Shown here: positions 1 to 64,000 of the stretch, in pieces | How the letters are laid out: every line of letters begins with the position of its first letter | Numbering within the stretch: the stretch's first letter is position 1 | Origin: Paenibacillus sp. BIHB 4019 | Lineage (GTDB): Bacteria > Bacillota > Bacilli > Paenibacillales > Paenibacillaceae | Direction of reading: 5' to 3' | Length of the DNA: 64,000 nucleotides | NCBI RefSeq assembly: GCF_002741035.1 | Contig: NZ_CP016808.1 | Span: 2,651,001-2,715,000 of the forward strand | Translations under genes and position numbers: made by a program | Notes under the pieces: model-generated | Told to the model about the DNA's origin: nothing | What the model saw: the letters and a program-made list of their open reading frames with translations, nothing else | The model's database searches: none

Positions 1-3000
1 AAGTCTATGTAAGTGCAACAGAAACAGGCAAACAAGAAAGCGACCGTTTGGAAGTAACGGTAGCAGCAGAAGCGAAAACAGCGAAAGTAGCGGCATCGGA
101 TGTAGTGGCCGTGAACAATGCAGGCAAAGCGGACACGTTGACCGTAACAGCCGCAGCTGGAACGATCGTAAAAGTGTACGATTTGGAAACAGCAGGCAAA
201 GTGCTTGGAACAGCGACGGTAGCGGCAGGTAAAACGGAAGCGATCGTATCGATTGCACAAATCGGGACAGCCGAAACAAAAGTGTATGTAAGTGCAACAG
301 AAACAGGCAAGCTGGAAAGTGACCGCCTGGAAGTAACGGTAGATGCAGAAGGCAAAACCGACAAATTAACGGCATCGGATGTAGTAGCGGTGAACAACGT
401 AGGCAAAGCCGATACGCTGACGATCACAGCCGCAGCTGGAACGATCGTAAAAGTGTACGATTTGGAAACAGCAGGCAAAGTGCTAGGAACAGCAACAGTA
501 GCAGCAGGTAAAACAGAAGCAGTTGTATCCATCACACAAATCGGCGCAGCTGAAACAAAAGTGTATGTAAGTGCAACAGAAACAGGCAAACAAGAAAGCG
601 ACCGTCTGGAAGTAACGGTAGCTGCAGAAGCGAAAACAGCGAAAGTAGCGGCATCGGATGTAGTGGCCGTGAACAATGCAGGCAAAGCGGACACGTTGAC
701 CGTAACAGCCGCAGCTGGAACGATCGTAAAAGTGTACGATTTGGAAACAGCGGGCAAAGTGCTTGGAACAGCGACGGTAGCGGCAGGTAAAACGGAAGCG
801 ATCGTATCGATTGCACAAATCGGTGCAGCCGAAACAAAAGTCTATGTAAGTGCAACAGAAACAGGCAAACTGGAAAGTGACCGCCTGGAAGTAACGGTAG
901 ATGCAGAAGGCAAAACCGACAAATTAACGGCATCGGATGTAGTAGCGGTGAACAACGTAGGCAAAGCCGATACGCTGACGATCACAGCCGCAGCTGGAAC
1001 GATCGTAAAAGTGTACGATTTGGAAACAGCAGGCAAGGTGCTGGCAACAGCAACAGTAGCGGCAGGTAAAACGGAAGCGATTGTATCGATTCCACAAATC
1101 GGTACAGCCGAAACAAAAGTCTATGTAAGTGCAACAGAAGCAGGCAAGCTGGAAAGCGACCGTCTGGAAGTAACGGTAGATGCAGAAGGCAAAACTGACA
1201 AATTAACGGCATCGGATGTAGTAACCGTGAACAACGTAGGCAAAGCCGATACGCTGACGATCACAGCCGCAGCTGGAACAATCGTAAAAGTGTACGATTT
1301 GGAAACAGCAGGCAAAGTGCTGGGAACAGCAACAGTAGCGGCAGGTAAAACGGAAGCAGTTGTATCCATCACGCAAATCGGCGCAGCCGAAACAAAAGTC
1401 TATGTAAGTGCAACAGAAACAGGCAAACAAGAAAGCGACCGTTTGGAAGTAACGGTAGCAGCAGAAGCGAAAACAGCGAAAGTGGTAGCAGCAGATGTAA
1501 CAGCAGTGAACAATGCTGGAAGTGCAGATACTATTACAGTAAAAGCCGCAGCTGGAACGATCGTAAAAGTGTACGATTTGGAAACAGCAGGCAAAGTGCT
1601 TGGAACAGCGACGGTAGCGGCAGGTAAAACGGAAGCGATCGTATCGATTGCACAAATCGGTGCAGCCGAAACAAAAGTGTATGTAAGTGCAACAGAAACA
1701 GGCAAACTGGAAAGTGACCGCCTGGAAGTAACCGTAGATGCAGAAGGCAAAACCGACAAATTAACGGCATCGGATGTAGTAGCGGTGAACAACGTAGGTA
1801 AAGCCGATACAGTGACCGTAACGGCAGCAGCTGGAACGATCGTAAAAGTGTACGATTTGGAAACAGCAGGCAAGGTGCTGGCAACAGCAACAGTAGCGGC
1901 AGGTAAAACGGAGGCGATTGTATCGATTCCACAAATCGGTACAGCCGAAACAAAAGTCTATGTAAGTGCAACGGCAACAGGCAAACAAGAAAGCGACCGT
2001 CTGGAAGTAACGGTAGATGCAGAAGGCAAAACCGACAAATTAACGGCATCGGATGTAGTAGCGGTGAACAACGTAGGCAAAGCCGATACGCTGACGATCA
2101 CAGCAGCAGCTGGAACAATCGTAAAAGTGTACGATTTGGAAACAGCAGGCAAAGTGCTGGGAACAGCAACAGTAGCGGCAGGTAAAACGGAAGCAGTTGT
2201 ATCCATCACGCAAATCGGCGCAGCCGAAACAAAAGTCTATGTAAGTGCAACAGAAACAGGCAAACAAGAAAGCGACCGTTTGGAAGTAACGGTAGCAGCA
2301 GAAGCGAAAACAGCGAAAGTGGTAGCAGCAGATGTAACAGCAGTGAACAATGCTGGAAGTGCAGATACTATTACAGTAAAAGCAGCAGCTGGAACGATTG
2401 TAAAAGTATACGATTTGGAAACAGCAGGCAAAGTGCTTGGAACAGCGACGGTAGCGGCAGGTAAAACGGAAGCGATCGTATCGATTGCACAAATCGGTGC
2501 AGCCGAAACAAAAGTGTATGTAAGTGCAACAGAAACAGGCAAACTGGAAAGTGACCGCCTGGAAGTAACCGTAGATGCAGAAGGCAAAACCGACAAATTA
2601 ACGGCATCGGATGTAGTAGCGGTGAACAACGTAGGTAAAGCCGATACAGTGACCGTAACGGCAGCAGCTGGAACGATCGTAAAAGTGTACGATTTGGAAA
2701 CAGCAGGCAAGGTGCTGGCAACAGCAACAGTAGCGGCAGGTAAAACGGAGGCGATTGTATCGATTCCACAAATCGGTACAGCCGAAACAAAAGTCTATGT
2801 AAGTGCAACGGCAACAGGCAAACAAGAAAGCGACCGTCTGGAAGTAACGGTAGCAGCAGAAGCGAAAACAGCGAAAGTGGTAGCAGCAGATGTAACAGCA
2901 GTGAACAATGCTGGAAGTGCAGATACTATTACAGTAAAAGCAGCAGCTGGAACGATTGTAAAAGTGTACGATTTGGAAACAGCAGGCAAAGTGCTTGGAA

Positions 3001-5102
3001 CAGCAACGGTAGCGGCAGGTAAAACGGAAGCGATCGTATCGATTGCACAAATCGGGACAGCCGAAACAAAAGTGTATGTAAGTGCAACAGAAACAGGCAA
3101 GCTGGAAAGTGACCGCCTGGAAGTAACGGTAGATGCAGAAGGCAAAACCGACAAATTAACGGCATCGGATGTAGTAGCGGTGAACAACGTAGGCAAAGCC
3201 GATACACTGACGATCACAGCCGCAGCTGGAACAGTCGTAAAAGTGTACGATTTGGAAACAGCAGGCAAAGTGCTAGGAACAGCAACAGTAGCAGCAGGTA
3301 AAACAGAAGCAGTTGTATCCATCACGCAAATCGGCGCAGCCGAAACAAAAGTGTATGTAAGTGCAACGGCAACAGGCAAACAAGAAAGCGACCGTCTGGA
3401 AGTAACCGTAGCAGCAGAAGCGAAAACAGCGAAAGTGGTAGCAGCAGATGTAACGGCAGTGAACAATGCTGGAAGTGCAGATACTATTACAGTAAAAGCA
3501 GCAGCTGGAACGATTGTAAAAGTGTACGATTTGGAAACAGCAGGCAAAGTGCTTGGAACAGCAACGGTAGCGGCAGGTAAAACGGAAGCGGTCGTATCCA
3601 TTGCCCAAGTTGGCACAGCCGAAACAAAAGTGTATGTAAGTGCAACAGAAACCGGTAAGCTGGAAAGCGACCGTCTGGAAGTAACGGTAGCTGCAGAAGG
3701 CAAAACCGACAAACTAACTGCCTCAGAAGTAGTAGCCGTAAACAACGTAGGTAAAGCAGATACGCTGACGATCACAGCTGCAGCTGGAACGATCGTAAAA
3801 GTGTACGATTTGGAGACAGCGGGCAAAGTGCTTGGAACAGCGACGGTAGCAGCAGGTAAAACAGAAGCAGTTGTATCCATCACACAAATCGGCGCAGCCG
3901 AAACAAAAGTGTATGTAAGTGCAACGGCAACAGGCAAACAAGAAAGCGACCGTCTGGAAGTAACCGTAGCAGCAGAAGCGAAAACAGCGAAAGTACTGGT
4001 AGCTGATGTAACGGCAGTGAACAATGCAGGCAGCGCAGATACCTTCACGGTAAAAGCAGCAGCTGGAACGATCGTAAAAGTGTACGATTTGGAAACAGCA
4101 GGCAAAGTATTGGGCACAGCAACAGTAGCAGCAGGTAAAACGGAAGCGGTTGTATCGATTGCTCAAGTGGGCACAGCTGAAACTAAAGTATATGTGAGTG
4201 CAACAGAAACCGGTAAGCTGGAAAGCGAACGCCAAGAAATCACACTAGCGGCAGAAGGTAAGACCGATAAAGTTGTAACAGCAAATATTACGGTAGCGAA
4301 CAATGTGGGTAAAGCAGATACGATTACAGTTCCTGCAGCAGTTGGTGCAGTTGTAAAAGTATATGATGCTGCTACAGCTGGTAAACTTTTAGGCTCTGCA
4401 ACGGTAGCTACTGGCAAAACAGAAGGAATCGTTTCTATCAGTCAATTAGGTGTAGATGCGACAAAAGTATATGTAACTGTAACGGAAGCTGGTAAACAGG
4501 AAAGTGAACGCGAGGAAGTGGCGGTAGCAGCAGAAGCTGTAACAACGGCTCCAGCAGAAAGTGCAATTACAATTGTAAATAATGCTGGCAAAGCAGATAC
4601 GATTACCGTTACAGATGTCGTTGCAGGTGATATCGTTAAAATCTTTAGAACGGGTACGACTACGGTTATCGGTTCTGCTACCATTGCAGCTGGTAAAACA
4701 GAAGCCACTATCTCGATTGCTCAATTGGGCGTGGATGCTTCCAGCGTAGATGTGACTATCACAAGCAAAGACAAACGCGAAAGCGCAAAAACGACAAAGT
4801 CGTATGATGCGGAAGCTGTGACAACTGCTCCAGATGCAAGTAAGATTACCATTACCAACAATGCTACAGGAACCAATGATACCATTGCGGTAAGCGGACT
4901 TACGGGCGGAGATGTTGTAAAAGTATATGCTGCAGGTACTACGACCGTAATTGGAACTTACACAGTTATCAATGGTGGATCAGAAGCAGTTGTTTCCATT
5001 AAACAATTGGGAGCAGCATCGGGGTCCGTTGATATTACGGTAACAAGCGTTGGTAAACGTGAAAGTGAAAAAACAACAAAATCGTACGATGCAGAAGCTT
5101 AA
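1..5102 (+). CDS. Giant tandem-repeat surface-type protein (5' end outside window)
   Basis: The reading frame is open from base 3, so the N-terminus lies outside the window; an apparent TTG start at 48 is just a Leu codon inside a repeat. About 1,699 residues are visible, all in modules of ~93 residues. Each module has a VNN-x-GKADT segment, a hydrophobic core around IVKVYDLETAGKVLG, then TATVAAGKTEA, VYVSAT and an ESDR-LEVTV junction, alternating beta-strand-like stretches typical of Ig-like or S-layer-associated repeats. There is no Cys, no LPXTG-type sorting signal and no SLH domain at the visible C-terminus, which ends in YDAEA; any signal peptide or anchor would be upstream. The last three modules (from about 4230) are divergent, the earlier 15 are almost identical. 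A strong terminator follows the stop. A cell-surface or secreted structural role is inferred; the exact family is not recognised. Confidence 0.8.
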   Translation, partial: VYVSATETGKQESDRLEVTVAAEAKTAKVAASDVVAVNNAGKADTLTVTAAAGTIVKVYDLETAGKVLGTATVAAGKTEAIVSIAQIGTAETKVYVSATETGKLESDRLEVTVDAEGKTDKLTASDVVAVNNVGKADTLTITAAAGTIVKVYDLETAGKVLGTATVAAGKTEAVVSITQIGAAETKVYVSATETGKQESDRLEVTVAAEAKTAKVAASDVVAVNNAGKADTLTVTAAAGTIVKVYDLETAGKVLGTATVAAGKTEAIVSIAQIGAAETKVYVSATETGKLESDRLEVTVDAEGKTDKLTASDVVAVNNVGKADTLTITAAAGTIVKVYDLETAGKVLATATVAAGKTEAIVSIPQIGTAETKVYVSATEAGKLESDRLEVTVDAEGKTDKLTASDVVTVNNVGKADTLTITAAAGTIVKVYDLETAGKVLGTATVAAGKTEAVVSITQIGAAETKVYVSATETGKQESDRLEVTVAAEAKTAKVVAADVTAVNNAGSADTITVKAAAGTIVKVYDLETAGKVLGTATVAAGKTEAIVSIAQIGAAETKVYVSATETGKLESDRLEVTVDAEGKTDKLTASDVVAVNNVGKADTVTVTAAAGTIVKVYDLETAGKVLATATVAAGKTEAIVSIPQIGTAETKVYVSATATGKQESDRLEVTVDAEGKTDKLTASDVVAVNNVGKADTLTITAAAGTIVKVYDLETAGKVLGTATVAAGKTEAVVSITQIGAAETKVYVSATETGKQESDRLEVTVAAEAKTAKVVAADVTAVNNAGSADTITVKAAAGTIVKVYDLETAGKVLGTATVAAGKTEAIVSIAQIGAAETKVYVSATETGKLESDRLEVTVDAEGKTDKLTASDVVAVNNVGKADTVTVTAAAGTIVKVYDLETAGKVLATATVAAGKTEAIVSIPQIGTAETKVYVSATATGKQESDRLEVTVAAEAKTAKVVAADVTAVNNAGSADTITVKAAAGTIVKVYDLETAGKVLGTATVAAGKTEAIVSIAQIGTAETKVYVSATETGKLESDRLEVTVDAEGKTDKLTASDVVAVNNVGKADTLTITAAAGTVVKVYDLETAGKVLGTATVAAGKTEAVVSITQIGAAETKVYVSATATGKQESDRLEVTVAAEAKTAKVVAADVTAVNNAGSADTITVKAAAGTIVKVYDLETAGKVLGTATVAAGKTEAVVSIAQVGTAETKVYVSATETGKLESDRLEVTVAAEGKTDKLTASEVVAVNNVGKADTLTITAAAGTIVKVYDLETAGKVLGTATVAAGKTEAVVSITQIGAAETKVYVSATATGKQESDRLEVTVAAEAKTAKVLVADVTAVNNAGSADTFTVKAAAGTIVKVYDLETAGKVLGTATVAAGKTEAVVSIAQVGTAETKVYVSATETGKLESERQEITLAAEGKTDKVVTANITVANNVGKADTITVPAAVGAVVKVYDAATAGKLLGSATVATGKTEGIVSISQLGVDATKVYVTVTEAGKQESEREEVAVAAEAVTTAPAESAITIVNNAGKADTITVTDVVAGDIVKIFRTGTTTVIGSATIAAGKTEATISIAQLGVDASSVDVTITSKDKRESAKTTKSYDAEAVTTAPDASKITITNNATGTNDTIAVSGLTGGDVVKVYAAGTTTVIGTYTVINGGSEAVVSIKQLGAASGSVDITVTSVGKRESEKTTKSYDAEA
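21..5048 (+). repeat. Coding tandem repeat, 279-bp unit, 18 copies
   Basis: The marker GAAACAGGC (or close variants) recurs at 21, 300, 579, 858, 1137, 1416, 1695, 1974, 2253, 2532, 2811, 3090, 3369, 3648, 3927, 4206, 4485 and 4764: an exact 279-bp step (93 codons). The last step, to about 5046, is 282 bp. Modules fall into two main types, one beginning LEVTVAAEAKTAKV and one beginning LEVTVDAEGKTDKL. These mostly alternate, giving a 558-bp higher-order period, with local B-A-B' triplets. Identity extends to third codon positions in the first 15 units, which points to recent homogenisation by recombination. Confidence 0.95.
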
Positions 5103-5120
5103 GTAATAAAAAGCTAAAGA

Positions 5121-5154
5121 AAAAACACCTTCCTGAAAATGGAAGGTGTTTTTT
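5121..5154 (+). terminator. Intrinsic terminator after the repeat protein
   Basis: AAAACACCTTCC and GGAAGGTGTTTT form a 12-bp stem around a 7-base loop and run into a T stretch. It lies 19 bases after the TAA stop of the repeat protein and separates it from the nonulosonate operon. Confidence 0.92.
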
Positions 5155-5186
5155 CACGTTTATAAAGGGTTCATGTTATTATGAAC

Positions 5187-5214
5187 TACATATTGAGTCA
5201 TTTATAACCGATAA
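5187..5214 (+). promoter_or_regulatory. Sigma-D-like promoter candidate upstream of legB
   Basis: ACCGATAA (5207-5214) is one base from the Bacillus sigma-D -10 consensus GCCGATAA. TACA (5187-5190) stands 16 bases upstream, near the TAAA -35 element. No good sigma-A promoter was found in this 170-bp gap. Weak hairpins at 5169-5186 (GTTCAT/ATGAAC) and 5230-5243 (AAATCG/CGATTT) flank it. Match by eye only. Confidence 0.4.
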
Positions 5215-5272
5215 ATGAACTATAGCTTAAAATCGAACGATTTCCCGAAGTAGTAAGTCTTAGGAGGAACAT

Positions 5273-6280
5273 ATGAGAAAATACGGAAAAGTACTAGTGA
5301 CTGGAGCAGATGGATTTATTGGCTCTCATTTAACAGAGGCGCTTGTTCGTCGTGGATACGATGTGCGAGCATTTACATTGTATAATTCGTTTAACACTTG
5401 GGGCTGGCTGGATGAATGTGCAGATGATGTTCGTGGGCAATTTGAGGTTTTTGCAGGGGATATCCGTGATGCATACGGAGTGCGTGAATCCATGAAAGAT
5501 TGCGATGCGGTACTGCATTTGGCTGCACTTATTGCCATACCCTATTCGTATCATTCTCCGGACACATACGTCGATACCAACATAAAAGGAACATTGAATG
5601 TATTGCAAGCTGCACGTGAATTAAAGCTTTCTAAAGTCATACATACGTCTACAAGCGAGGTTTATGGGACAGCGCGCTTTGTTCCTATAACGGAAGAGCA
5701 TCCACTGACTGGACAATCTCCATACTCCGCTACAAAAATTGGTGCCGATCAAATGGCGATGTCATTTTATCGTTCCTTTGAAACGCCAGTTGGCATTATC
5801 AGGCCATTTAATACATACGGACCACGTCAATCTGCAAGGGCAGTTATCCCGACCATCATTACACAAATTGCAGCAGGTCAAGAGAAAATTAAGTTAGGCA
5901 CTATTCATCCTACAAGGGATTTTAACTATGTTGCCGATACAGTGAACGGCTTTATCGCAATGCTAGAGTCGGATAATTGCATTGGAGAAGAGATTAATAT
6001 TGGAAGCAACTATGAAATATCTATTGGCGACACGGCTAAACTCATCGGTGAAGTGATGAATAAGGACATTGAAATCGTAAGTGACGAAATACGTTTGCGT
6101 CCAGAAAAAAGCGAAGTGGAACGCCTATGGGCGGATAACTCGAAAGCAAAAAGGTTATTACAATGGCAGCCTGAATATGCCGGATTAGAGGGATTTAGGC
6201 GGGGTCTTGATGAAACGATTGAGTGGTTTACAAAACCAGGCGCCTTAAGCAAATACAAAGCCGGACAATACAATGTATAG
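5273..6280 (+). CDS. legB: LegB-type NAD-dependent nucleotide-sugar 4,6-dehydratase
   Basis: 335-residue extended short-chain dehydrogenase. The N-terminus has the NAD-binding VTGADGFIGSHL loop (about residues 9-20), STSEVYG follows near residue 125, and the catalytic YSATK (YxxxK) lies near 150. In the legionaminic pathway LegB removes water from a GDP- or UDP-linked GlcNAc to give the 4-keto-6-deoxy sugar, the first committed step. AGGAGG at 5262-5267 sets the ATG. It is the first gene of a nine-gene operon whose next gene is the matching aminotransferase, which favours LegB over the many other epimerase/dehydratases of this fold. Nucleotide specificity cannot be read from sequence; the GDP form is inferred from ptmE in the same operon. 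Confidence 0.85.
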   Translation: MRKYGKVLVTGADGFIGSHLTEALVRRGYDVRAFTLYNSFNTWGWLDECADDVRGQFEVFAGDIRDAYGVRESMKDCDAVLHLAALIAIPYSYHSPDTYVDTNIKGTLNVLQAARELKLSKVIHTSTSEVYGTARFVPITEEHPLTGQSPYSATKIGADQMAMSFYRSFETPVGIIRPFNTYGPRQSARAVIPTIITQIAAGQEKIKLGTIHPTRDFNYVADTVNGFIAMLESDNCIGEEINIGSNYEISIGDTAKLIGEVMNKDIEIVSDEIRLRPEKSEVERLWADNSKAKRLLQWQPEYAGLEGFRRGLDETIEWFTKPGALSKYKAGQYNV

Positions 6281-6303
6281 TTGACATTATGGAGGCTTTA
6301 GTT

Positions 6304-7506
6304 ATGAAAACAGAAAGTTTAGCCAAGCAAATAGTAGAATCTTTAAAGCAGGCATTGCCCAATCGTCAGTCTTTTACGGCGCTGCACGAGCCTGTTTTTC
6401 AGGGAAATGAATGGGACTATGTTAAAGAGTGTTTGGATACCGGGTGGGTATCTTCAGTTGGGAAATTTGTAGATCGCTTTGAATACGATATGGCTGCTTA
6501 TACCGATTCGCCTTATGCTATAGCTGTTGTAAATGGTACAGCGGCGCTGCACATTAGCTTGCTGCTTGCAGGCGTTGAGAAAGACGATGAGGTCCTTATA
6601 CCCTCTCTAACTTTTGTGGCAACAGCAAATGCTATATCTTATTGCCAAGCAATACCTCATTTGGTTGATGTTGCGAGAGATACACTTGGCTTAGATCCTA
6701 TTAAACTGGCTGAATATTTACATGAAATAGCGGAAACCCGGTCGGATGGTTTTACATATAACCGAAAGACGCAAAGAAGAATTGCGGCTGTTGTACCCAT
6801 GCATGCTTTTGGACATCCTGTAGATCTGGATGCATTAATGGGAGTATGCGAACGTTACCGTCTGGTTCTAGTAGAGGATGCTGCCGAATCACTCGGTTCT
6901 TACTATAGGGGTAAGCATACGGGCACTTACGGCAAATTGGCTGCTTTAAGCTTTAATGGCAATAAGATCATTACGACAGGCGGGGGCGGAATCATTTTGA
7001 CTGCTGACGAGGGCCTTGCCAAGCAGGCGAAGCATCTTACAACAACGGCAAAAGTTCCGCATCGGTGGGCTTTTCAGCATGACCAAGTGGGTTACAACTA
7101 CCGTCTTCCTAATTTAAATGCAGCGTTGGGCTGTGCCCAGCTTGAGAAGCTGCCACAAATCTTACACAAAAAAAGACAGCTGGCCGAGCGTTACAAAGAC
7201 GTTTTTTCACAGCTGGAGGGTGCGGCTTTTGTCGAAGAAAAGGAAGAAGGAACTTGCAACTACTGGCTTAATACATTATTGCTGAATCAGCCTGATGAGC
7301 TCATACGCGATCAGATTTTAGAGCTTACTAACGATGCAGGATTTATGACACGCCCCATTTGGACTCCGATGCATCGGCTCCCTATGTATAGTCATTGCCC
7401 TCAAATGGATATGACAGTTACTGAAGAGTTGGAGCATCGTGTTATTAACATTCCAAGCGGTTCTTCTTTGTATGAGGATATAGTGAGCAATGAGGTAACC
7501 CTATGA
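6304..7506 (+). CDS. legC: LegC-type PLP-dependent aminotransferase
   Basis: 400 residues, DegT/DnrJ/EryC1/StrS family. It should aminate C4 of the keto-sugar made by LegB. Visible landmarks are NGTAALHISL (PLP phosphate region), SLTFVATANA, VEDAAESLGS (Asp pairing with the pyridine nitrogen) and SFNGNKIITTGGGG, which carries the Schiff-base Lys. The frame opens further upstream, but ATG 6304 has GGAGG at 6291-6295 eight bases away and is preferred over ATG 6289. It starts 23 bases after legB and overlaps the next gene by 4 bases (ATGA), so translation is probably coupled. The C-terminal region is typical of the family; nothing is missing. Confidence 0.87.
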   Translation: MKTESLAKQIVESLKQALPNRQSFTALHEPVFQGNEWDYVKECLDTGWVSSVGKFVDRFEYDMAAYTDSPYAIAVVNGTAALHISLLLAGVEKDDEVLIPSLTFVATANAISYCQAIPHLVDVARDTLGLDPIKLAEYLHEIAETRSDGFTYNRKTQRRIAAVVPMHAFGHPVDLDALMGVCERYRLVLVEDAAESLGSYYRGKHTGTYGKLAALSFNGNKIITTGGGGIILTADEGLAKQAKHLTTTAKVPHRWAFQHDQVGYNYRLPNLNAALGCAQLEKLPQILHKKRQLAERYKDVFSQLEGAAFVEEKEEGTCNYWLNTLLLNQPDELIRDQILELTNDAGFMTRPIWTPMHRLPMYSHCPQMDMTVTEELEHRVINIPSGSSLYEDIVSNEVTL

Positions 7507-8675
7507 GGAACATATGCGTAGTTACCGGTTCTCGGGCTGATTATGGGCTTTTGTATCCTTTGTTAAAGGAAGTTAAAGCAGATAATGAACTGGTTTTAAA
7601 AATCGCCGTGACGGGCATGCATCTTTCTCAAGAGTACGGATTTACTTTTCAAGAAATTGAAGATGATGGATTTGTCATTGATGAAAAGGTAGATATGCTG
7701 CTTGCAAGTGATACGCAGGCAGGAATCACCAAATCAATGGGAATGGGCTTGATTGGGTTTGCAGATGCCTATCAACGACTTAAGCCTGACATGGTAGTAG
7801 TGTTGGGTGATCGCTATGAAATCATGATTGCTGTACAAGCAGCCATGATGGCTAATATTCCAATTGCCCATTTGCATGGAGGCGAAAGTACCGAAGGAAT
7901 GGTTGATGAAGCGATCAGGCATTCGATATCAAAAATGGCGCATTTACACTTTGCATCAACAGAAAAATATCGACAGCGCATTATTCAACTCGGGGAAAAT
8001 CCCAATAGAGTATTTAATGTAGGTGCCATCGGTTTAGATAATATTCGTAATTTGGATTTACTAACCAAGGAAGAGTTTGAGCAATCTATTAACTTTAGCT
8101 TGTGCGCAGTTACCTTTTTAGTTACTTATCACCCATTAACGCTAGCCCATCGGAGCTCGGAGGAACTGACGAGCGAGCTGCTTGCAGCGTTAGACCAATT
8201 TCCGCAGGCTGGTATCATTTTCACGAAACCAAACTCGGATGCGGATGGACGAATTATTTCAAAAATGATAGATGATTATGTGAAATTGAATGAGAAACGA
8301 TGTGTTTCCTTTGATTCACTCGGAAAGCTGAGATATCTAAGCGCTTTACAGCATGTGGATGTTGTAATTGGCAATTCATCCAGTGGCATCATCGAAGTGC
8401 CTATGTTCAAAAAACCAACGGTCGATATTGGAATTCGGCAGCAGGGCAGGATAAAGGGAACGACGGTCATTCAGACAGGTGAAACGAGGGAGCATATTAT
8501 TCAGGCGATTCATCAGGCAATGGATCGAACATTCCTCCAATCATTTGTGGAAGGCTCCTCTTCTTTGTATGGAAACGGTGGAACTGCGGCTAAAATTAAG
8601 GAACAACTAAAGCAGATAGACTTAACCGGGATTTTGAATAAAAGGTTTTATGATATAGAGGGTTCAAAGGATTAA
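7503..8675 (+). CDS. legG: LegG/NeuC-type hydrolysing nucleotide-sugar 2-epimerase
   Basis: 390 residues of the UDP-GlcNAc 2-epimerase fold (GT-B-like). The start TGSRADYGLLYPLL is the hallmark of the hydrolysing NeuC branch. GDRYEIM (~101-107), HLHGGE (~121-126) and the late GNSSSGIIE motif (~287-295) are further family landmarks. The enzyme inverts C2 and releases the nucleotide, giving the free 2,4-diacetamido-2,4,6-trideoxymannose used by the synthase encoded next. The ATG overlaps the legC stop by ATGA. The context with LegB/LegC and PtmE favours LegG over a sialic-acid NeuC. Confidence 0.87.
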   Translation: MRNICVVTGSRADYGLLYPLLKEVKADNELVLKIAVTGMHLSQEYGFTFQEIEDDGFVIDEKVDMLLASDTQAGITKSMGMGLIGFADAYQRLKPDMVVVLGDRYEIMIAVQAAMMANIPIAHLHGGESTEGMVDEAIRHSISKMAHLHFASTEKYRQRIIQLGENPNRVFNVGAIGLDNIRNLDLLTKEEFEQSINFSLCAVTFLVTYHPLTLAHRSSEELTSELLAALDQFPQAGIIFTKPNSDADGRIISKMIDDYVKLNEKRCVSFDSLGKLRYLSALQHVDVVIGNSSSGIIEVPMFKKPTVDIGIRQQGRIKGTTVIQTGETREHIIQAIHQAMDRTFLQSFVEGSSSLYGNGGTAAKIKEQLKQIDLTGILNKRFYDIEGSKD

Positions 8676-8687
8676 GGAGGCGAGCTA

Positions 8688-9758
8688 ATGAAAGTATTCA
8701 TCATAGCTGAGGCGGGTGTTAATCATAACGGCTCATTGGAGCTTGCAAAGCAGCTCGTTCATGCAGCCGCAAATGCTGGTGCGGATGCAGTGAAATTTCA
8801 AACCTTTCAAGCCTCTCAACTAGTCAGCAAACATGCTTCAAAAGCAGATTACCAGAAAAAAACGACAGCTTCTGATGAATCGCAGTTGGAAATGATAAGA
8901 AAGCTGGAGCTATCTGCAGCAGATCACGAAGAACTACAGAATGAATGTCAAAATGCGGGTATTGCGTTTATGTCGACGCCGTTCGATTTTCCAAGTCTAA
9001 CTTTATTAACAGAAAAAATGAATCTTTCGATACTCAAGATATCGTCAGGAGATTTAACTAATCTACCTCTGCTCTATAAGGCTGGGCAAAGTGGCAGGGA
9101 TATTATTTTATCGTCAGGAATATCTACTTTAGGGGAAATTGAAGAAGCGCTTGGCGCATTAGCCCATGCCTATTTATCCTTGGATGAGTTCCCATCTGAA
9201 TCCGCTTTTAGAGCAGCCTACTTCTCTGATGCTGGCCAGACTGTATTGAAACAAAAGGTTTCGTTGCTGCATTGTACGACAGATTATCCGACCTCATATG
9301 AAGATGTTCACCTAAATAAGATGCTGACTCTGAGGCAGGCTTTTGGCTTGAAAACCGGCTATTCCGATCATACAATTGGAAACGAGGTTTCAGTAGCAGC
9401 AGTGGCACTGGGAGCACAAATTATCGAGAAGCATTTTACATTGGATAAGCAAATGGAAGGGCCTGATCATCTGGCTTCGATGGACCCGGGTGAGTTAGTG
9501 AGTTTGGTGAAGCAAATTCGAAATGTCGAGCAGTCGATGGGTATTTCCTCTAAGATCCCAGCGGTTTCCGAATTACGTAACGCTGGACCTGCTCGTAAAA
9601 GCATTGTAGCTGCTGGGCCAATTAAAAAAGGAGAGATTTTGCAAGAATTTCATCTTACGTTGAAACGGCCGGGAACGGGCATTTCCCCTGCAAAATACTG
9701 GAGTATTTTAGGGAAAGCAGCTGCTAAAGATTACGAAACCGATGATCTAATAGAATGA
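8688..9758 (+). CDS. legI: LegI/NeuB-type nonulosonic acid synthase
   Basis: 356 residues. It condenses the 6-deoxy-diacetamido-mannose with phosphoenolpyruvate to form the nine-carbon sugar acid (legionaminic acid in the predicted pathway). The NeuB TIM barrel starts with IIAEAGVNHNGS and contains ADAVKFQTF (about residues 33-41), STPFDF, KISSGD and GYSDHT. A C-terminal antifreeze-like SAF domain covers about residues 296-356 (RKSIVAAGPIKKGE, LKRPGTGISP), as in complete NeuB enzymes. AAGGAGG at 8674-8680 overlaps the preceding stop and sits 7 bases before ATG. Sequence alone does not separate sialic, legionaminic and pseudaminic synthases; the neighbours indicate the legionaminic branch. Confidence 0.88.
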   Translation: MKVFIIAEAGVNHNGSLELAKQLVHAAANAGADAVKFQTFQASQLVSKHASKADYQKKTTASDESQLEMIRKLELSAADHEELQNECQNAGIAFMSTPFDFPSLTLLTEKMNLSILKISSGDLTNLPLLYKAGQSGRDIILSSGISTLGEIEEALGALAHAYLSLDEFPSESAFRAAYFSDAGQTVLKQKVSLLHCTTDYPTSYEDVHLNKMLTLRQAFGLKTGYSDHTIGNEVSVAAVALGAQIIEKHFTLDKQMEGPDHLASMDPGELVSLVKQIRNVEQSMGISSKIPAVSELRNAGPARKSIVAAGPIKKGEILQEFHLTLKRPGTGISPAKYWSILGKAAAKDYETDDLIE

Positions 9759-10390
9759 AGAGCAAATCGTGCATTATTATAGGTGGCGGCGGTCATGCCA
9801 AAGTATGTGCAGACCTATTGCTTCGGCAAGAGTACAAGATTTTGGGTTATGTTGATGTGAGCGATAAGGGTCTGCTGCTTGACACCATTCCATATTTGGG
9901 TAACGACTCAGTCGTACTTTCTTTCAATCCATCTGAGGTTGCTCTTGTTAACGGAGTAGGGAAGCTGGGAAGCTCTTTAGTAAGAAGCGAGCTGTATTTA
10001 AATTTCACCTCACAAAATTATGTATTTGAAACAATCATTCATGATTCTGCTATAGTCTCCTCTTTCGTCCAAATTGAACCTGGCGCACAAATTATGGCTG
10101 GAGCCATCGTTCAAGCAGGCAGTTATCTAGGCGAAAATGCCATTATTAATACACGGGGAGTATTGGAACATGACTGCAGAGTAGGAGCGCATGTGCATAT
10201 ATCTCCTGGAGCCATTCTTTGTGGAAACGTTAGTATTGGCGAACATACACATATCGGAGCTGGAGCAACTGTGATTCAAGGTATGTCCGTCGGGAGGCAT
10301 GCCATAGTAGGAGCAGGTGCATTAGTTCGCAAGCCCGTATTGAATCAAACTACTGTATATGGTGTTCCGGCAGAGGAGGCTCTAAGATGA
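9755..10390 (+). CDS. NeuD/PglD-type sugar acetyltransferase
   Basis: 211 residues. A Rossmann-like N-terminus (IIIGGGGHAKVCADLL) is followed by a left-handed beta-helix of hexapeptide repeats (about residues 95-195, e.g. IMAGAIVQAG, HISPGAILCG, IGAGATVIQG). This is the NeuD/PglD architecture. PglD-type enzymes N-acetylate the 4-amino group of nucleotide-linked amino sugars with acetyl-CoA, which is the step needed between LegC and LegG here. O-acetylation of the finished sugar, as in some NeuD proteins, is the alternative. It overlaps the synthase gene and the next gene by ATGA, so it belongs to the operon. Confidence 0.8.
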   Translation: MKSKSCIIIGGGGHAKVCADLLLRQEYKILGYVDVSDKGLLLDTIPYLGNDSVVLSFNPSEVALVNGVGKLGSSLVRSELYLNFTSQNYVFETIIHDSAIVSSFVQIEPGAQIMAGAIVQAGSYLGENAIINTRGVLEHDCRVGAHVHISPGAILCGNVSIGEHTHIGAGATVIQGMSVGRHAIVGAGALVRKPVLNQTTVYGVPAEEALR

Positions 10391-11436
10391 AACCTACTGA
10401 TCAACTATTTATTTCGCCCTATTCCTCTATACTTGAGGCCATAAAAGTCATTGATCGCGGATCGGTTCAAATCACACTTGTCGTTGATGAAGATCAGCGG
10501 CTGTTAGGCACAGTAACAGACGGGGATATCCGCAGAGGGATATTGAGAAATATCGGCTTAAATGATGAAGTTCGACAGGTTATGAATACACAGCCCGTTA
10601 CTTCACGCGAGGAAGACAGCAAAGAATACATTCTTTCGAGTATGCGCCATCATAATTTGAAGCAAATACCTGTGCTGGATCGTATGGGACGAGTAGTTCG
10701 TTTGCATTTGCTTGAGGAAATAATTAAACCGGAACGCTGCGATAACTGGGTAGTACTGATGGCAGGCGGGCTTGGTACGAGACTAGGAGAATTAACGAGA
10801 GATTGCCCTAAGCCTTTGCTCCTAGTGGGAAATAAACCTATTTTGGAAGTCATCCTTGAAAATTTTATTGCAAATGGTTTTCATAGATTTATGATATCCG
10901 TTAATTATAAAGCAGAAATGATTATGGCTCATTTTGAAGACGGCTCCAAATGGGGGGTCGAAATTGAATATATAAGGGAAGATAAGCGTCTGGGTACAGC
11001 AGGTGCTTTGAGTCTGCTCCCATTTGTTCCAGAAGAGCCGCTGCTTATTATGAATGGAGATTTATTGACTAAGGTTAATTTCCGTCAGCTGCTTGATTAT
11101 CATAATGATTCCAAAGGGCCAGCTACTATGTGTGTTAGGGAGTATGAGTATCAGGTTCCATATGGTGTTGTTAAGGTTGAAAATAATAGGCTTCAAAGTA
11201 TTGAAGAGAAACCGCTGCAGCGCTATTTTATTAGTGGAGGGATTTATGTCATTTCCCCCGAGGTTTTGTCTTACATACCTAGTGACACTTTTTATGATAT
11301 GCCAACGCTGTTTGAAAAACTTATAGAAGAAGGTGCCTCTACCTCGGTGTTCCCGATTAGAGAATACTGGCTGGATATTGGCAGAATGGATGATTTCAAC
11401 CGAGCAAACGGAGAATATTCGGAGGTATTCAATTGA
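10387..11436 (+). CDS. ptmE: PtmE-like CBS-nucleotidyltransferase (GDP-amino-sugar forming)
   Basis: 349 residues. Two N-terminal CBS motifs (about residues 5-115; TVTDGDIRRGIL is characteristic) are fused to a sugar-phosphate nucleotidyltransferase domain that begins MAGGLGTRLGE near 127 with PKPLL after it. This domain order matches Campylobacter jejuni PtmE, which makes the GDP-activated glucosamine that feeds the GDP-linked legionaminic acid route. The CBS pair may sense a nucleotide. ATGA overlap with the acetyltransferase gene. GTP specificity is inferred from family and context. Confidence 0.82.
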   Translation: MKPTDQLFISPYSSILEAIKVIDRGSVQITLVVDEDQRLLGTVTDGDIRRGILRNIGLNDEVRQVMNTQPVTSREEDSKEYILSSMRHHNLKQIPVLDRMGRVVRLHLLEEIIKPERCDNWVVLMAGGLGTRLGELTRDCPKPLLLVGNKPILEVILENFIANGFHRFMISVNYKAEMIMAHFEDGSKWGVEIEYIREDKRLGTAGALSLLPFVPEEPLLIMNGDLLTKVNFRQLLDYHNDSKGPATMCVREYEYQVPYGVVKVENNRLQSIEEKPLQRYFISGGIYVISPEVLSYIPSDTFYDMPTLFEKLIEEGASTSVFPIREYWLDIGRMDDFNRANGEYSEVFN

Positions 11437-12347
11437 GGGCTTTAGTCGTAGGGTACGGGTCTATTGGCGAACGTCATGCCAGAATTTTGAATAAATTGCT
11501 AGTTGAGACGGCTGTTGTCAGCAGCAGAGCAATCGATTTTCCGGTTACTTTTCAGACGTTGGAACAAGCCGTAGCAGAATTTCAGCCCCATTATATTGTT
11601 ATTGCCAATAAAACGTCAGATCATTATACGTCATTATCTATATTGGCAAGGCTTAAATGGCAGGGCAAGGTGCTTGTGGAAAAGCCGTTGTTTCATAAGA
11701 ATAAAGCATGGGACGAGAAATTGGGTTTACAAGTTTATGTAGCATACAATCTCCGGTTTCATCCTATTCTTCAGCGTTTAAAGACTCTGCTGGCGCAGGA
11801 GAAGATTTTATCTGTTGCTGCATATGCGGGACAATACTTGCCAGATTGGCGACCGCAACGGGATTACCGGCTTAGCTATTCCTCTAATAAAGAGGAGGGC
11901 GGCGGTGTACTCAGAGATTTGAGCCATGAGCTCGATTATTTGATCTGGTTGTTTGGAACATGGTCAAGGCTAACTGGCCTTGGCGGGCATTACAGCACTT
12001 TAGCAACGACAGGTGATGATATTTGTGGTGTCATGATGGAGACCCAAAAAACGCCTCTTGTGACGCTTCAACTGAATTATATGGATAGGCCTGGCCGCCG
12101 AGAAATAGTGGTTGTGACGGATCGTCATACTTATAAAGCAGATCTAACGAAAGCATCGCTTGAAACAGATGGGCAGGTGGAGCATTTTCAGGTAGAGAGA
12201 GACTTGACTTATCTTGCACAACATATGGCGATCTTGAATGATACGGTTGAACATGTATGTTCCTATAGTGAAGGTCTGCAAACCGTTCAAATGATTAATC
12301 GTATCGAGCAGGCTATCGTCAGTAAGGAGTGGGTTTATAATGAGTAG
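11433..12347 (+). CDS. ptmF: PtmF-like Gfo/Idh/MocA oxidoreductase
   Basis: 304 residues starting with TTG, which overlaps the previous stop as TTGA; GGAGGT at 11421-11426 supports it. The N-terminus has a Rossmann motif (VVGYGSIGERHARIL) and the family's EKPLF segment near residue 90. A Gfo/Idh C-terminal domain with GGGVLRDLSHELDYL follows (about 151-165). C. jejuni places ptmF between ptmE and ptmB exactly as here; PtmF is assigned to early supply of the amino sugar, but the precise reaction is not settled from sequence. The stop lies 8 bases into the next gene. Confidence 0.78.
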   Translation: MRALVVGYGSIGERHARILNKLLVETAVVSSRAIDFPVTFQTLEQAVAEFQPHYIVIANKTSDHYTSLSILARLKWQGKVLVEKPLFHKNKAWDEKLGLQVYVAYNLRFHPILQRLKTLLAQEKILSVAAYAGQYLPDWRPQRDYRLSYSSNKEEGGGVLRDLSHELDYLIWLFGTWSRLTGLGGHYSTLATTGDDICGVMMETQKTPLVTLQLNYMDRPGRREIVVVTDRHTYKADLTKASLETDGQVEHFQVERDLTYLAQHMAILNDTVEHVCSYSEGLQTVQMINRIEQAIVSKEWVYNE

Positions 12348-13050
12348 GCTGTGCACCATTTGTGCAAGAGGCGGCTCCAAGGGAGTAGAGAATAAAAATA
12401 TTCGAGACATGCATGGAAAGCCGCTGATCGCTTATAGCATTGAGGTGGCCAAGCGATCGGGATTATTTGAATATGTGGCTGTGAGCAGCGACTCTGAAGA
12501 TATTTTGCGGACCGCACTACAATGGGGAGCAGATTTTGTCATTAATCGTCCATTAGAAATGGCACTGGATACATCGGCTAAAATACCTGCTATCCAGCAT
12601 TGCGTTTTACAGGTGGAGGCTAAATTGAGTGTCGTGTTTCCGACGATTGTTGATCTAGATGCAACCTCGCCGCTTAGGACGGTTGATGATTTGATTCAAG
12701 CCGTTCAATTATTTGAGCAGCAAGATGCATCTAATCTTATCACAGGCATGCCTGCGAGGCGTTCGCCTTATTTTAATTTGGTAGAGCAAAATGAAAAGGG
12801 GTTTGTGGCGTTGTCCAAGCGGTTATCCAAGCCTGTTGTAAGAAGGCAGGACGCGCCTAAATGCTTCGACATGAATGCATCTATATATATTTGGCAAAGA
12901 GAGAAGCTTATTCATGAACCGGCGGTTTTTTATGAAGATACATTATTATATGAAATGCCGGAGGAGCGCTCGATAGATATAGACAGTCCATTGGATTGGA
13001 CTATAGTGGAATTATTAATGGATGCTAGAAAAAAAGGAGGCCCGTTATGA
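12340..13050 (+). CDS. ptmB: LegF/PtmB-type CMP-nonulosonate cytidylyltransferase
   Basis: 236 residues, NeuA-like GT-A nucleotidyltransferase. CTICARGGSKGVENKNI at residues 4-20 is the CTP-binding loop of CMP-acylneuraminate synthetases, and VDLDATSPLR and the late YEMPEERSIDIDSPLDW segment are also typical. It activates the nine-carbon acid as its CMP derivative, the donor for glycosyltransfer. There is no extra hydrolase domain of the kind seen in some NeuA fusions. AAGGAG lies at 12324-12329; the gene overlaps ptmF by 8 bases and ptmA by ATGA. Confidence 0.87.
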   Translation: MSRLCTICARGGSKGVENKNIRDMHGKPLIAYSIEVAKRSGLFEYVAVSSDSEDILRTALQWGADFVINRPLEMALDTSAKIPAIQHCVLQVEAKLSVVFPTIVDLDATSPLRTVDDLIQAVQLFEQQDASNLITGMPARRSPYFNLVEQNEKGFVALSKRLSKPVVRRQDAPKCFDMNASIYIWQREKLIHEPAVFYEDTLLYEMPEERSIDIDSPLDWTIVELLMDARKKGGPL

Positions 13051-13859
13051 TTGAAGCCTTTAGTCTAAAAGGAAAAACCGCATTTGTAACCGGAGCTATG
13101 GGGATTATTGGACAAAAAGTATGCGCGGGCCTCGCAGAAGCGGGAGCTAATATCGCAGCCATCGATTTGGATCAAGCGGCTTTGGGCAATTTTGCCGAGC
13201 AGCTTCAAGCAAAATATGCTGTAAAGGCCATTGGGATAGCGGGAGATGTATCGAACCCTGAACAGGTAGTTTCAATGGTCGATCATGCTGTAGAAGCTTT
13301 AGGGGCCATACATATTTTGCATAACAATGCTGCAAGCAAATCCTCCAATCTAGAGGAGTTTTTTGCTCCTTTCGAAGAATATTCGCTTGAACAGTGGCGC
13401 GAAGTCATGTCTGTCAATTTGGACGGGATGTTCCTAGTAGCAAAAGAAGTAGGCAAGCAGATGATCAAGCAAGGCAGTGGCGGAGCTATTATTCAAACGG
13501 CTTCTATATATGGCATTATGGCGCCTGATCATCGCATCTATGAAGGTTCATTTTATATGGGATTGCCGATTACTTCCCCAGCCGTTTATGCGGCCTCCAA
13601 GGGTGGAGTTGTCGCATTAACGCGATATTTGGCTACATATTGGTCGAAACATGGGATTAGGGTGAACACGATTACACCTGGAGGCGTGAATAGCGGGCAA
13701 AATGATGAATTTGTGCAAAACTACTCTAATCGCATACCGCTGGGACGGATGGCGGAAGCGGATGAAATGGTCGGAGCAGTTCTTTATTTGGCCTCGGATG
13801 CTTCGCGTTATGTTACGGGACATAACCTAATTGTAGATGGCGGACTGAATGCGTGGTAG
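13047..13859 (+). CDS. ptmA: PtmA-like short-chain dehydrogenase
   Basis: 270-residue classical SDR: TGAMGIIG cofactor loop (~13-20), NNAAS near 90, catalytic YAASKGG (YxxxK, ~178-184) and a C-terminal VDGG. AAAGGAGG at 13033-13040 precedes the ATG, which overlaps the ptmB stop. In C. jejuni ptmA also follows ptmB and is linked to legionaminic acid formation; its substrate is uncertain. Last gene of the operon; no clear terminator was found in the 133 bases before csp. Confidence 0.8.
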   Translation: MIEAFSLKGKTAFVTGAMGIIGQKVCAGLAEAGANIAAIDLDQAALGNFAEQLQAKYAVKAIGIAGDVSNPEQVVSMVDHAVEALGAIHILHNNAASKSSNLEEFFAPFEEYSLEQWREVMSVNLDGMFLVAKEVGKQMIKQGSGGAIIQTASIYGIMAPDHRIYEGSFYMGLPITSPAVYAASKGGVVALTRYLATYWSKHGIRVNTITPGGVNSGQNDEFVQNYSNRIPLGRMAEADEMVGAVLYLASDASRYVTGHNLIVDGGLNAW

Positions 13860-13899
13860 GCCTGATACATATGCAATGTATTCGCTTACAATAAATTGT

Positions 13900-13929
13900 T
13901 TGACAATTCTAATAACGCGGTGTTATAGT
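13900..13929 (+). promoter_or_regulatory. Sigma-A promoter candidate for csp
   Basis: TTGACA (13900-13905), an 18-base spacer and TATAGT (13924-13929). It gives a leader of about 55 bases before the csp start, which fits the leaders of cold-shock genes. Confidence 0.65.
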
Positions 13930-13992
13930 CAAATTGTGGGCCACATGAGTAAGGTGTTTCACAGTATTTGAAGATGAAGGGACTGTTTATGC

Positions 13993-14190
13993 ATGCAAGG
14001 TAAAGTTAAATGGTTTAACGCGGAGAAGGGTTATGGATTTATCGAAACTGATCAAGGCGGCGACGTATTCGTTCACTTCTCGGCTATTCAAACAGAAGGT
14101 TTCAAAACTCTTGACGAAGGCCAAGCGGTTGAATTTGACATCGTAGAAGGCGCACGCGGTCCACAAGCTGCTAACGTCACTAAATTGTAA
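13993..14190 (+). CDS. Cold-shock protein, CspA/CspB family
   Basis: 65 residues, a complete single cold-shock domain (OB fold). The RNA-binding RNP1 motif appears as [16 protein letters not shown] (3-18) and RNP2 as DVFVHFS (24-30). Such proteins bind single-stranded RNA and DNA and keep mRNA unfolded. AAGGGA at 13977-13982 is the likely ribosome binding site. It is flanked by its own promoter and terminator, so it is monocistronic and independent of the ptm operon. Confidence 0.95.
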
Positions 14191-14240
14191 TCATCAGGCT
14201 GCATTAGCCAGTCTATAGGATTCATTTATATGTAACTTTA

Positions 14241-14270
14241 AGCTCCGGGCAACCGGGGCTTTTATTTTTT
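14241..14270 (+). terminator. Intrinsic terminator after csp
   Basis: AGCTCCGG, GCAA loop, CCGGGGCT (one G-U pair), then TTTATTTTTT. Confidence 0.9.
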
Positions 14271-14420
14271 GGAGCTGACGCTTAAGACAGTGAACAAGCA
14301 GGAAGTAAACCGCTCCAGCGGATATACAATGCTCGATCTTGCCATCTGCCTGCCCACCTCAACCTCTGTTCAAATCTTCGACATAAATTATTAGAAAATT
14401 CTAAATAAATAGAAAATAGT

Positions 14421-14450
14421 TTTACTATACCTCCCCTACTATGTTATAAT
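14421..14450 (+). promoter_or_regulatory. Promoter candidate for hpf
   Basis: TATAAT at 14445-14450, with TTTACT at 14421-14426 and an 18-base spacer as a weak -35. The AAAGGAGG ribosome site follows at 14461-14468. Confidence 0.55.
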
Positions 14451-14476
14451 AAGAACATGTAAAGGAGGCATGCCCC

Positions 14477-15022
14477 ATGGAATACATCATTCGAGGTCAA
14501 CATTTACAAGTGACAGATGCACTCAAGGATTATGTCGAGAAGAAGCTCGGCCGCTTAGAGAAGTATTTTGAAGCCCCTACCTCCGAAACAACCGTAACCT
14601 TATCGGTAACGAAAGGCATACACGCTGTCGAGGTCACGATTCCGATTGCCCGCAACTTTTTGAGAGCAGAGGAGAAAAGTGCCGACATGTACGCCTCTAT
14701 TGATACAGTTGTGGATAAGCTGGAAAGACAAATTCGCAAACACAAAACGAAAGTCAACCGTAGATTCCGCCATGATAGCGGTGTGAAATCGTTATTCAGG
14801 GAAGAAGGCTCCGCCGTAGGCGTTCTTGAGCATGAGGAAGAGGATTTCGAAGTCGTAAGGACAAAGAAATTTCTGCTCAAGCCGATGGATGTGGAGGAGG
14901 CCATTTTGCAAATGAATATGGTCGGCCATAACTTTTTCGTATTCGCCAATAGCTTAAATGAAGAGGTGAACGTCGTATACAAACGCGATGATGGAACATA
15001 TGGATTAATTGAACAAGGCTAA
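14477..15022 (+). CDS. hpf: Ribosome hibernation-promoting factor, long form
   Basis: 181 residues. The N-terminal RaiA/HPF domain (about 1-100; starts MEYIIRGQHLQVTDALKDYVEKK up to the helix, then the basic RKHKTKVNRRFR stretch) binds the 30S decoding site. The C-terminal domain (about 125-181; FLLKPMDVEEAILQMN, HNFFVFAN) dimerises to pair 70S ribosomes into 100S particles. Having both domains makes it the long form usual in Firmicutes. AAAGGAGG at 14461-14468 sets the ATG with 8 bases spacing. It precedes secA as in B. subtilis. Confidence 0.95.
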   Translation: MEYIIRGQHLQVTDALKDYVEKKLGRLEKYFEAPTSETTVTLSVTKGIHAVEVTIPIARNFLRAEEKSADMYASIDTVVDKLERQIRKHKTKVNRRFRHDSGVKSLFREEGSAVGVLEHEEEDFEVVRTKKFLLKPMDVEEAILQMNMVGHNFFVFANSLNEEVNVVYKRDDGTYGLIEQG

Positions 15023-15060
15023 TAGAAGGCCAGTCGTACTTATACATTTATTGCAAATTC

Positions 15061-15103
15061 AAGCCTTTCCTCCTGCGGGAGGGAGGGCTTTTTCATTTTT
15101 TTA
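15061..15103 (+). terminator. Intrinsic terminator after hpf
   Basis: AAGCCTTTCCTCC and GGAGGGAGGGCTT pair with two G-U pairs around a TGCG loop, followed by TTTTCATTTTTT. Confidence 0.88.
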
Positions 15104-15110
15104 TGAAATA

Positions 15111-15253
15111 TTGGGAAAGGATATAATTTTCCCGCCCTTTCTCTCTATTTCTCGGAATGAAACGCGCTGCGCCGTCAAAGGACGGTGACAGCCATTTCAC
15201 CCTCGAAACGGCAGATTAACCGCCAGAGGACGGCTTCAGCCGTTTACGCTTGA
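15111..15253. repeat. Interspersed palindromic repeat, locus 1 (two core copies)
   Basis: A spacer-like part (GGGAAAGGATAT at 15113-15124 and CTCTATTTCTCGGAATGAAA at about 15143-15162) is followed by core a (15158-15204) and core b (15203-15252). Each core is a nested dyad: inner CCGTC/GACGG or CCGCC-AGA-GGACGG, and in core b an outer AAACGGC/GCCGTTT, ending GTTTACGCTTG. The same sequence recurs at 35755-35856 and 47315-47368. It fills much of the 463-bp gap between hpf and secA. No protein-coding potential was seen. Confidence 0.75.
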
Positions 15254-15305
15254 CATGGTGTATTTAACCATAGGGGAGAGAGCCGCTTTTTAATAGGAAG
15301 TCGTT

Positions 15306-15334
15306 TTGATTTCGCCCTCTGCGCGATGTATAAT
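15306..15334 (+). promoter_or_regulatory. Sigma-A promoter candidate for secA
   Basis: TTGATT (15306-15311), 17-base spacer, TATAAT (15329-15334). About 145 bases of leader follow, with a short GC hairpin (AGGCG-ATA-CGCCT, 15353-15365) running into TTTTT that could act as a weak attenuator. Confidence 0.65.
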
Positions 15335-15485
15335 GAACTCAGTTGAATACGTAGGCGATACGCCTTTTTTCCTTTTGGTAAAAATGGTTATATTCTTACC
15401 TGAAAATAATGGTGATGCGTTGCGGTGCATCCTGCAAACTGTTACAATTTAAGGCAAACAAGCGTAAGGTGAAAGGGGAAGCCCC

Positions 15486-17990
15486 ATGCTCGGATTAGTG
15501 AAAAAAATATTTGGTGATGCGAACGAGCGCGAGGTTAAGCGCCTCACGCGTAAAGTAGAAGAAATCAATGCACTGGAGTCCACCATCTCGGCTTTGTCCG
15601 ATGAGGAGCTCGCAGCTAAAACTGTACAATTCAGAGCTCGCCTTGCTAAAGGAGAGACGATTGATCAAATATTGCCAGAAGCTTTCGCAGTTACGCGTGA
15701 AGCTTCGAAGCGTACGCTCGGCATGCGTCACTTCGATGTGCAGCTGATGGGCGGTATCGTTCTCCATGAGGGCAAAATCGCTGAGATGAGAACCGGTGAA
15801 GGTAAAACGCTCGTAGCGACACTGCCTGTATATCTGAACGCGCTGCTTGAGAAAGGCGTACATGTCGTAACGGTCAATGATTATTTGGCTTCTCGTGACA
15901 GCCAGCTGATGGCTCAGCTTTACAATTTCCTCGGCATGACGGTCGGCTGCAACCTGAACGGCTTGTCGCATGAGGAGAAGCAAAGCGCCTATGCTTGCGA
16001 TATTACGTACGGTACGAACAATGAGTTTGGCTTCGATTACTTGCGCGACAACATGGTTCTTTACAAAGAACAAATGGTTCAGCGCCCGCTTTATTTCTCA
16101 ATCATTGATGAAGTTGACTCCATCCTTGTCGATGAGGCGCGTACACCGCTTATTATTTCGGGACAAGCTGCCAAGTCGACTGAGCTTTATTATTCGGCAG
16201 ACCGCTTCCTGAGCCGTTTGAAGGTGGAAGAGGATTACACGATTGATGTGAAGCTGCGCAATGTCATGCTGACGGAAGAAGGCGTGGAGAAGGCGGAGAA
16301 GGCGTTCCACATTGAAAATCTTTTTGACCATGAAAATGTGACGCTCAATCACCATATCCAACAGGCGCTCAAAGCCAATGTCATTATGAAGCGCGATGTC
16401 GATTATGTCGTTCAAGATGACGAAGTCATCATCGTCGATGAATTTACTGGACGCCTAATGTCCGGTCGCCGTTACAGCGATGGCTTGCATCAAGCGATTG
16501 AAGCGAAGGAGCAGCTCAAAGTACAAAATGAGAGCATGACCTTGGCTACGATTACGTTCCAGAACTATTTCCGGATGTATCGCAAGCTTGCGGGCATGAC
16601 GGGTACGGCGAAGACGGAGGAAGAAGAATTCAAGCGGATTTACGGCTTGGACGTTATTCAAGTTCCGACGAACCGCTCCATGATTCGTAAAGACCTTCAA
16701 GATGTCGTTTATAAATCGGAAAAAGGCAAGTTTAATGCTGTTGTGGAAGAGATCGTAGCTCGCCACGCGAACAAACAGCCTGTACTGGTCGGTACGATTT
16801 CCATTGAAAATTCCGAGCGTCTGGCAGAAATGCTTAAACGCCGCGGTGTTGCCCATAAAGTACTGAATGCGAAGTTCCATGCGGAAGAGGCTGAAATTAT
16901 TTCGCGTGCCGGTCAAGAGGGCTCTGTTACTATTGCTACTAACATGGCGGGACGCGGTACCGATATTATGCTCGGTGAAGGGGTAGCTGATTTTGGCGGC
17001 CTTCATATTATTGGTACGGAGCGCCATGAGAGCCGCCGGATCGATAACCAGCTGCGTGGTCGTGCCGGACGTCAAGGCGATCCGGGCTCATCCCAGTTTT
17101 ATTTGTCGCTGGAAGATGAACTGATGCGCCGTTTTGGCTCGGATAACATTATGGCCATGATGGATCGTCTCGGTCTGGAAGAGGATCAACCGATCGAAAG
17201 CCGGATGATTACCCGTGCAGTAGAATCGGCTCAGAAGCGTGTAGAAGGAAACAACTTCGATCTTCGTAAAGTCGTTCTTCAATATGATGATGTCATGAAC
17301 CAGCAGCGTGAAGTAATTTACAAGCAGCGTCTGGATGTGCTCACTTCCGATAATATCCGTGAAATCGTCATGGAAATGATTAAAGCGGTCATTGATCGCA
17401 CGGTTAAAGCTCACTGTACGGAGGATATTCCGGAAGAGTGGGATTTGGAAACCATTATCGACTTCGTAGATGCGAACCTTCTGAATGAAGGCACCGTGAC
17501 GAGAGACGATATTTGGGGCAAGGAAATTGAGGAAATTACCGAATTTATTTATGGCAAAGTCGTTGCTTATTATGACGAGCGTGAAGCAGAGCTTGGCGAA
17601 ACGACGATGCGTGAATTCGAGAAGGTCGTTTCACTTCGCGCAGTTGACAGCAAATGGATGGATCACATCGATGCAATGGATCAGCTGCGTCAAGGTATCC
17701 ACCTTCGGGCATACGGCGGTACGGATCCGCTTCGCGAGTACCAATTTGAGGGCTTTGAGATGTTCAAGGCGATGATTGATACGATCCAAGAGGAAGTTGC
17801 CAAATACATTATGAAGTCGCGCGTAGAAAGCAACCTGGAGCGCCAAGAGGTAGCTCAAGGCCAGACGACGACGAACAGCCCAGGCGAAAGCCAGGAAAAA
17901 CGTCCGGCGAAGCGTTTGGACCGGGTTGGCCGCAATGATGATTGCCCATGCGGCAGCGGCAAGAAATACAAGCAGTGCCACGGTAAATAA
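15486..17990 (+). CDS. secA: Preprotein translocase ATPase SecA
   Basis: 834 residues, complete. SecA drives secretory proteins through SecYEG by ATP hydrolysis. Walker A is MRTGEGKTL (~100-108), the DEAD-type motif is [16 protein letters not shown] (~204-219), and [10 protein letters not shown] and the arginine-finger region [12 protein letters not shown] lie in the second nucleotide-binding domain. The C-terminus [15 protein letters not shown] is the zinc-binding tail that contacts SecB or lipids. AAAGGGGAA lies just before the ATG. It is followed by prfB as in B. subtilis. Confidence 0.97.
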
Positions 17991-18154
17991 GGTGCTGTGA
18001 TCGGATAGGCAAGGCTTAACGCGCCAGTGTGCGGAGCAATGCGGCAAAAGCTGCAGCGCTTCGCAGCAGGCGCGTTTATGCCATCAGGCAGCAGCAGAGC
18101 AAGAAAAAGCTGGGCAACCAGACAAGATGAGAAATTTGAGGTGAAACGTACGCT

Positions 18155-19262
18155 ATGATAGAACCAACGGTGAAACAAGATTTGCGGGAAATAGCGAAGC
18201 GGCTCCAAGATCTCAGGGGGTCTCTTTGACTTAGATCTAAAAAACGAATTAATCGCCAACTATGAGGAAAAAATGACGGCGCCTGATTTTTGGGATGACA
18301 ATGACAAGGCGCAAAACGTGATTTCCGAAATGAATGCAGTCAAATCGGTCGTCGATCAATATTTGCGTTTGAACGGCGAGATGGAAGATTTGCAAACGAT
18401 GCTGGAGCTGGCAGAGGAAGAGCAGGACGAGACGCTTGAGCCTGAGCTGCTGGAAGGAACAGCCCAGCTGCTGCGCAAGCTGAATGATTTTGAGCTGACG
18501 CTGCTGCTTAACCAGCCGTATGATAAGCTTAACGCAATCGTTGAGCTGCATCCTGGCGCTGGCGGCACCGAGTCGCAGGACTGGGGCCAAATGCTGTACC
18601 GGATGTATACGCGCTGGGCAGAGAAAAGCGGTTTCAAGGTTGAGCTGCTGGATTATCTCCCTGGTGATGAGGCAGGCATCAAGAGCGTTACGATTTTGGT
18701 CAAAGGCTACAACGCTTACGGCTACCTTAAAGCGGAGAAGGGCGTACACCGCCTCGTTCGCATTTCGCCGTTTGATGCGTCAGGCCGTCGCCATACATCC
18801 TTCGCATCTTGCGATGTAGTGCCGGAAATAACTGATGACATCGATATCGAAATCCGCAGTGAGGATTTGAAGGTTGATACATACCGTGCCAGTGGAGCGG
18901 GCGGACAGCATGTCAACAAGACGGAATCGGCGATTCGTATTACGCATATTCCTTCGGGGATCGTTGTGGCCTGCCAGCAGGAGCGTTCACAAATCCAGAA
19001 CCGTGAGCGGGCGATGAATATGCTGCGCTCCAAGCTTTATGAGCGGAAAATTGAAGAGCAGCGACAGCATCTCGCGGAAATTCGCGGGGAGCAATCGGAT
19101 ATTGCCTGGGGCAGCCAAATCCGCTCCTATGTTTTTCATCCGTACAGCATGGTCAAGGATCATCGCACCTCGGTGGAGACAGGGAATGTAGGCGCTGTAA
19201 TGGATGGCGACCTGAATGCCTTCATTAACGGATATTTGCGCCATCAAATTCGCCACGACTAA
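18155..19262 (+). CDS. prfB: Peptide chain release factor 2 with programmed +1 frameshift
   Basis: Two joined segments: 18155-18226, then frame +1 from 18228 to 19262 (24 + 344 residues, near the usual ~365). The first segment ends ...DLRGSL and meets an in-frame UGA at 18227-18229 in the context AGG GGG TCT CTT TGA C. This has the internal Shine-Dalgarno-like AGGGGG (18215-18220), slippery CTT and poor UGA-C stop of the RF2 autoregulation site. Low RF2 permits slippage; high RF2 terminates. The second segment has RF2's SPF stop-recognition tripeptide (RISPFDASG) and the catalytic GGQ ([10 protein letters not shown]). A start at the internal ATG 18273 would lose the N-terminus. Confidence 0.96.
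18215..18230 (+). promoter_or_regulatory. prfB: RF2 recoding site (SD-like + CTT-TGA-C)
   Basis: AGGGGG (18215-18220), three bases, CTT (18224-18226), UGA (18227-18229), C. Spacing matches the conserved RF2 frameshift cassette, and the +1 frame continues DLDLKNEL as in uninterrupted RF2 proteins. Confidence 0.95.
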
Positions 19263-19376
19263 ACGGCAGGCTATTATAGCGCTCCTAGCAGTTAGCTACC
19301 GCATCTGGCAAATGCGGTTATAGGAAATAGAATATGGATGAATACGCATGGTTCAAGCCATATTGACGTAAGCTAA

Positions 19377-19418
19377 GAAGAGTTCCGACTCGAACAAGGG
19401 TGGAACTCTTCTTTTTTA
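19377..19418 (+). terminator. Intrinsic terminator after prfB
   Basis: GAAGAGTTCC (19377-19386) pairs with GGAACTCTTC (19402-19411), followed by TTTTTT. A further hairpin CCGCAT/ATGCGG at about 19299-19318 lacks a T run. Confidence 0.88.
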
Positions 19419-19463
19419 TGAGCGCTTATAGGGATGAATTTATGAACTTGGGTGGGATTCGAG

Positions 19464-20387
19464 ATGAGTAAAGAGATGAATGATGCACGAAACGGCAAGC
19501 TGCATGCGGCCAATTCGAAGGTAATAAATAAACGGAAGAAAAAACCGCTCAGCCCTGGCAAACAGCTCGTTTGGAGCATGCTCCAGGTGCTGCTGGGCTC
19601 TTTTATAATGGCGGCAAGCTTTAATTTATTTCTGGTGCCTAATGAGATTGCCTCAGGCGGTGTTTCCGGCATTTCGATTTTGGTCCAGCGTTTTGCTGGC
19701 ATTTCGCCAGCTTATACGCAGTGGGCTGTTAATATTCCTTTGTTTTTTGTAGGGCTGTGGCTGCTGGGCAAACGTTATGCGTTAAAAGTGGCGCTTGGCT
19801 CCGTCGTGCTGCCTTTATTCGTTCTGCTTACTTCCCATTGGGATACACCGACTCATAATCCTTTGCTTGCTGCTATTTATGGCGGGATCGGCGTTGGGCT
19901 CGGGCTTGGCATCGTCTTTCGCGGAGGCGGCTCAACGGGAGGGCTTGGTTTGGCTGCGCAAATTTTGCATCGGTACACGGGATTGTCGCTGGGGCTCTCC
20001 GTCGCTATTTTTGACGGATGTGTCATCATTGCGGCAGGCCTGCTTATTTCGCCGGAAGTGGCGTTGTATGCTTTAGTCGGGCTGTTTGTAACGAGCAAAA
20101 CAATTGATATTATTCAAAGCGGGCTGCCGGTGTCGAAGGTTGCTTTTATTATTAGCAGCGAGCCGGAAAAATTGTCAGAGACGATTCTTTATGATCTCGA
20201 CCGCGGTTTGACGAAGCTTGATGGGCATGGCGGCTACAGCGGGGAGGGGCGGACCGTGCTAATGGTCGTCGTGGGGCAAATGGAAGTAGCAAAGCTCAAG
20301 CAGCTCGTTCGTTCAGTTGACCCAACTGCTTTCGTCATCATTAGCAATACATCAGAGGTAGTAGGGGAAGGTTTTAAGCTTGAATAG
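19464..20387 (+). CDS. YitT-family membrane protein (DUF161/DUF2179 type)
   Basis: 307 residues. After a basic N-terminus come about five to six hydrophobic segments (around residues 35-55, 62-82, 95-112, 120-140, 175-205). FNLFLVPNEIASGGVSGISIL and FRGGGSTGGLGL (about 146-157) are typical of the YitT/YvjA group, and a soluble C-terminal DUF2179 domain (~210-305) ends ...VVGEGFKLE. Its function in the family is poorly known. Start ATG 19464 has GGTGGG seven bases upstream; GTG 19452 is an alternative. The position after prfB is that of yvjA in B. subtilis. Confidence 0.85.
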   Translation: MSKEMNDARNGKLHAANSKVINKRKKKPLSPGKQLVWSMLQVLLGSFIMAASFNLFLVPNEIASGGVSGISILVQRFAGISPAYTQWAVNIPLFFVGLWLLGKRYALKVALGSVVLPLFVLLTSHWDTPTHNPLLAAIYGGIGVGLGLGIVFRGGGSTGGLGLAAQILHRYTGLSLGLSVAIFDGCVIIAAGLLISPEVALYALVGLFVTSKTIDIIQSGLPVSKVAFIISSEPEKLSETILYDLDRGLTKLDGHGGYSGEGRTVLMVVVGQMEVAKLKQLVRSVDPTAFVIISNTSEVVGEGFKLE

Positions 20388-20458
20388 GAATAGCGGCAAT
20401 GATACCAAACAACGGGTTGTACGAGCGTGCTAGACACAAAAATACATCCATTCGCTCA

Positions 20459-20487
20459 TTGTATTAATATGAAATGACATGTATAAT
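20459..20487 (+). promoter_or_regulatory. Sigma-A promoter candidate for the arg cluster
   Basis: TTGTAT (20459-20464), 17-base spacer, TATAAT (20482-20487) preceded by TG. It lies about 80 bases before argC, and its -10 lies inside the first ARG-box-like site. Confidence 0.65.
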
Positions 20488-20543
20488 AATACGGAAAAAC
20501 AGTGTGTTTTAATCGACTGCCGAATCATGTACAATATACTTTT
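20478..20543 (+). promoter_or_regulatory. Two ARG-box-like sites (putative ArgR/AhrC operators)
   Basis: CATGTATAATAATACGGA (20478-20495) and CATGTACAATATACTTTT (20526-20543) both resemble the Bacillus ARG box (about CATGAATAAAAATTCAAG). They begin 48 bases apart, between the yitT-type gene and argC. The first overlaps the -10 element, so arginine-dependent repression of argC onward is the expected effect. Matches are partial and by eye. Confidence 0.5.
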
Positions 20544-20572
20544 AGATAGTCTCATAGGGAGAGATGATGGAT

Positions 20573-21622
20573 ATGAGCGATAAACTGAAAATAGCTATTA
20601 TCGGTTCAACCGGCTACGGCGGCGTTGAGCTTATTCGATTGTTAGCCTCACATCCTCTTGCTGAGGTGACCTCGGTTATTTCATCATCCAGCGCGGGGAC
20701 GCCGATTACAGAAGGATACCCGCACTTAACAGGCATTCGCGAAGAATTGCTAGATGATGTAGAGCCACAAGCGATCCGCAGCAAGGCGGATGTTGTATTT
20801 TTGGCAACACCAGCGGCTGTCGCATCCAGGCTGGCACCTGATTTGCTAGCTGTAGGTCTTAAAGTGATTGATTTATCCGGCGACTACCGCCTGCAAGATA
20901 GAGCTTTATATGAAAAATGGTACAAAAAGCCCGCTGCGGACGAGGCGTATTTGAAGCAAGCGGTATACGGCTTGGCCGAAGTGTACGGCGACCGTGTACA
21001 GGGTGCGAATCTCATTTCGAACCCGGGCTGTTACGTTACGGCGGCGCTTCTCGGCCTTGTTCCAGCTGTGCAAGCTGGCTTTATCGATCCGGACAGCATC
21101 ATTATTGATGCGAAATCCGGCGTTTCTGGAGCGGGACGCGGCGCGAGCCTTGGCACGCACTATTCCGAGCTGAACGAGAGCTTGAAAGCGTACAAGCTGA
21201 ATCAGCATCAGCATACGCCAGAAATCGAAATGGTGCTTTCCGATGTTGCGGGCCGCTCGGTTGTGATTACGTTCTCGACGCATCTCGTGCCGATGACGCG
21301 CGGCATTATGACGACGATGTATGCAACGGTGAAAGACGGCAGAAGCGCGGATGATTTTATGGACCTGTATCGCAGCTATTACGAGAACCGTCCATTTGTG
21401 CGCATTCGTCCTGAAGGACAATTGCCTGCCACGAAGGAAGTATGGGGCTCGAATTATTGCGATATCGGCTTTGCGTTCGATAGCCGTACGGGCAGAGTGA
21501 CGATTGTTTCGGTCATTGATAATTTGGTCAAAGGCGCAGCGGGACAAGCGATTCAGAACATGAACCTTATGATGGGCTGGGATGAGACGCTTGGTTTGCA
21601 GTTTGTTCCTGTTTATCCATAA
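20573..21622 (+). CDS. argC: N-acetyl-gamma-glutamyl-phosphate reductase
   Basis: 349 residues from the chosen ATG. NADPH-dependent reduction of N-acetylglutamyl phosphate to the semialdehyde, third step of ornithine synthesis. It shows the NADP-binding IIGSTGYGGVELIR, the active-site Cys in NPGCYVTAAL (~145), and HQHTPEIE and HLVPMTRGI of the catalytic domain. AGGGAG at 20556-20561 serves three nearby in-frame ATGs (20564, 20567, 20573); 20573 has the best spacing and gives the common MSxKLK start, so it is used here with moderate certainty. Confidence 0.93.
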   Translation: MSDKLKIAIIGSTGYGGVELIRLLASHPLAEVTSVISSSSAGTPITEGYPHLTGIREELLDDVEPQAIRSKADVVFLATPAAVASRLAPDLLAVGLKVIDLSGDYRLQDRALYEKWYKKPAADEAYLKQAVYGLAEVYGDRVQGANLISNPGCYVTAALLGLVPAVQAGFIDPDSIIIDAKSGVSGAGRGASLGTHYSELNESLKAYKLNQHQHTPEIEMVLSDVAGRSVVITFSTHLVPMTRGIMTTMYATVKDGRSADDFMDLYRSYYENRPFVRIRPEGQLPATKEVWGSNYCDIGFAFDSRTGRVTIVSVIDNLVKGAAGQAIQNMNLMMGWDETLGLQFVPVYP

Positions 21623-21671
21623 GAAGCAGCATAACCTAATTTAGAATGAAGCGAAGGAGAACGATGTAATT

Positions 21672-22913
21672 ATGGGACAGGGACACACTGCACCCCTTTA
21701 TAAGGTTGTGGCGGAAGGCTCGATTACAACACCGAAGGGCTTTACAGCGGGCGGCATACACTGCGGCCTCAAAAAAACGACGCGCAATGACCTCGGCGCA
21801 ATCGTATGCGAGGTTCCGGCGGCAGCGGCGGGCGTTTACACGACAAATGTTTTTCAGGCGGCACCGCTTAAGGTGACGCGCGAGAGCATTGGCGCAGGCG
21901 GCCGCCTGCGTGCTGTGCTGGTCAACAGCGGCAACGCCAATGCATGCACTGGCGAGCAGGGCGAGGCGGATGCCTATGAAATGCGCAATAAATTTGCTGA
22001 GCGTGTTGGCATTGCAGCAGATGAAGTGGCGGTAGCTTCTACCGGCGTCATTGGCGAGCTGCTCAAGATGGACAAAGTGCGCAGCGGCATCAGCGAGCTG
22101 CCAGCTAAGCTGGGTTCGGATAAGCAAGCAGCAGAAAGCTTCTGCCAAGCGATTTTGACGACCGATTTGGTGCAAAAAATGGTCTGTGTATCCGTTGAAA
22201 TTGACGGACAGCTCATTCATATCGCTGGAGCGGCGAAAGGCTCCGGCATGATTCACCCGAACATGGCAACGATGCTTGGCTTCGTTACGACGGATGCGGC
22301 AATTGGCAGCGAGGCGCTGCAGCAGCTGCTGCGTGAAGCGACGAACCATACTTTTAATATGATTACGGTAGATGGCGATACGAGCACGAACGATATGCTC
22401 GTTGCGATGGCGAGCGGACTTGCCGGCAACAGCGAGCTTAATGCGCAGCATGAAGGCTGGGCAGCTTTCGGCGCGGCGCTTCGCCATGTGTGCGAGGTGC
22501 TTGCGAAAGCGATCGCGCGTGACGGCGAAGGCGCAACGAAGCTTGTCGAGGTTCAAGTGCGTGGAGCGGTTAGCGATGCATCGGCGCAAGCGATTGCGAA
22601 GACGGTCATTGGTTCTTCCCTTGTGAAATCGGCAGTGTTTGGCGCAGATGCGAACTGGGGCCGGATTATTGCGGCAGTAGGCCGCGCTGGCGAGCCTGTC
22701 AACCCGGATACGGTCGACATTTCTCTGGGCAGCATTGTGACGCTGCAGCAGTCGAAGCCGGTCGCTTTTGACGAGGAGAAGGCGCTGGAGTATTTGAAGG
22801 GCGATACGGTCGTCATTCATGTGGATCTGCATATGGAAGCAGGCGCGGCAACGGCTTGGGGCTGTGACCTGACTTATGACTACGTGCGAATTAATGCGGC
22901 TTACCGTACATAA
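21672..22913 (+). CDS. argJ: Bifunctional ornithine acetyltransferase / glutamate N-acetyltransferase
   Basis: 413 residues. ArgJ moves the acetyl group from N-acetylornithine to glutamate, recycling it. The precursor cleaves itself before the nucleophilic Thr in MIHPNMATMLGF (Thr ~ residue 199), giving alpha and beta chains. VNSGNANACTG, ASTGVIGE and GADANWGRI are other landmarks. AAGGAGA (21654-21660) is 11 bases from the ATG. An out-of-frame ATG-TAA at 21664-21669 lies between them and is too close to the ribosome site to matter. Having argJ means no separate argE deacetylase is needed; argA activity is possible if bifunctional. Confidence 0.95.
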   Translation: MGQGHTAPLYKVVAEGSITTPKGFTAGGIHCGLKKTTRNDLGAIVCEVPAAAAGVYTTNVFQAAPLKVTRESIGAGGRLRAVLVNSGNANACTGEQGEADAYEMRNKFAERVGIAADEVAVASTGVIGELLKMDKVRSGISELPAKLGSDKQAAESFCQAILTTDLVQKMVCVSVEIDGQLIHIAGAAKGSGMIHPNMATMLGFVTTDAAIGSEALQQLLREATNHTFNMITVDGDTSTNDMLVAMASGLAGNSELNAQHEGWAAFGAALRHVCEVLAKAIARDGEGATKLVEVQVRGAVSDASAQAIAKTVIGSSLVKSAVFGADANWGRIIAAVGRAGEPVNPDTVDISLGSIVTLQQSKPVAFDEEKALEYLKGDTVVIHVDLHMEAGAATAWGCDLTYDYVRINAAYRT

Positions 22914-22957
22914 CGGTGAATGCGGCGGCATTAAGCGATAAAGGAGCTCATAATAGC

Positions 22958-23749
22958 ATGACGCAACGATTTGTAATGAAATGCGGCGGCAGCACACTTG
23001 CTGCGCTGCCTGAATCCTTCTTCGGCGAGCTGCGGGAGCTGCAGCAATCTGGCGTTAGCCCGGTTATTGTACACGGCGGCGGACCGGCGATCTCGGAGAC
23101 GCTGGCAAAGCTCGGCATTGAGACGGAATTTGTCGGCGGCTTGCGCAAGACGAGCGAAGCGGTGCTGGATGTCGTCGAAATGGTTTTGTCAGGACGCATC
23201 AACAAGGAAATTGTGCGGAAAATGTCTTCCTGCGGCGCTCAGGCGCTCGGCTTATCCGGTGTGGATGGCCAGCTCATTACCGCACGTCCTGTGGCGAACG
23301 CCGATGAGATCGGCTTTGTAGGCGATGTGACGGACATTAACGCTGCTGTTATAGAAGGCGTAATGGCAATGGGTTATATTCCTGTTATCGCGCCAGTAGG
23401 CATTGATGCACAGGGGCAGCGCTACAACATTAACGCGGATACCGCGGCTGGAGCTGTAGCTTCCCATCTGGGTGTGCATCAAATGATCGTAGTAACCGAT
23501 GTGCCGGGCATTATGCGCACGGTTGATGGTCTGAAGCTAGTACTGCCTGTGGTCACCGTTGCCGATATTGACGAGATGATCGCAAGCGGAGAAATATATG
23601 GCGGAATGATTCCGAAGGTCCGCGCAGCTGTACAATGTATTCAAGGACAGGTGCAGGAAGTCGTCATCGTCAGCGGCGAGGAGCCAGGCGTATTGACTAA
23701 GGCAGTGCGCGAGGGCGGAGTCGGTACGCGTATTGTCAAAGGGGTTTAA
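22958..23749 (+). CDS. argB: Acetylglutamate kinase
   Basis: 263 residues, amino-acid kinase fold. It phosphorylates N-acetylglutamate, the usual control point of the pathway. MKCGGSTL (~7-14), VHGGGPAI (~38-45), the substrate region GGLRKTSE and INADTAAGAVA are family landmarks. ATG 22958 follows AAGGAG (22941-22946) by 11 bases; the frame is open upstream but has no better start. Gene order argC-J-B-D-F is the Bacillus pattern. Confidence 0.94.
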   Translation: MTQRFVMKCGGSTLAALPESFFGELRELQQSGVSPVIVHGGGPAISETLAKLGIETEFVGGLRKTSEAVLDVVEMVLSGRINKEIVRKMSSCGAQALGLSGVDGQLITARPVANADEIGFVGDVTDINAAVIEGVMAMGYIPVIAPVGIDAQGQRYNINADTAAGAVASHLGVHQMIVVTDVPGIMRTVDGLKLVLPVVTVADIDEMIASGEIYGGMIPKVRAAVQCIQGQVQEVVIVSGEEPGVLTKAVREGGVGTRIVKGV

Positions 23750-23779
23750 ATCGCGAGAGCGGGAGGGAGGATATAAACG

Positions 23780-24982
23780 ATGAGTGAGAAAACAGCATCT
23801 GCGGCAGCGGCAAATTCGCTGCTGCCTACTTATGCGAGATACCCAATCGCGCTGGTGAAGGGCGAAGGAAGCTGGCTATGGGATGATCAGGGCAAGCGCT
23901 ACCTCGATTTCATGAGCGGCATCGCCGTTACGAATTTGGGACATGCGCCTCGCAAAATCAAAGAAGCTTTAGTGAAGCAGCTTGATGAGCTGTGGCATGT
24001 ATCCAACCTGTTTCATATTCCGAATCAGGAGGAAGCTGCTAAGCTGTTGACGGACAACAGCAGCGGCGACGCTGTGTTTTTCTGCAACTCGGGCGCAGAG
24101 GCGAATGAAGCGGCAATCAAGCTGGCGCGCAAATACCAGCAGAAGATTAAAGGCAATGGCCGTTATGAAATCATTACATTCGAAAACTCCTTCCACGGAC
24201 GGACGCTGGCAACCTTGACAGCGACGGGCCAGGAGAAGGTAAAGGAAGGCTTTGCTCCGTTGCCGGAGGGCTTCCGCTACATTCCTTACAATGATATTGA
24301 AGCTTTGGAAGCGGCAATCAGCGACAAAACAGCGGCGGTCATGCTGGAGCTGGTTCAGGCGGAGGGCGGCATTTATCCAGCTGATCCGGCATTTGTGCAT
24401 GCGCTGTGCAAGCTATGCCGCAAGCATGGCATTTTGCTTATCGTCGATGAGATCCAGACAGGCATGGGCCGTACAGGCAAGCTGTTCGCTTATGAGCATT
24501 ACGGCATTGAACCGGATATTTTCACGCTGGCCAAAGGGCTGGGCAGCGGCTTCCCGGTAGGGGCGGCTGTGTGCAGGGAAGAGCTTCGCGAAGCGTTTGG
24601 CCCAGGAAGCCACGGTTCGACCTTTGGCGGAACACCTATCGCAACAGCTGTTGTGAAGGCGACGCTGGAGACGATTGTCGGCGACCGTCTGTCTGAGCGT
24701 GCGGAGGAGAAAGGCGAATATTTGACGTCGCAACTGAAAGCGAAGCTTGAAGGCAATTCTTTCGTGAAAGACATTCGCGGCAAAGGGCTGCTCGTAGGTA
24801 TCGAATGCGCGGCACCAATCGCTGGCTTGCTTACTGCAGCGCAGGATAAAGGGCTGCTCGTCATTTCGGCGGGGCCGAATGTCATCCGTTTGCTGCCAAA
24901 TCTGCTCGTGACGAACGAGGAGATTGATCAAGCGGTGGGCATTTTGGCAGAGCTGCTGGCAGGCGCAAGCGACAATAAATAA
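23780..24982 (+). CDS. argD: Acetylornithine aminotransferase
   Basis: 400 residues, class III PLP aminotransferase. It converts N-acetylglutamate semialdehyde to N-acetylornithine. Visible: FCNSGAEANEAAIKLAR, FHGRTLATL, LIVDEIQTGMGRTGKLFA (Asp for the pyridine N) and the Schiff-base Lys in FTLAKGLGSGFP (~ residue 253). GGGAGGGAGG at 23761-23770 lies 9 bases before ATG. Start and length are typical. Confidence 0.95.
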   Translation: MSEKTASAAAANSLLPTYARYPIALVKGEGSWLWDDQGKRYLDFMSGIAVTNLGHAPRKIKEALVKQLDELWHVSNLFHIPNQEEAAKLLTDNSSGDAVFFCNSGAEANEAAIKLARKYQQKIKGNGRYEIITFENSFHGRTLATLTATGQEKVKEGFAPLPEGFRYIPYNDIEALEAAISDKTAAVMLELVQAEGGIYPADPAFVHALCKLCRKHGILLIVDEIQTGMGRTGKLFAYEHYGIEPDIFTLAKGLGSGFPVGAAVCREELREAFGPGSHGSTFGGTPIATAVVKATLETIVGDRLSERAEEKGEYLTSQLKAKLEGNSFVKDIRGKGLLVGIECAAPIAGLLTAAQDKGLLVISAGPNVIRLLPNLLVTNEEIDQAVGILAELLAGASDNK

Positions 24983-25028
24983 CAGCTATCATTAATGAAA
25001 TGCATAGATGGAAGTGGAGGAGATACGA

Positions 25029-25985
25029 TTGCAAGAAGCAGTAAAAGAAGAAATGGCTGCGAGCCTGAAAGGCCGCGATTTTCTCATGCTGGTCGATTAT
25101 GCGCCAGCGGAAATCCGTTACCTGATCGATCTCGCTATCGAGCTTAAGCAAAAGCTGAAAGCGGGCGAAACGCATCATTTGCTTAAAGGAAAAACACTCG
25201 GGATGATTTTTGAAAAATCCTCGACACGTACGCGCGTATCGTTCGAGACAGGCATTTACCAGCTCGGCGGTCACGGATTGTTCCTGAGCGGCAATGATTT
25301 GCAAATCGGGCGCGGCGAGTCCATTTGGGATACGGCACAGACGCTTTCCCGCTATTTGGACGGCATTATGATTCGTACATTCGCTCATCGCAAAGTAGTG
25401 GAGCTGGCGCGCGGTGCTACGATTCCGGTTATTAACGGCTTGACCGACCTTTCACACCCTTGCCAGGCGCTGGCCGACTACCAGACTATTCTGGAGCATA
25501 AAGGCAAGCTGGAAGGGCTGAAAGTGGCTTATATCGGCGATGGCAACAATATGGTTCACTCCCTGCTGATGGGAGCGGCTAAGCTGGGCATCGACATGTC
25601 GGTAGCGACTCCGGAAGGCTATGAGCCGGATGCAGACATCGTACAGCAAACGAAGGATCATGCAGCTGAGACAGGCTCGCGCATTCATGTGTGCCGCGAT
25701 CCGAGAGAAGCGATTGAAGGCGCTGACGTCGTTTATACGGACGTATGGGCAAGCATGGGACAAGAAGCGGAGCAGAAGGAACGCGAGCTTGCTTTTGCCG
25801 CTTATCAAGTGAATGAAGCCTTGACTTCACATGCCAAGAAGGACTTTTTGTTCATGCACTGCCTGCCTGCGCATCGCGGCGAGGAAGTGAGCGAGGGCGT
25901 CATTGACGGCGACCACTCGATCATTTTTGACCAGGCGGAAAATCGTCTTCATGCTCAAAAGGCCATCATGGCCGCCATTATGTAA
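25029..25985 (+). CDS. argF: Ornithine carbamoyltransferase
   Basis: 318 residues. It makes citrulline from ornithine and carbamoyl phosphate. The carbamoyl-phosphate loop is SSTRTRVSFE, the second conserved site is HPCQALADYQ, ornithine contacts include the GDGNNMVHS segment, and the C-terminal MHCLPAHRGEEVS carries the HCLP motif. TTG 25029 is chosen because AGTGGAGG (25013-25020) stands 8 bases upstream; ATG 25008 lies before that ribosome site. No carAB genes are in the window. Confidence 0.94.
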   Translation: MQEAVKEEMAASLKGRDFLMLVDYAPAEIRYLIDLAIELKQKLKAGETHHLLKGKTLGMIFEKSSTRTRVSFETGIYQLGGHGLFLSGNDLQIGRGESIWDTAQTLSRYLDGIMIRTFAHRKVVELARGATIPVINGLTDLSHPCQALADYQTILEHKGKLEGLKVAYIGDGNNMVHSLLMGAAKLGIDMSVATPEGYEPDADIVQQTKDHAAETGSRIHVCRDPREAIEGADVVYTDVWASMGQEAEQKERELAFAAYQVNEALTSHAKKDFLFMHCLPAHRGEEVSEGVIDGDHSIIFDQAENRLHAQKAIMAAIM

Positions 25986-25995
25986 CAAAGCTTAA

Positions 25996-26042
25996 CTCGG
26001 CGTTATTCGGCTTGCCACCCGCATAGCGGGATATTCGCCGAG
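25996..26042. other. Nested inverted repeat between argF and argG
   Basis: Outer arms CTCGGCG (25996-26002) and CGCCGAG (26036-26042) enclose inner arms CCCGC (26018-26022) and GCGGG (26026-26030) around ATA. No T run follows, so it is more likely an RNA processing or stability structure than a terminator. Confidence 0.55.
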
Positions 26043-26079
26043 ATTATTCATATTGATTTTAAGGAGTGCGACAATAACA

Positions 26080-27309
26080 ATGGCTAAGGAAAAAATCGTA
26101 TTGGCATATTCGGGCGGTCTGGACACGTCCGTTATTCTCAAATGGCTGAAAGAAACGTATGATGCGGAAATTATCGCATTCACAGCAGACATCGGACAAA
26201 AGGATGAGCTGGACGGACTGGAAGCAAAAGCGCTTGCGACTGGCGCTTCGAAAGTGTATATCGACGATCTGCGCGATGAGTTCGCGTCTGATTTTATTTT
26301 CCCTATGTTCCAAGCTGGCGCCTTCTATGAAGGTCAATACCTGCTGGGAACTTCGATTGCCCGCCCGCTGATCGCTAAGCGTATGGTTGATATTGCCCGC
26401 GCTGAAGGTGCGACTATTATCGCTCACGGCGCGACTGGCAAAGGGAACGACCAAGTTCGTTTTGAGCTTGGCGTTGCTGCGCTTGCTCCTGATATTAAAG
26501 TGATTGCGCCTTGGCGTGAAGAGCAGTTCCGTGAAGAGTTCCCGGGACGCGCGGAAATGATCGCTTATGCGGAGAAGCACAACATTCCAGTTCAAGCTTC
26601 GGCTGCCAAGCCCTACTCCACTGACCGCAACCTGCTGCACATCAGCTTTGAGAGCGGCATGCTGGAAGATCCTTGGTTCGACCCGAGCTCCGATGAGAAC
26701 AAAGATATGTTCGTGCTCAGCGTAGCGCCGGAAGATGCGCCGGATCAATCCGAATACGTGGAGCTGTCCTTTGAAGCGGGCAACTGTACGGCGATTAACG
26801 GCGAGTCCCTTACTCCGCTGCAAGTTATGGACAAGCTTAACGACTTGGGTGGCAAGCACGGTATTGGCCGCGTGGACATGGTCGAGAACCGTTTTGTCGG
26901 CATGAAGAGCCGTGGCGTGTATGAGACGCCGGGCGGCACAATCCTGTTCAGCGCCCACCGCAAAATGGAGTCGCTCACGATGGACCGTGAAGTCATGAAT
27001 CTTCGTGATTCCCTCATTGCAAAATACAGCCAGCTTGTATATAACGGCTTCTGGTTTGCGCCTGAGCGCCTTGCGCTGCAAGCACTTGTGCTGGAATCCC
27101 AGAAAAACGTGACTGGTACTGTGCGCCTGAAGCTGTACAAAGGCAATATCATTGGCGCTGGCGTACAAAGCCCTGTGAGCTTGTACAACCCAGAAATCGC
27201 TACGATGGAAGCTGATCCGACACAAGCCTATGATCAAGGCGATGCTACAGGCTTTATCCGCCTGAACGCGCTGCGTTTGAAAGTCGGAACGAAATACAGC
27301 GGTAAATAA
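26080..27309 (+). CDS. argG: Argininosuccinate synthase
   Basis: 409 residues. It joins citrulline and aspartate using ATP. The N-type ATP pyrophosphatase P-loop is [11 protein letters not shown] at residues 8-18; [17 protein letters not shown] and [10 protein letters not shown] are characteristic. The ATG lies 13 bases after AAGGAG (26061-26066), slightly long. Codon use matches the rest of the arg block. Likely co-transcribed with argF through the structured gap. Confidence 0.95.
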
Positions 27310-27355
27310 AAATAAGTGTACGTCATTTATTAATAGATGCCGGAAGCAAAGGAGA

Positions 27356-27375
27356 GGCCGCTGCATGCAGCGGCC
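27356..27375. other. Perfect 20-bp palindrome between argG and argH
   Basis: GGCCGCTG, CATG, CAGCGGCC: as RNA an 8-bp GC stem with a 4-base loop, 14 bases before the argH ribosome site. CCGCGCC then TTTTCC follow, so weak termination, mRNA stabilisation or a protein site are all possible. Confidence 0.6.
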
Positions 27376-27406
27376 CCGCGCCTTTTCCGGGAGGGAGTGC
27401 GATAAC

Positions 27407-28822
27407 GTGAGCAAGTTATGGGGCGGCAGATTTACGAAGAAGACCGATCAGCTGGTGGAGGAATATACAGCATCCATCCTGTTCGACAAGGAACTGGCGG
27501 AAGAAGATATTCAAGGCAGCTTGGCTCATGTAACGATGCTGGGCAAGCAGGGCATTTTGCCGGATAAAGATGTGGAGACGATTCAGGACGGCCTTCACCG
27601 CGTCTTGCAGCGCATTAAGCGCAATGATCTGGAGTTTTCGGTGTCCGACGAGGATATTCATATGAATATCGAGAAAACGCTCATTGACGACATTGGCTCG
27701 GTAGGCGGCAAGCTGCACACCGGACGCAGCCGTAATGACCAGGTTTCGACCGATATGCATCTCTATTTGCGCAAGCGTGTTGTTGAATTTGTGGATTTGC
27801 TGCAAAAGCTGCAATCGTCGCTCGTAGAGCAGGCGAAAGCGAATACGGCTACAATCGTGCCGGGCTACACGCATTTGCAGCGTGCCCAGCCGATTTTGTT
27901 CGCCCATCATCTGATGGCTTACGTAGCGATGTTCGGACGCGACATTGAGCGCCTGCAAGACAGCTACAAACGCATCAATATGCTGCCGCTTGGCGCAGGC
28001 GCGCTTGCGGGAACGACGTTTCCGATCGACCGCCATTTTGTAGCGAGCCAGCTGAAATTTGATCGTGTTTATGAAAATAGTCTGGATGCAGTCAGCGACC
28101 GCGACTTTATTTTGGAATTTCTCTCCCATGCTTCGATCATTATGATGCATCTGTCGCGTCTGAGCGAAGAGCTCATCATGTGGTCCAGCACCGAGTTTAA
28201 TTTCGTTGAGCTGGATGATGCTTTCTGCACAGGCAGCAGCATTATGCCGCAGAAGAAAAATCCGGATGTTCCTGAACTGGTGCGCGGCAAAACAGGCCGT
28301 GTCTACGGCAACCTGGTTGGCCTGCTGACGGTTTTAAAATCGCTTCCGCTGGCGTACAACAAGGATATGCAGGAAGACAAGGAAGGCATGTTTGATACGG
28401 TTCGCACGCTGCAAGGCGCGCTGCAGCTGTTCGCGCCGATGATTGCGACGATGAAGGTCAACAAAGACCGGATGCGCCAAGCGGTCAATCAGGATTTCTC
28501 CAATGCGACGGATATTGCCGATTTCCTCGTGGGCAAAGGGCTGCCTTTCCGCCAAGCGCATGAAGTTATTGGCAAAACGGTGCTTTATTGCATCGAGCAG
28601 GGCAAATACTTGCTAGATCTGAAGCTGGAGGAATTCAAGCAATTTTCCGAGCTGTTTGATGATCGCATTTATGCGGTGCTCCAGCCGGAGCAGGTTGTGG
28701 ATGCACGCAACGTCTATGGCGGCACAGCGACTGTACAGGTTGAAGCAGCTATCGGCCGTGCCGATGAGGATCTGCTGAAGGTAGCCGCATGGGTAACGGA
28801 ATACGCTGAGCGCAGCCGTTAA
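27407..28822 (+). CDS. argH: Argininosuccinate lyase
   Basis: 471 residues, last enzyme of arginine synthesis, splitting argininosuccinate into arginine and fumarate. It begins [35 protein letters not shown] [10 protein letters not shown] and the superfamily signature [13 protein letters not shown] (loop with the catalytic Ser) are present. GTG 27407 has GGGAGGGAG ending about 9 bases upstream; the longer frame from 27365 runs through the palindrome and is rejected. Confidence 0.95.
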
Positions 28823-28844
28823 GCTATGCTTAGGGTTTAAAAAC

Positions 28845-28889
28845 AAAAATCTCCAAATCCTCCTTTACGGCGGGTTTGGAGATTTTTTT
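28845..28889 (+). terminator. Bidirectional terminator between argH and the amidase gene
   Basis: AAAAATCTCCAAATCC and GGTTTGGAGATTTTTTT form a long stem with an A tract on the left and a T tract on the right. It can serve both convergent genes. Confidence 0.9.
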
Positions 28890-28943
28890 GAATTCTCGCG
28901 TGAGCTTGTGATCATTGTAATCGCAAGTATAGGTGCTTCCCCT

Positions 28944-30893
28944 TTAAGGGGCAAGTACAGGAGCGACGCGATGCTTCGTTCCTTGCTCGTACGAGTAAGC
29001 CAGTTTGATCAGTGTCGGTTCGCTGTAATCGCGGCCGAGGAATTCAATGCTCGCTCCGAGCCCTTCAGCTGTGTAGCCGGCAGGCACGGTAATGGCTGGG
29101 AACCCGGAGAACGGGCTGAGGCGATTGTTGCCGCCTGCATTTTGCGCTTCGCCAATTAATGCAGCTGTTTGCGTAGTGGATGGGTAGACAATCGCATCCA
29201 GCCTATTGTCAGCCATCACCTTCAGCAGCGCGTCTTTTGTCGTTTTCGTACGGAACAGCACGATGTCCTTGTAATCCTCTGTATTCAGCGATTGCCGGGC
29301 ATCACGTGTTTTGAGCGAAGCTTCCATCGATTTGTCGAATTGGCCGGAAGCGATAATTTCAGTAAGCGAGTGGTAAGGGGCTTTGGAGCCCAGCTCTGCC
29401 AAATATTCATTCAGCTGGAATTTGAATTCATAGCCGCTGAGGCTTGGGTAAGCCATAATTTCCTTCAGGTTTGGAATGGTAATATCGACAGTTACCGCAC
29501 CTAATTTAGCTAAGTCCTTAACAGCTGCTTGTACCACTTCAGTGGTCGGCTGCTCCGCTTCTGTAGTGCCGAATAGCTCTGTCGCCACCCCGATGCGTGC
29601 GCCCTTTAAGCCTTTTGCATCCAGATAGCTCGTGTAGCTGCTTGGAATGTGGCTAATGCTTGCTGCTGTCGCTACGTCGTCAGGGTCATACCCGACCGTT
29701 GCATCGAGTACGATGGCTGCATCCGTTACGGTGCGGGTCATAGGTCCGCCTACGTCCTGCGACAGGGCGAGCGGAATGATGCCGTCGCGGCTGGAGAGGC
29801 CAATCGTTGGGCGAATGCCGACCAGACTGTTATAGGTCGATGGGATGCGGATGGAGCCGCCTGTATCGGTGCCCATGCCGATGACGCCGAAGTTCGCTGC
29901 AATGGCAGCGCCTGTGCCGCCGCTGGACCCTCCAGGGTAGTGGTCCAGCGCATAAGGGTTCAAGGTTTGGCCGCCTAAGGAGCTGCTCGTTGTAATGCCG
30001 AATGCAAACTCATGCAAGTTGGCTTTGGCTAAAATAATGGCGCCTGCTGCCTTAAGCTTGGCAACCTGCTCGGCATCCTCAGAAGGAATCGAATCCTTCA
30101 GGCACAGACAGCCTGCCGTCGTAGGCATATCATTCGTGTCATAGTTGTCCTTCACGATGACGGGAATGCCGTGCAGCGGGCCGCGGATACCAGAGGCTGC
30201 GCGTTCTTTATCCAACTCCTCGGCTATTTCGAGCGCCTTTGGATTGATCGTCAAAATCGCGTTCAGCTTAATGCCTTGGTCATCGTATTTCTCGATGCGA
30301 TCCAAATATTGCTGAACCAGCTCTTTGTAGGTGAGCTTGCCTTGGCCGACAGCTTGCTGAATGCTGGCAATTGTCGCTTCCGGCAGCAGGAATGGCATGC
30401 TGTAATTATAAATGCGATAGGCAAGTGCATAAGCGCCTGCATAAGTCAGCGATTGGTTTGGGGCAAATTGGGATTGGTTCACGCCAAGCATCAGCTTCGC
30501 TTCCATAACTGCTCCCACTGATGAAGCATAGGATGCTTTATCCGGCACATCTTTGTATGGCTCGGCAGCAGGGGACAAATGCAGTCCCTTTGCGATCATA
30601 ACTGCAGCATCCTTGCGAGTGATGGTCGCCCCTTTCACCGCAGCTGTAAACGTAGCGTCTCCGCCTGCAAGCTTGGCGCTTTGATCAAACAGTTTTTTTA
30701 GCTCCGCAGCTGGGATGAGCTTATCAGGGGAAATGCTGGCATCCCCCAGCTTAAGCTCTATCGCTTTTGTAGCTTCTTCTTGATAAACAGCTGCTGCCGC
30801 AGCGGTAGAGGCTGTTAGAGGCCCTGTGAGCAGCAATGCGCCGGCAAGCAAAGCAGCACTGTGTTTTTTCCATGATGAAAGAAGATTTGGCAT
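28944..30893 (-). CDS. Secreted amidase-signature protein with SLH-like N-terminal region
   Basis: 649 residues. An export signal comes first (KKHSAALLAGALLLTG...ASTAAAAA, cleavage near residue 35). Residues ~40-165 look like degenerate SLH or copper-amine-type modules (ITRKDAAVMIAKGL, YKDVPDKASYASSVGAVMEAK up to LMLGV), suggesting wall association. The amidase domain (~170-649) has the complete Ser-cisSer-Lys triad: K248 in IPVIVKDN, cis-Ser in GGSSGG (~323), nucleophile S347 in DTGGSIR. It should hydrolyse an amide outside the cell; the substrate is unknown. It is not GatA: there is no gatC/gatB nearby and it is exported. AGAGGGAG precedes ATG. Confidence 0.85.
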   Translation of the reverse strand: MPNLLSSWKKHSAALLAGALLLTGPLTASTAAAAAVYQEEATKAIELKLGDASISPDKLIPAAELKKLFDQSAKLAGGDATFTAAVKGATITRKDAAVMIAKGLHLSPAAEPYKDVPDKASYASSVGAVMEAKLMLGVNQSQFAPNQSLTYAGAYALAYRIYNYSMPFLLPEATIASIQQAVGQGKLTYKELVQQYLDRIEKYDDQGIKLNAILTINPKALEIAEELDKERAASGIRGPLHGIPVIVKDNYDTNDMPTTAGCLCLKDSIPSEDAEQVAKLKAAGAIILAKANLHEFAFGITTSSSLGGQTLNPYALDHYPGGSSGGTGAAIAANFGVIGMGTDTGGSIRIPSTYNSLVGIRPTIGLSSRDGIIPLALSQDVGGPMTRTVTDAAIVLDATVGYDPDDVATAASISHIPSSYTSYLDAKGLKGARIGVATELFGTTEAEQPTTEVVQAAVKDLAKLGAVTVDITIPNLKEIMAYPSLSGYEFKFQLNEYLAELGSKAPYHSLTEIIASGQFDKSMEASLKTRDARQSLNTEDYKDIVLFRTKTTKDALLKVMADNRLDAIVYPSTTQTAALIGEAQNAGGNNRLSPFSGFPAITVPAGYTAEGLGASIEFLGRDYSEPTLIKLAYSYEQGTKHRVAPVLAP

Positions 30894-31068
30894 CTTTAAA
30901 CTCCCTCTCTAATATGTAATGTAACCTAACATTAATAAGAGAGTATAGTAGGGAGCATAGAGAGCGCAAGGCTTGAAAATCATCCAAGTAAGCGATTGAA
31001 TAAGTGTATTTCTAGCTATATCGACGATTTAATCTCGTTATCTCATTATGTTAATAATAATGACATAA

Positions 31069-31096
31069 ATTATAATTAACAATCTATTGGTGTCAT
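31069..31096 (-). promoter_or_regulatory. Promoter candidate for the amidase gene
   Basis: On the minus strand ATGACA (31096-31091), 16-base spacer, TATAAT (31074-31069). About 170 bases of leader would precede the amidase start. Confidence 0.45.
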
Positions 31097-31130
31097 GTTT
31101 ATGTTATATTAATCAAATGTAAAATGAAAG

Positions 31131-32612
31131 CTAGCTAATGCCGTCCTCAAGCAGCGGCTCTGTCGGTGTGCCCGATCCATTTGGTGTACTCGGTGCGTTT
31201 GGAGCCGGATCGAGTTGTGGTGCTGGTGCTTGATCGGTGCCCCCTGCTTTCCCTGTGCCAATATGAATGACAGTAGGCTGGGCACGGTAAGTGTCGCGCG
31301 AAATGCGTTCCTTAATTGGAGGTTTGCCCTTTTCCAGCGCCACTCTGTATGTGTCGACGACATAGCCGTTTCGTCCTGGAGCAATCACCTTGCGTGTGCC
31401 AGCTGGCAGCGCAGGGTCTTGTAGCTGCTGCACCTCTGGAGACAAAGTGCCGACGGTAACCGATTCAATGCGGTATTGGACATCCTCGGACATTTTTCCG
31501 AACAGCTTGATTGTCAGCTTGCGGCCCGCAGATGTTGCGCGAATGACAATGTACTTGTCCGTTGAATTGCGAAACCGAAAGTTTATGGCGCCGTCGGCAT
31601 AGGTAGCGTCTTGTCCAACGGGCAAATAAGAGACGGGCAGCGAGTGGTTGCGTCTTTCGACAATTTCAAGGCCTGCGCGCAGTGCGGCGTTGTAAAGCGT
31701 GCTGGACACTTGGCAGATGCCGCCGCCGATACCGGGAACAAGGTTGCCGTTCAAGATGACGGGAGCTTCCCGAAAGCCGTATTTTTCCTCAACCCTGCGA
31801 ATGACTTTGCTGTAATCAAAAATTTCGCCAGGAGCCAGCAGCCAGTTGTCGAGAGCAGCCGCCGTTGAGGCGACATTATAGGCGCGGCCCTCGGCACTTG
31901 CAGCGAAGTCGGTCGTGAATGACATCATTTTGCGCTCAACCCCTTGCGCTTTAAGCTGCTCGATCGTGACGGAGGGAGAAAGGGTAAGGACAGGAAGTTC
32001 GGTGTTATATGCCGCTTGCTCCGCAGGGGATTTAGCAGCGGCGGCGAGCCAAAGCCAGCTTTTCACGTCAGCGGATAGTCGGCTCATTTCAATACGGTAT
32101 GCTTCTGCTTCCGGCTCATAAAAAATTTCATCCTGGTCCGTAATAATACGAGCTGCATCCTTGGGCTCATTTTGCTCCAGCCAGCCCCACTGCTGGCGTA
32201 TAAGCTTTTCGAACAAAGCTTGATCAAACGTCTGCGCAAGCTCAAAGTTTCGCGGAAAATGATAGCGGTATTTCACTGCTTCCCATAACGCCCCTTTGCC
32301 AAGCTGCTGCAAAGCCCCGCGCACCTCGGAGGTATCGGCCTTGTAGCCAAACGCTTCGGCCCTCCACGTGCGCCTGTCCGAGCCGGCATTGCCGGTGGCG
32401 ACTGTCAGTTCACGCGCTCCAAGCGCCTGCTCATAGTCATTTAGCAGTTTAATCGCTTCTGGGATAGGCAGCCCGCCAATATCCAGCCCTCCCGCGGTTA
32501 CGCCTGCCGGAACGGTGCGCTGCTCGGCATAATACGTGAGTCCGCCTGAGCTGACGGACGCTGCAAGCAGCAGGGCAAATACATAAATGCTGATGAGATG
32601 CAATTTTTTCAA
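31131..32612 (-). CDS. VanW-family exported protein
   Basis: 493 residues beginning at TTG, with AAGGGGGA eight bases upstream. The N-terminal segment LISIYVFALLLAASVSSGG is a signal or membrane anchor. Residues ~35-215 resemble the peptidoglycan-binding-like module that precedes VanW domains, and the VanW domain covers ~225-390 (FTTDFAASAEGRAYNV, PGEIFDYSK, GGGICQVSSTLYNAAL, ERRNHSLPV). A short G5-like basic stretch and a Pro/Gly/Ala-rich tail end the protein. VanW genes accompany some vancomycin clusters, but most copies in spore-formers stand alone and have no proven function; no van genes are nearby. Confidence 0.85.
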   Translation of the reverse strand: MKKLHLISIYVFALLLAASVSSGGLTYYAEQRTVPAGVTAGGLDIGGLPIPEAIKLLNDYEQALGARELTVATGNAGSDRRTWRAEAFGYKADTSEVRGALQQLGKGALWEAVKYRYHFPRNFELAQTFDQALFEKLIRQQWGWLEQNEPKDAARIITDQDEIFYEPEAEAYRIEMSRLSADVKSWLWLAAAAKSPAEQAAYNTELPVLTLSPSVTIEQLKAQGVERKMMSFTTDFAASAEGRAYNVASTAAALDNWLLAPGEIFDYSKVIRRVEEKYGFREAPVILNGNLVPGIGGGICQVSSTLYNAALRAGLEIVERRNHSLPVSYLPVGQDATYADGAINFRFRNSTDKYIVIRATSAGRKLTIKLFGKMSEDVQYRIESVTVGTLSPEVQQLQDPALPAGTRKVIAPGRNGYVVDTYRVALEKGKPPIKERISRDTYRAQPTVIHIGTGKAGGTDQAPAPQLDPAPNAPSTPNGSGTPTEPLLEDGIS

Positions 32613-32784
32613 TGGGACAATCCCCCTTCCTCCGGGTCAAGCAAAAACGACTCTGTTATGTATATGCAAGCAGCTAGAATGAATATGAGAATTGTGAAAA
32701 ATGAGGAAAGAAACCGTCGAAAAGAAAGGATTTACCACGTCATTGTCGAATTACTAATGCTGACTAAAAACAGGATGTGATAAC

Positions 32785-33471
32785 GTGATTGAAATGCAAG
32801 ACATTTGGAAGACTTACGTCGACGGTACTCATGCACTGCGAGGGGTGTCCGTACGCATAGATCGCAATGAATTTGTGTATTTGGTAGGGCCTTCCGGGGC
32901 AGGGAAATCAACCTTCATGAAGCTGATCTATCGCGAGGAAGTGCCTACGAAAGGGCAGCTTTCCGTAAATGGTTTTAATATAGGCAAGCTGAAGCCGCGG
33001 AAAATTCCATTTGTACGGCGGAACATAGGCGTTATTTTTCAAGATTTTAGATTGCTTCCGAAGCTGACCGTGTTTGAAAATGTCGCTTTTGCGATGGAGG
33101 TTATCGAAGCTCCAAAGCGGATTATCAAAAAAAGGACGATGGAGGTTCTCGATCTCGTCGGCCTCAAGCATAAGCATGCCAGCCTGCCGGCCCAGCTTTC
33201 AGGGGGAGAGCAGCAGCGTGTGTCGATTGCCCGGGCAATAGTGAATAACCCGTCGGTTATTGTAGCGGACGAGCCTACCGGCAATTTGGACCCGGAGACG
33301 TCCATGGAAATTATGGCTTTGCTGGAGGAAATCAACTTTCGCGGCTCGACCATCGTCATGGCGACGCATAACCGCGATATAGTAAACAGCTTGCGCAAGC
33401 GTGTCATCGCAATCGAGAATGGCTTGGTCGTTCGGGATGAGGCAAGAGGGGAGTACGGTTATGAAATTTAG
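32785..33471 (+). CDS. ftsE: Cell-division ABC transporter ATPase FtsE
   Basis: 228 residues. Walker [10 protein letters not shown] (~35-43), signature [14 protein letters not shown] (~136-149), Walker [15 protein letters not shown] and the H-loop MATHNRD are present. FtsE with FtsX does not transport but transmits ATP-driven change to cell-wall hydrolases. GTG start with AGGATGTGA close upstream. The ftsX start lies 11 bases inside ftsE, so they are coupled. Confidence 0.95.
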
Positions 33472-34372
33472 AACCCTGCTCCGCCACCTTAGAGAAGGCT
33501 GCAAAAATATTATTCGCAACGGTTGGATGTCGTTTGCTTCCATTAGCTCGATTTTTATTTCGTTATTTTTACTAGGGGCTTTTATGCTGCTGGCGCTGAA
33601 TGTCAACAATTTTGCCTCCTCGGTGGAGAGCAAGGTGGAAATTCGCGTATTTCTGCAGCTGGATATAGACAAGGCGAAGATGGATGAGGTCGAGAATAAA
33701 ATCCGCCTCATTCCTGAGGTGAAGAAGGTTACGCTCGTTACGAAGGAACAGGGGCTCGAGGAGCTTCGCAAAAACTTGAGCGACGAAGGCTTGCTTGACG
33801 GCTATGACGATGCGAGCAATCCGCTCCCGGACTCTTTTACCGTAGAAGTATTCAATCCCCAGTCTGTCAGCAATGCAGCTGCGCAGATCGAAACGCTTAA
33901 CACAGGCGATGAAACAGCGCCTATTACGAGCGTGAAATATGGGGAAGGCAAAATCGAGACGCTGTTCAAAATTACGAATGCGGTACGTACCATTGGCCTC
34001 GTGATTGTGCTGGCGCTTACGGTAACCGCTATGTTCCTCATTTCCAACACGATTAAAGTGACGATTGTCGCTAGACGCCGGGAAATCGGCATTATGAAAT
34101 TGGTAGGAGCGACGAATGCGTTTATCCGTTGGCCGTTTTTTATTGAAGGTGCGCTTATTGGCATGATTGCTTCGATATTGACGACGGTTGTGCTGCTCAT
34201 CAGCTACGCACAGTTTGTTACATTGACGCAGGAGGGACTTGGGCTAATGATGCTTAGTCTCGTATCGGTTCAGGAAGTAGGACTTCAAATTAGCGGTGTA
34301 TTGATTGGACTTGGCACCTTGATCGGCATATGGGGCAGTACGATATCCATTCGAAAATATTTGAAAGTGTAG
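33461..34372 (+). CDS. ftsX: Cell-division membrane protein FtsX
   Basis: 303 residues. A cytoplasmic start ([22 protein letters not shown]) up to the helix, TM1 at ~24-46, an extracellular domain (~47-170) that contacts wall hydrolases, then three TM segments near 175-200, 222-250 and 270-292. The fold is FtsX/MacB-like. AAGAGGGGAG is 9 bases before ATG 33461, which starts inside ftsE. The next gene encodes a coiled-coil M23 protein, the usual kind of FtsEX partner. Confidence 0.94.
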   Translation: MKFRTLLRHLREGCKNIIRNGWMSFASISSIFISLFLLGAFMLLALNVNNFASSVESKVEIRVFLQLDIDKAKMDEVENKIRLIPEVKKVTLVTKEQGLEELRKNLSDEGLLDGYDDASNPLPDSFTVEVFNPQSVSNAAAQIETLNTGDETAPITSVKYGEGKIETLFKITNAVRTIGLVIVLALTVTAMFLISNTIKVTIVARRREIGIMKLVGATNAFIRWPFFIEGALIGMIASILTTVVLLISYAQFVTLTQEGLGLMMLSLVSVQEVGLQISGVLIGLGTLIGIWGSTISIRKYLKV

Positions 34373-34384
34373 GTGGAAGCATCG

Positions 34385-35647
34385 GTGAAGAGAAGAAATC
34401 TAATCGTTCTTATGGTGATAATGACGGTATTGCTTGTACAGCCACTGAGCAGCAGTGCCGCATCGCTGGACAGCATTAATAAGCAGCTTTCAGATGCCAA
34501 GAAGGCCATTGACAAGGCGCAGAAGGAAGCTGACGCGACAGAGCAGCAAAAGACGGAAGTATCGACACTCAAATCTGATGTACAAGCTTCTATTAAAGCC
34601 GTATTGGCACAGTTGGATGCTGTTGTAGTCAATATGAATAATACGCAAGCAAAGGTTGATCAAACGGAGTCGGAGCTGCAACAGGCTGGCGCGGAGCTGG
34701 TAGAAGCGGAAGGCCGTGTCAAAACACGCGACATTCTGATTCAGCAGCGTCTGCGGCTTATGTATGAGAACGGCTCGGTGTCGTATCTTGACGTCTTGCT
34801 GAATGCGAGCAGCTTTTCCGATTTTATCGACCGCTTCGATTCGCTTCAGCTGATATTAAGCCAGGATCGCAGCATTTTAGAGCAAAACAAGGTTGATCAG
34901 GCGCTGGTTGAGGAGAAAAAAGCTGAGGTCGAGCACAAGCTTGAAGAAGTCAAAACGATGTACACCAAGCTGCAAAACTACCAAAGCGATCTAGCGAAAA
35001 AAGAAGCCGAGAAAAACAAGCTCGTTGCTGAATATGATCATCAGCTTGAGGATCTCGAAGATATAAGCGCAGAGCAGGAAGCGCTAATGATTGAATTCGC
35101 ACAGAAGGTATCCGAGCTGGAAGCCGAGAAGGTGGCGAAGCTGGAAGCGGAAAGAATCGCGAGAGAAAAAGCTGCTGCAGCTGCGGCTGCTGCTGCGGGT
35201 AAAGGCAATGGCAGCAACGGAGGCGGAAGCGGCGGTACAGTCTATACGGGCGGTAAGCTGGGCATGCCTATTTTTGACTCGTATCGTGTCAGCTCGGGCT
35301 ATGGCTATCGGATTCACCCGATTACGGGCTCTAAGAAGCTCCATACCGGCATCGACTTTGCAGCTCCTCAGGGAACGGCTATTCATGCAGCGGAAAGCGG
35401 CGTTGTTATTATGGCGCAGCGCTGGAGCGGTTATGGCAATGCTGTCATTATCGACCATGGCGGCGGCATGTGGACGCTGTATGGCCATATTCGCGAAGGC
35501 GGCATTAAAGTAAGCAAAGGCGACAGTGTTACAAAAGGCCAAAAAATTGCCGAGGTTGGCAGTACGGGCAATTCCACCGGACCGCATTTGCATTTTGAGG
35601 TGCGTATTAACGGATCAACAACTGATCCAAGCAGCTATTTAAAATAG
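34385..35647 (+). CDS. Coiled-coil M23 peptidase, probable FtsEX partner (EnvC/PcsB-like)
   Basis: 420 residues. Signal peptide RRNLIVLMVIMTVLLVQPLSSSA (cut near residue 26). A long coiled coil covers ~27-265, rich in Lys/Glu/Gln. An Ala/Gly-rich linker (~263-290) leads to a LytM/M23 domain (~300-418). Zinc ligands are visible as HTGIDFAAP (H and D) and GPHLHFEV (HxH), with the other conserved His in TLYGHI, so the peptidase looks active, unlike degenerate EnvC. GTG 34385 is preferred: AGGTGG is 8 bases upstream, while GTG 34373 abuts the ftsX stop. Immediate linkage to ftsEX suggests gated peptidoglycan hydrolysis during division or elongation. Confidence 0.88.
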   Translation: MKRRNLIVLMVIMTVLLVQPLSSSAASLDSINKQLSDAKKAIDKAQKEADATEQQKTEVSTLKSDVQASIKAVLAQLDAVVVNMNNTQAKVDQTESELQQAGAELVEAEGRVKTRDILIQQRLRLMYENGSVSYLDVLLNASSFSDFIDRFDSLQLILSQDRSILEQNKVDQALVEEKKAEVEHKLEEVKTMYTKLQNYQSDLAKKEAEKNKLVAEYDHQLEDLEDISAEQEALMIEFAQKVSELEAEKVAKLEAERIAREKAAAAAAAAAGKGNGSNGGGSGGTVYTGGKLGMPIFDSYRVSSGYGYRIHPITGSKKLHTGIDFAAPQGTAIHAAESGVVIMAQRWSGYGNAVIIDHGGGMWTLYGHIREGGIKVSKGDSVTKGQKIAEVGSTGNSTGPHLHFEVRINGSTTDPSSYLK

Positions 35648-35658
35648 GACGATCAGCA

Positions 35659-35687
35659 ACAAGCGGCAGCCTTCGGGCTGCCCTTGT
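35659..35687 (+). terminator. UUCG hairpin after the ftsEX operon
   Basis: ACAAGCGGCAGCC, TTCG, GGCTGCCCTTGT: a 12-bp stem with one mismatch and a stable tetraloop. There is no true T run (CTTGTTC), so termination is probable but less certain. The rest of the 355-bp gap holds the repeat at 35755-35856. Confidence 0.6.
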
Positions 35688-35754
35688 TCGAAATCCAATC
35701 AATTATACATGACTTCATAATTAGTCAGCTTCTATTTCTATTTCTGCTTCTGCG

Positions 35755-35856
35755 TGAAACGAGCGTTGCCGTCAAAGGATGGCAGCGCCGTTTACGCTTG
35801 AACTATTGAGAAAGGATATTTAACGTTATCCATTCTCTATAGTTCCCGGAATGAAA
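35755..35856. repeat. Interspersed palindromic repeat, locus 2
   Basis: Core TGAAACGAGCG, TTGCCGTCAAAGG, GCCGTTTACGCTTG (35755-35800), followed by the spacer part GAGAAAGGATAT (35808-35819) and CTCTAT-AGTTCCCGGAATGAAA (35835-35856). Both parts match locus 1 at 15111-15253, in the order expected for a tandem unit of roughly 100 bp. Outer arms AAACG/CGTTT and a G-rich inner dyad are kept. It lies upstream of ctpB, where no gene is seen. Confidence 0.72.
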
Positions 35857-36002
35857 AATATGGAATAAGCAGGTCGCTGGTCGGACGCAAATAAAAGGAC
35901 AGAACTTGTCATATACTAGGGCGTGTCCTCCAAACGGGAAGGCATGAACTGAAGTAGGTTCTATTTAATGCTGTGGTCAAACGAGAAGGTGGTGTCCTGA
36001 AT

Positions 36003-37538
36003 ATGCAGTTTAGAGGCCGTACAGTCATTGCTTTTGTGATGATTACGATGCTCGCTTCTGTTCTGGTCACGCTTGTAGTGGCTCGCGATCTTGTCGTGAG
36101 CAGCTATCAGGCGTCAGGCTCCGCTCCGGCAGCTGCCGAAACTAGCGGGCAACATGATCTGAATGAAGCCGAGATTGACAAAATGAATGCGGTGCTTGAT
36201 TTGATTGAAACCAAATATGTGAAGAAGACGGATCGTGAAGAGCTGGTAGACGGCGCAGTCAAAGGCATGCTGGAATCGCTGGATGATCCTTACTCCGTTT
36301 ATATGGAGAAGACGTCAGCGCAGCATTTTTCCGAATCCATCGAAGGATCTTTCACAGGTATTGGTGCGGAAGTGACGCTGCAAAACGGAAAGCTCGTCGT
36401 CGTATCCCCGATCAAAGGCTCTCCTGCCGAACGGGCGGGGCTGCTGGCGAAGGATGTCGTCATTTCGGTCAATGGAGAGAAGCTGGAGGGTCTTGGGCTG
36501 AATGAGGCTGTAGACAAAATTCGCGGCCCGAAAGGGACGAAGGCCAAGCTGCAGATCCAGCGGGCAGGCACAAGCGAATCGATCCAGCTGATTTTAATAC
36601 GGGATGATATTGATGTGGAGACCGTATATGCCCATTTGTCCGATGACCGGATTGGCGTCATTGAAATCCGCCAGTTTTCGCTCAATACGGCTGAACGCTT
36701 CAAGGAAGAGCTTGCCCGTCTGGAGCAGGAAGCGAAGCAGCAGGCGGCAGGGCAGGCTCAGGTACAGTCTGGTGCCCAGGTCAGCGAAGGAGCAGGCGAT
36801 AAGGGACGGCAAGGGCTTAAGGGCCTCGTAATTGACGTCCGCAATAACCCTGGCGGCGTATTGCCGGTCGTTGTAGAAATTGCCGAGCAGTTTATTGCGA
36901 AGGGCAGTGCGATTGTTCAGGTGGAGGATCGCGACGGCAAGCGGGAGAAGACGTTGTCCAAAGGCAGCCGCAAAGCCTATCCGGTCGCCGTAGTCATGAA
37001 CAAAGGCAGCGCCAGCGCCTCGGAAATATTGGCTGGCGCGCTGGGCGAGGAAGCCGGTGCGATACTGGTCGGCGAGACGACGTTCGGGAAAGGAACGGTA
37101 CAGGTGAGCTACAATAAAGCGCTGGGAGATGGCAGTCTTGTGAAAATGACGATTGCCAAGTGGCTGACGCCAGAAGGCGTCTGGATTCATGAGAAGGGCG
37201 TTGAGCCGACCGTGGCCGTAGCCCCTCCATCGCTTTACACCGTTGCGCGGCTGACGATAACCGAAACGCTGAAGCGCGATATGAACAATGAGCAAATTCG
37301 CAGTGCGCAAATTATGCTTAAAGGGCTTGGGTATGAGCCGAAGCGCAATGATGGTTATTTCAATGAGGAAACCGTGCAAGCTGTTAAGCAATTTCAGCGA
37401 AACTCAAGTCTTCCGGTGACGGGAGAACTGGACAAGTCGACAGCCGCAGCATTGGAGAAGGCGGTTATTGCATGGATTAAAGACAAGAACAACGATGTGC
37501 AGCTTCGGGAAGCGATTGAACGGGTAGGCAGGAAATAA
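36003..37538 (+). CDS. ctpB: CtpB-like S41 carboxyl-terminal processing protease
   Basis: 511 residues. One N-terminal TM anchor (~7-27) places the enzyme outside the membrane. A tail-protease N-domain, a PDZ domain (~110-190; GIGAEVTLQNGKLVV, SPAERAGLLAKDVVISVNG) and the S41 core follow. Catalytic Ser lies in NKGSASASEIL and Lys in TFGKGTVQ about 25 residues later, the Ser-Lys dyad. A peptidoglycan-binding domain (~425-495; AQIMLKGLGYEPKRNDGYF) ends the protein, as in CtpB. A Gln/Ala/Gly-rich insert (~240-274) splits the S41 core and is unusual. In B. subtilis CtpB cuts SpoIVFA in sporulation. AAGGTGG precedes ATG; GTG 35973 is an alternative start. Confidence 0.88.
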   Translation: MQFRGRTVIAFVMITMLASVLVTLVVARDLVVSSYQASGSAPAAAETSGQHDLNEAEIDKMNAVLDLIETKYVKKTDREELVDGAVKGMLESLDDPYSVYMEKTSAQHFSESIEGSFTGIGAEVTLQNGKLVVVSPIKGSPAERAGLLAKDVVISVNGEKLEGLGLNEAVDKIRGPKGTKAKLQIQRAGTSESIQLILIRDDIDVETVYAHLSDDRIGVIEIRQFSLNTAERFKEELARLEQEAKQQAAGQAQVQSGAQVSEGAGDKGRQGLKGLVIDVRNNPGGVLPVVVEIAEQFIAKGSAIVQVEDRDGKREKTLSKGSRKAYPVAVVMNKGSASASEILAGALGEEAGAILVGETTFGKGTVQVSYNKALGDGSLVKMTIAKWLTPEGVWIHEKGVEPTVAVAPPSLYTVARLTITETLKRDMNNEQIRSAQIMLKGLGYEPKRNDGYFNEETVQAVKQFQRNSSLPVTGELDKSTAAALEKAVIAWIKDKNNDVQLREAIERVGRK

Positions 37539-37563
37539 CGCCTCGTTGTCGAATCCATTACAA

Positions 37564-37598
37564 GGTTGACTCTGTCTTCGGAGTCAGCCTTTTCTTTT
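37564..37598 (+). terminator. Intrinsic terminator after ctpB
   Basis: GGTTGACTC and GAGTCAGCC around TGTCTTCG, followed by TTTTCTTTT. Confidence 0.88.
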
Positions 37599-37680
37599 GA
37601 ATAGGCAGCAGGTGTGAGGCGGGAAAATGCCGCAAAGGCGGCTAAAGGAATAAGTTGGTAAAAATGAAGGAGTGTATGCG

Positions 37681-39018
37681 GTGAATCAGGCTCTTGCTTT
37701 GTTGCAGCAATTCCAGCTGGCGTTGCTTCAACTGCTGGTACAACCTTTTTATTATGTGGCTATTTTATTTATTTTGCTCCAATACACAAAGCAGATTAAG
37801 CTTGAACGGCAATTGTTCGCCGTCAAGCTGCATATATGGCCCCGGCTGCTCGGCCGGGCAATCGTCACAGGCTTGCTGGTAGGACTAGCTGTATCCCTTG
37901 TAGGCGCGTTTATTGGCGTTGCCGTTACCCAGCAATCAGTGATGTGGTTATGGGGCGTCTCAGCGCTGCTCATGCTGTTTCGCATCCGTTATTTATGCTT
38001 CGCTTATGCTGCCGGCGTACTTGGCCTGCTGCAGTGGATCGTTGGGTTTACGCCGCTGGCTTCAGGCGAAGGCATAGCCGGTCAAGCTGCAGCTTCACTC
38101 GCCGCCATGGATATGACGGGGCTGTTCATGCTCGTAGCTCTGCTGCACTTGGCAGAGGCGCTGCTAGTGCGAAATCAGGGCGGCAAGCTGGCGACGCCGC
38201 TGTTCCTCTCGGGCAAGAGAGGGAAAATTGTCGGCGGCTACATGCTGCAAAGCTTTTGGCCGGTGCCTTTGCTGCTGCTCGTTCCTGTTGGTGGAGGTGC
38301 AGGCACTGGCGCTGCAACAGCAGCATTGCCGTGGACGCCGCTGCTTGGCGCAGATTGGTCGCAGGGCTGGACGATCGCCGCGCTGCCGATGATTATCGGC
38401 TTTAGCGAATTGACACGCTCGATGCTGCCTGAGGAGAAGGCCAGACACGCCGCGAAAGGCTTGCTGCTTTACAGCGTCGCACTCGCAGCAGCCGCTTTGC
38501 TGGCTTGGTGGCTGCCCGTGCTGCTGCCGATTGCCGCGCTCTGCTCGCTGCTGCTCCATGAAGCGATCATCTGGCGCAGCCGCAGGCTGGAAAATGCCAG
38601 CAGCCCGCTTTTCGTCCATGACCAGCGCGGCTTGCGCTTGCTAGGCATTTTGCCGCAAACGCCGGCTGAGGCGCTGGGGCTTCAAGCTGGAGAAATTATT
38701 TCCAAGGTTAATGGTGTTCGCGTGCATTCGAAGGCTGATCTGCATGCCGCGCTGCATCTCAACTCGGCTTTTTGCAAGCTGGAAGTGCTGAACTATGCGG
38801 GTGAAGTAAAGTTTGTGCAGCGTGCGCGTTATGAAAATGAGCATCATCAGCTCGGAGTTATTTTGGCGCCGGACGAGGATGCGAATTTCTATGCGGCCTC
38901 AGGCCCTGCTTCGCTGATTGACTTGTTGAAACGCAAGCGTACGGCGCATCGCCGGGGTTCATCTAAAGTGCCGGCTGCTGTAAATAATGCCGCGTCTGGC
39001 GAAAAAACGTCAGTATAG
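37681..39018 (+). CDS. minJ: MinJ-like polytopic PDZ membrane protein
   Basis: 445 residues. GTG start with GAAGGAG eight bases upstream. About seven or eight hydrophobic segments occupy residues 15-300. A PDZ domain follows (~315-385; LRLLGILPQTPAEALGLQAG, IISKVNGVRVHSKADL) and a basic tail (RKRTAHRRGSS) ends it. The topology, PDZ position and location between ctpB and uvrB match MinJ of B. subtilis, the bridge between DivIVA and MinD at division sites. Identity is assigned mostly by synteny and architecture. Confidence 0.75.
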   Translation: MNQALALLQQFQLALLQLLVQPFYYVAILFILLQYTKQIKLERQLFAVKLHIWPRLLGRAIVTGLLVGLAVSLVGAFIGVAVTQQSVMWLWGVSALLMLFRIRYLCFAYAAGVLGLLQWIVGFTPLASGEGIAGQAAASLAAMDMTGLFMLVALLHLAEALLVRNQGGKLATPLFLSGKRGKIVGGYMLQSFWPVPLLLLVPVGGGAGTGAATAALPWTPLLGADWSQGWTIAALPMIIGFSELTRSMLPEEKARHAAKGLLLYSVALAAAALLAWWLPVLLPIAALCSLLLHEAIIWRSRRLENASSPLFVHDQRGLRLLGILPQTPAEALGLQAGEIISKVNGVRVHSKADLHAALHLNSAFCKLEVLNYAGEVKFVQRARYENEHHQLGVILAPDEDANFYAASGPASLIDLLKRKRTAHRRGSSKVPAAVNNAASGEKTSV

Positions 39019-39093
39019 CATGAGCTGCGGTACTACCGTTCTAAATGGCTTTTGTCTAGGCCTGCTGGACAGGCTGATAGCAAATATTGTTCC

Positions 39094-39138
39094 AAAAGCG
39101 CAGTGACAGATTTTTTGATTCTGTCACTGCGCTTTTTT
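39094..39138 (+). terminator. Intrinsic terminator after minJ-like gene
   Basis: AAAAGCGCAGTGACAGA and TCTGTCACTGCGCTTTTTT form a 17-bp perfect stem with a T tract. Confidence 0.95.
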
Positions 39139-39168
39139 ATTTGGCCTCATGTAGGGAAATTTAGCTGG

Positions 39169-39215
39169 TTGCATCGGAGAATGCTTAGAGCTATAATAAA
39201 CGGGAACACATATTC
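39169..39215 (+). promoter_or_regulatory. uvrB promoter with LexA-like site
   Basis: TTGCAT (39169-39174), 17-base spacer, TATAAT (39192-39197). GAACACATATTC (39204-39215) covers the expected start of transcription and differs by one base from the LexA/DinR core GAAC-N4-GTTC. A second TATAAT at 39308-39313, nearer the gene, has no good -35. Confidence 0.5.
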
Positions 39216-39344
39216 TTATAGAAGAGCAGATTTGTCTGCATGAACTGGAATTACTTGTAACAGCATGAACAAATTGAGGCTTGCTGCTTCTTTTGCACGA
39301 TATAGACTATAATGATAGATAGCTGAGGAACGAAGAAGGAGTGG

Positions 39345-41351
39345 ATGGCTGAAGTGAGTAATCTTGCACCGCAAGCCCGTAACTTTGAGATTAAGTCCGA
39401 CTATACGCCGCAAGGCGACCAGCCGCGTGCCATTAAGCAGCTGGTTGAAGGCGTTGAAGCAGGAGAGAGATTTCAAACGCTGCTTGGGGCGACTGGAACG
39501 GGAAAGACCTATACGATTGCCAATATGATTGCGCAGGTGAATCGGCCTACGCTCGTTATTGCGCATAACAAGACGCTCGCAGCGCAGCTGTGCAGCGAAT
39601 TTAAGTCTTTTTTTCCCGATAATGCCGTGGAGTATTTCGTCAGCTATTACGATTATTTTCAGCCGGAAGCTTATATTCCTTCAACCGATACGTATATTGA
39701 GAAGGATTCGAGCATCAATGAAGAGATTGATAAGCTGCGCCACTCTTCGACCAGCTCGCTGTTCGAACGCAGAGACGTTATTGTTGTAGCCAGCGTTTCC
39801 TGTATCTATGGCTTAGGTTCGCCGAAGGAGTACGGCAGCATGCTGCTGTCGCTGCGCGTAGGGATGGAGAAGCCCCGCGATGCGATTTTGCATAAGCTGG
39901 TCGATATTCAATATCAGCGCAACGATATTAACTTTATTCGCGGGACATTCCGTGTCCGCGGCGATATTATAGAGATTTTTCCCGTTGCCAATAATGAGCG
40001 GGCGATTAGAATTGAACTGTTCGGCGACGAGATTGAACGGATTACGGAAATTGACGTATTGACCGGCGAGATCGTGGGCGAGCGTGAGCATGTTGCGATT
40101 TTTCCAGCGTCTCACTTTGTAACTCATGAGGAGACGATGAAGCTTGCGCTCGTTAATATTGAGCGAGAGCTGGAGGAGCGGCTTGCCGAGCTTAAGGAAG
40201 CGGGCAAGCTGCTGGAGGCGCAGCGGCTTGAGCAGCGTACGCGCTATGATATTGAGATGATGAGCGAGATGGGTTTTTGCTCAGGCATCGAGAACTATTC
40301 GGGTCCATTGACGTTCCGGGAACGGGGAGCAACGCCGTATACGCTCTTCGATTATTTTCCGGATGACATGCTCATTGTGATTGATGAGTCGCATGTATCG
40401 CTGCCGCAGATTCGCGCCATGTACAATGGCGACCGGGCTAGGAAGGAAATGCTCGTCAATCACGGTTTCCGGCTGCCATCGGCGATGGACAATCGGCCGC
40501 TTAAGTTCGAGGAGTTTGAGGCGAAGGCTAAGCAGACGATTTATGTCTCTGCTACACCGGGTCCTTTTGAACTGGAGCAATGCCCGACAATGGTAGAGCA
40601 AATTATTCGTCCTACCGGCCTGCTTGATCCGATCATTGAGCTTCGGCCAACGAAGGGACAGATCGATGATTTGCTGGGCGAAATTCGCGATCGGGTAGCG
40701 AAGGATGAACGGGTATTGGTGACGACGCTGACGAAGAAGATGGCGGAGGATCTAACCGATTATTTTAAGGAAATTGGCGTGAAGGTGCGTTATTTGCACT
40801 CGGATATTAAGACGCTGGAGCGGATTGCAATATTGCGCGATCTAAGGCTGGGCGTGTTCCACGTACTGGTGGGCATTAACCTGCTTCGGGAAGGGCTTGA
40901 TTTGCCCGAAGTATCGCTGGTAGCGATTTTGGATGCGGATAAGGAAGGCTTCCTGCGCTCAGACCGCTCCCTCATTCAAACGATTGGACGCGCGGCGCGC
41001 AACAGCGAAGGCCGGGTTATCATGTACGGCGATAAGGTGACGGATTCTATGGGCCGTGCAATGAAGGAAACAGAACGTCGGCGGACGATTCAAGAAGCTT
41101 TCAACGAGAAGCATGGCATTACGCCGCAGACGATTCGCAAGAAGGTATTGGAAGTGATTGAAGCGACCAAGGTTGCCGAGCAGAAGGCCGATTATTTGGC
41201 GGATGCCGGATCTGGCAAGATGTCGAAGAAGGACCGTCAGTCGATGATTAATAGATTGGAAGTTGAAATGAAGGATGCGGCGAAAAACCTGCAATTTGAG
41301 CGGGCAGCCGAGCTTCGTGACGCGTTGCTGGAACTGCGTGCAGGATTGTAG
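39345..41351 (+). CDS. uvrB: UvrABC excinuclease subunit B
   Basis: 668 residues. UvrB verifies damage after UvrA loading and recruits UvrC. Walker [11 protein letters not shown] (~46-55); the beta-hairpin that inserts between the strands shows [12 protein letters not shown]; Walker B is VIDESH (~346); helicase motif VI is [12 protein letters not shown]. The C-terminal UVR domain that binds UvrC is at ~630-668 ([20 protein letters not shown]). ATG 39345 is close to AAGGAG (39336-39341); GTG 39354, nine bases later, has better spacing and may be the true start. Confidence 0.96.
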
Positions 41352-41393
41352 AAGCGAATCAAGAGGATGGACAGGATAGAGGAGGAAATAAGA

Positions 41394-44276
41394 TTGGGTA
41401 GCGACAAAATTGTAGTCAAAGGCGCTCGTGCACACAATTTGAAAAATATTGATGTCACCATTCCGCGCGACAAGTTTGTTGTATTAACGGGATTGAGCGG
41501 CTCAGGCAAATCGTCCCTTGCATTTGATACGATTTACGCCGAAGGACAGCGCCGTTATGTGGAGTCCTTATCTGCCTATGCCAGACAGTTTCTCGGCCAG
41601 ATGGAGAAGCCCGATGTGGATTCCATTGAAGGCTTGTCTCCGGCCATTTCGATTGACCAGAAGACGACTAGCCGCAATCCTCGTTCGACTGTAGGTACAG
41701 TAACGGAAATTTACGATTACCTACGCTTGCTGTTCGCACGGATTGGCAAGCCTCATTGTCCAGAACATGGGATCGAGATTACTTCGCAGACCGTAGGCCA
41801 AATGGTTGACCGTATTATGGAATATCCCGAGAAGACGAAGCTGCAAATTTTGGCACCTCTCGTTTCCGGCCGCAAGGGCGAGCATACGAAGCTGTTTGCC
41901 GATATTCAGAAGCAGGGCTTCGTCCGTGTTCGCGTAAATGGCGAGCTGCGCGAGCTCAGTGAGAAGATCGAGCTGGAGAAAAATAAAAAACATAGCATTG
42001 AGGTCGTTGTCGACCGCATCGTCGTGAAGGCAGACGTGCACAGCCGCTTGGCTGATTCAATAGAGACGGCACTTAAATTGGCCGATGGCCGGGTGCTCGT
42101 TGACGTAATGGAGAAAGAAGAACTGTTGTTCAGCTCAAACCTGGCTTGTCCAGTATGCGGCTTTAGCGTAGAAGAACTCGCACCGCGGATGTTTTCATTC
42201 AACAGCCCTTTCGGTGCTTGTCCGGATTGCGACGGTTTAGGCGCGAAGATGATCGTCGATCCAGATTTGCTCGTTCCCGATACGAGCAAATCCATTAAAG
42301 ATGCAGCATTTCTTGCCTGGGCCGGAAGCACATCCAATTATTATCCGCAGTTTTTAAGCTCGGTTTGCGAGCATTATGGCATTCCACAGGATGTGCCGGT
42401 TTCTGAGCTCAGCGACGAGCAAATGAATAAGCTGCTTTATGGTACGGGTGGAGAACGTGTTCGCTTTCTATATGAGAATGACTTTGGTCATCGCAAAGAG
42501 GCTTATGTGCCATTTGAAGGTATCGTTAATAATTTGGAGCGGCGCTACCGCGAGACAGCGTCCGATTCCATGCGTGAGTATATCGAAGCTTATATGAGTG
42601 CCAAGCCATGTGGCGGCTGCAAAGGCCAGCGGCTGCGCAAGGAAACACTAGCTGTAACGATTGCCTCCCAGAACATCGCTCACGTCACTTCGCTTTCCAT
42701 TGGCGATTCGCAGCGCTTCTTCGAAGGCTTGGTATTAACGGAGAAGGAACAAACGATTGCCAATCTGATTTTGAAGGAGATTAACAGCCGGCTGGGCTTC
42801 CTTGTCAATGTGGGGCTGGAATATTTGGCAATGAACCGTGCGGCGGGAACGTTGTCCGGCGGTGAAGCACAGCGAATTCGATTGGCAACGCAGATCGGTT
42901 CGAGCCTGATGGGCGTTCTTTATATTTTGGATGAGCCGAGTATCGGACTGCATCAGCGGGACAATGATCGGCTGATTGAGACGCTTGTGCACATGCGGGA
43001 TATTGGCAATACGCTTATTGTTGTAGAGCATGATGAGGATACGATGCTGGCGGCTGATTACATTATCGATATTGGCCCTGGTGCGGGCATTCATGGCGGT
43101 ACCGTTATCGCCGAAGGAACACCAGCGGAGATTATGCACAATGAGCATTCGTTGACTGGCCAATATTTGAGCGGGCGCAAGTTTATTGAGGTACCGCTGG
43201 AGCGCCGCGCTGCGGGCGATAAGTGGTTGGAAGTTCGCGGTGCGAAGGAAAATAATTTGCGCGGGGTCAATGTGAAAATTCCGCTTGGCATTTTTACGGC
43301 AGTTACTGGCGTATCAGGTTCGGGCAAATCGACCTTCGTCAATGAAATCGTATATAAGACGCTTGCTCGTGATTTGAACCGAGCGAGAACACGTCCAGGA
43401 CAATATAAGGAAATGCGCGGTATCGAGCATTTGGAGAAGGTCATCGACATTGACCAATCGCCGATTGGCAGAACGCCGCGCTCGAATCCTGCTACGTATA
43501 CCGGCATGTTTGATGACGTTCGCGACCTTTATGCCTCGACCAATGAGTCCAAGGTACGGGGCTATAAGAAGGGCAGATTCAGCTTTAATGTGAAGGGCGG
43601 CCGCTGCGAGGCTTGCCGTGGAGACGGCATTATCAAGATTGAAATGCATTTCCTCCCTGACGTGTACGTTCCTTGTGAAATTTGCAAAGGCAAGCGTTAC
43701 AATCGTGAAACGCTGGAAGTGAAATATAAAGGCAAGAGCATTGCTGATGTTCTCGAAATGACGATTGAGGATGGCTGCAAGTTTTTTGAAAATATTCCGA
43801 GAATTCAGCGCAAATTGCAGACGCTGCTTGATGTAGGTTTAGGCTATATGCGCCTGGGACAACCTGCAACTACATTGTCTGGCGGCGAAGCACAACGTGT
43901 TAAGCTGGCTTCCGAGCTGTATCGCCGGAGTACGGGCAAAACGATGTACATTTTGGATGAGCCGACGACAGGCCTGCATGCCGATGATATTGACCGTCTG
44001 CTGATGGTGTTGCACCGCCTTGTTGATTCGGGCGAATCGGTACTCGTCATTGAGCATAATCTGGACGTTATTAAGACAGCCGATTATTTGATCGATTTGG
44101 GACCGGAAGGCGGAAGCGGCGGCGGAATGATCGTGGCAACGGGAACGCCTGAGGAAGTGGCCAAGGTAGACAAGTCCTATACAGGAAAATACCTGAAGCC
44201 TATTATGGAACGTGACCGTGAACGGACTATCCAGCGTCGCGAGACGGAATCTTCCGTTGCGGCAGCATCTAATTAA
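41394..44276 (+). CDS. uvrA: UvrABC excinuclease subunit A
   Basis: 960 residues. Twin ABC ATPase that scans DNA for lesions. First Walker [11 protein letters not shown], first zinc finger with CPVCGF and CPDCDGLG, signature [12 protein letters not shown]; second Walker [11 protein letters not shown], second zinc finger CEACRGDG and [10 protein letters not shown], signature [12 protein letters not shown], Walker [12 protein letters not shown]. All key residues are intact. TTG 41394 has GGAGG (41381-41385) 8 bases upstream and gives the usual [17 protein letters not shown] start; ATG 41367 lies ahead of that ribosome site. It follows uvrB by 42 bases, one operon. Confidence 0.96.
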
Positions 44277-44290
44277 GCTTGGTATTATGA

Positions 44291-44322
44291 GGCTAGCCAA
44301 CCGATAGGGGCTAGCCTTTTTT
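44291..44322 (+). terminator. Intrinsic terminator after uvrA
   Basis: GGCTAGCC (44291-44298) and GGCTAGCC (44309-44316) pair, then TTTTTT. The next ~300 bases contain TATAAT at 44396-44401 without a good -35, and otherwise nothing recognisable. Confidence 0.9.
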
Positions 44323-44632
44323 CTATGTTTGATTGTTCCTTTAGCTACATTTAATGACGGCTGCAGGTTATAAGGTTGGACAAAGCTGGACACCGTATAA
44401 TGAGATAGCAGCAAAGCCTCCTGCTAGCGGTTAGTCAGGATGCGGCGTACTTCATGGACAAACGTGACAAAGTTGTTACGAAAACAGATTCGGACTTGCG
44501 TCGGACGCATGGAAAAGATAACATATAGGTTAGGATAGGATGCGTATGGCCAAATGGATTTTTTAGTTTGGAAGACTGGTCCTAAAGCAAGTGGAATGGA
44601 GCAAAAGCTTAACTGTGGGAGGGGTCATTCAA

Positions 44633-44845
44633 ATGTTTTTGGCAGAAGAAGCAGCACAAACGACCAGCAACATTAACACGTTTGACTGGTTCATGCTTGC
44701 GTTTACAATTTTGTTATTGATCGGCTTTGTCCGGTTGGTCAAAGAGCGCAAGAAGAACATTTTTGCGATTGGTTTCACAGCTGTATCTTTGGGATTGTTT
44801 TTGTTTATTGATTACGTCATGATCGCCAAAGTATGGTTGGCATAA
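44633..44845 (+). CDS. Small two-TM membrane protein, function unknown
   Basis: 70 residues from ATG 44633, which has GGGAGGGG (44617-44624) eight bases upstream; an ATG 42 bases earlier has no ribosome site. A short acidic N-terminus (FLAEEAAQTTSN) precedes two hydrophobic helices (~18-34 and ~44-66) joined by a basic loop RLVKERKKN, so both ends should face outside. A terminator follows. I do not recognise the family; similar small proteins are common and unstudied in Bacillales. Confidence 0.75.
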   Translation: MFLAEEAAQTTSNINTFDWFMLAFTILLLIGFVRLVKERKKNIFAIGFTAVSLGLFLFIDYVMIAKVWLA

Positions 44846-44853
44846 GGAAAAAC

Positions 44854-44900
44854 AAAAAAAGTTCGTCCAAGTTGAATCCAACCTGGGCGGACTTTTTTTA
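44854..44900 (+). terminator. Intrinsic terminator after the small membrane protein
   Basis: AAAAAAAGTTCGTCCAAGTTG pairs, with wobble pairs, with CAACCTGGGCGGACTTTTTTT around AATC. Confidence 0.9.
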
Positions 44901-44908
44901 TTGCCTAC

Positions 44909-44937
44909 TTGACAATATACCAGTGATCCGATAGGAT
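44909..44937 (+). promoter_or_regulatory. Promoter of the TetR-type gene
   Basis: TTGACA (44909-44914), 17-base spacer, TAGGAT (44932-44937). The predicted start of transcription is only a few bases before the operator palindrome. Confidence 0.65.
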
Positions 44938-44949
44938 TTAAAACAAAAC

Positions 44950-44967
44950 TGACTGACGAGTCAATCA
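44950..44967. promoter_or_regulatory. Putative TetR operator
   Basis: TGACTGAC-GA-GTCAATCA is an 18-bp palindrome with one mismatched pair besides the two central bases. It lies between the TetR gene's promoter and coding region, overlapping the start of the transcript. The TGAxTGA..TCAxTCA form is seen for several TetR-family repressors, so autoregulation is likely. Confidence 0.65.
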
Positions 44968-45037
44968 ATGGAGGCGATGCTTTATCGGAACCGTAGATCG
45001 GAATACGGCGAACAATGCGGAGCGCAAACACCAGATT

Positions 45038-45619
45038 ATGGAGTCCGCACTGAAGCGTTTTGCCCTTCATGGTTACCATTCGACGAAAGTTTCGGATATT
45101 GTAGCGGATGCAGGGGTTGCACAAGGCACTTTCTATTGGTATTTCAAAAGCAAAGAAGCAATAGCTATAGAAATTGTACAGGATGGCCGGGAGCGGCTGC
45201 TTACGGTTATTGGGCAAGGCTATCGTAAAAATGCTGGTTCGGTGCAGGACATGGTTTCGGCCTCTGAGCATTTGCTGACCGAGCTGTTCCATTTTGCCAA
45301 GGAAAATCGGTATTTAATGGGCATGCTGCTGGATGGCACGGGATTCAGCGAAGTCGTGAGACAGGAAATAACGGTTACTCAAATGGCGATGGAGCAATCT
45401 TTTGTACTCAATATTGAACGTGCCACTGAGCTGGGCATGCTGCCCGCCGCCATTGATGCCAAGCTGCGAGCAGCATTTCTGATGAGCCTCATTGAAGGCG
45501 TACTGTCTCGTTGGCTGTTTCGCAGCACGCCGGAAAGCGATGCTATCGCGGTAAAATCTGCGGAATTGCTGGCTGCGGAAACGGCGCGCTTTGAATTTTT
45601 CGGCTTATTAGGCATTTAG
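45038..45619 (+). CDS. TetR/AcrR-family transcriptional regulator
   Basis: 193 residues from the first canonical in-frame ATG. The helix-turn-helix is clear: ALKRFALHGYHSTKVSDIVADAG then VAQGTFYWYFKSKE. A ligand-binding C-terminal domain of usual size follows. The start is probably too late: the frame upstream reads ...NAERKHQI directly before the Met, as family N-termini do, but has no ATG, GTG or TTG back to the ribosome site. GGAGG (44970-44974) stands 9 bases before an in-frame ATC (44984), so a rare ATC start is possible, otherwise a sequence error. The effector is unknown. Confidence 0.85.
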   Translation: MESALKRFALHGYHSTKVSDIVADAGVAQGTFYWYFKSKEAIAIEIVQDGRERLLTVIGQGYRKNAGSVQDMVSASEHLLTELFHFAKENRYLMGMLLDGTGFSEVVRQEITVTQMAMEQSFVLNIERATELGMLPAAIDAKLRAAFLMSLIEGVLSRWLFRSTPESDAIAVKSAELLAAETARFEFFGLLGI

Positions 45620-45699
45620 CTGCATTTCCCTGAGAAAGCCGGACACATTAATAAGCAACAATATAAATATTAGAGAAGCTATGAAGGAGAGAGTGGAAG

Positions 45700-46572
45700 A
45701 TGAGGAATCAAATGAAAAAAACAACATTATGGATGATGACAGCTATTTTGCTGATGGCGGTTATTGTGGCGGGCTGCGGCTCGAAGAACAGCAACAGCGG
45801 AAATGCGGGGTCAGCTTCGCCAACAGCGGAAGCAGAAGCAACAGCCTCTTCCAATTTGCTGGAGCAGGTGAAACAGGCTGGCGTACTTAAGGTAGGCTTG
45901 ATGGGAACCTATGCCCCGTATAACTTTTTGAACGAAAACAAGGAAATGGATGGCTTCGACGCGGATATTGCTAAAGAAATTGCGAAGCGCCTTGGCGTTA
46001 AAGCCGAGTTTGTCGCACAGGAGTTTTCCGGGATGATTGCCGGTCTGCAGGCGAAGAAATTTGATGTCGTCATTAGCCAAATGACGATTACTGACGAGCG
46101 CAAGGAGCAGATGGATTTTACTGAACCGTATATTACGAACTCTGTCAAAATCATCGTTGCCGAGAAAAACGATACGATCACGAAGCTGGCTGATTTTAAA
46201 GGCAAAAACATTGGCGTAGGCCTTGGTACGAACGACGAAACGTATCTTCGCAAAACGGTGCTGCCTGAAGTCGGCAACTTCACCATCAAAACCTATGATG
46301 ATGTCATTACGTCGCTGCAGGATTTGAATGCAGGCCGTATCGATGCGACGATCAACAATATGTATGCTCTGAAGCCGATCGTCGAGAAAAATGGCTTTAA
46401 AATCAAAGCGGTTGGCGATCCAATCAAATCGGACAATGCAGGCATCGCAGTGCGCAAAGACAATCCTGAATTCCGCGATGCGCTGAATGAAGCTTTGAAG
46501 GCGATGAAAGCCGACGGCACGTATAAAACTATTTTTGTAAAATGGTTCGGCGAGGAGCCAACGGCTGAATAA
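45700..46572 (+). CDS. Polar amino-acid ABC transporter substrate-binding lipoprotein
   Basis: 290 residues. Lipoprotein signal with lipobox VAGC (Cys 26) and a Ser/Asn/Ala-rich tether, then a family-3 solute-binding domain (~50-285): LKVGLMGTYAPYNFL, GFDADIAKEIAKRLG, the MTITDERKEQMDFTEPY signature and GVGLGTNDETYL. The family binds polar or basic amino acids; the ligand is not certain. AAGGAG is about 12 bases upstream. The permease and ATPase genes follow directly. Confidence 0.9.
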   Translation: MRNQMKKTTLWMMTAILLMAVIVAGCGSKNSNSGNAGSASPTAEAEATASSNLLEQVKQAGVLKVGLMGTYAPYNFLNENKEMDGFDADIAKEIAKRLGVKAEFVAQEFSGMIAGLQAKKFDVVISQMTITDERKEQMDFTEPYITNSVKIIVAEKNDTITKLADFKGKNIGVGLGTNDETYLRKTVLPEVGNFTIKTYDDVITSLQDLNAGRIDATINNMYALKPIVEKNGFKIKAVGDPIKSDNAGIAVRKDNPEFRDALNEALKAMKADGTYKTIFVKWFGEEPTAE

Positions 46573-46622
46573 GCCCGGCTCTCGTCAAAATTTTTGGCTC
46601 ATATGAAGGGAACCTTCACGAT

Positions 46623-47267
46623 ATGAATCTCGTTTTTGAAAATTTCTTTTTTCTGCTTAAGGGTGCTTATTATACGCTGCTGCTGACGATGATGTCGATG
46701 TTTTTTGGCCTTATTATCGGCGGAGTAGTAGCGATTGCTCGTTTGAAAGGCAACAGACCGGTTCAATGGCTGGCGCGGGGCTACGTCTCCATTATTCGCG
46801 GAACCCCGGTGCTTATCCAAATTTTTGTCGTTTATTATGGACTGGTTGATTACGGCATCGTTTTCGGGCCGCTTACAGCGGCAACACTAGCGCTAAGCAT
46901 TAATGTCGGGGCATATTTATCGGAGACGTTCCGCGGGGCGATTGTGTCCATTCCCAAAGGGCAGATGGAGGCCGCTTATGCAACGGGCATGACCTCATGG
47001 CAGGCGCTGTACCGGATCGTGCTTCCGCAAGCGGCAAGGGTGGCCATTCCGCCAATGGGCAATACGTTTATCGGGATGCTCAAGGAAACCTCGCTCGTTT
47101 CATTTATTACTGTAACCGAGCTGCTGCGCCAGGCGAACTTGCTTATTGCGCAGTATTACGTCAATATGCCGTTTTATATCGGAATTGGAGTTATGTATTG
47201 GGTGATGAGCACCGCTTTTTCAGCTATTTTGGAAGCAATTGAGAAGCGCTTGTCCAAAGCTTATTAA
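46623..47267 (+). CDS. Polar amino-acid ABC transporter permease
   Basis: 214 residues, about five TM helices. The His/Glu/Gln/Arg/opine permease signature is visible: the N-terminal [23 protein letters not shown] (~61-70) and the EAA loop [23 protein letters not shown] (~116-138) that contacts the ATPase. AAGGGAA precedes ATG by about 10 bases. It presumably works as a homodimer with the adjacent lipoprotein and ATPase. Confidence 0.92.
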
Positions 47268-47314
47268 AAATATAAGAAATGATAAGTTTCACTCTTATTA
47301 TGGGCTTATATTTC

Positions 47315-47368
47315 ATCGCGAAACGGAAGCTTTGCCGCCAGAGGACGGCGACAGCCGTTTACGCTTGG
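47315..47368. repeat. Interspersed palindromic repeat, locus 3 (in leader of ABC ATPase)
   Basis: GCGAAACGG (outer left arm) ... TTGCCGCCAGAGGACGGC ... ACAGCCGTTTACGCTTG (outer right arm). It matches core b of locus 1 almost base for base over its right half. It lies 48 bases after the permease stop and about 20 bases before the ATPase start. It is in frame with the ATPase and has no stop in that frame. Confidence 0.75.
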
Positions 47369-47388
47369 GTTGGGGCGTGAAAAATACG

Positions 47389-48159
47389 ATGATTACGACG
47401 GAAAAGTTAACGAAATCTTTTCAGGGCACCGAGGTGTTGAAGGGGATCAATCTTCAGGTCAATGCGGGGGAGATCATTGTGCTGCTCGGGCCAAGCGGTT
47501 CGGGAAAAAGCACGCTGCTTCGCTGCTTGAATGGGCTGGAGACGCTGAGCGGAGGCAGTATTGAGATGAACGGTGTTCGCCTGAATACACAAATGAAGCC
47601 ACGCGAGCGCACGCAGAATGTCCGAACCATTCGCCGCCATAGCGGGATGGTCTTTCAGCAGTTTAACTTGTATCCGCACAAAACGGCGCTAGGCAACGTC
47701 ATTGAATCACTGCTCATCGTGAAAAAGCTGCCCAAAAGCGAAGCCATCGCGATCGGCAAAAAAATGCTGGAGCGCGTTGGGCTGGAAGGCAAGCTGGATG
47801 AATATCCATCCAGGCTGTCTGGCGGACAGCAGCAGCGGGTAGCAATTGCCCGGGCGCTCGCGATGGAGCCGGACGTTTTATTGTTTGACGAGCCGACATC
47901 GGCGCTTGATCCGGAATTGGTTGGCGAGGTGCTCGATGTCATGCAGCAGCTGGCGCGCGAAGGGATGACGATGCTGGTGGTGACGCATGAAATGGCTTTC
48001 GCTCGCCATGTCGCGAACCGGGTTGTGTTTATGGATGACGGGCAAATTGTCGAGGAGGCTGCGCCGGAGGTGTTTTTCGACCATCCAGCTACCGAAAGGG
48101 CGCGCCGCTTTCTAAACAAGCTGGGCCAGCACAGAGGCGTGCAGCAAGAGCAGCAATAA
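47389..48159 (+). CDS. Polar amino-acid ABC transporter ATPase
   Basis: 256 residues from ATG 47389. Walker [10 protein letters not shown] (~35), Q-loop [18 protein letters not shown], signature [16 protein letters not shown], Walker [14 protein letters not shown] and H-loop VVTHEMAFA are complete. The open frame extends back to 47239 through the repeat element, giving [22 protein letters not shown] residues that family members lack. GTG 47377 or ATG 47389 is the likely start; neither has a strong ribosome site (TGGGGCG nearby), which may reflect the inserted repeat. Confidence 0.9.
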
Positions 48160-48282
48160 CGAACAACAGAACATTACAAAATGCGCAGCACATAACGAAG
48201 CGACCTAGGCCATACAAGAACTTCAGCGTTAAAGTAGGAGGCATGGCCTTCGATTCTTACGAAAGAAAGAGGGTACACCGCA

Positions 48283-48705
48283 ATGAAGGTTACAACAACA
48301 TGGACAGGCAAACGTGCATTTACATCTGTAGGGCCATCTGGCTACAGCGTTGGTATGGATGCAACCGCAGCATATGGCGGCGACGGGCAAGGAGCTACAC
48401 CGATGGAGCTGCTGCTGGCAGGCCTCGCGGGCTGCATCGGCATCGATATTACGATGATTATGGATGCGTTCCTCGGTTCAATCACCAGCATCGAGATTGA
48501 TGCGGAAGGCACGCGCAAAGAGGAAATGCCGAAAGGCTTTACGGCTATTGATCTGATTTTCAAAGTGAATGGCGATGTGCCGGATTACCGGATTTGGAAA
48601 GCGATTGAGCTCGGCAAGGAAAAATATTGCGCCGTCTCGGATTCGCTTAAAGCGGACATTCGTTACCGGCTAGTGCTCAACGGAGTAGAAATGACGCGGG
48701 GATAA
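48283..48705 (+). CDS. OsmC/Ohr-family protein
   Basis: 140 residues. The two conserved redox Cys occur in LAGCIGIDI (~46) and EKYCAVSDS (~113), and the GGDGQGATPMELLLAGLAGC segment is typical. OsmC proteins reduce organic peroxides with dithiol help; the YhfA-like subgroup has an unclear role. AAAGAGGGT is the likely ribosome site. It follows the ABC genes by 123 bases with no terminator between, so it may share their transcript. Confidence 0.88.
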   Translation: MKVTTTWTGKRAFTSVGPSGYSVGMDATAAYGGDGQGATPMELLLAGLAGCIGIDITMIMDAFLGSITSIEIDAEGTRKEEMPKGFTAIDLIFKVNGDVPDYRIWKAIELGKEKYCAVSDSLKADIRYRLVLNGVEMTRG

Positions 48706-48724
48706 GCTAATCTCAGCGAACACA

Positions 48725-48782
48725 AAAAAAGAGTCGTGATCCGAGGCTGCCATGGGCGGGTTCGGGTTACGGCTCTTTTCTT
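48725..48782 (+). terminator. Terminator between the OsmC and CBS genes
   Basis: AAAAAAAGAGTCGTGATCCGA pairs with TTCGGGTTACGGCTCTTTTCTT (several wobble pairs). The A and T tails suit both convergent genes. Confidence 0.75.
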
Positions 48783-48818
48783 ATTCAGAGAGGCAGTCGC
48801 TGGGGGGAGCATCTCAAT

Positions 48819-49256
48819 CTACACATAAGCTGGAGCTGTTTCCGAGGCGGCAACATCGATGATACCCACGAATTGGCCTTGTTCATTCGTAATAACGATG
48901 CAATCGCTGCGCAGCTCGGGGTGAAGATCAATAGCTTTATTTTTCATTGAGGAGATGGTGTCGGGACTTAAGCCTGTGTCAGCGGAGGGGGCGACGATGG
49001 AGAGAAAGCGGGTATTCATGAGCTTGGTGATGTCCGTCTGGTAATAGCCAAGGAAGCTGCTTGATAATTGGAGAAAAAAACGGTCGCGCATTACGAGCCC
49101 GACGGGTTCTGCCAGCGAATTGCATACGACAGCGCAGGGTGCTTCCGGGTAGCTGCGAAGCAGCTGGAGCGCCTCATAGCAGGTTTGGCTTGTGTTAAGC
49201 TGAGGGACGAATGTAGGGGCAGCGGCATCAGAAGCATAGCCAGTCATGCGGATCAC
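48819..49256 (-). CDS. CBS-domain protein
   Basis: 145 residues, consisting of two CBS motifs only (about 15-70 and 75-140; PCAVVCNSLAEPVGLVMRD and CIVITNEQGQFVGIIDVA). Such stand-alone pairs bind adenosyl ligands and regulate partners. GTG 49256 has AGAGG four bases upstream; ATG 49247 is an alternative with wide spacing. No obvious partner gene adjoins it. Single gene between terminators. Confidence 0.8.
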   Translation of the reverse strand: MIRMTGYASDAAAPTFVPQLNTSQTCYEALQLLRSYPEAPCAVVCNSLAEPVGLVMRDRFFLQLSSSFLGYYQTDITKLMNTRFLSIVAPSADTGLSPDTISSMKNKAIDLHPELRSDCIVITNEQGQFVGIIDVAASETAPAYV

Positions 49257-49373
49257 CTATCCTCTGTTTTAGTGGGGGTTGCTCTTATAGAGTACGCTAG
49301 TAGGATTAACGCGGAGAGTGATATTTATTAGCGGAATGTTAAGATTTCAACTCCTCGTCCACAGTCATATTGC

Positions 49374-49413
49374 AAAAAAAGAGCGGCCACATCCTCATCG
49401 GATGCAGCCGCCC
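49374..49413 (-). terminator. Intrinsic terminator of the sugar isomerase gene
   Basis: On the minus strand GGGCGGCTGCATCC and GGATGTGGCCGCTC pair around GATGA and run into TTTTTTT. Confidence 0.9.
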
Positions 49414-49422
49414 TTCTTCAAT

Positions 49423-50391
49423 CTATACCCACCACATTTCGCCTAGTGGTTCTTTAATCAGCACTTGCTGCAGGTTTTGCACCGCTTTCGTAAAACCTTC
49501 ATCAACGGACATCAAGCCGTCCTCATGCTCAATGCTCACGACATAGTCGTAGCCGACTAGACGAAGCGCGCTAATAATATCTGCCCATACTTTCAGGTCA
49601 TGCCCGAAGCCGACGGTGCGGAATTGCCAAGCGCGATCCAGCATCAGCGAATACGATTGCATATCCGTTACGCCGTGATGGTTGACGTTGATTGGATCAA
49701 TCGTCGTATCCTTCGCGTGGAAATGGTGAATCGCGCCAGCGCGACCCAAAATTTGCACTGCTTGAACCGGATCAATCCCTTGCCACCACATGTGGCTCGG
49801 ATCCAAGTTGGCGCCGATAACCGGGCCAACCGCTTCACGCAGGCGAAGCAGCGTTGCCGGGCTGTGAACGGAGAAGCCGCCGTGCAGCTCAAGTCCGATT
49901 TTCACACCATGCTCGACAGCAAGCGCGCCGATTTCAGTCCAATAAGGGATAACTTTGTGCTCCCACTGCCAAGCCAAAATTTCTTGAAAATCATTTGGCC
50001 AAGGTGCAACCGGCCAGTTCGGATATTTAGCATCCTCGTGGTCGCCTGGGCAGCCGGAAAATGTATTGACGACAGGAACGCCCAAACGTCCTGCGAGTTC
50101 GATCGTTTTGCGAATGGTCGCATCATCTGCAGCAGCAAGATGCTTCTGCGGGTGCAGCGGATTGCCGTGGCAGCTCAGGGCGCTGATAATCAGGCCGCGT
50201 GATTCTACCGCATGCTTAAACGCTTTCAACTTTTCCTCATCAGCAAGCAGGACATCAGGATCACAGTGGGCTGTGCCAGGGTAACCGCCAGTGCCGATTT
50301 CAATAGCATCCAGTCCTTTGGCAGCTATGTAATCGAGCGCTTCTTCAAATGACTTCTGTGCGAAAAGCACGCTGAATACTCCTAATTTCAT
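49423..50391 (-). CDS. Sugar phosphate isomerase/epimerase (AP-endonuclease 2-like TIM barrel)
   Basis: 322 residues from ATG 50391, with AGGAGG at 50408-50403 (11 bases); TTG 50397 is an alternative. Xylose-isomerase-like barrel: LGVFSVLF, LDAIEIGTGG, LSCHGNPLHP, LELHGGF (metal Glu and His), GANLDPSHMWWQG (Asp, His), HFHAKDT and the final SIEHED (Glu). The metal-binding set is intact. IolE/IolI- and YcjR-type enzymes belong here; the substrate cannot be told. Typical members are linked to inositol or sugar catabolism, but no such neighbours are seen. Confidence 0.82.
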   Translation of the reverse strand: MKLGVFSVLFAQKSFEEALDYIAAKGLDAIEIGTGGYPGTAHCDPDVLLADEEKLKAFKHAVESRGLIISALSCHGNPLHPQKHLAAADDATIRKTIELAGRLGVPVVNTFSGCPGDHEDAKYPNWPVAPWPNDFQEILAWQWEHKVIPYWTEIGALAVEHGVKIGLELHGGFSVHSPATLLRLREAVGPVIGANLDPSHMWWQGIDPVQAVQILGRAGAIHHFHAKDTTIDPINVNHHGVTDMQSYSLMLDRAWQFRTVGFGHDLKVWADIISALRLVGYDYVVSIEHEDGLMSVDEGFTKAVQNLQQVLIKEPLGEMWWV

Positions 50392-50549
50392 GGGCAATCA
50401 TTCCTCCTATTTATAAGAAAAGCTAATTCTCATTATACCATTGCCCGATTGCCGATATCTAATGAAAAGTGCAAATTTGACATAATCGCATATAAACAAA
50501 ACAAAAGGTTACCAAAAGCTTTCTCGTTCGTACAAGTTATAGATAAGAC

Positions 50550-50580
50550 TTGACAGTTTTTTCTGGCCATAAGCTATAAT
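50550..50580 (+). promoter_or_regulatory. Promoter candidate for the two-component operon
   Basis: TTGACA (50550-50555) and TATAAT (50575-50580), with both hexamers perfect but a 19-base spacer, longer than optimal, as in promoters needing help or weak ones. Confidence 0.55.
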
Positions 50581-50640
50581 TTTGAATAGAAACTGCCGAA
50601 AACTATGGAGAAGCCCAACAAGAGCGGGAGGAAGTAAGCG

Positions 50641-51324
50641 ATGGCAAGTGTCATGTTAGTGGATGATGATCCAGATATACGCGAGCTTATGCACGCGCAG
50701 CTAAGCAGTGAGGGATTTCAGACGATTCAGGCAAGCCATGGCAAAGAGGCCATTCGGCTGCTGAGAAAGCAAAAAGCAGACTTAGTTGTGCTTGATGTCA
50801 TGATGCCCGTCATGGATGGCTGGGAGCTATGTAAATTTGTAAAGGAAGAATACCCAAATATCCCTGTGCTGATGGTAACCGCAAAGCGTGAAATTAATCA
50901 GAAAATCAAAGCGTTTGGACTGGGAACCGATGATTATATGGTGAAGCCTTTCGAGCCCTACGAGCTGGTGCTGCGCGTTCGGGCGTTGCTGAAACGCTAC
51001 CGGATTGAGGCGTCTATGCGGCTGCAGTTGGGCGATTTTGTGCTGGACCGGCACACGTTTGAGGTGATGCAGGGTCAGGCACGGGTGGCACTGCCGCTGA
51101 AGGAATTTGAGCTGTTGTTCAAGCTGGCGGGCAATCCGGGCAAAATTTTCACGCGCAACGAGCTGATTAGCCAAATTTGGGGCCCGCAGTTTTTCGGTGA
51201 CGAGCGGACAGTCGATGTACATATTAAGCGATTGCGCGAACGTTTTGCAGAAATGGATGCGCCTTTTACGATTGTAACTAAGCGGGGACTTGGCTACAGG
51301 CTTGAAATGGTGGATGCATGCTAA
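50641..51324 (+). CDS. OmpR/PhoB-family response regulator
   Basis: 227 residues. Receiver domain with acidic pocket DDDPD (8-12), phospho-acceptor D52 in VLDVMMP and K102 in DDYMVKPFEP. A C-terminal winged helix (~130-225) includes LPLKEFELLFKLAGNPGKIFTRNELISQIWG up to the recognition region DERTVDVHIKRLR. GGGAGGAAG precedes ATG. Overlaps the kinase gene by 7 bases and precedes an RND pump, its likely target. Confidence 0.94.
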   Translation: MASVMLVDDDPDIRELMHAQLSSEGFQTIQASHGKEAIRLLRKQKADLVVLDVMMPVMDGWELCKFVKEEYPNIPVLMVTAKREINQKIKAFGLGTDDYMVKPFEPYELVLRVRALLKRYRIEASMRLQLGDFVLDRHTFEVMQGQARVALPLKEFELLFKLAGNPGKIFTRNELISQIWGPQFFGDERTVDVHIKRLRERFAEMDAPFTIVTKRGLGYRLEMVDAC

Positions 51325-52706
51325 GAACGTTATATGTCAGGGTCATTATTAGTTTTATAACGGCGGTGCTGGTCGGTCTGGTCAGCGCCTTCTTTATTAC
51401 GATTACGCTGTTTAAGGACCAGGTAATTACGGAAGTGAAGAAGGAAGTTTTAGGATACGGACAATCTATTGCGACCATATATGAGCAATATGGCTTAGAC
51501 GAAGGAGAGCGGATTGTAAAGATATTGCAGCCTACTCCTTCATATACACTCATGGTTATGGATGAGAAGGGCTGGTTGAATGAGGAGGGGAAGCTGTTTG
51601 CACAATACGGCATTACTCCTGGAGACAGCATTTCAAAATCTGTCATAGGCGGCGAGCCGTTCGTGAATATTGGTTTTGGCTTCACAGCAGGGAATGGCCT
51701 TGTGCTCGGGATGCCATTTACATGGGATCATAAATCTTACGGGCTGTTCGTGCATCAGAAGTCGAGCCAGGTGGCTATTTTCAACCAGATGCTGTTCGTA
51801 GCGCTTGCTGTTGTGCTGGGGGTAGGCGGCCTGTGTATTTTTGTGGCAGCCATCTATTTGGTGCGTCCGCTTAAGGAAATGAAGCAGGCGGTGGAGCGGA
51901 TGGCGAGTGGGCGTTTCGACATTGAGCTAAAGTCAGGCAGGCGCACGGATGAGCTAGGGCAGCTGGCACAAAGCTTCAGCGGCATGGCGAAGGAGATCCA
52001 GCAGATGGATGAACTGCGTGGGCAGTTTGTCAGCAGCGTCTCGCATGAAATCCAATCGCCGCTGACGTCAATTGCCGGATTTTCACGGATGCTTATGCTG
52101 GATGCGGTCGATGATCCCGAGCAGAAGCAGCGTTATTTGCAAATCATCTATACAGAAAGCCAGCGTCTGTCGCGTCTTAGCGACAATTTGCTAAAACTGG
52201 CGGAACTGGATTCCGCCGTGCCTGCTTTTGATCCGGTGACCTACGATCTTGATGAGCAGCTGCGGCAAGTTATTGTCGCCTGCGAACCGCTGTGGTCGGA
52301 AAAATCGCTTGAAATGATATTGGAGCTGCCCCATGTGAAAATTAATGCCGACGAGGATCAGCTGAGCCAGGTATGGATCAATGTTATCGGCAACGCGATC
52401 AAATTTGCTCCGGAAGGCGGATACATTCGCATTGAGATGAGCCTTGATACAGACTCCGTTAAAGTATCCGTATCGGATAATGGGAGCGGGTTTCCTGACG
52501 AAGACGGCTATAGGTTGTTTGAACGATTTTATAAGGCAGACAAATCCCGCAGCAAAAAGCTGGGTGGCAGCGGTCTTGGCCTATCCATCGCTCAAAAAAT
52601 CGTCAATTTGCATCAAGGCGTCATCCGTATTACGAACCGGGTGGAAGGCGGGGCACGCGTAGATGTGACGCTGCCGAGCATGGCAGCCAAGAAGCGGATT
52701 CCCTGA
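51318..52706 (+). CDS. Sensor histidine kinase
   Basis: 462 residues. TM1 ~7-29, an extracellular sensor domain of ~125 residues, TM2 ~158-181, HAMP (~182-233), HisKA with H243 in VSSVSHEIQSPL, and HATPase with N-box INVIGNAIKFAPE, G1 DNGSGF and G2 GGSGLGLSI. The paired regulator overlaps it. The usual H-box E-L/I-R/K-T-P is here E-I-Q-S-P, a mild variant. The stimulus is unknown; pump substrates or membrane stress are plausible given the RND gene next door. Confidence 0.93.
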   Translation: MLRTLYVRVIISFITAVLVGLVSAFFITITLFKDQVITEVKKEVLGYGQSIATIYEQYGLDEGERIVKILQPTPSYTLMVMDEKGWLNEEGKLFAQYGITPGDSISKSVIGGEPFVNIGFGFTAGNGLVLGMPFTWDHKSYGLFVHQKSSQVAIFNQMLFVALAVVLGVGGLCIFVAAIYLVRPLKEMKQAVERMASGRFDIELKSGRRTDELGQLAQSFSGMAKEIQQMDELRGQFVSSVSHEIQSPLTSIAGFSRMLMLDAVDDPEQKQRYLQIIYTESQRLSRLSDNLLKLAELDSAVPAFDPVTYDLDEQLRQVIVACEPLWSEKSLEMILELPHVKINADEDQLSQVWINVIGNAIKFAPEGGYIRIEMSLDTDSVKVSVSDNGSGFPDEDGYRLFERFYKADKSRSKKLGGSGLGLSIAQKIVNLHQGVIRITNRVEGGARVDVTLPSMAAKKRIP

Positions 52707-52803
52707 CAGGCTGAAGGCGCCGCCCGCTTCCTCTCAGATGATGGGCTAACGATAAGAGCATCCCTTGATCGCCTATCCTTTCACTACTGCGAAGGCGAAC
52801 GCT

Positions 52804-52838
52804 GCAAAAAAAATGGCCGCCTGCATCATTTTTTTTGC
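52804..52838 (+). terminator. AT-rich inverted repeat after the kinase gene
   Basis: GCAAAAAAAATG (52804-52815) and CATTTTTTTTGC (52827-52838) are perfect 12-base arms with an 11-base GC-rich loop. Such A/T arms can terminate in both directions; strength is uncertain. It separates the two-component genes from the pump. Confidence 0.55.
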
Positions 52839-52906
52839 ATGGTTCACGTTATGTTCATACAGAAAGTTTAACGTTGAGGTATACACGCGAGTAGGAGGGG
52901 TTCTGG

Positions 52907-55900
52907 TTGAATGGTTTAATCCGCTTTTCGATGAATAAAGTGGCTGCAATGGTTATATTGATTGCCCTGCTTGTAGGAGGGGGGCTATACGCAACGGCGA
53001 CTCTGAAGATGGAGACGATTCCCGATATCTCTTTTCCAGTTGTCATGATTCAAACTACATATCCGGCACCGCCAATGGATGTGATGGATGAGGTGACGAA
53101 GCCGATTGAGGATAAAATCGCGAACATACAAGGGCTGGATACACTCAGCTCCACGTCTAGCGATAATGTTTCCAGCGTCGTTGTCCAGTTCAAGCAAGGC
53201 TACGATGTAAAGGAGAAAAAGACGGAGCTGGAAAGCATGCTGCAGGAGGTAGTGCTGCCGGGTGGCGCGAGTACGCCTAAAGTTCTGACCTTCGGCTTTT
53301 CCTCCCAGCCCGCTTATTACTTAACGCTATATGCCGGGGAGGGCATGTCGCAAACCGAGCTTAACAAGCTTTATGAGGATAACATCGAGCCATCGCTGGA
53401 AGGCGTTAATGGCATTGACCATGTCAATTCGATCGGGGTCAGTTCAACCTCGCTTGATATTTTACTGGATGCAGATGCTTTATCCGTCTTCAACTTGTCG
53501 GCGGTAGAGGTAACCAGTGCCATTCAATCTGCTCTGACGGACGGTGCAGTCGGTTCTGTAGAGCTGGACGGCAAATCGCAGATGGCACGGGTGACTGGCG
53601 ATTTGAACAGCATTTATGGCCTTCGCAATTTGGAGTTTGCGACGAGCACAGGCCAAACGGTGCTGCTTCAGGATTTGGGAGATGTCCAGGCTGTAAACGA
53701 GTCAAAGTTTATTGCCCGCTTCAACGATCAGCCTGCGCTAGGCATTCGTCTCTACAAGATGAGCGAAGCCAATGCGGTTGATTTCTCCAATGAAGTCAAC
53801 GCGGTGCTTACCGATTGGGAGACCAAGCAGCCAGCGATTACGTTCCAAAAAATCTACGATGGCGCCGATGAGGTCAGAAAATCGATCAGCGGCATTTTGA
53901 AGGAAGGCTTGATCGGGGTTGCGCTGGCCTCGCTTATGATTCTGCTATTCCTTCGCAATGTTCGGATGACGATGATCGTTCTCGTCTCGATTCCGCTCTC
54001 GATTTTAATCACGCTGATTATGATGTCGAGCATGAATATTACGCTGAACATTATGACGCTAGGCGGCATGTTCATCGCCATTGGGCGAATTGTGGACGAT
54101 AGTATCGTCGTCATTGAGAACATATACAGCAATCTGGAAAAAGCGCAGGAGCGCGGCGAATCCGTCATCATTATGGCTACCCGCCAAGTTTCCATGGCGA
54201 TAACGTCCTCGACGCTCGTTACGGCAGGCGTGTTTCTGCCGCTGGCTGTTGTTGGCGGAATCGTTGGGGAGATGTTCCGGCCGTTCGCGCTGACGGTATC
54301 ATGTGCCCTGCTTGCTTCACTGGTCGTGGCATTAACGGTCATTCCAATGATGACAAAGCTGCTCGTACTGCGCAGCCGCAAGCAGATAAAGCAGAACGAG
54401 CATGCGCATGACGGCAAAGTAACGCGTCTATATGAGCGTATTCTAGTATGGTGCTTGTCTAATCGGATCAAAACCTTGCTGATGTCGCTTGTTATGCTTA
54501 TTGTGACTATGGCGATTACGATACCGAATTTGGCGGTTAACTTCCTGCCTTCGAGCGGACCGGAGAAGCTCGTGTTCTTCCAGGTAAAATACCCGTATGA
54601 AACGTCGCTGGAAAGCAATGACATGCAGTCACAGGAGATCGAGAAGATGCTGCTGGATGCCAAAGACAGCCAAGGCGGCAGCCTGTTCACCTTCGTAGAG
54701 TCCTTGGTCGGTTATGCGGACAGTGACGATACCGTTCCTTATACAACCTCGCTAACTGCTGAGATCAGCGAAGCAGAGGATTCAACGCGAGTATTGAACA
54801 ATTATGTGGAACTAATTAAAAACCAGCTGCCCCAAGGCACGGAAGTAACGGGCCAGATGGCAAGCGGTGGTGGAGGCCTTAGCGGCGGAAGCTTCTCTTA
54901 TGTGCTGAAAGGTGATGATCAGCAGCTGCTCGAACAGGGGGCCGCGCTCATCAAGGATAAAATGAAGGAGTTCCCTGAGCTTACCAAAATCACCGATACG
55001 CTTAGCGACGCGAAAACGGAAATCAGCATTGCTGTTTCCCAGACGAAGGCTAGAGAGCTTGGACTTAATCCTGCCGCCGTCAGAGATGCCGTCCGGATGT
55101 GGCTTGCAGAGCAGCGTCTCGGAGATGTTCGCTTTGATAATGTTTTGTATTCCACGGTGGTTAAGCTTCGCGATGAAGATAAAGGCTCGCTTGAGAAGCT
55201 TGGCAGAATGCCGATTTCATCGCCTACGGCAGGCATCGTTTATTTGCAAGAGGTTGCTAAAGTAGAGGAAGTACAGGCTCCAGCTTCTTTGAGCCGGGAA
55301 TCGCGCTCGCAGGTCGTGAAGATGTCGGCTACCATTGATGCAGCGAACCAGACCGAGGTCAGCACAAGAGTAGCGGCAGCGCTGGATGCGATTGAGCTTC
55401 CAACGGGTGTGTCTACCGAGATTCAAGGGGTGTCGGAGGACATCGCCGAAAGCTTCACACAGCTGTTTATGGCTATGGCTGTATCTATCGCAATCGTTTA
55501 TTTTATACTCGTTCTGTGCTTCGGCAATGCCAGCACGCCGTTTGCGATTTTATTCTCGCTGCCGCTCGCCATTATTGGCGGTTTGCTCGGACTGCTGGTT
55601 ACGAATGAATCGATTAATATTACATCGCTCATCGGATTTATGATGCTGATCGGCATCGTCGTCACCAACGCGATCGTATTGCTCGACCGTGCACAGCAGC
55701 TGCGGCATGAAGGCTTCTCCGTCCGCCATGCACTGGTTGAAGCGGGCAGAGTCCGGTTGCGTCCGATTATTATGACTGCGGGCGCAACGATAGTAGCAAT
55801 GATTCCGCTGGCAATGGGCGCTGGTGAAGGCGTACTTATTTCTAAAGGGCTTGCGGTCGTTGTTATCGGCGGCTTGATCACTTCTACACTTCTCACGCTT

Positions 55901-56017
55901 GTAGTGGTACCAGTCGTATATGAGATGCTAGAAGCGATTACGGGCAAGCTGTCCCGCAAAGGGAAAGGCCAATCTGCACCAGTAGATTTTAATAAGCCTG
56001 CCAATTTGGAAGGTTAA
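52907..56017 (+). CDS. RND-family efflux transporter (SwrC/AcrB-type)
   Basis: 1,036 residues, the full RND length, with twelve predicted TM helices: TM1 at ~8-28, TM2-6 at ~330-480, TM7 ~515-535 and TM8-12 at ~850-1010. The proton-relay Asp pair sits in GRIVDDSIVVIEN (~390-402, TM4). NKVAAMVIL and TIPDISFPVV are the usual N-terminal family marks, and two large extracytoplasmic loops are kept. TTG start with AGGAGGGG six bases upstream. The closest characterised Bacillus relative by family is SwrC (surfactin tolerance, swarming). Next to an adaptor and a two-component system. Confidence 0.92.
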   Translation: MNGLIRFSMNKVAAMVILIALLVGGGLYATATLKMETIPDISFPVVMIQTTYPAPPMDVMDEVTKPIEDKIANIQGLDTLSSTSSDNVSSVVVQFKQGYDVKEKKTELESMLQEVVLPGGASTPKVLTFGFSSQPAYYLTLYAGEGMSQTELNKLYEDNIEPSLEGVNGIDHVNSIGVSSTSLDILLDADALSVFNLSAVEVTSAIQSALTDGAVGSVELDGKSQMARVTGDLNSIYGLRNLEFATSTGQTVLLQDLGDVQAVNESKFIARFNDQPALGIRLYKMSEANAVDFSNEVNAVLTDWETKQPAITFQKIYDGADEVRKSISGILKEGLIGVALASLMILLFLRNVRMTMIVLVSIPLSILITLIMMSSMNITLNIMTLGGMFIAIGRIVDDSIVVIENIYSNLEKAQERGESVIIMATRQVSMAITSSTLVTAGVFLPLAVVGGIVGEMFRPFALTVSCALLASLVVALTVIPMMTKLLVLRSRKQIKQNEHAHDGKVTRLYERILVWCLSNRIKTLLMSLVMLIVTMAITIPNLAVNFLPSSGPEKLVFFQVKYPYETSLESNDMQSQEIEKMLLDAKDSQGGSLFTFVESLVGYADSDDTVPYTTSLTAEISEAEDSTRVLNNYVELIKNQLPQGTEVTGQMASGGGGLSGGSFSYVLKGDDQQLLEQGAALIKDKMKEFPELTKITDTLSDAKTEISIAVSQTKARELGLNPAAVRDAVRMWLAEQRLGDVRFDNVLYSTVVKLRDEDKGSLEKLGRMPISSPTAGIVYLQEVAKVEEVQAPASLSRESRSQVVKMSATIDAANQTEVSTRVAAALDAIELPTGVSTEIQGVSEDIAESFTQLFMAMAVSIAIVYFILVLCFGNASTPFAILFSLPLAIIGGLLGLLVTNESINITSLIGFMMLIGIVVTNAIVLLDRAQQLRHEGFSVRHALVEAGRVRLRPIIMTAGATIVAMIPLAMGAGEGVLISKGLAVVVIGGLITSTLLTLVVVPVVYEMLEAITGKLSRKGKGQSAPVDFNKPANLEG

Positions 56018-56073
56018 CCATTTAGAACATAAATGGTTAACAGGGTTAACAATATAGAGGGGAGCTGGAACAT

Positions 56074-57285
56074 ATGTTTTTTCGTTTGATCAAGCAGGAG
56101 AGGCGAAGCAAAGCCGCACTAGCAACCGTGTTTGCGGTAGCTTTAATGGCTGCCGGATGCTCGAGCGCGGCACCTGCTGCAGAAGAGACAGCAGTAGAGC
56201 AACAAGTGACAGTCATTAAAACTGAGGCGGCAGCCAAGCACAGCATGGGTAATCCACGCGAGCAGGTCGCTGAGGTAAGCGCCTCGGTACGTCTGGATAT
56301 CCCGACAATGGCTTCTGGCAAAATCGCCCGCGTGCTGAAGAACAATGGCGACACGGTTAAAAAAGGTGAAGCTATCATTCAATTGGAGTCGAATCTCGCA
56401 GTGCTGGACCGCAAGCGCGCGGAAACCAGCTTGACGGCAGCAGAGCAATCATTGGTAAAGGCTAAGCAGGATATAGCTTCAAGCCGTTCCACTTTGCTGA
56501 ATAATATTGCTAGTCTGGAGACGCAGTACATTCAGGCTAGTGCCGGTGACGATCAAAATTTGATTGATGCCGCACGCCGTAATCTGGAGTCGGCCAAGCA
56601 GCAGCTTTCCGACCTGGATAATGGCAGCTCGCTTTCCGGCTTGCAGTCCCAAATCGATGCGGCGAGATTAGCCGTCGAGCAGGCGGATATTCAGCTGGAC
56701 AGCTATCAAATTACTGCTCCTGCGGACGGTACGATTACTGATTTTGCTGTAAGCGAGGGCATGACGATAAATGCAGGTACGGTAGTAGCTGTTGTGCAAA
56801 ATGTGAAGCAAATTTCAATTAAAACCGAGCTGAGCGAACCGGCGGCCGAGCTTGCACGAGGCAAGAAAGAGCTCGTTTACTACAATGCCGATAACCCTTC
56901 GGTGAAGAAAAAGGCGAAAGTGGTCTACCTCGCTTCGGTACCTAATGCCAAAACGAGAATGTACGCGCTTGAGCTTACAACGGAAAATACCGATGGCTCG
57001 TTAAAACCAGGCGGACGCGTTCAGGTGGAACTGACGACCGTTGCGGAGGAAGAGGTTATTGCCGTTCCTTCGCTGAGCATTGTGCGTGAAGGCAGCGAAA
57101 CTTTCGTCATGCTGTCCAATGCGGGTACAGCCGAGAAGCGCGCAGTTAAACTGGGCCGCGTCAATGGCGTCTATCAGGAAGTGCTGGAAGGATTGAAAGC
57201 AGGCGAGACCGTTGTCGTCTCCGGCCAGCATACGCTGAGCGACGGGCAGAAGATTGAGAACGAAGAGGCTGCGAAGAAGTCCTAA
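56074..57285 (+). CDS. RND efflux periplasmic-adaptor-type lipoprotein
   Basis: 403 residues. Lipobox LMAAGC (Cys ~29) anchors it to the outer membrane leaflet. A biotinyl-lipoyl-like half motif (SGKIARVLKNNGDTVKKGEAIIQLES) up to the coil, a helical hairpin (~110-200), the second lipoyl half (ITAPADGTITDFAVSEG), then beta-barrel and membrane-proximal domains (AVKLGRVNG, GLKAGETVVVSG). This is the HlyD/MFP layout. It follows the RND gene by 56 bases, with GGGGAG before ATG. In a monoderm cell there is no outer-membrane channel to reach. Confidence 0.9.
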   Translation: MFFRLIKQERRSKAALATVFAVALMAAGCSSAAPAAEETAVEQQVTVIKTEAAAKHSMGNPREQVAEVSASVRLDIPTMASGKIARVLKNNGDTVKKGEAIIQLESNLAVLDRKRAETSLTAAEQSLVKAKQDIASSRSTLLNNIASLETQYIQASAGDDQNLIDAARRNLESAKQQLSDLDNGSSLSGLQSQIDAARLAVEQADIQLDSYQITAPADGTITDFAVSEGMTINAGTVVAVVQNVKQISIKTELSEPAAELARGKKELVYYNADNPSVKKKAKVVYLASVPNAKTRMYALELTTENTDGSLKPGGRVQVELTTVAEEEVIAVPSLSIVREGSETFVMLSNAGTAEKRAVKLGRVNGVYQEVLEGLKAGETVVVSGQHTLSDGQKIENEEAAKKS

Positions 57286-57298
57286 GGTTGGCGAAAGC

Positions 57299-57334
57299 AA
57301 GGGAGGGAGCGGCAAGGAGGCTCCTTCCTTTTTT
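57299..57334 (+). terminator. Intrinsic terminator after the adaptor gene
   Basis: AAGGGAGGGAGC and GCTCCTTCCTT pair with wobble, then TTTTTT. Confidence 0.85.
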
Positions 57335-57469
57335 AATTTTTAACAGAAATTTTGATAGCATGTCTGGACTTTCTATTATTTTGTCAACAATGTATGGTGG
57401 AATAGCTGGCGGCGGTTTGTTACACTAGTAGCAACAGATTGCTAACTATTGAGGAGAATGTGCGGTACT

Positions 57470-60007
57470 ATGAAAGCAAATATAACGCGTCAAGATGTAG
57501 AGTTGCTTGCTCCGGCAGGCGACTGGGAATGTATGCGGGCGGCGGTTGCGAACGGTGCGGATGCTGTCTTTTTTGGTGTGGAAAAATTCAATGCGCGTGC
57601 GAGAGCGAATAATTTCCGCAGCGAGGAGCTGCCTGAGATTATGGCCTTTTTGCATAGCTATGGCGTGCAGGGCTTTTTGACTTTTAATATTCTAGTGTTT
57701 GAGGACGAGCTTCGCGATGCTCAGACGCTCATTGAAATGTGCATAGATGCAGGTGTGGATGCGGTTATCGTGCAGGATTTGGGACTCGTGAAGCTCATTC
57801 GCGAGCTTTCCCCGGATTTTCCGATTCATGGCTCGACACAGATGACGATTACTTCTCCGGAAGCGGTGGAATTTACGAAGCCGTTTAATATGGAGCGAGT
57901 CGTTCTCGGCCGCGAAAATAACTTGAAGCAAATCAAAACGATCGGCGAACAAGCGAAGCTTCCAATGGAAGTTTTCGTGCATGGCGCATTATGCGTATCG
58001 TATTCCGGCCAGTGTCTAACATCGGAAATGTGGGGCGGACGCTCGGCGAACCGCGGCGAATGCGCACAAGCATGCCGTCTGCCTTATGACCTGATGGTCG
58101 ATGGCAAGCATCAGCCGATGGGCGATATTTCGTATTTGCTGTCACCGAAGGATTTGGCGGCGATCGATCTCGTGCCTGAGCTGATTGAAGCGGGCGTCGT
58201 TTCCTTTAAAATCGAAGGACGTCTCAAAAGCCCGGAATACGTAGCCAATGTGGTCAGCAAATACCGCAAGGCGATTGATAAATATTTTGACGGCGACCTG
58301 TCCAAGCCATCGGTAGAGGAAGTTCGCGAATTGCAGCAAAGCTTCTCTCGCGGCTTCACACATGGCTTCCTGTCGGGCACGAACAATAAAATGCTCGTAG
58401 AAGGCACGTTTCCCAAAAGCCGCGGCGTCTTCATTGGCCGTGTCGAGCGCATTCTTCGCGATGCGGTAACGGTGCGTCTGGAAGCTCCGCTTAAGCGTGG
58501 CGATGGCGTCGTCTTCGACGCTGGCGATCCTACGAAGAAGGAAGAGGGCGGCCGCGTCTACGACATTCGCCGCCAAGGCGTGAAGATTGAAGGCGAAGCG
58601 CAGGAAGGCACGCTGCTGGAGCTCGTCCCAGGGCGCAGCGACGTTGATTTGCGCAAGGTGCATGTAGGCGACCGCGTCTGGAAGACGAATGACCCGGCGC
58701 TGGATAAGCGTCTGCGTGCGACCTATGAGACGGAAAAGCCCTACCGCGTTTTCCCGCTTCATGTTTCGGTAACAGGCAAGCTTGGCGAGCCGCTGCGGAC
58801 GGTATGGACGGATATGCAAAAAGGCACGACGGTAGAAGTAGTATCCGAACTGATGCTGGAGCAGGCGCAGAAGCGTCCGATGGATGCCGAGCTGCTTAGC
58901 GATCAACTGGGCCGTCTAGGCGGAACGGTTTATCAGCTCGACCATTTGGAAGTGCTGCTTGAGGGCGAACTAATTGTGCCCGTGCGCGAGCTTAACCGGA
59001 TGCGCCGCGAAGCGGTGGAGCATTTGGCTGGAGAACGTCCGAAGCCGCCCGTCTATGTGAAAAATAACATCGACCCGCTGGCCGATACCGCGGATCAAGA
59101 AGCTGTTCCAGCAGCTGTCTCCGGCTATTCGCACGAAGGCGATCTTGCGCCGCGCCTGACGGCTCTATGCCGCGGCTTGCCGCAAGTCGAAGCGGCTATC
59201 GCCGCCGATGTCGATATGATTTATGCTGATTTTGAATTTATAAAGCAATTTCCGGCGGCTGTGGAGCTGGCGCGTGCGGCTGGCAAGCCGATCGCCCTGG
59301 CAACCCCGCGCATTCATATGCCGGGTGAAAACGGCTACCATGCTAACATTTTGAAGCTTAAGCCAGATGCTGTGCTTGTCCGTAACACAGGTGCGCTTTA
59401 TTATTATTTGCGCGCTAAGGCCGAAAACCCAGATCAGCCATTCCCTAAGCTGATTGGCGATTTCTCGCTTAATGTGGCTAATCACAAAACAGTGAAGCTT
59501 TTTGAAGAAGTTGGCCTCGATATGATTACGCCGTCTTACGACCTGAACATTCAGCAAATGATGGACATGCTGAACAAGGCTAATACAGCGAAGCTGGAAG
59601 TCGTAATCCAGCAGCATTTGCCAATGTTCCATACGGAGCACTGCGTCTATTGCACCTTTATGAGTGAAGGCACCAACTTTACGAATTGTGGACGCCCGTG
59701 CGAAGATTCGCGAGCTTCCTTGCAGGACCGTATTGGCATGTCCCATCCGGTTCGCGTAGACGAAGGCTGCCGCAATACGGTGTACAATGCTATTGAGCAA
59801 TCAGGCGCTGAATATATTAAGCAATTTTTGGAGCTGGGCATTCCATCGTTCCGCGTCGAGTTTTTGGAAGAAACGCCGGAGCGGGTAACGGAAGTGCTTT
59901 CTCTATACCGCGATGCGCTCGATGGCCGTATTACAGGCACAAAAGTATGGCGTACGCTGAAAGCAACGAACCAAATCGGCGTAACGCGCGGACAATTGGT
60001 GAAGTAA
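57470..60007 (+). CDS. Double-domain U32 family protein (RlhA-like)
   Basis: 845 residues. The N-terminal U32 domain (~5-330) carries ELLAPAGDWE, GSTQMTI and the Cys-rich signature SYSGQCLTSEMWGGRSANRGECAQACR in pieces. A DUF3656-like middle (~370-540) and a second U32-like part (~565-830) follow, with QQHLPMFHTEHCVYCTF, NCGRPCE and a later conserved Cys (DEGCRNT). The clustered Cys suggest Fe-S binding. E. coli RlhA, which hydroxylates 23S rRNA C2501, shares the U32-DUF3656 plan but is shorter (~650). Annotated as peptidase by tradition; a tRNA or rRNA hydroxylation role is more likely. ATG 57470 is used; TTG 57449 is possible. Confidence 0.85.
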   Translation: MKANITRQDVELLAPAGDWECMRAAVANGADAVFFGVEKFNARARANNFRSEELPEIMAFLHSYGVQGFLTFNILVFEDELRDAQTLIEMCIDAGVDAVIVQDLGLVKLIRELSPDFPIHGSTQMTITSPEAVEFTKPFNMERVVLGRENNLKQIKTIGEQAKLPMEVFVHGALCVSYSGQCLTSEMWGGRSANRGECAQACRLPYDLMVDGKHQPMGDISYLLSPKDLAAIDLVPELIEAGVVSFKIEGRLKSPEYVANVVSKYRKAIDKYFDGDLSKPSVEEVRELQQSFSRGFTHGFLSGTNNKMLVEGTFPKSRGVFIGRVERILRDAVTVRLEAPLKRGDGVVFDAGDPTKKEEGGRVYDIRRQGVKIEGEAQEGTLLELVPGRSDVDLRKVHVGDRVWKTNDPALDKRLRATYETEKPYRVFPLHVSVTGKLGEPLRTVWTDMQKGTTVEVVSELMLEQAQKRPMDAELLSDQLGRLGGTVYQLDHLEVLLEGELIVPVRELNRMRREAVEHLAGERPKPPVYVKNNIDPLADTADQEAVPAAVSGYSHEGDLAPRLTALCRGLPQVEAAIAADVDMIYADFEFIKQFPAAVELARAAGKPIALATPRIHMPGENGYHANILKLKPDAVLVRNTGALYYYLRAKAENPDQPFPKLIGDFSLNVANHKTVKLFEEVGLDMITPSYDLNIQQMMDMLNKANTAKLEVVIQQHLPMFHTEHCVYCTFMSEGTNFTNCGRPCEDSRASLQDRIGMSHPVRVDEGCRNTVYNAIEQSGAEYIKQFLELGIPSFRVEFLEETPERVTEVLSLYRDALDGRITGTKVWRTLKATNQIGVTRGQLVK

Positions 60008-60024
60008 GAAAGCAGCAAGGAGGG

Positions 60025-60064
60025 GAGCCGGCATTGCGGGAAACGCAGTGCCGGCTCTTTTTTT
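60025..60064 (+). terminator. Intrinsic terminator after the U32 gene
   Basis: GAGCCGGCATTGCG, GGAAA, CGCAGTGCCGGCTC (one mismatch), then TTTTTTT. Between here and pcrB (~285 bases) I see no gene, repeat or convincing promoter. Confidence 0.93.
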
Positions 60065-60348
60065 GAAGGAGACGGCCGGATCACTCACAGGAACGAATTT
60101 TGAGCTTATCGAAGCAGTTTGACACCGCCATGCGGCTCGCTTAGCATAGGAAGAAGCAGGCTGCAATTTAGAGCCGTATTTACTTAAATAACTGAAGCGC
60201 TCATAACGACAAGAGACTGCGGCGAAAGAAAGTACCGCTAATTTGTTGGATAAACTCCCGAAACCGTGGAGATTTTGTCAACAAAAGCGTTACTAAGTTC
60301 CTCGCAGCTCCTAAGTGAGCCGCATAACGGATAGGGATAAGCGGGGTA

Positions 60349-61080
60349 ATGTTGAGGATGGACGTACAATGGTATGCAGGTTGGAGACATGTATTTAAGC
60401 TGGACCCGGAGCGCAGCATCTCGGATGAGGAGCTGGATGCGATTTGCATGTCGGGTACAGACGCTGTATTAGTAGGAGGCTCTAGCGGCGTTACATTTGA
60501 AAATACCGTAGATTTAATGGCGCGCATTCGCCGTTATGCGGTAGATTGCGCGCTGGAGGTATCGACGATGGATGCGGCGGTTCCCGGCTTTGATGGCTAT
60601 TTCGTGCCGCTCGTATTGAACACGAGCCAGGCAGAGTGGATTAATGGCCGCCAGACAGAAGGGCTGCAAGCATTCGGCTCTTTCATTCCATGGGAGGAAA
60701 CGGCGGCGCAAGGTTATATTATATTGAATGAAGAAGCGACCGCGGCCAAGCTGACAGGCGCGAATGCCGACCTGGATGAGGAGCAGCTGCTCGCTCATGT
60801 GCAAATGGCAGACCGGCTCATGCGCCTACCCGTCATTTATATCGAATACAGCGGACGTTACGGGGATATGGCTCTCGTTCACAAAGCGTATGATACGATC
60901 GCGCAGGCCCAGCTATTTTATGGTGGCGGCATCGACAGCGCAGAGAAGGCGAGCGAGGCGGCATCCGCTTGCGATACCGTTGTCGTCGGCAATATTATTT
61001 ATGCAGATTTGGAGGCAGCACTGGCTACTGTGCCTGCCGTTCACAACACGATTCGCAAGCATACAAGAAACGAAGCCTAG
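60349..61080 (+). CDS. pcrB: Heptaprenylglyceryl phosphate synthase PcrB
   Basis: 243 residues, TIM barrel of the geranylgeranylglyceryl-phosphate-synthase family. DPERSISDEEL, SGTDAVLVGGSSGVT (~36-50), VPLVLNT, YIEYSGRYG (~163-171) and the phosphate loops LFYGGGID and VVGNIIY are typical. It joins glycerol-1-phosphate to heptaprenyl diphosphate. ATG 60349 has GGGG close upstream; ATG 60358 (GEDVQW-less, MDVQWYAGW) is nearly as likely. First of pcrB-pcrA-ligA, as in B. subtilis. Confidence 0.93.
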   Translation: MLRMDVQWYAGWRHVFKLDPERSISDEELDAICMSGTDAVLVGGSSGVTFENTVDLMARIRRYAVDCALEVSTMDAAVPGFDGYFVPLVLNTSQAEWINGRQTEGLQAFGSFIPWEETAAQGYIILNEEATAAKLTGANADLDEEQLLAHVQMADRLMRLPVIYIEYSGRYGDMALVHKAYDTIAQAQLFYGGGIDSAEKASEAASACDTVVVGNIIYADLEAALATVPAVHNTIRKHTRNEA

Positions 61081-61195
61081 CTTTTATAAAAACAATCGTC
61101 TATTTAGGGCTTTATTTGCATCGGTAAATTGACACTTCACGGCCCGTTGTCTACACTGTTGATAGGCGAACAAATGCGAACAAAGGAGAACGACC

Positions 61196-63547
61196 ATGTT
61201 TAATTTTATAAGCATCGACGAGGCGGTACAGAAGCTTAACCCACCGCAGCGCGAAGCGGTAAAAGCAACCGATGGGCCGCTATTGATTATGGCGGGAGCA
61301 GGCAGCGGCAAAACCCGCGTATTAACCCATCGAATCGCTTATTTAATTGAGAAGAAGCGCGTAGCGCCTTGGAGCATTTTGGCGATTACCTTTACGAATA
61401 AGGCATCGCGTGAAATGCGTGACAGAGTTAGCGCACTGATCGGCCCGTCGGGCAACGATATTTGGGTATCTACCTTCCACTCGATGTGCGTGCGAATTTT
61501 GCGCAAGGACATTGACCGGATAGGTTTTACTTCGAATTTTACGATTTTGGATTCAGGCGACCAGCTGTCGGTTATTCGCAATTGCATGAAGGATCTGAAT
61601 ATCGACACGAAGAAATTCGAGCCGAAGGCTGTTCAAGCGTCCATTAGCGCCGCGAAGAATGAGCTGCTAACGCCGGAGCGGTATGAGCAGAAGGCGGGGG
61701 ACTATTTTCAGGATATCGTCATTAAGGTGTACAAGTCCTATCAGAAGCGGCTCAAAAGCAACAACTCGCTCGATTTCGACGATTTGATTATGAAGACGAT
61801 TCAACTGTTCCAGGAAGTGCCGGAGGTGCTGGATTTTTACCAGAACAAATTCCGTTACCTTCATGTCGATGAGTATCAGGATACGAACCGTGCGCAGTAT
61901 ATGCTGTGCCGCATGCTAGCAGACAAGCATCACAATATTTGCGTCGTCGGCGACAGCGACCAGTCGATTTACCGCTGGCGCGGAGCGGACATTACGAATA
62001 TTTTGAATTTCGAGGGCGATTATCCCGAAGCGCAGACGATTATGCTGGAGCAGAACTATCGTTCTACGGCCAATATTTTGAATGCGGCGAATGCGGTCAT
62101 CAGCCTCAACACCGGACGCAAGCCGAAGAACCTTTGGACCGATCAAGGTGCCGGAGACGAAATTACGGTGTATCAGGCCGATTCTGAGCATGACGAGGGT
62201 TACTTTGTAACAGGCGAAATTCGTAAAAATAAAAATAGCGGACGCAAATTTGGGGATCATGCCATTTTGTATCGGACGAACGCGCAGTCTCGGGTTATAG
62301 AGGAAATTTTGATCAAATCGGATATTCCTTATCAAATCGTGGGCGGCATCAAGTTCTACGATCGCAAAGAGATTAAAGATTTGCTCGCTTATTTGCGGCT
62401 GATTTCCAACCCGGATGACGATATTAGCCTTGCACGCGTCATTAATGTGCCGAAGCGCGGCATTGGCGATACGACGGTTGGCAAGCTGGCCGAGGAGGCA
62501 GCGCGGAGCGGTACTTCGATTTTCAACGTTTTGGGCAATCTACAGGGGCTGGATATCAATGCCCGTACGCAAGCGCTGCTTGGAGAGTTCTATATAATGA
62601 TCAGCAACCTTGCTGGCATGGTTGAATATTTGTCGGTAACGGAGCTGACGGAGAAGGTGCTGGAGATGACCCAGTACAAGCTGGAGCTTCAGCGCGAGAA
62701 AACATTGGAATCGACGGCACGGGTCGAAAATATTGACGAGTTCCTGTCCGTTACGATGGAATTTGAGAATCGCAACGAAGACAAGACGCTCGTATCCTTC
62801 CTGACCGATCTTGCTCTCATCGCGGATATTGATTCCATGGATAAACAGGATGAGCAGGGCAATGCTGCCCCAAGTGACGCTGTTGTACTGATGACGATGC
62901 ATAGCGCCAAAGGCTTGGAGTTCCCAGTTGTCTTTATTATTGGCATGGAGGAGAGCATCTTCCCGCACAGCCGCGCCTTAAGCGACAATGATGAGCTGGA
63001 GGAGGAGCGCCGACTTGCCTATGTAGGCATAACCCGCGCAGAGAAGCAGCTGTTTATGACTTCGGCCCGGATGCGCACTTTATTCGGACGGACCGCATCG
63101 AATATGCCTTCACGCTTTCTGGATGAAGTGCCGAGCGAGCTCAAAAAGGATGCTTCCGCTTCGGGCGGTTTTGGCCGCAGTGGAGGAGGCAGCAGGTACG
63201 GCGCTGGAAGCTCGGCTGGCTTCGGCTCTGGCGGGCGCACGGCTCCTTCGCGCCCTGCGGCAAATGGCGGAATTGGCTCTGGCGGCCGATCGCTCGGCAC
63301 GAGCACAAGCAGCGGCGTTCGAGTAAGCACGCCGCAAGCGGCCGGTGCAGGAGCAGCGGGCGCAGCTGGTGATGCAGGCGCGAAGCAGTTCGCTGCCGGC
63401 GACCGCGTAGCCCACGGCAAATGGGGCGAAGGCGTTATCGTTTCCGTGAAAGGAACAGGCAATGACATGGAGCTTCAGATCGCTTTTCCCGCTCCGACAG
63501 GGGTGAAACGCCTGCTTGCAGGCTTTGCGCCAATAACGAAAGTTTAG
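61196..63547 (+). CDS. pcrA: ATP-dependent DNA helicase PcrA (UvrD/Rep family)
   Basis: 783 residues. Motif [11 protein letters not shown] (~32-41), Ia [58 protein letters not shown] and [11 protein letters not shown] are intact. After ~645 comes an unusually long Gly/Ser/Ala/Arg-rich linker (~650-730), then a Tudor-like C-terminal domain ([14 protein letters not shown]) that contacts RNA polymerase in relatives. AAAGGAG precedes ATG. It displaces RecA and helps repair and rolling-circle replication. Confidence 0.96.
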
Positions 63548-63573
63548 CTCATTATTGAAAGGGGACATTTGCT

Positions 63574-64000
63574 GTGGAAATGAACCAAGCGGAAACAGCT
63601 GCAGCTTCACCTGCCCAAACCGAACGAATGATTACGCTAATTGATGAAATTACCGCCCATAACTACCAGTATTACACGCTTGATCAGCCGTCCATTGACG
63701 ATGCTGATTATGACAAGCTTTATGATGAGCTGGTCGCATTGGAGAAGGAGACGGGAACCGTGCTGCCGGATTCGCCAACACAACGTGTTGGTGGAGAGCT
63801 TCTTAAGGGCTTTGAGCCGCATCGTCACCGTGCCAAGCTGTGGAGCTTGGACAAGGCGCAAAACATTGAAGGGCTGCATGCCTGGAACCAGCGGATGCTG
63901 CGGGCGGTAAACGATTATAATACGAAAAATCCAGATGTTGATCCGCTCCCAGACCCAAGCTATGTTATTGAGCTGAAGTTCGATGGATTGACGCTGAATC
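63574..64000 (+). CDS. ligA: NAD-dependent DNA ligase LigA (3' end outside window)
   Basis: 142 codons are visible. The N-terminal Ia domain has YQYYTLDQPSIDDADYDKLY (the NMN-binding Y-x-x-x-D-x-P and DADYDKL motifs), SPTQRVGG and WSLDKAQNIEGL in place of the usual SLDNAF. The adenylation motif I is IELKFDGLTL with the catalytic Lys of KxDG. GTG 63574 has AAGGGGA eight bases upstream; ATG 63580 is six bases later. 26 bases after pcrA, so co-transcribed. The frame stays open to the window end. Confidence 0.93.
   Translation, partial: MEMNQAETAAASPAQTERMITLIDEITAHNYQYYTLDQPSIDDADYDKLYDELVALEKETGTVLPDSPTQRVGGELLKGFEPHRHRAKLWSLDKAQNIEGLHAWNQRMLRAVNDYNTKNPDVDPLPDPSYVIELKFDGLTLN

Follow-up and report, generated by a model that had tools for sequence, protein, structure and literature searches.

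We asked which nonulosonate is made by a nine-gene operon of Paenibacillus sp. BIHB 4019, by which nucleotide-sugar route, and on what the sugar is placed. The operon occupies positions 5273–13859 on the + strand of the window, the 64,000-nucleotide stretch of DNA that was analyzed. All nine ORFs are present and intact, in the order originally predicted (Table 1).

Table 1. Features of the nonulosonate operon and of the interval before legB (bits are for the family model named; % is amino acid identity).
Feature	Positions	Strand	Evidence
Terminator-like hairpin, giant repeat gene/legB interval	5119..5155	.	15 pairs; scored on - strand
Weak sigma-D-like promoter	5187..5214	+	TACA-16-ACCGATAA, 10/12
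LegB-type NAD-dependent 4,6-dehydratase	5273..6280	+	TIGR04180 537 bits, cut-off 475; 54% to C. coli LegB
LegC-type PLP aminotransferase	6304..7506	+	TIGR04181 546 bits, cut-off 420 (scanned from 6301)
NeuC/LegG hydrolysing 2-epimerase	7503..8675	+	TIGR03568 470 bits, cut-off 236; 43% to C. coli LegG
NeuB-type nonulosonate synthase	8688..9758	+	TIGR03569 469 bits, cut-off 400
NeuD/PglD-type N-acetyltransferase (LegH role)	9755..10390	+	TIGR03570 209 bits, cut-off 161
PtmE-type CBS + nucleotidyltransferase	10387..11436	+	PF00571 twice, PF00483; 39% to C. coli PtmE
PtmF-type Gfo/Idh/MocA oxidoreductase	11433..12347	+	PF01408, PF22725; 32% to C. coli PtmF
PtmB-type CMP-nonulosonate synthetase	12340..13050	+	PF02348 (CTP_transf_3); 50% to C. 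coli PtmB
Short-chain dehydrogenase (SDR), PtmA position	13047..13859	+	PF13561 (adh_short_C2) 179 bits

Genomic setting and precedents

Six of the eight gene junctions overlap, in agreement with the original observation that most do. Five overlap by four bases, as ATGA at 7503–7506 (legC/legG), 9755–9758, 10387–10390, and 13047–13050 (ptmB/SDR gene) and as TTGA at 11433–11436 (ptmE/ptmF), and ptmF and ptmB overlap by 8 bases (12340–12347). Twelve bases separate legG from neuB. The legB/legC gap is 23 bases if legC starts at ATG 6304, which we chose for the GGAGG before it (the ORF list has 6223).

The gene order at the locus is flagellar genes, a Maf glycosyltransferase gene, a gene for a giant repeat protein, the operon, and then hpf-secA. 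The flagellar genes, including hag, fliD, and fliS, and maf lie upstream of the operon, beyond the window edge. The Maf protein matches PF01973 (131 bits) and PF20157 (32 bits), both above cut-off, and the flagellin matches PF00669 and PF00700. A maf gene next to flagellin genes and to an operon for a nonulosonate is the arrangement of a Maf-type flagellin glycosylation island. The giant repeat protein (2076 residues, secreted-looking) is encoded between maf and legB, directly upstream of the operon. The hag gene has a 12/12 sigma-D site (L003 5488). We do not claim a sigma-D promoter for legB, as 83 of 2000 mononucleotide shuffles of the interval before the gene equal its 10/12 match.

The nine-gene order is beyond chance. 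It recurs in E. coli O108 (L083, with O108 wzx/wzy), on a Rhizobium plasmid (L089), in Cohnella (L084, with LegB only partly inside the piece examined), and in a genome from another family of the same phylum (G331, L100). Table 5 of PMC4481668 gives the identical order for Plesiomonas shigelloides, legB-C-G-I-H(NeuD)-ptmE-ptmF-legF-ptmA, and the same source describes a flagellin glycan detected by mass spectrometry and mutants that lose their flagella. This likeness is judged from gene order. Plesiomonas is Gram-negative and has an additional small acetyltransferase, and its LegB has 395 amino acids as against 335 in the window (PMC4481668). Within the Paenibacillus family, the LegB model is passed in 35 of 245 genomes. 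The proposed novelty of such an operon in a Gram-positive is weak: legionaminic acid (Leg) genes of the C. jejuni type, together with Maf, have been predicted in the flagellar locus of Clostridium butyricum, and putative Leg genes have been named for C. botulinum (PMC13317340). The C. butyricum LegH is not orthologous, and section 15 of that source does not name PtmF or PtmA. The pathway is thus of a known kind, one more case of flagellin glycosylation, in a Gram-positive family.

Class of nonulosonate and carrier nucleotide

The family assignments predict a Leg-type CMP-nonulosonate operon. The operon NeuB is the only nonulosonate synthase found in the genome; the second PF03102 match (L002, 33 bits) was rejected, as its ORF reads by inspection as a DAHP synthase. 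A pseudaminic or neuraminic product is unlikely, as the PseB model on LegB and the PseC model on LegC stay far under their cut-offs (70 against 408 bits and 225 against 424). The PseI model reaches 255 bits on NeuB, under its cut-off of 340.

As originally proposed, the route is most likely GDP-linked, because LegB, PtmE, and PtmB are of the Campylobacter type. C. coli's own LegB reaches 467 bits on TIGR04180, just under the cut-off that the window protein passes. The window LegB has no BLAST match to the dehydratases of similar E. coli operons, and the O108 dehydratase has no TIGR04180 match at 1e-30. For PtmE, no curated model is passed among the best 25 matches. LegG would fit either carrier nucleotide, since its relatives bear GDP/UDP names (best PDB match 5zlr, GDP/UDP-N,N'-diacetylbacillosamine 2-epimerase). 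Those names would suit a UDP-linked route like that of Bacillus subtilis sps, for which it was concluded that Leg is built from UDP-linked precursors (PMC7439481). We consider such a route quite improbable here, as LegB belongs in the Campylobacter LegB/TIGR04180 family and PtmE, encoded in all 36 loci typed below, would idle with UDP-GlcNAc from GlmU.

The operon, originally proposed to be complete, is so only when housekeeping GlmM and GlmU, both encoded in the genome, are counted. The assignment of N-acetylation to the NeuD-type protein is supported: the protein passes its family model and takes the place of LegH, as in Plesiomonas (PMC4481668). Its best PDB match is 4ea7, perosamine N-acetyltransferase. 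Only 23 of 38 relatives have a NeuD match, so the acetylation enzyme varies.

The description of the operon as the C. jejuni set holds for LegB, PtmE, and PtmB but not for the ninth gene. Shared with Campylobacter are the LegB, LegC, LegG, NeuB, and PtmB families, probably those of PtmE and PtmF, and the E-F-B-A order, and Maf-like ORFs adjoin the genes in C. coli (L085) as they do here. The two PtmF proteins have EKP and SHExD positions in common (no curated model), and an AF2 model of the window PtmF (pLDDT 94.8) has an ordinary Gfo/Idh fold. Unlike Campylobacter, the window operon contains a NeuD-type acetyltransferase, and its legB-legC genes are joined to the rest, whereas those of C. coli lie beside another NeuB-like gene (L092 piece). 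The ninth protein is only 27% identical to C. coli PtmA and, judged by NCBI's curated model, is not PtmA: NF050062 (FlagModPtmA; cut-off 350) gives 501 bits for C. coli PtmA but is absent from the best 25 of 74 families matched by the window SDR (E <=1e-30), the 25th of which scores 138 bits. Nor does the window SDR pass NF006619 (194 bits, cut-off 255), on which the O108 SDR scores 343 bits. In alignments, its Ser153, Tyr181, and Lys185 are conserved, as is a glycine-rich TGxxGxxG motif.

Co-segregation of the oxidoreductase pair with CMP-synthetase type

We typed 36 loci by their CMP-synthetase, the window included; three others (L069, L071, and L076), in which no synthetase was seen, were left out. 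PtmE is present in 36/36. An oxidoreductase pair accompanies the PtmB-type synthetase in 13 of 14 loci, as PtmF and an SDR (window included), and the CGR-type synthetase in six of six, as two Gfo/Idh proteins. The pair thus occurs in 19/20 loci with non-LegF synthetases versus 0/16 with the LegF type (Fisher p 2e-9, the loci not being independent). The exception, retained in the count, is L039: the pair does not accompany its PtmB-type synthetase, and a search of its genome at 1e-60 found no such SDR. The pair therefore tracks the type of CMP-synthetase, not PtmE, an association that is new here. Among 398 genomes sampled from the phylum, PtmB-type synthetases above 365 bits adjoin PtmF and an SDR in 4/4 cases, the window's own included.

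End blocks are exchanged on similar cores among relatives, one of which, L044, is near-identical to this strain. L056 has a core 75–87% identical to those of L058 and L067, but a synthetase only 32% identical, and the pair is absent from one side and present on the other. Similarly, the window and the same-genus loci L041 and L060 share 56–84% identity in the core as against 36–37% in the synthetase. In a synthetase tree, the window PtmB falls in a set with C. coli PtmB (modest set support, 80/87), while the E. coli O108 and S30 proteins lie on the LegF side, apart from the window.

Proposed pathway, product isomer, and acceptor

The operon probably provides the sugar donor, one half of an island for O-glycosylation of flagellin, by a core pathway and a late action of PtmF and the SDR, with a product that is perhaps an epimer. 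PtmE would couple GTP with glucosamine(-NAc)-1-phosphate supplied by GlmM, and the resulting GDP-GlcNAc would be converted by LegB, LegC, NeuD, and LegG to 2,4-diacetamido-trideoxy-mannose. NeuB would condense this with pyruvate to a legionaminic-type nonulosonate, to be activated with CTP by PtmB. The neighboring Maf would then attach the sugar to Ser/Thr residues of the short flagellin, ahead of its export. The core would not require PtmF and the SDR, which would act late, together with the synthetase; most simply, they would oxidize and then re-reduce one hydroxyl-bearing carbon, C8 or C4, and the resulting sugar may be an epimer of legionaminic acid.

The product had been given as CMP-legionaminic acid or a close isomer. 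That description is fair, but what matters is which of the isomers is made. The E. coli O108 antigen reportedly contains 8-epilegionaminic acid and that of O161 a legionaminic acid derivative. The O108 locus has the pair and the O161 locus is without it, which suggests that the window product may be an epimer. O108 has a Leg core followed by a Gfo/Idh oxidoreductase, a synthetase, and an SDR, at 28%, 38%, and 26% identity to the window proteins; its dehydratase is of a different family, and its genes serve O-antigen, not flagellin. O161 (L077) has LegC, NeuB, NeuC, and PtmE in common with the window, a LegF-type synthetase 31% identical to PtmB, and no PtmF or SDR in the stretch read. Campylobacter, which has ptmF and ptmA, speaks against an epimer, as it is said to make legionaminic acid derivatives (McNally 2007).

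Known epimer systems, as described, share the logic of the window, in which oxidoreductases are added to a core for Leg or Pse. A. baumannii lgaABCDEF with elaABC is described as yielding 8-epilegionaminic acid, and prophage epaA-epaB as carrying out 8-epimerization of pseudaminic acid, shown by NMR (PMC9676051, PMC12053666). EpaB has PF13561, as does the window SDR; EpaA combines a cytidylyltransferase domain with an aldo-keto reductase, where the window has Gfo/Idh (PMC9676051, PMC12053666). The ela system presumably has its own synthetase, since lgaG is missing. A candidate ela locus from A. baumannii, L088 (a chromosome-sized record in a plasmid collection), was dropped because its dehydratase, aminotransferase, and synthase match at only 24–33%.

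We tentatively propose that, in the Paenibacillus family, ptmF-ptmB-SDR can be exchanged as a cassette and determines the stereochemistry of the flagellar nonulosonate. With the cassette, the shared GDP-route core would yield an epimer (8-epi being the first candidate, followed by 4-epi or a 7/8 form); where the cassette is missing and the synthetase is of the LegF type, it would yield legionaminic acid. A reading to which we give equal, still less than even, weight is that the product is plain legionaminic acid and that PtmF and the SDR help supply the hexosamine precursor, according to the Campylobacter scheme. The tree position of PtmB, the E-F-B-A order, and the legionaminic acid reported from Campylobacter are consistent with a supply role, and PMC4481668 assigns ptmA to the initial segment of the pathway, that of GDP-GlcNAc. 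The distribution of the genes argues against it: PtmE, which the pair would have to supply, occurs in every typed locus and the pair is limited to two synthetase types, while E. coli O161 and NT1F31 have PtmE-like genes with neither PtmF nor an SDR in the stretch examined. The failure of the window SDR on the curated PtmA model points the same way.

Flagellin most likely carries the sugar, since no nonulosonate synthase was found outside the island. A different acceptor on the surface, for instance the giant repeat protein or a wall polymer, is unlikely, even though that protein is encoded directly upstream of the operon and a Maf match is missing from the examined piece in 11 of 38 relatives (one of them, L066, matched in another comparison). 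Flagellin genes adjoin maf here, a BLAST match to the window Maf is nearby in 27 of 38 relatives, and CMP-nonulosonates are what Maf enzymes use, according to PMC11339370.

If the cassette reading is true, the role of PtmF and PtmA in precursor supply needs revising. The usefulness of the locus lies in its relatives, a natural series in which the cores are similar but the end blocks exchanged, so that the unsettled role of PtmF and of the dehydrogenase becomes directly testable. It would also allow the type of CMP-synthetase to predict which isomer of a sialic-acid mimic a bacterium makes.

The operon and its flagellar setting

The original prediction of nine genes in a set order, most of them joined by overlaps, was borne out by the open reading frames, with 4-base overlaps at five of the eight junctions. 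LegB, LegC, NeuC, NeuB, and NeuD exceed the cut-offs of the NCBI models, and the best named match of PtmF is from Paenibacillus algorifonticola (90%). The G+C content of the operon is 43.5%, as against 51.6% in the flank at 15486–24982, and this lower value is at most suggestive of a foreign origin.

Upstream, in part beyond the window (piece L003), lie flgK, flgL, fliW, csrA, flagellin (255 residues), flaG, fliD, fliS, Maf (747 residues), and a repeat protein (2076 residues); a cold-shock gene, then hpf and secA, lie downstream. Flagellin, FliS, and Maf were checked with Pfam; the remaining names are what we take these neighbors to be by inspection and B. subtilis gene order. The genome (7.25 Mb, one contig) has two matches each to PF01973 (Maf), Flagellin_N (one at the flgL-like gene), and PF03102. 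By inspection the second of the PF03102 matches looks like a DAHP synthase, so it was rejected as a nonulosonate synthase and one NeuB is counted. GlmM and GlmU, which the pathway borrows, are both present. Given the flagellar and Maf context and the single NeuB, the operon most likely supplies the donor for flagellin glycosylation.

In the repeat-protein gene a 279-base unit is repeated in tandem about 17.8 times. Related pieces occur 5' of legB in L044 and beyond hpf in L061, both from relatives.

Features with coordinates
Feature	Location	Strand	Description
Operon	window 5273–13859	+	nine intact genes, in order LegB, LegC, NeuC/LegG, NeuB, NeuD, PtmE, PtmF, CMP-synthetase, short-chain dehydrogenase (SDR)
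Repeat protein	window 1–5102 (L003 11873–18103)		3' part of the secreted-looking protein, between maf and legB
Cold-shock-like ORF	window 13900–14190		by inspection; directly after operon; near-consensus promoter, 11/12
Second Maf-like gene	L006 (G000:C1:4506269–4506793)	-	611 residues; far from flagellar island
G186 locus	L109 2906–5669		two oxidoreductase-like ORFs (inspection) and one more between PtmB-type synthetase and SDR
Gfo/Idh–SDR, other Bacillota	L104 8714–10626		NeuB-like gene (33%) nearby
Gfo/Idh–SDR, other Bacillota	L105 7635–9480
Rhizobium sp. WL3 plasmid	L089 3977–12519		same nine-gene order

Synthetase type and oxidoreductase pair

The 36 loci typed are those that yielded a synthetase, the window and G186 among them; three further pieces had none and were left out. 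PtmE is present in all 36, and the synthetases are of three types. PtmB-type loci number 14, of which 13 have PtmF (Gfo/Idh) and an SDR; the sole exception is L039, in whose genome a search at 1e-60 found no such SDR. In 16 loci the synthetase is of LegF type, resembling those of E. coli O161 and NT1F31, and none of these loci has PtmF or the SDR. The third type, starting CGR-x-GSKG, is accompanied by two Gfo/Idh enzymes in six of six loci, with no SDR match in any. Pair and synthetase type are associated at a Fisher p of 2e-9 among loci that are related to one another. End blocks have been exchanged on similar cores in two comparisons.

This third kind of end block, in which two Gfo/Idh enzymes replace PtmF and the SDR, occurs in L043, L045, L050, L051, L057, L064, and L101; the L101 synthetase, 39% identical to C. 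coli PtmB, is a candidate for the CGR-x-GSKG start.

When 40 synthetases are placed in a tree, the PtmB set (itself 80/87) and the CGR set are separated from the LegF set by a branch with 97/96 support. The E. coli O108 and S30 synthetases form their own set on the LegF side, despite having the pair. In a sample of 398 genomes from the phylum, all four PtmB-type synthetases above 365 bits, our own among them (next score, 232), adjoin PtmF and an SDR, the SDR of G430 being of an in-between kind.

In L104 and L105, a Gfo/Idh gene adjoins an SDR 40–43% identical to that of the window, and this pair may serve other nonulosonates too.

Nucleotide carrier and product

Window LegB, PtmB, and PtmE are 54%, 50%, and 39% identical to their C. 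coli counterparts (LegB reached through piece L085), and E. coli dehydratases from similar operons gave no match to window LegB. C. jejuni LegB acts on GDP-GlcNAc (PMC7439481), from which Leg synthesis in T. forsythia, as described in PMC6388019, also begins. Family membership thus favors the GDP-linked route as the likelier one, and the original prediction is supported in part; its naming of the ninth gene as PtmA is not, as the SDR reaches the cut-off of neither curated model (NF050062 and NF006619).

A 5,7-diamino-tetradeoxy nonulosonate in ring form has free secondary hydroxyls at C4 and C8 only, so two oxidoreductases acting late would plausibly invert one of these centers. The pair is present in E. 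coli O108, reportedly a producer of 8-epilegionaminic acid, and absent from the stretch read of O161, reported to have a legionaminic acid derivative. The case against an epimer is Campylobacter: it has the closest studied relative of the window PtmB and reportedly makes legionaminic acid with ptmA-F.

The V. fischeri O-antigen contains 8-epi-Leg (PMC7940393), and a table in PMC4481668 lists homologues of PtmE, PtmF, the synthetase, and PtmA there. As described in PMC9676051 and PMC12053666, the A. baumannii 8-epi form is ascribed to ela genes, with a putative oxidoreductase, that are added to the Leg genes, and NMR showed that epaA-epaB (cytidylyltransferase-reductase and SDR) converts Pse to 8-ePse. 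A further point against an epimer is that C. coli PtmA resembles the O108 SDR (37% identity) more than that of the window (27%). Weighing this, the Campylobacter product, and the SDR's place outside both models, we regard an epimer as the product only tentatively, at somewhat under even chances.

Distribution

Of 245 family genomes, 35 carry a LegB above its cut-off; four more score 426–467 bits (next, 188). Within the pieces of up to 20 kb (one of 11 kb) fetched around LegB in 38 of these 39 genomes, the window's own left out, the window Maf had a BLAST match in 27, and a NeuD match was present in 23. The identical nine-gene order recurs in an E. coli strain that has O108 wzx/wzy, OkiPb01688, on the Rhizobium plasmid, in Cohnella cholangitidis (LegB partial in the piece), and in G331 from another family of the phylum, followed by Maf. 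On the Rhizobium plasmid an N-acetyl sugar amidotransferase gene follows the nine. A table in PMC4481668 gives a matching order for Plesiomonas, and section 15 of PMC13317340 predicts C. jejuni-type Leg genes with Maf in C. butyricum. Passages of PMC13317340, PMC5109656, and PMC11339370, papers that mention both legionaminic acid and Paenibacillus, describe no such Paenibacillus operon. The pathway is of a known kind, and the point of interest is its exchangeable end block.
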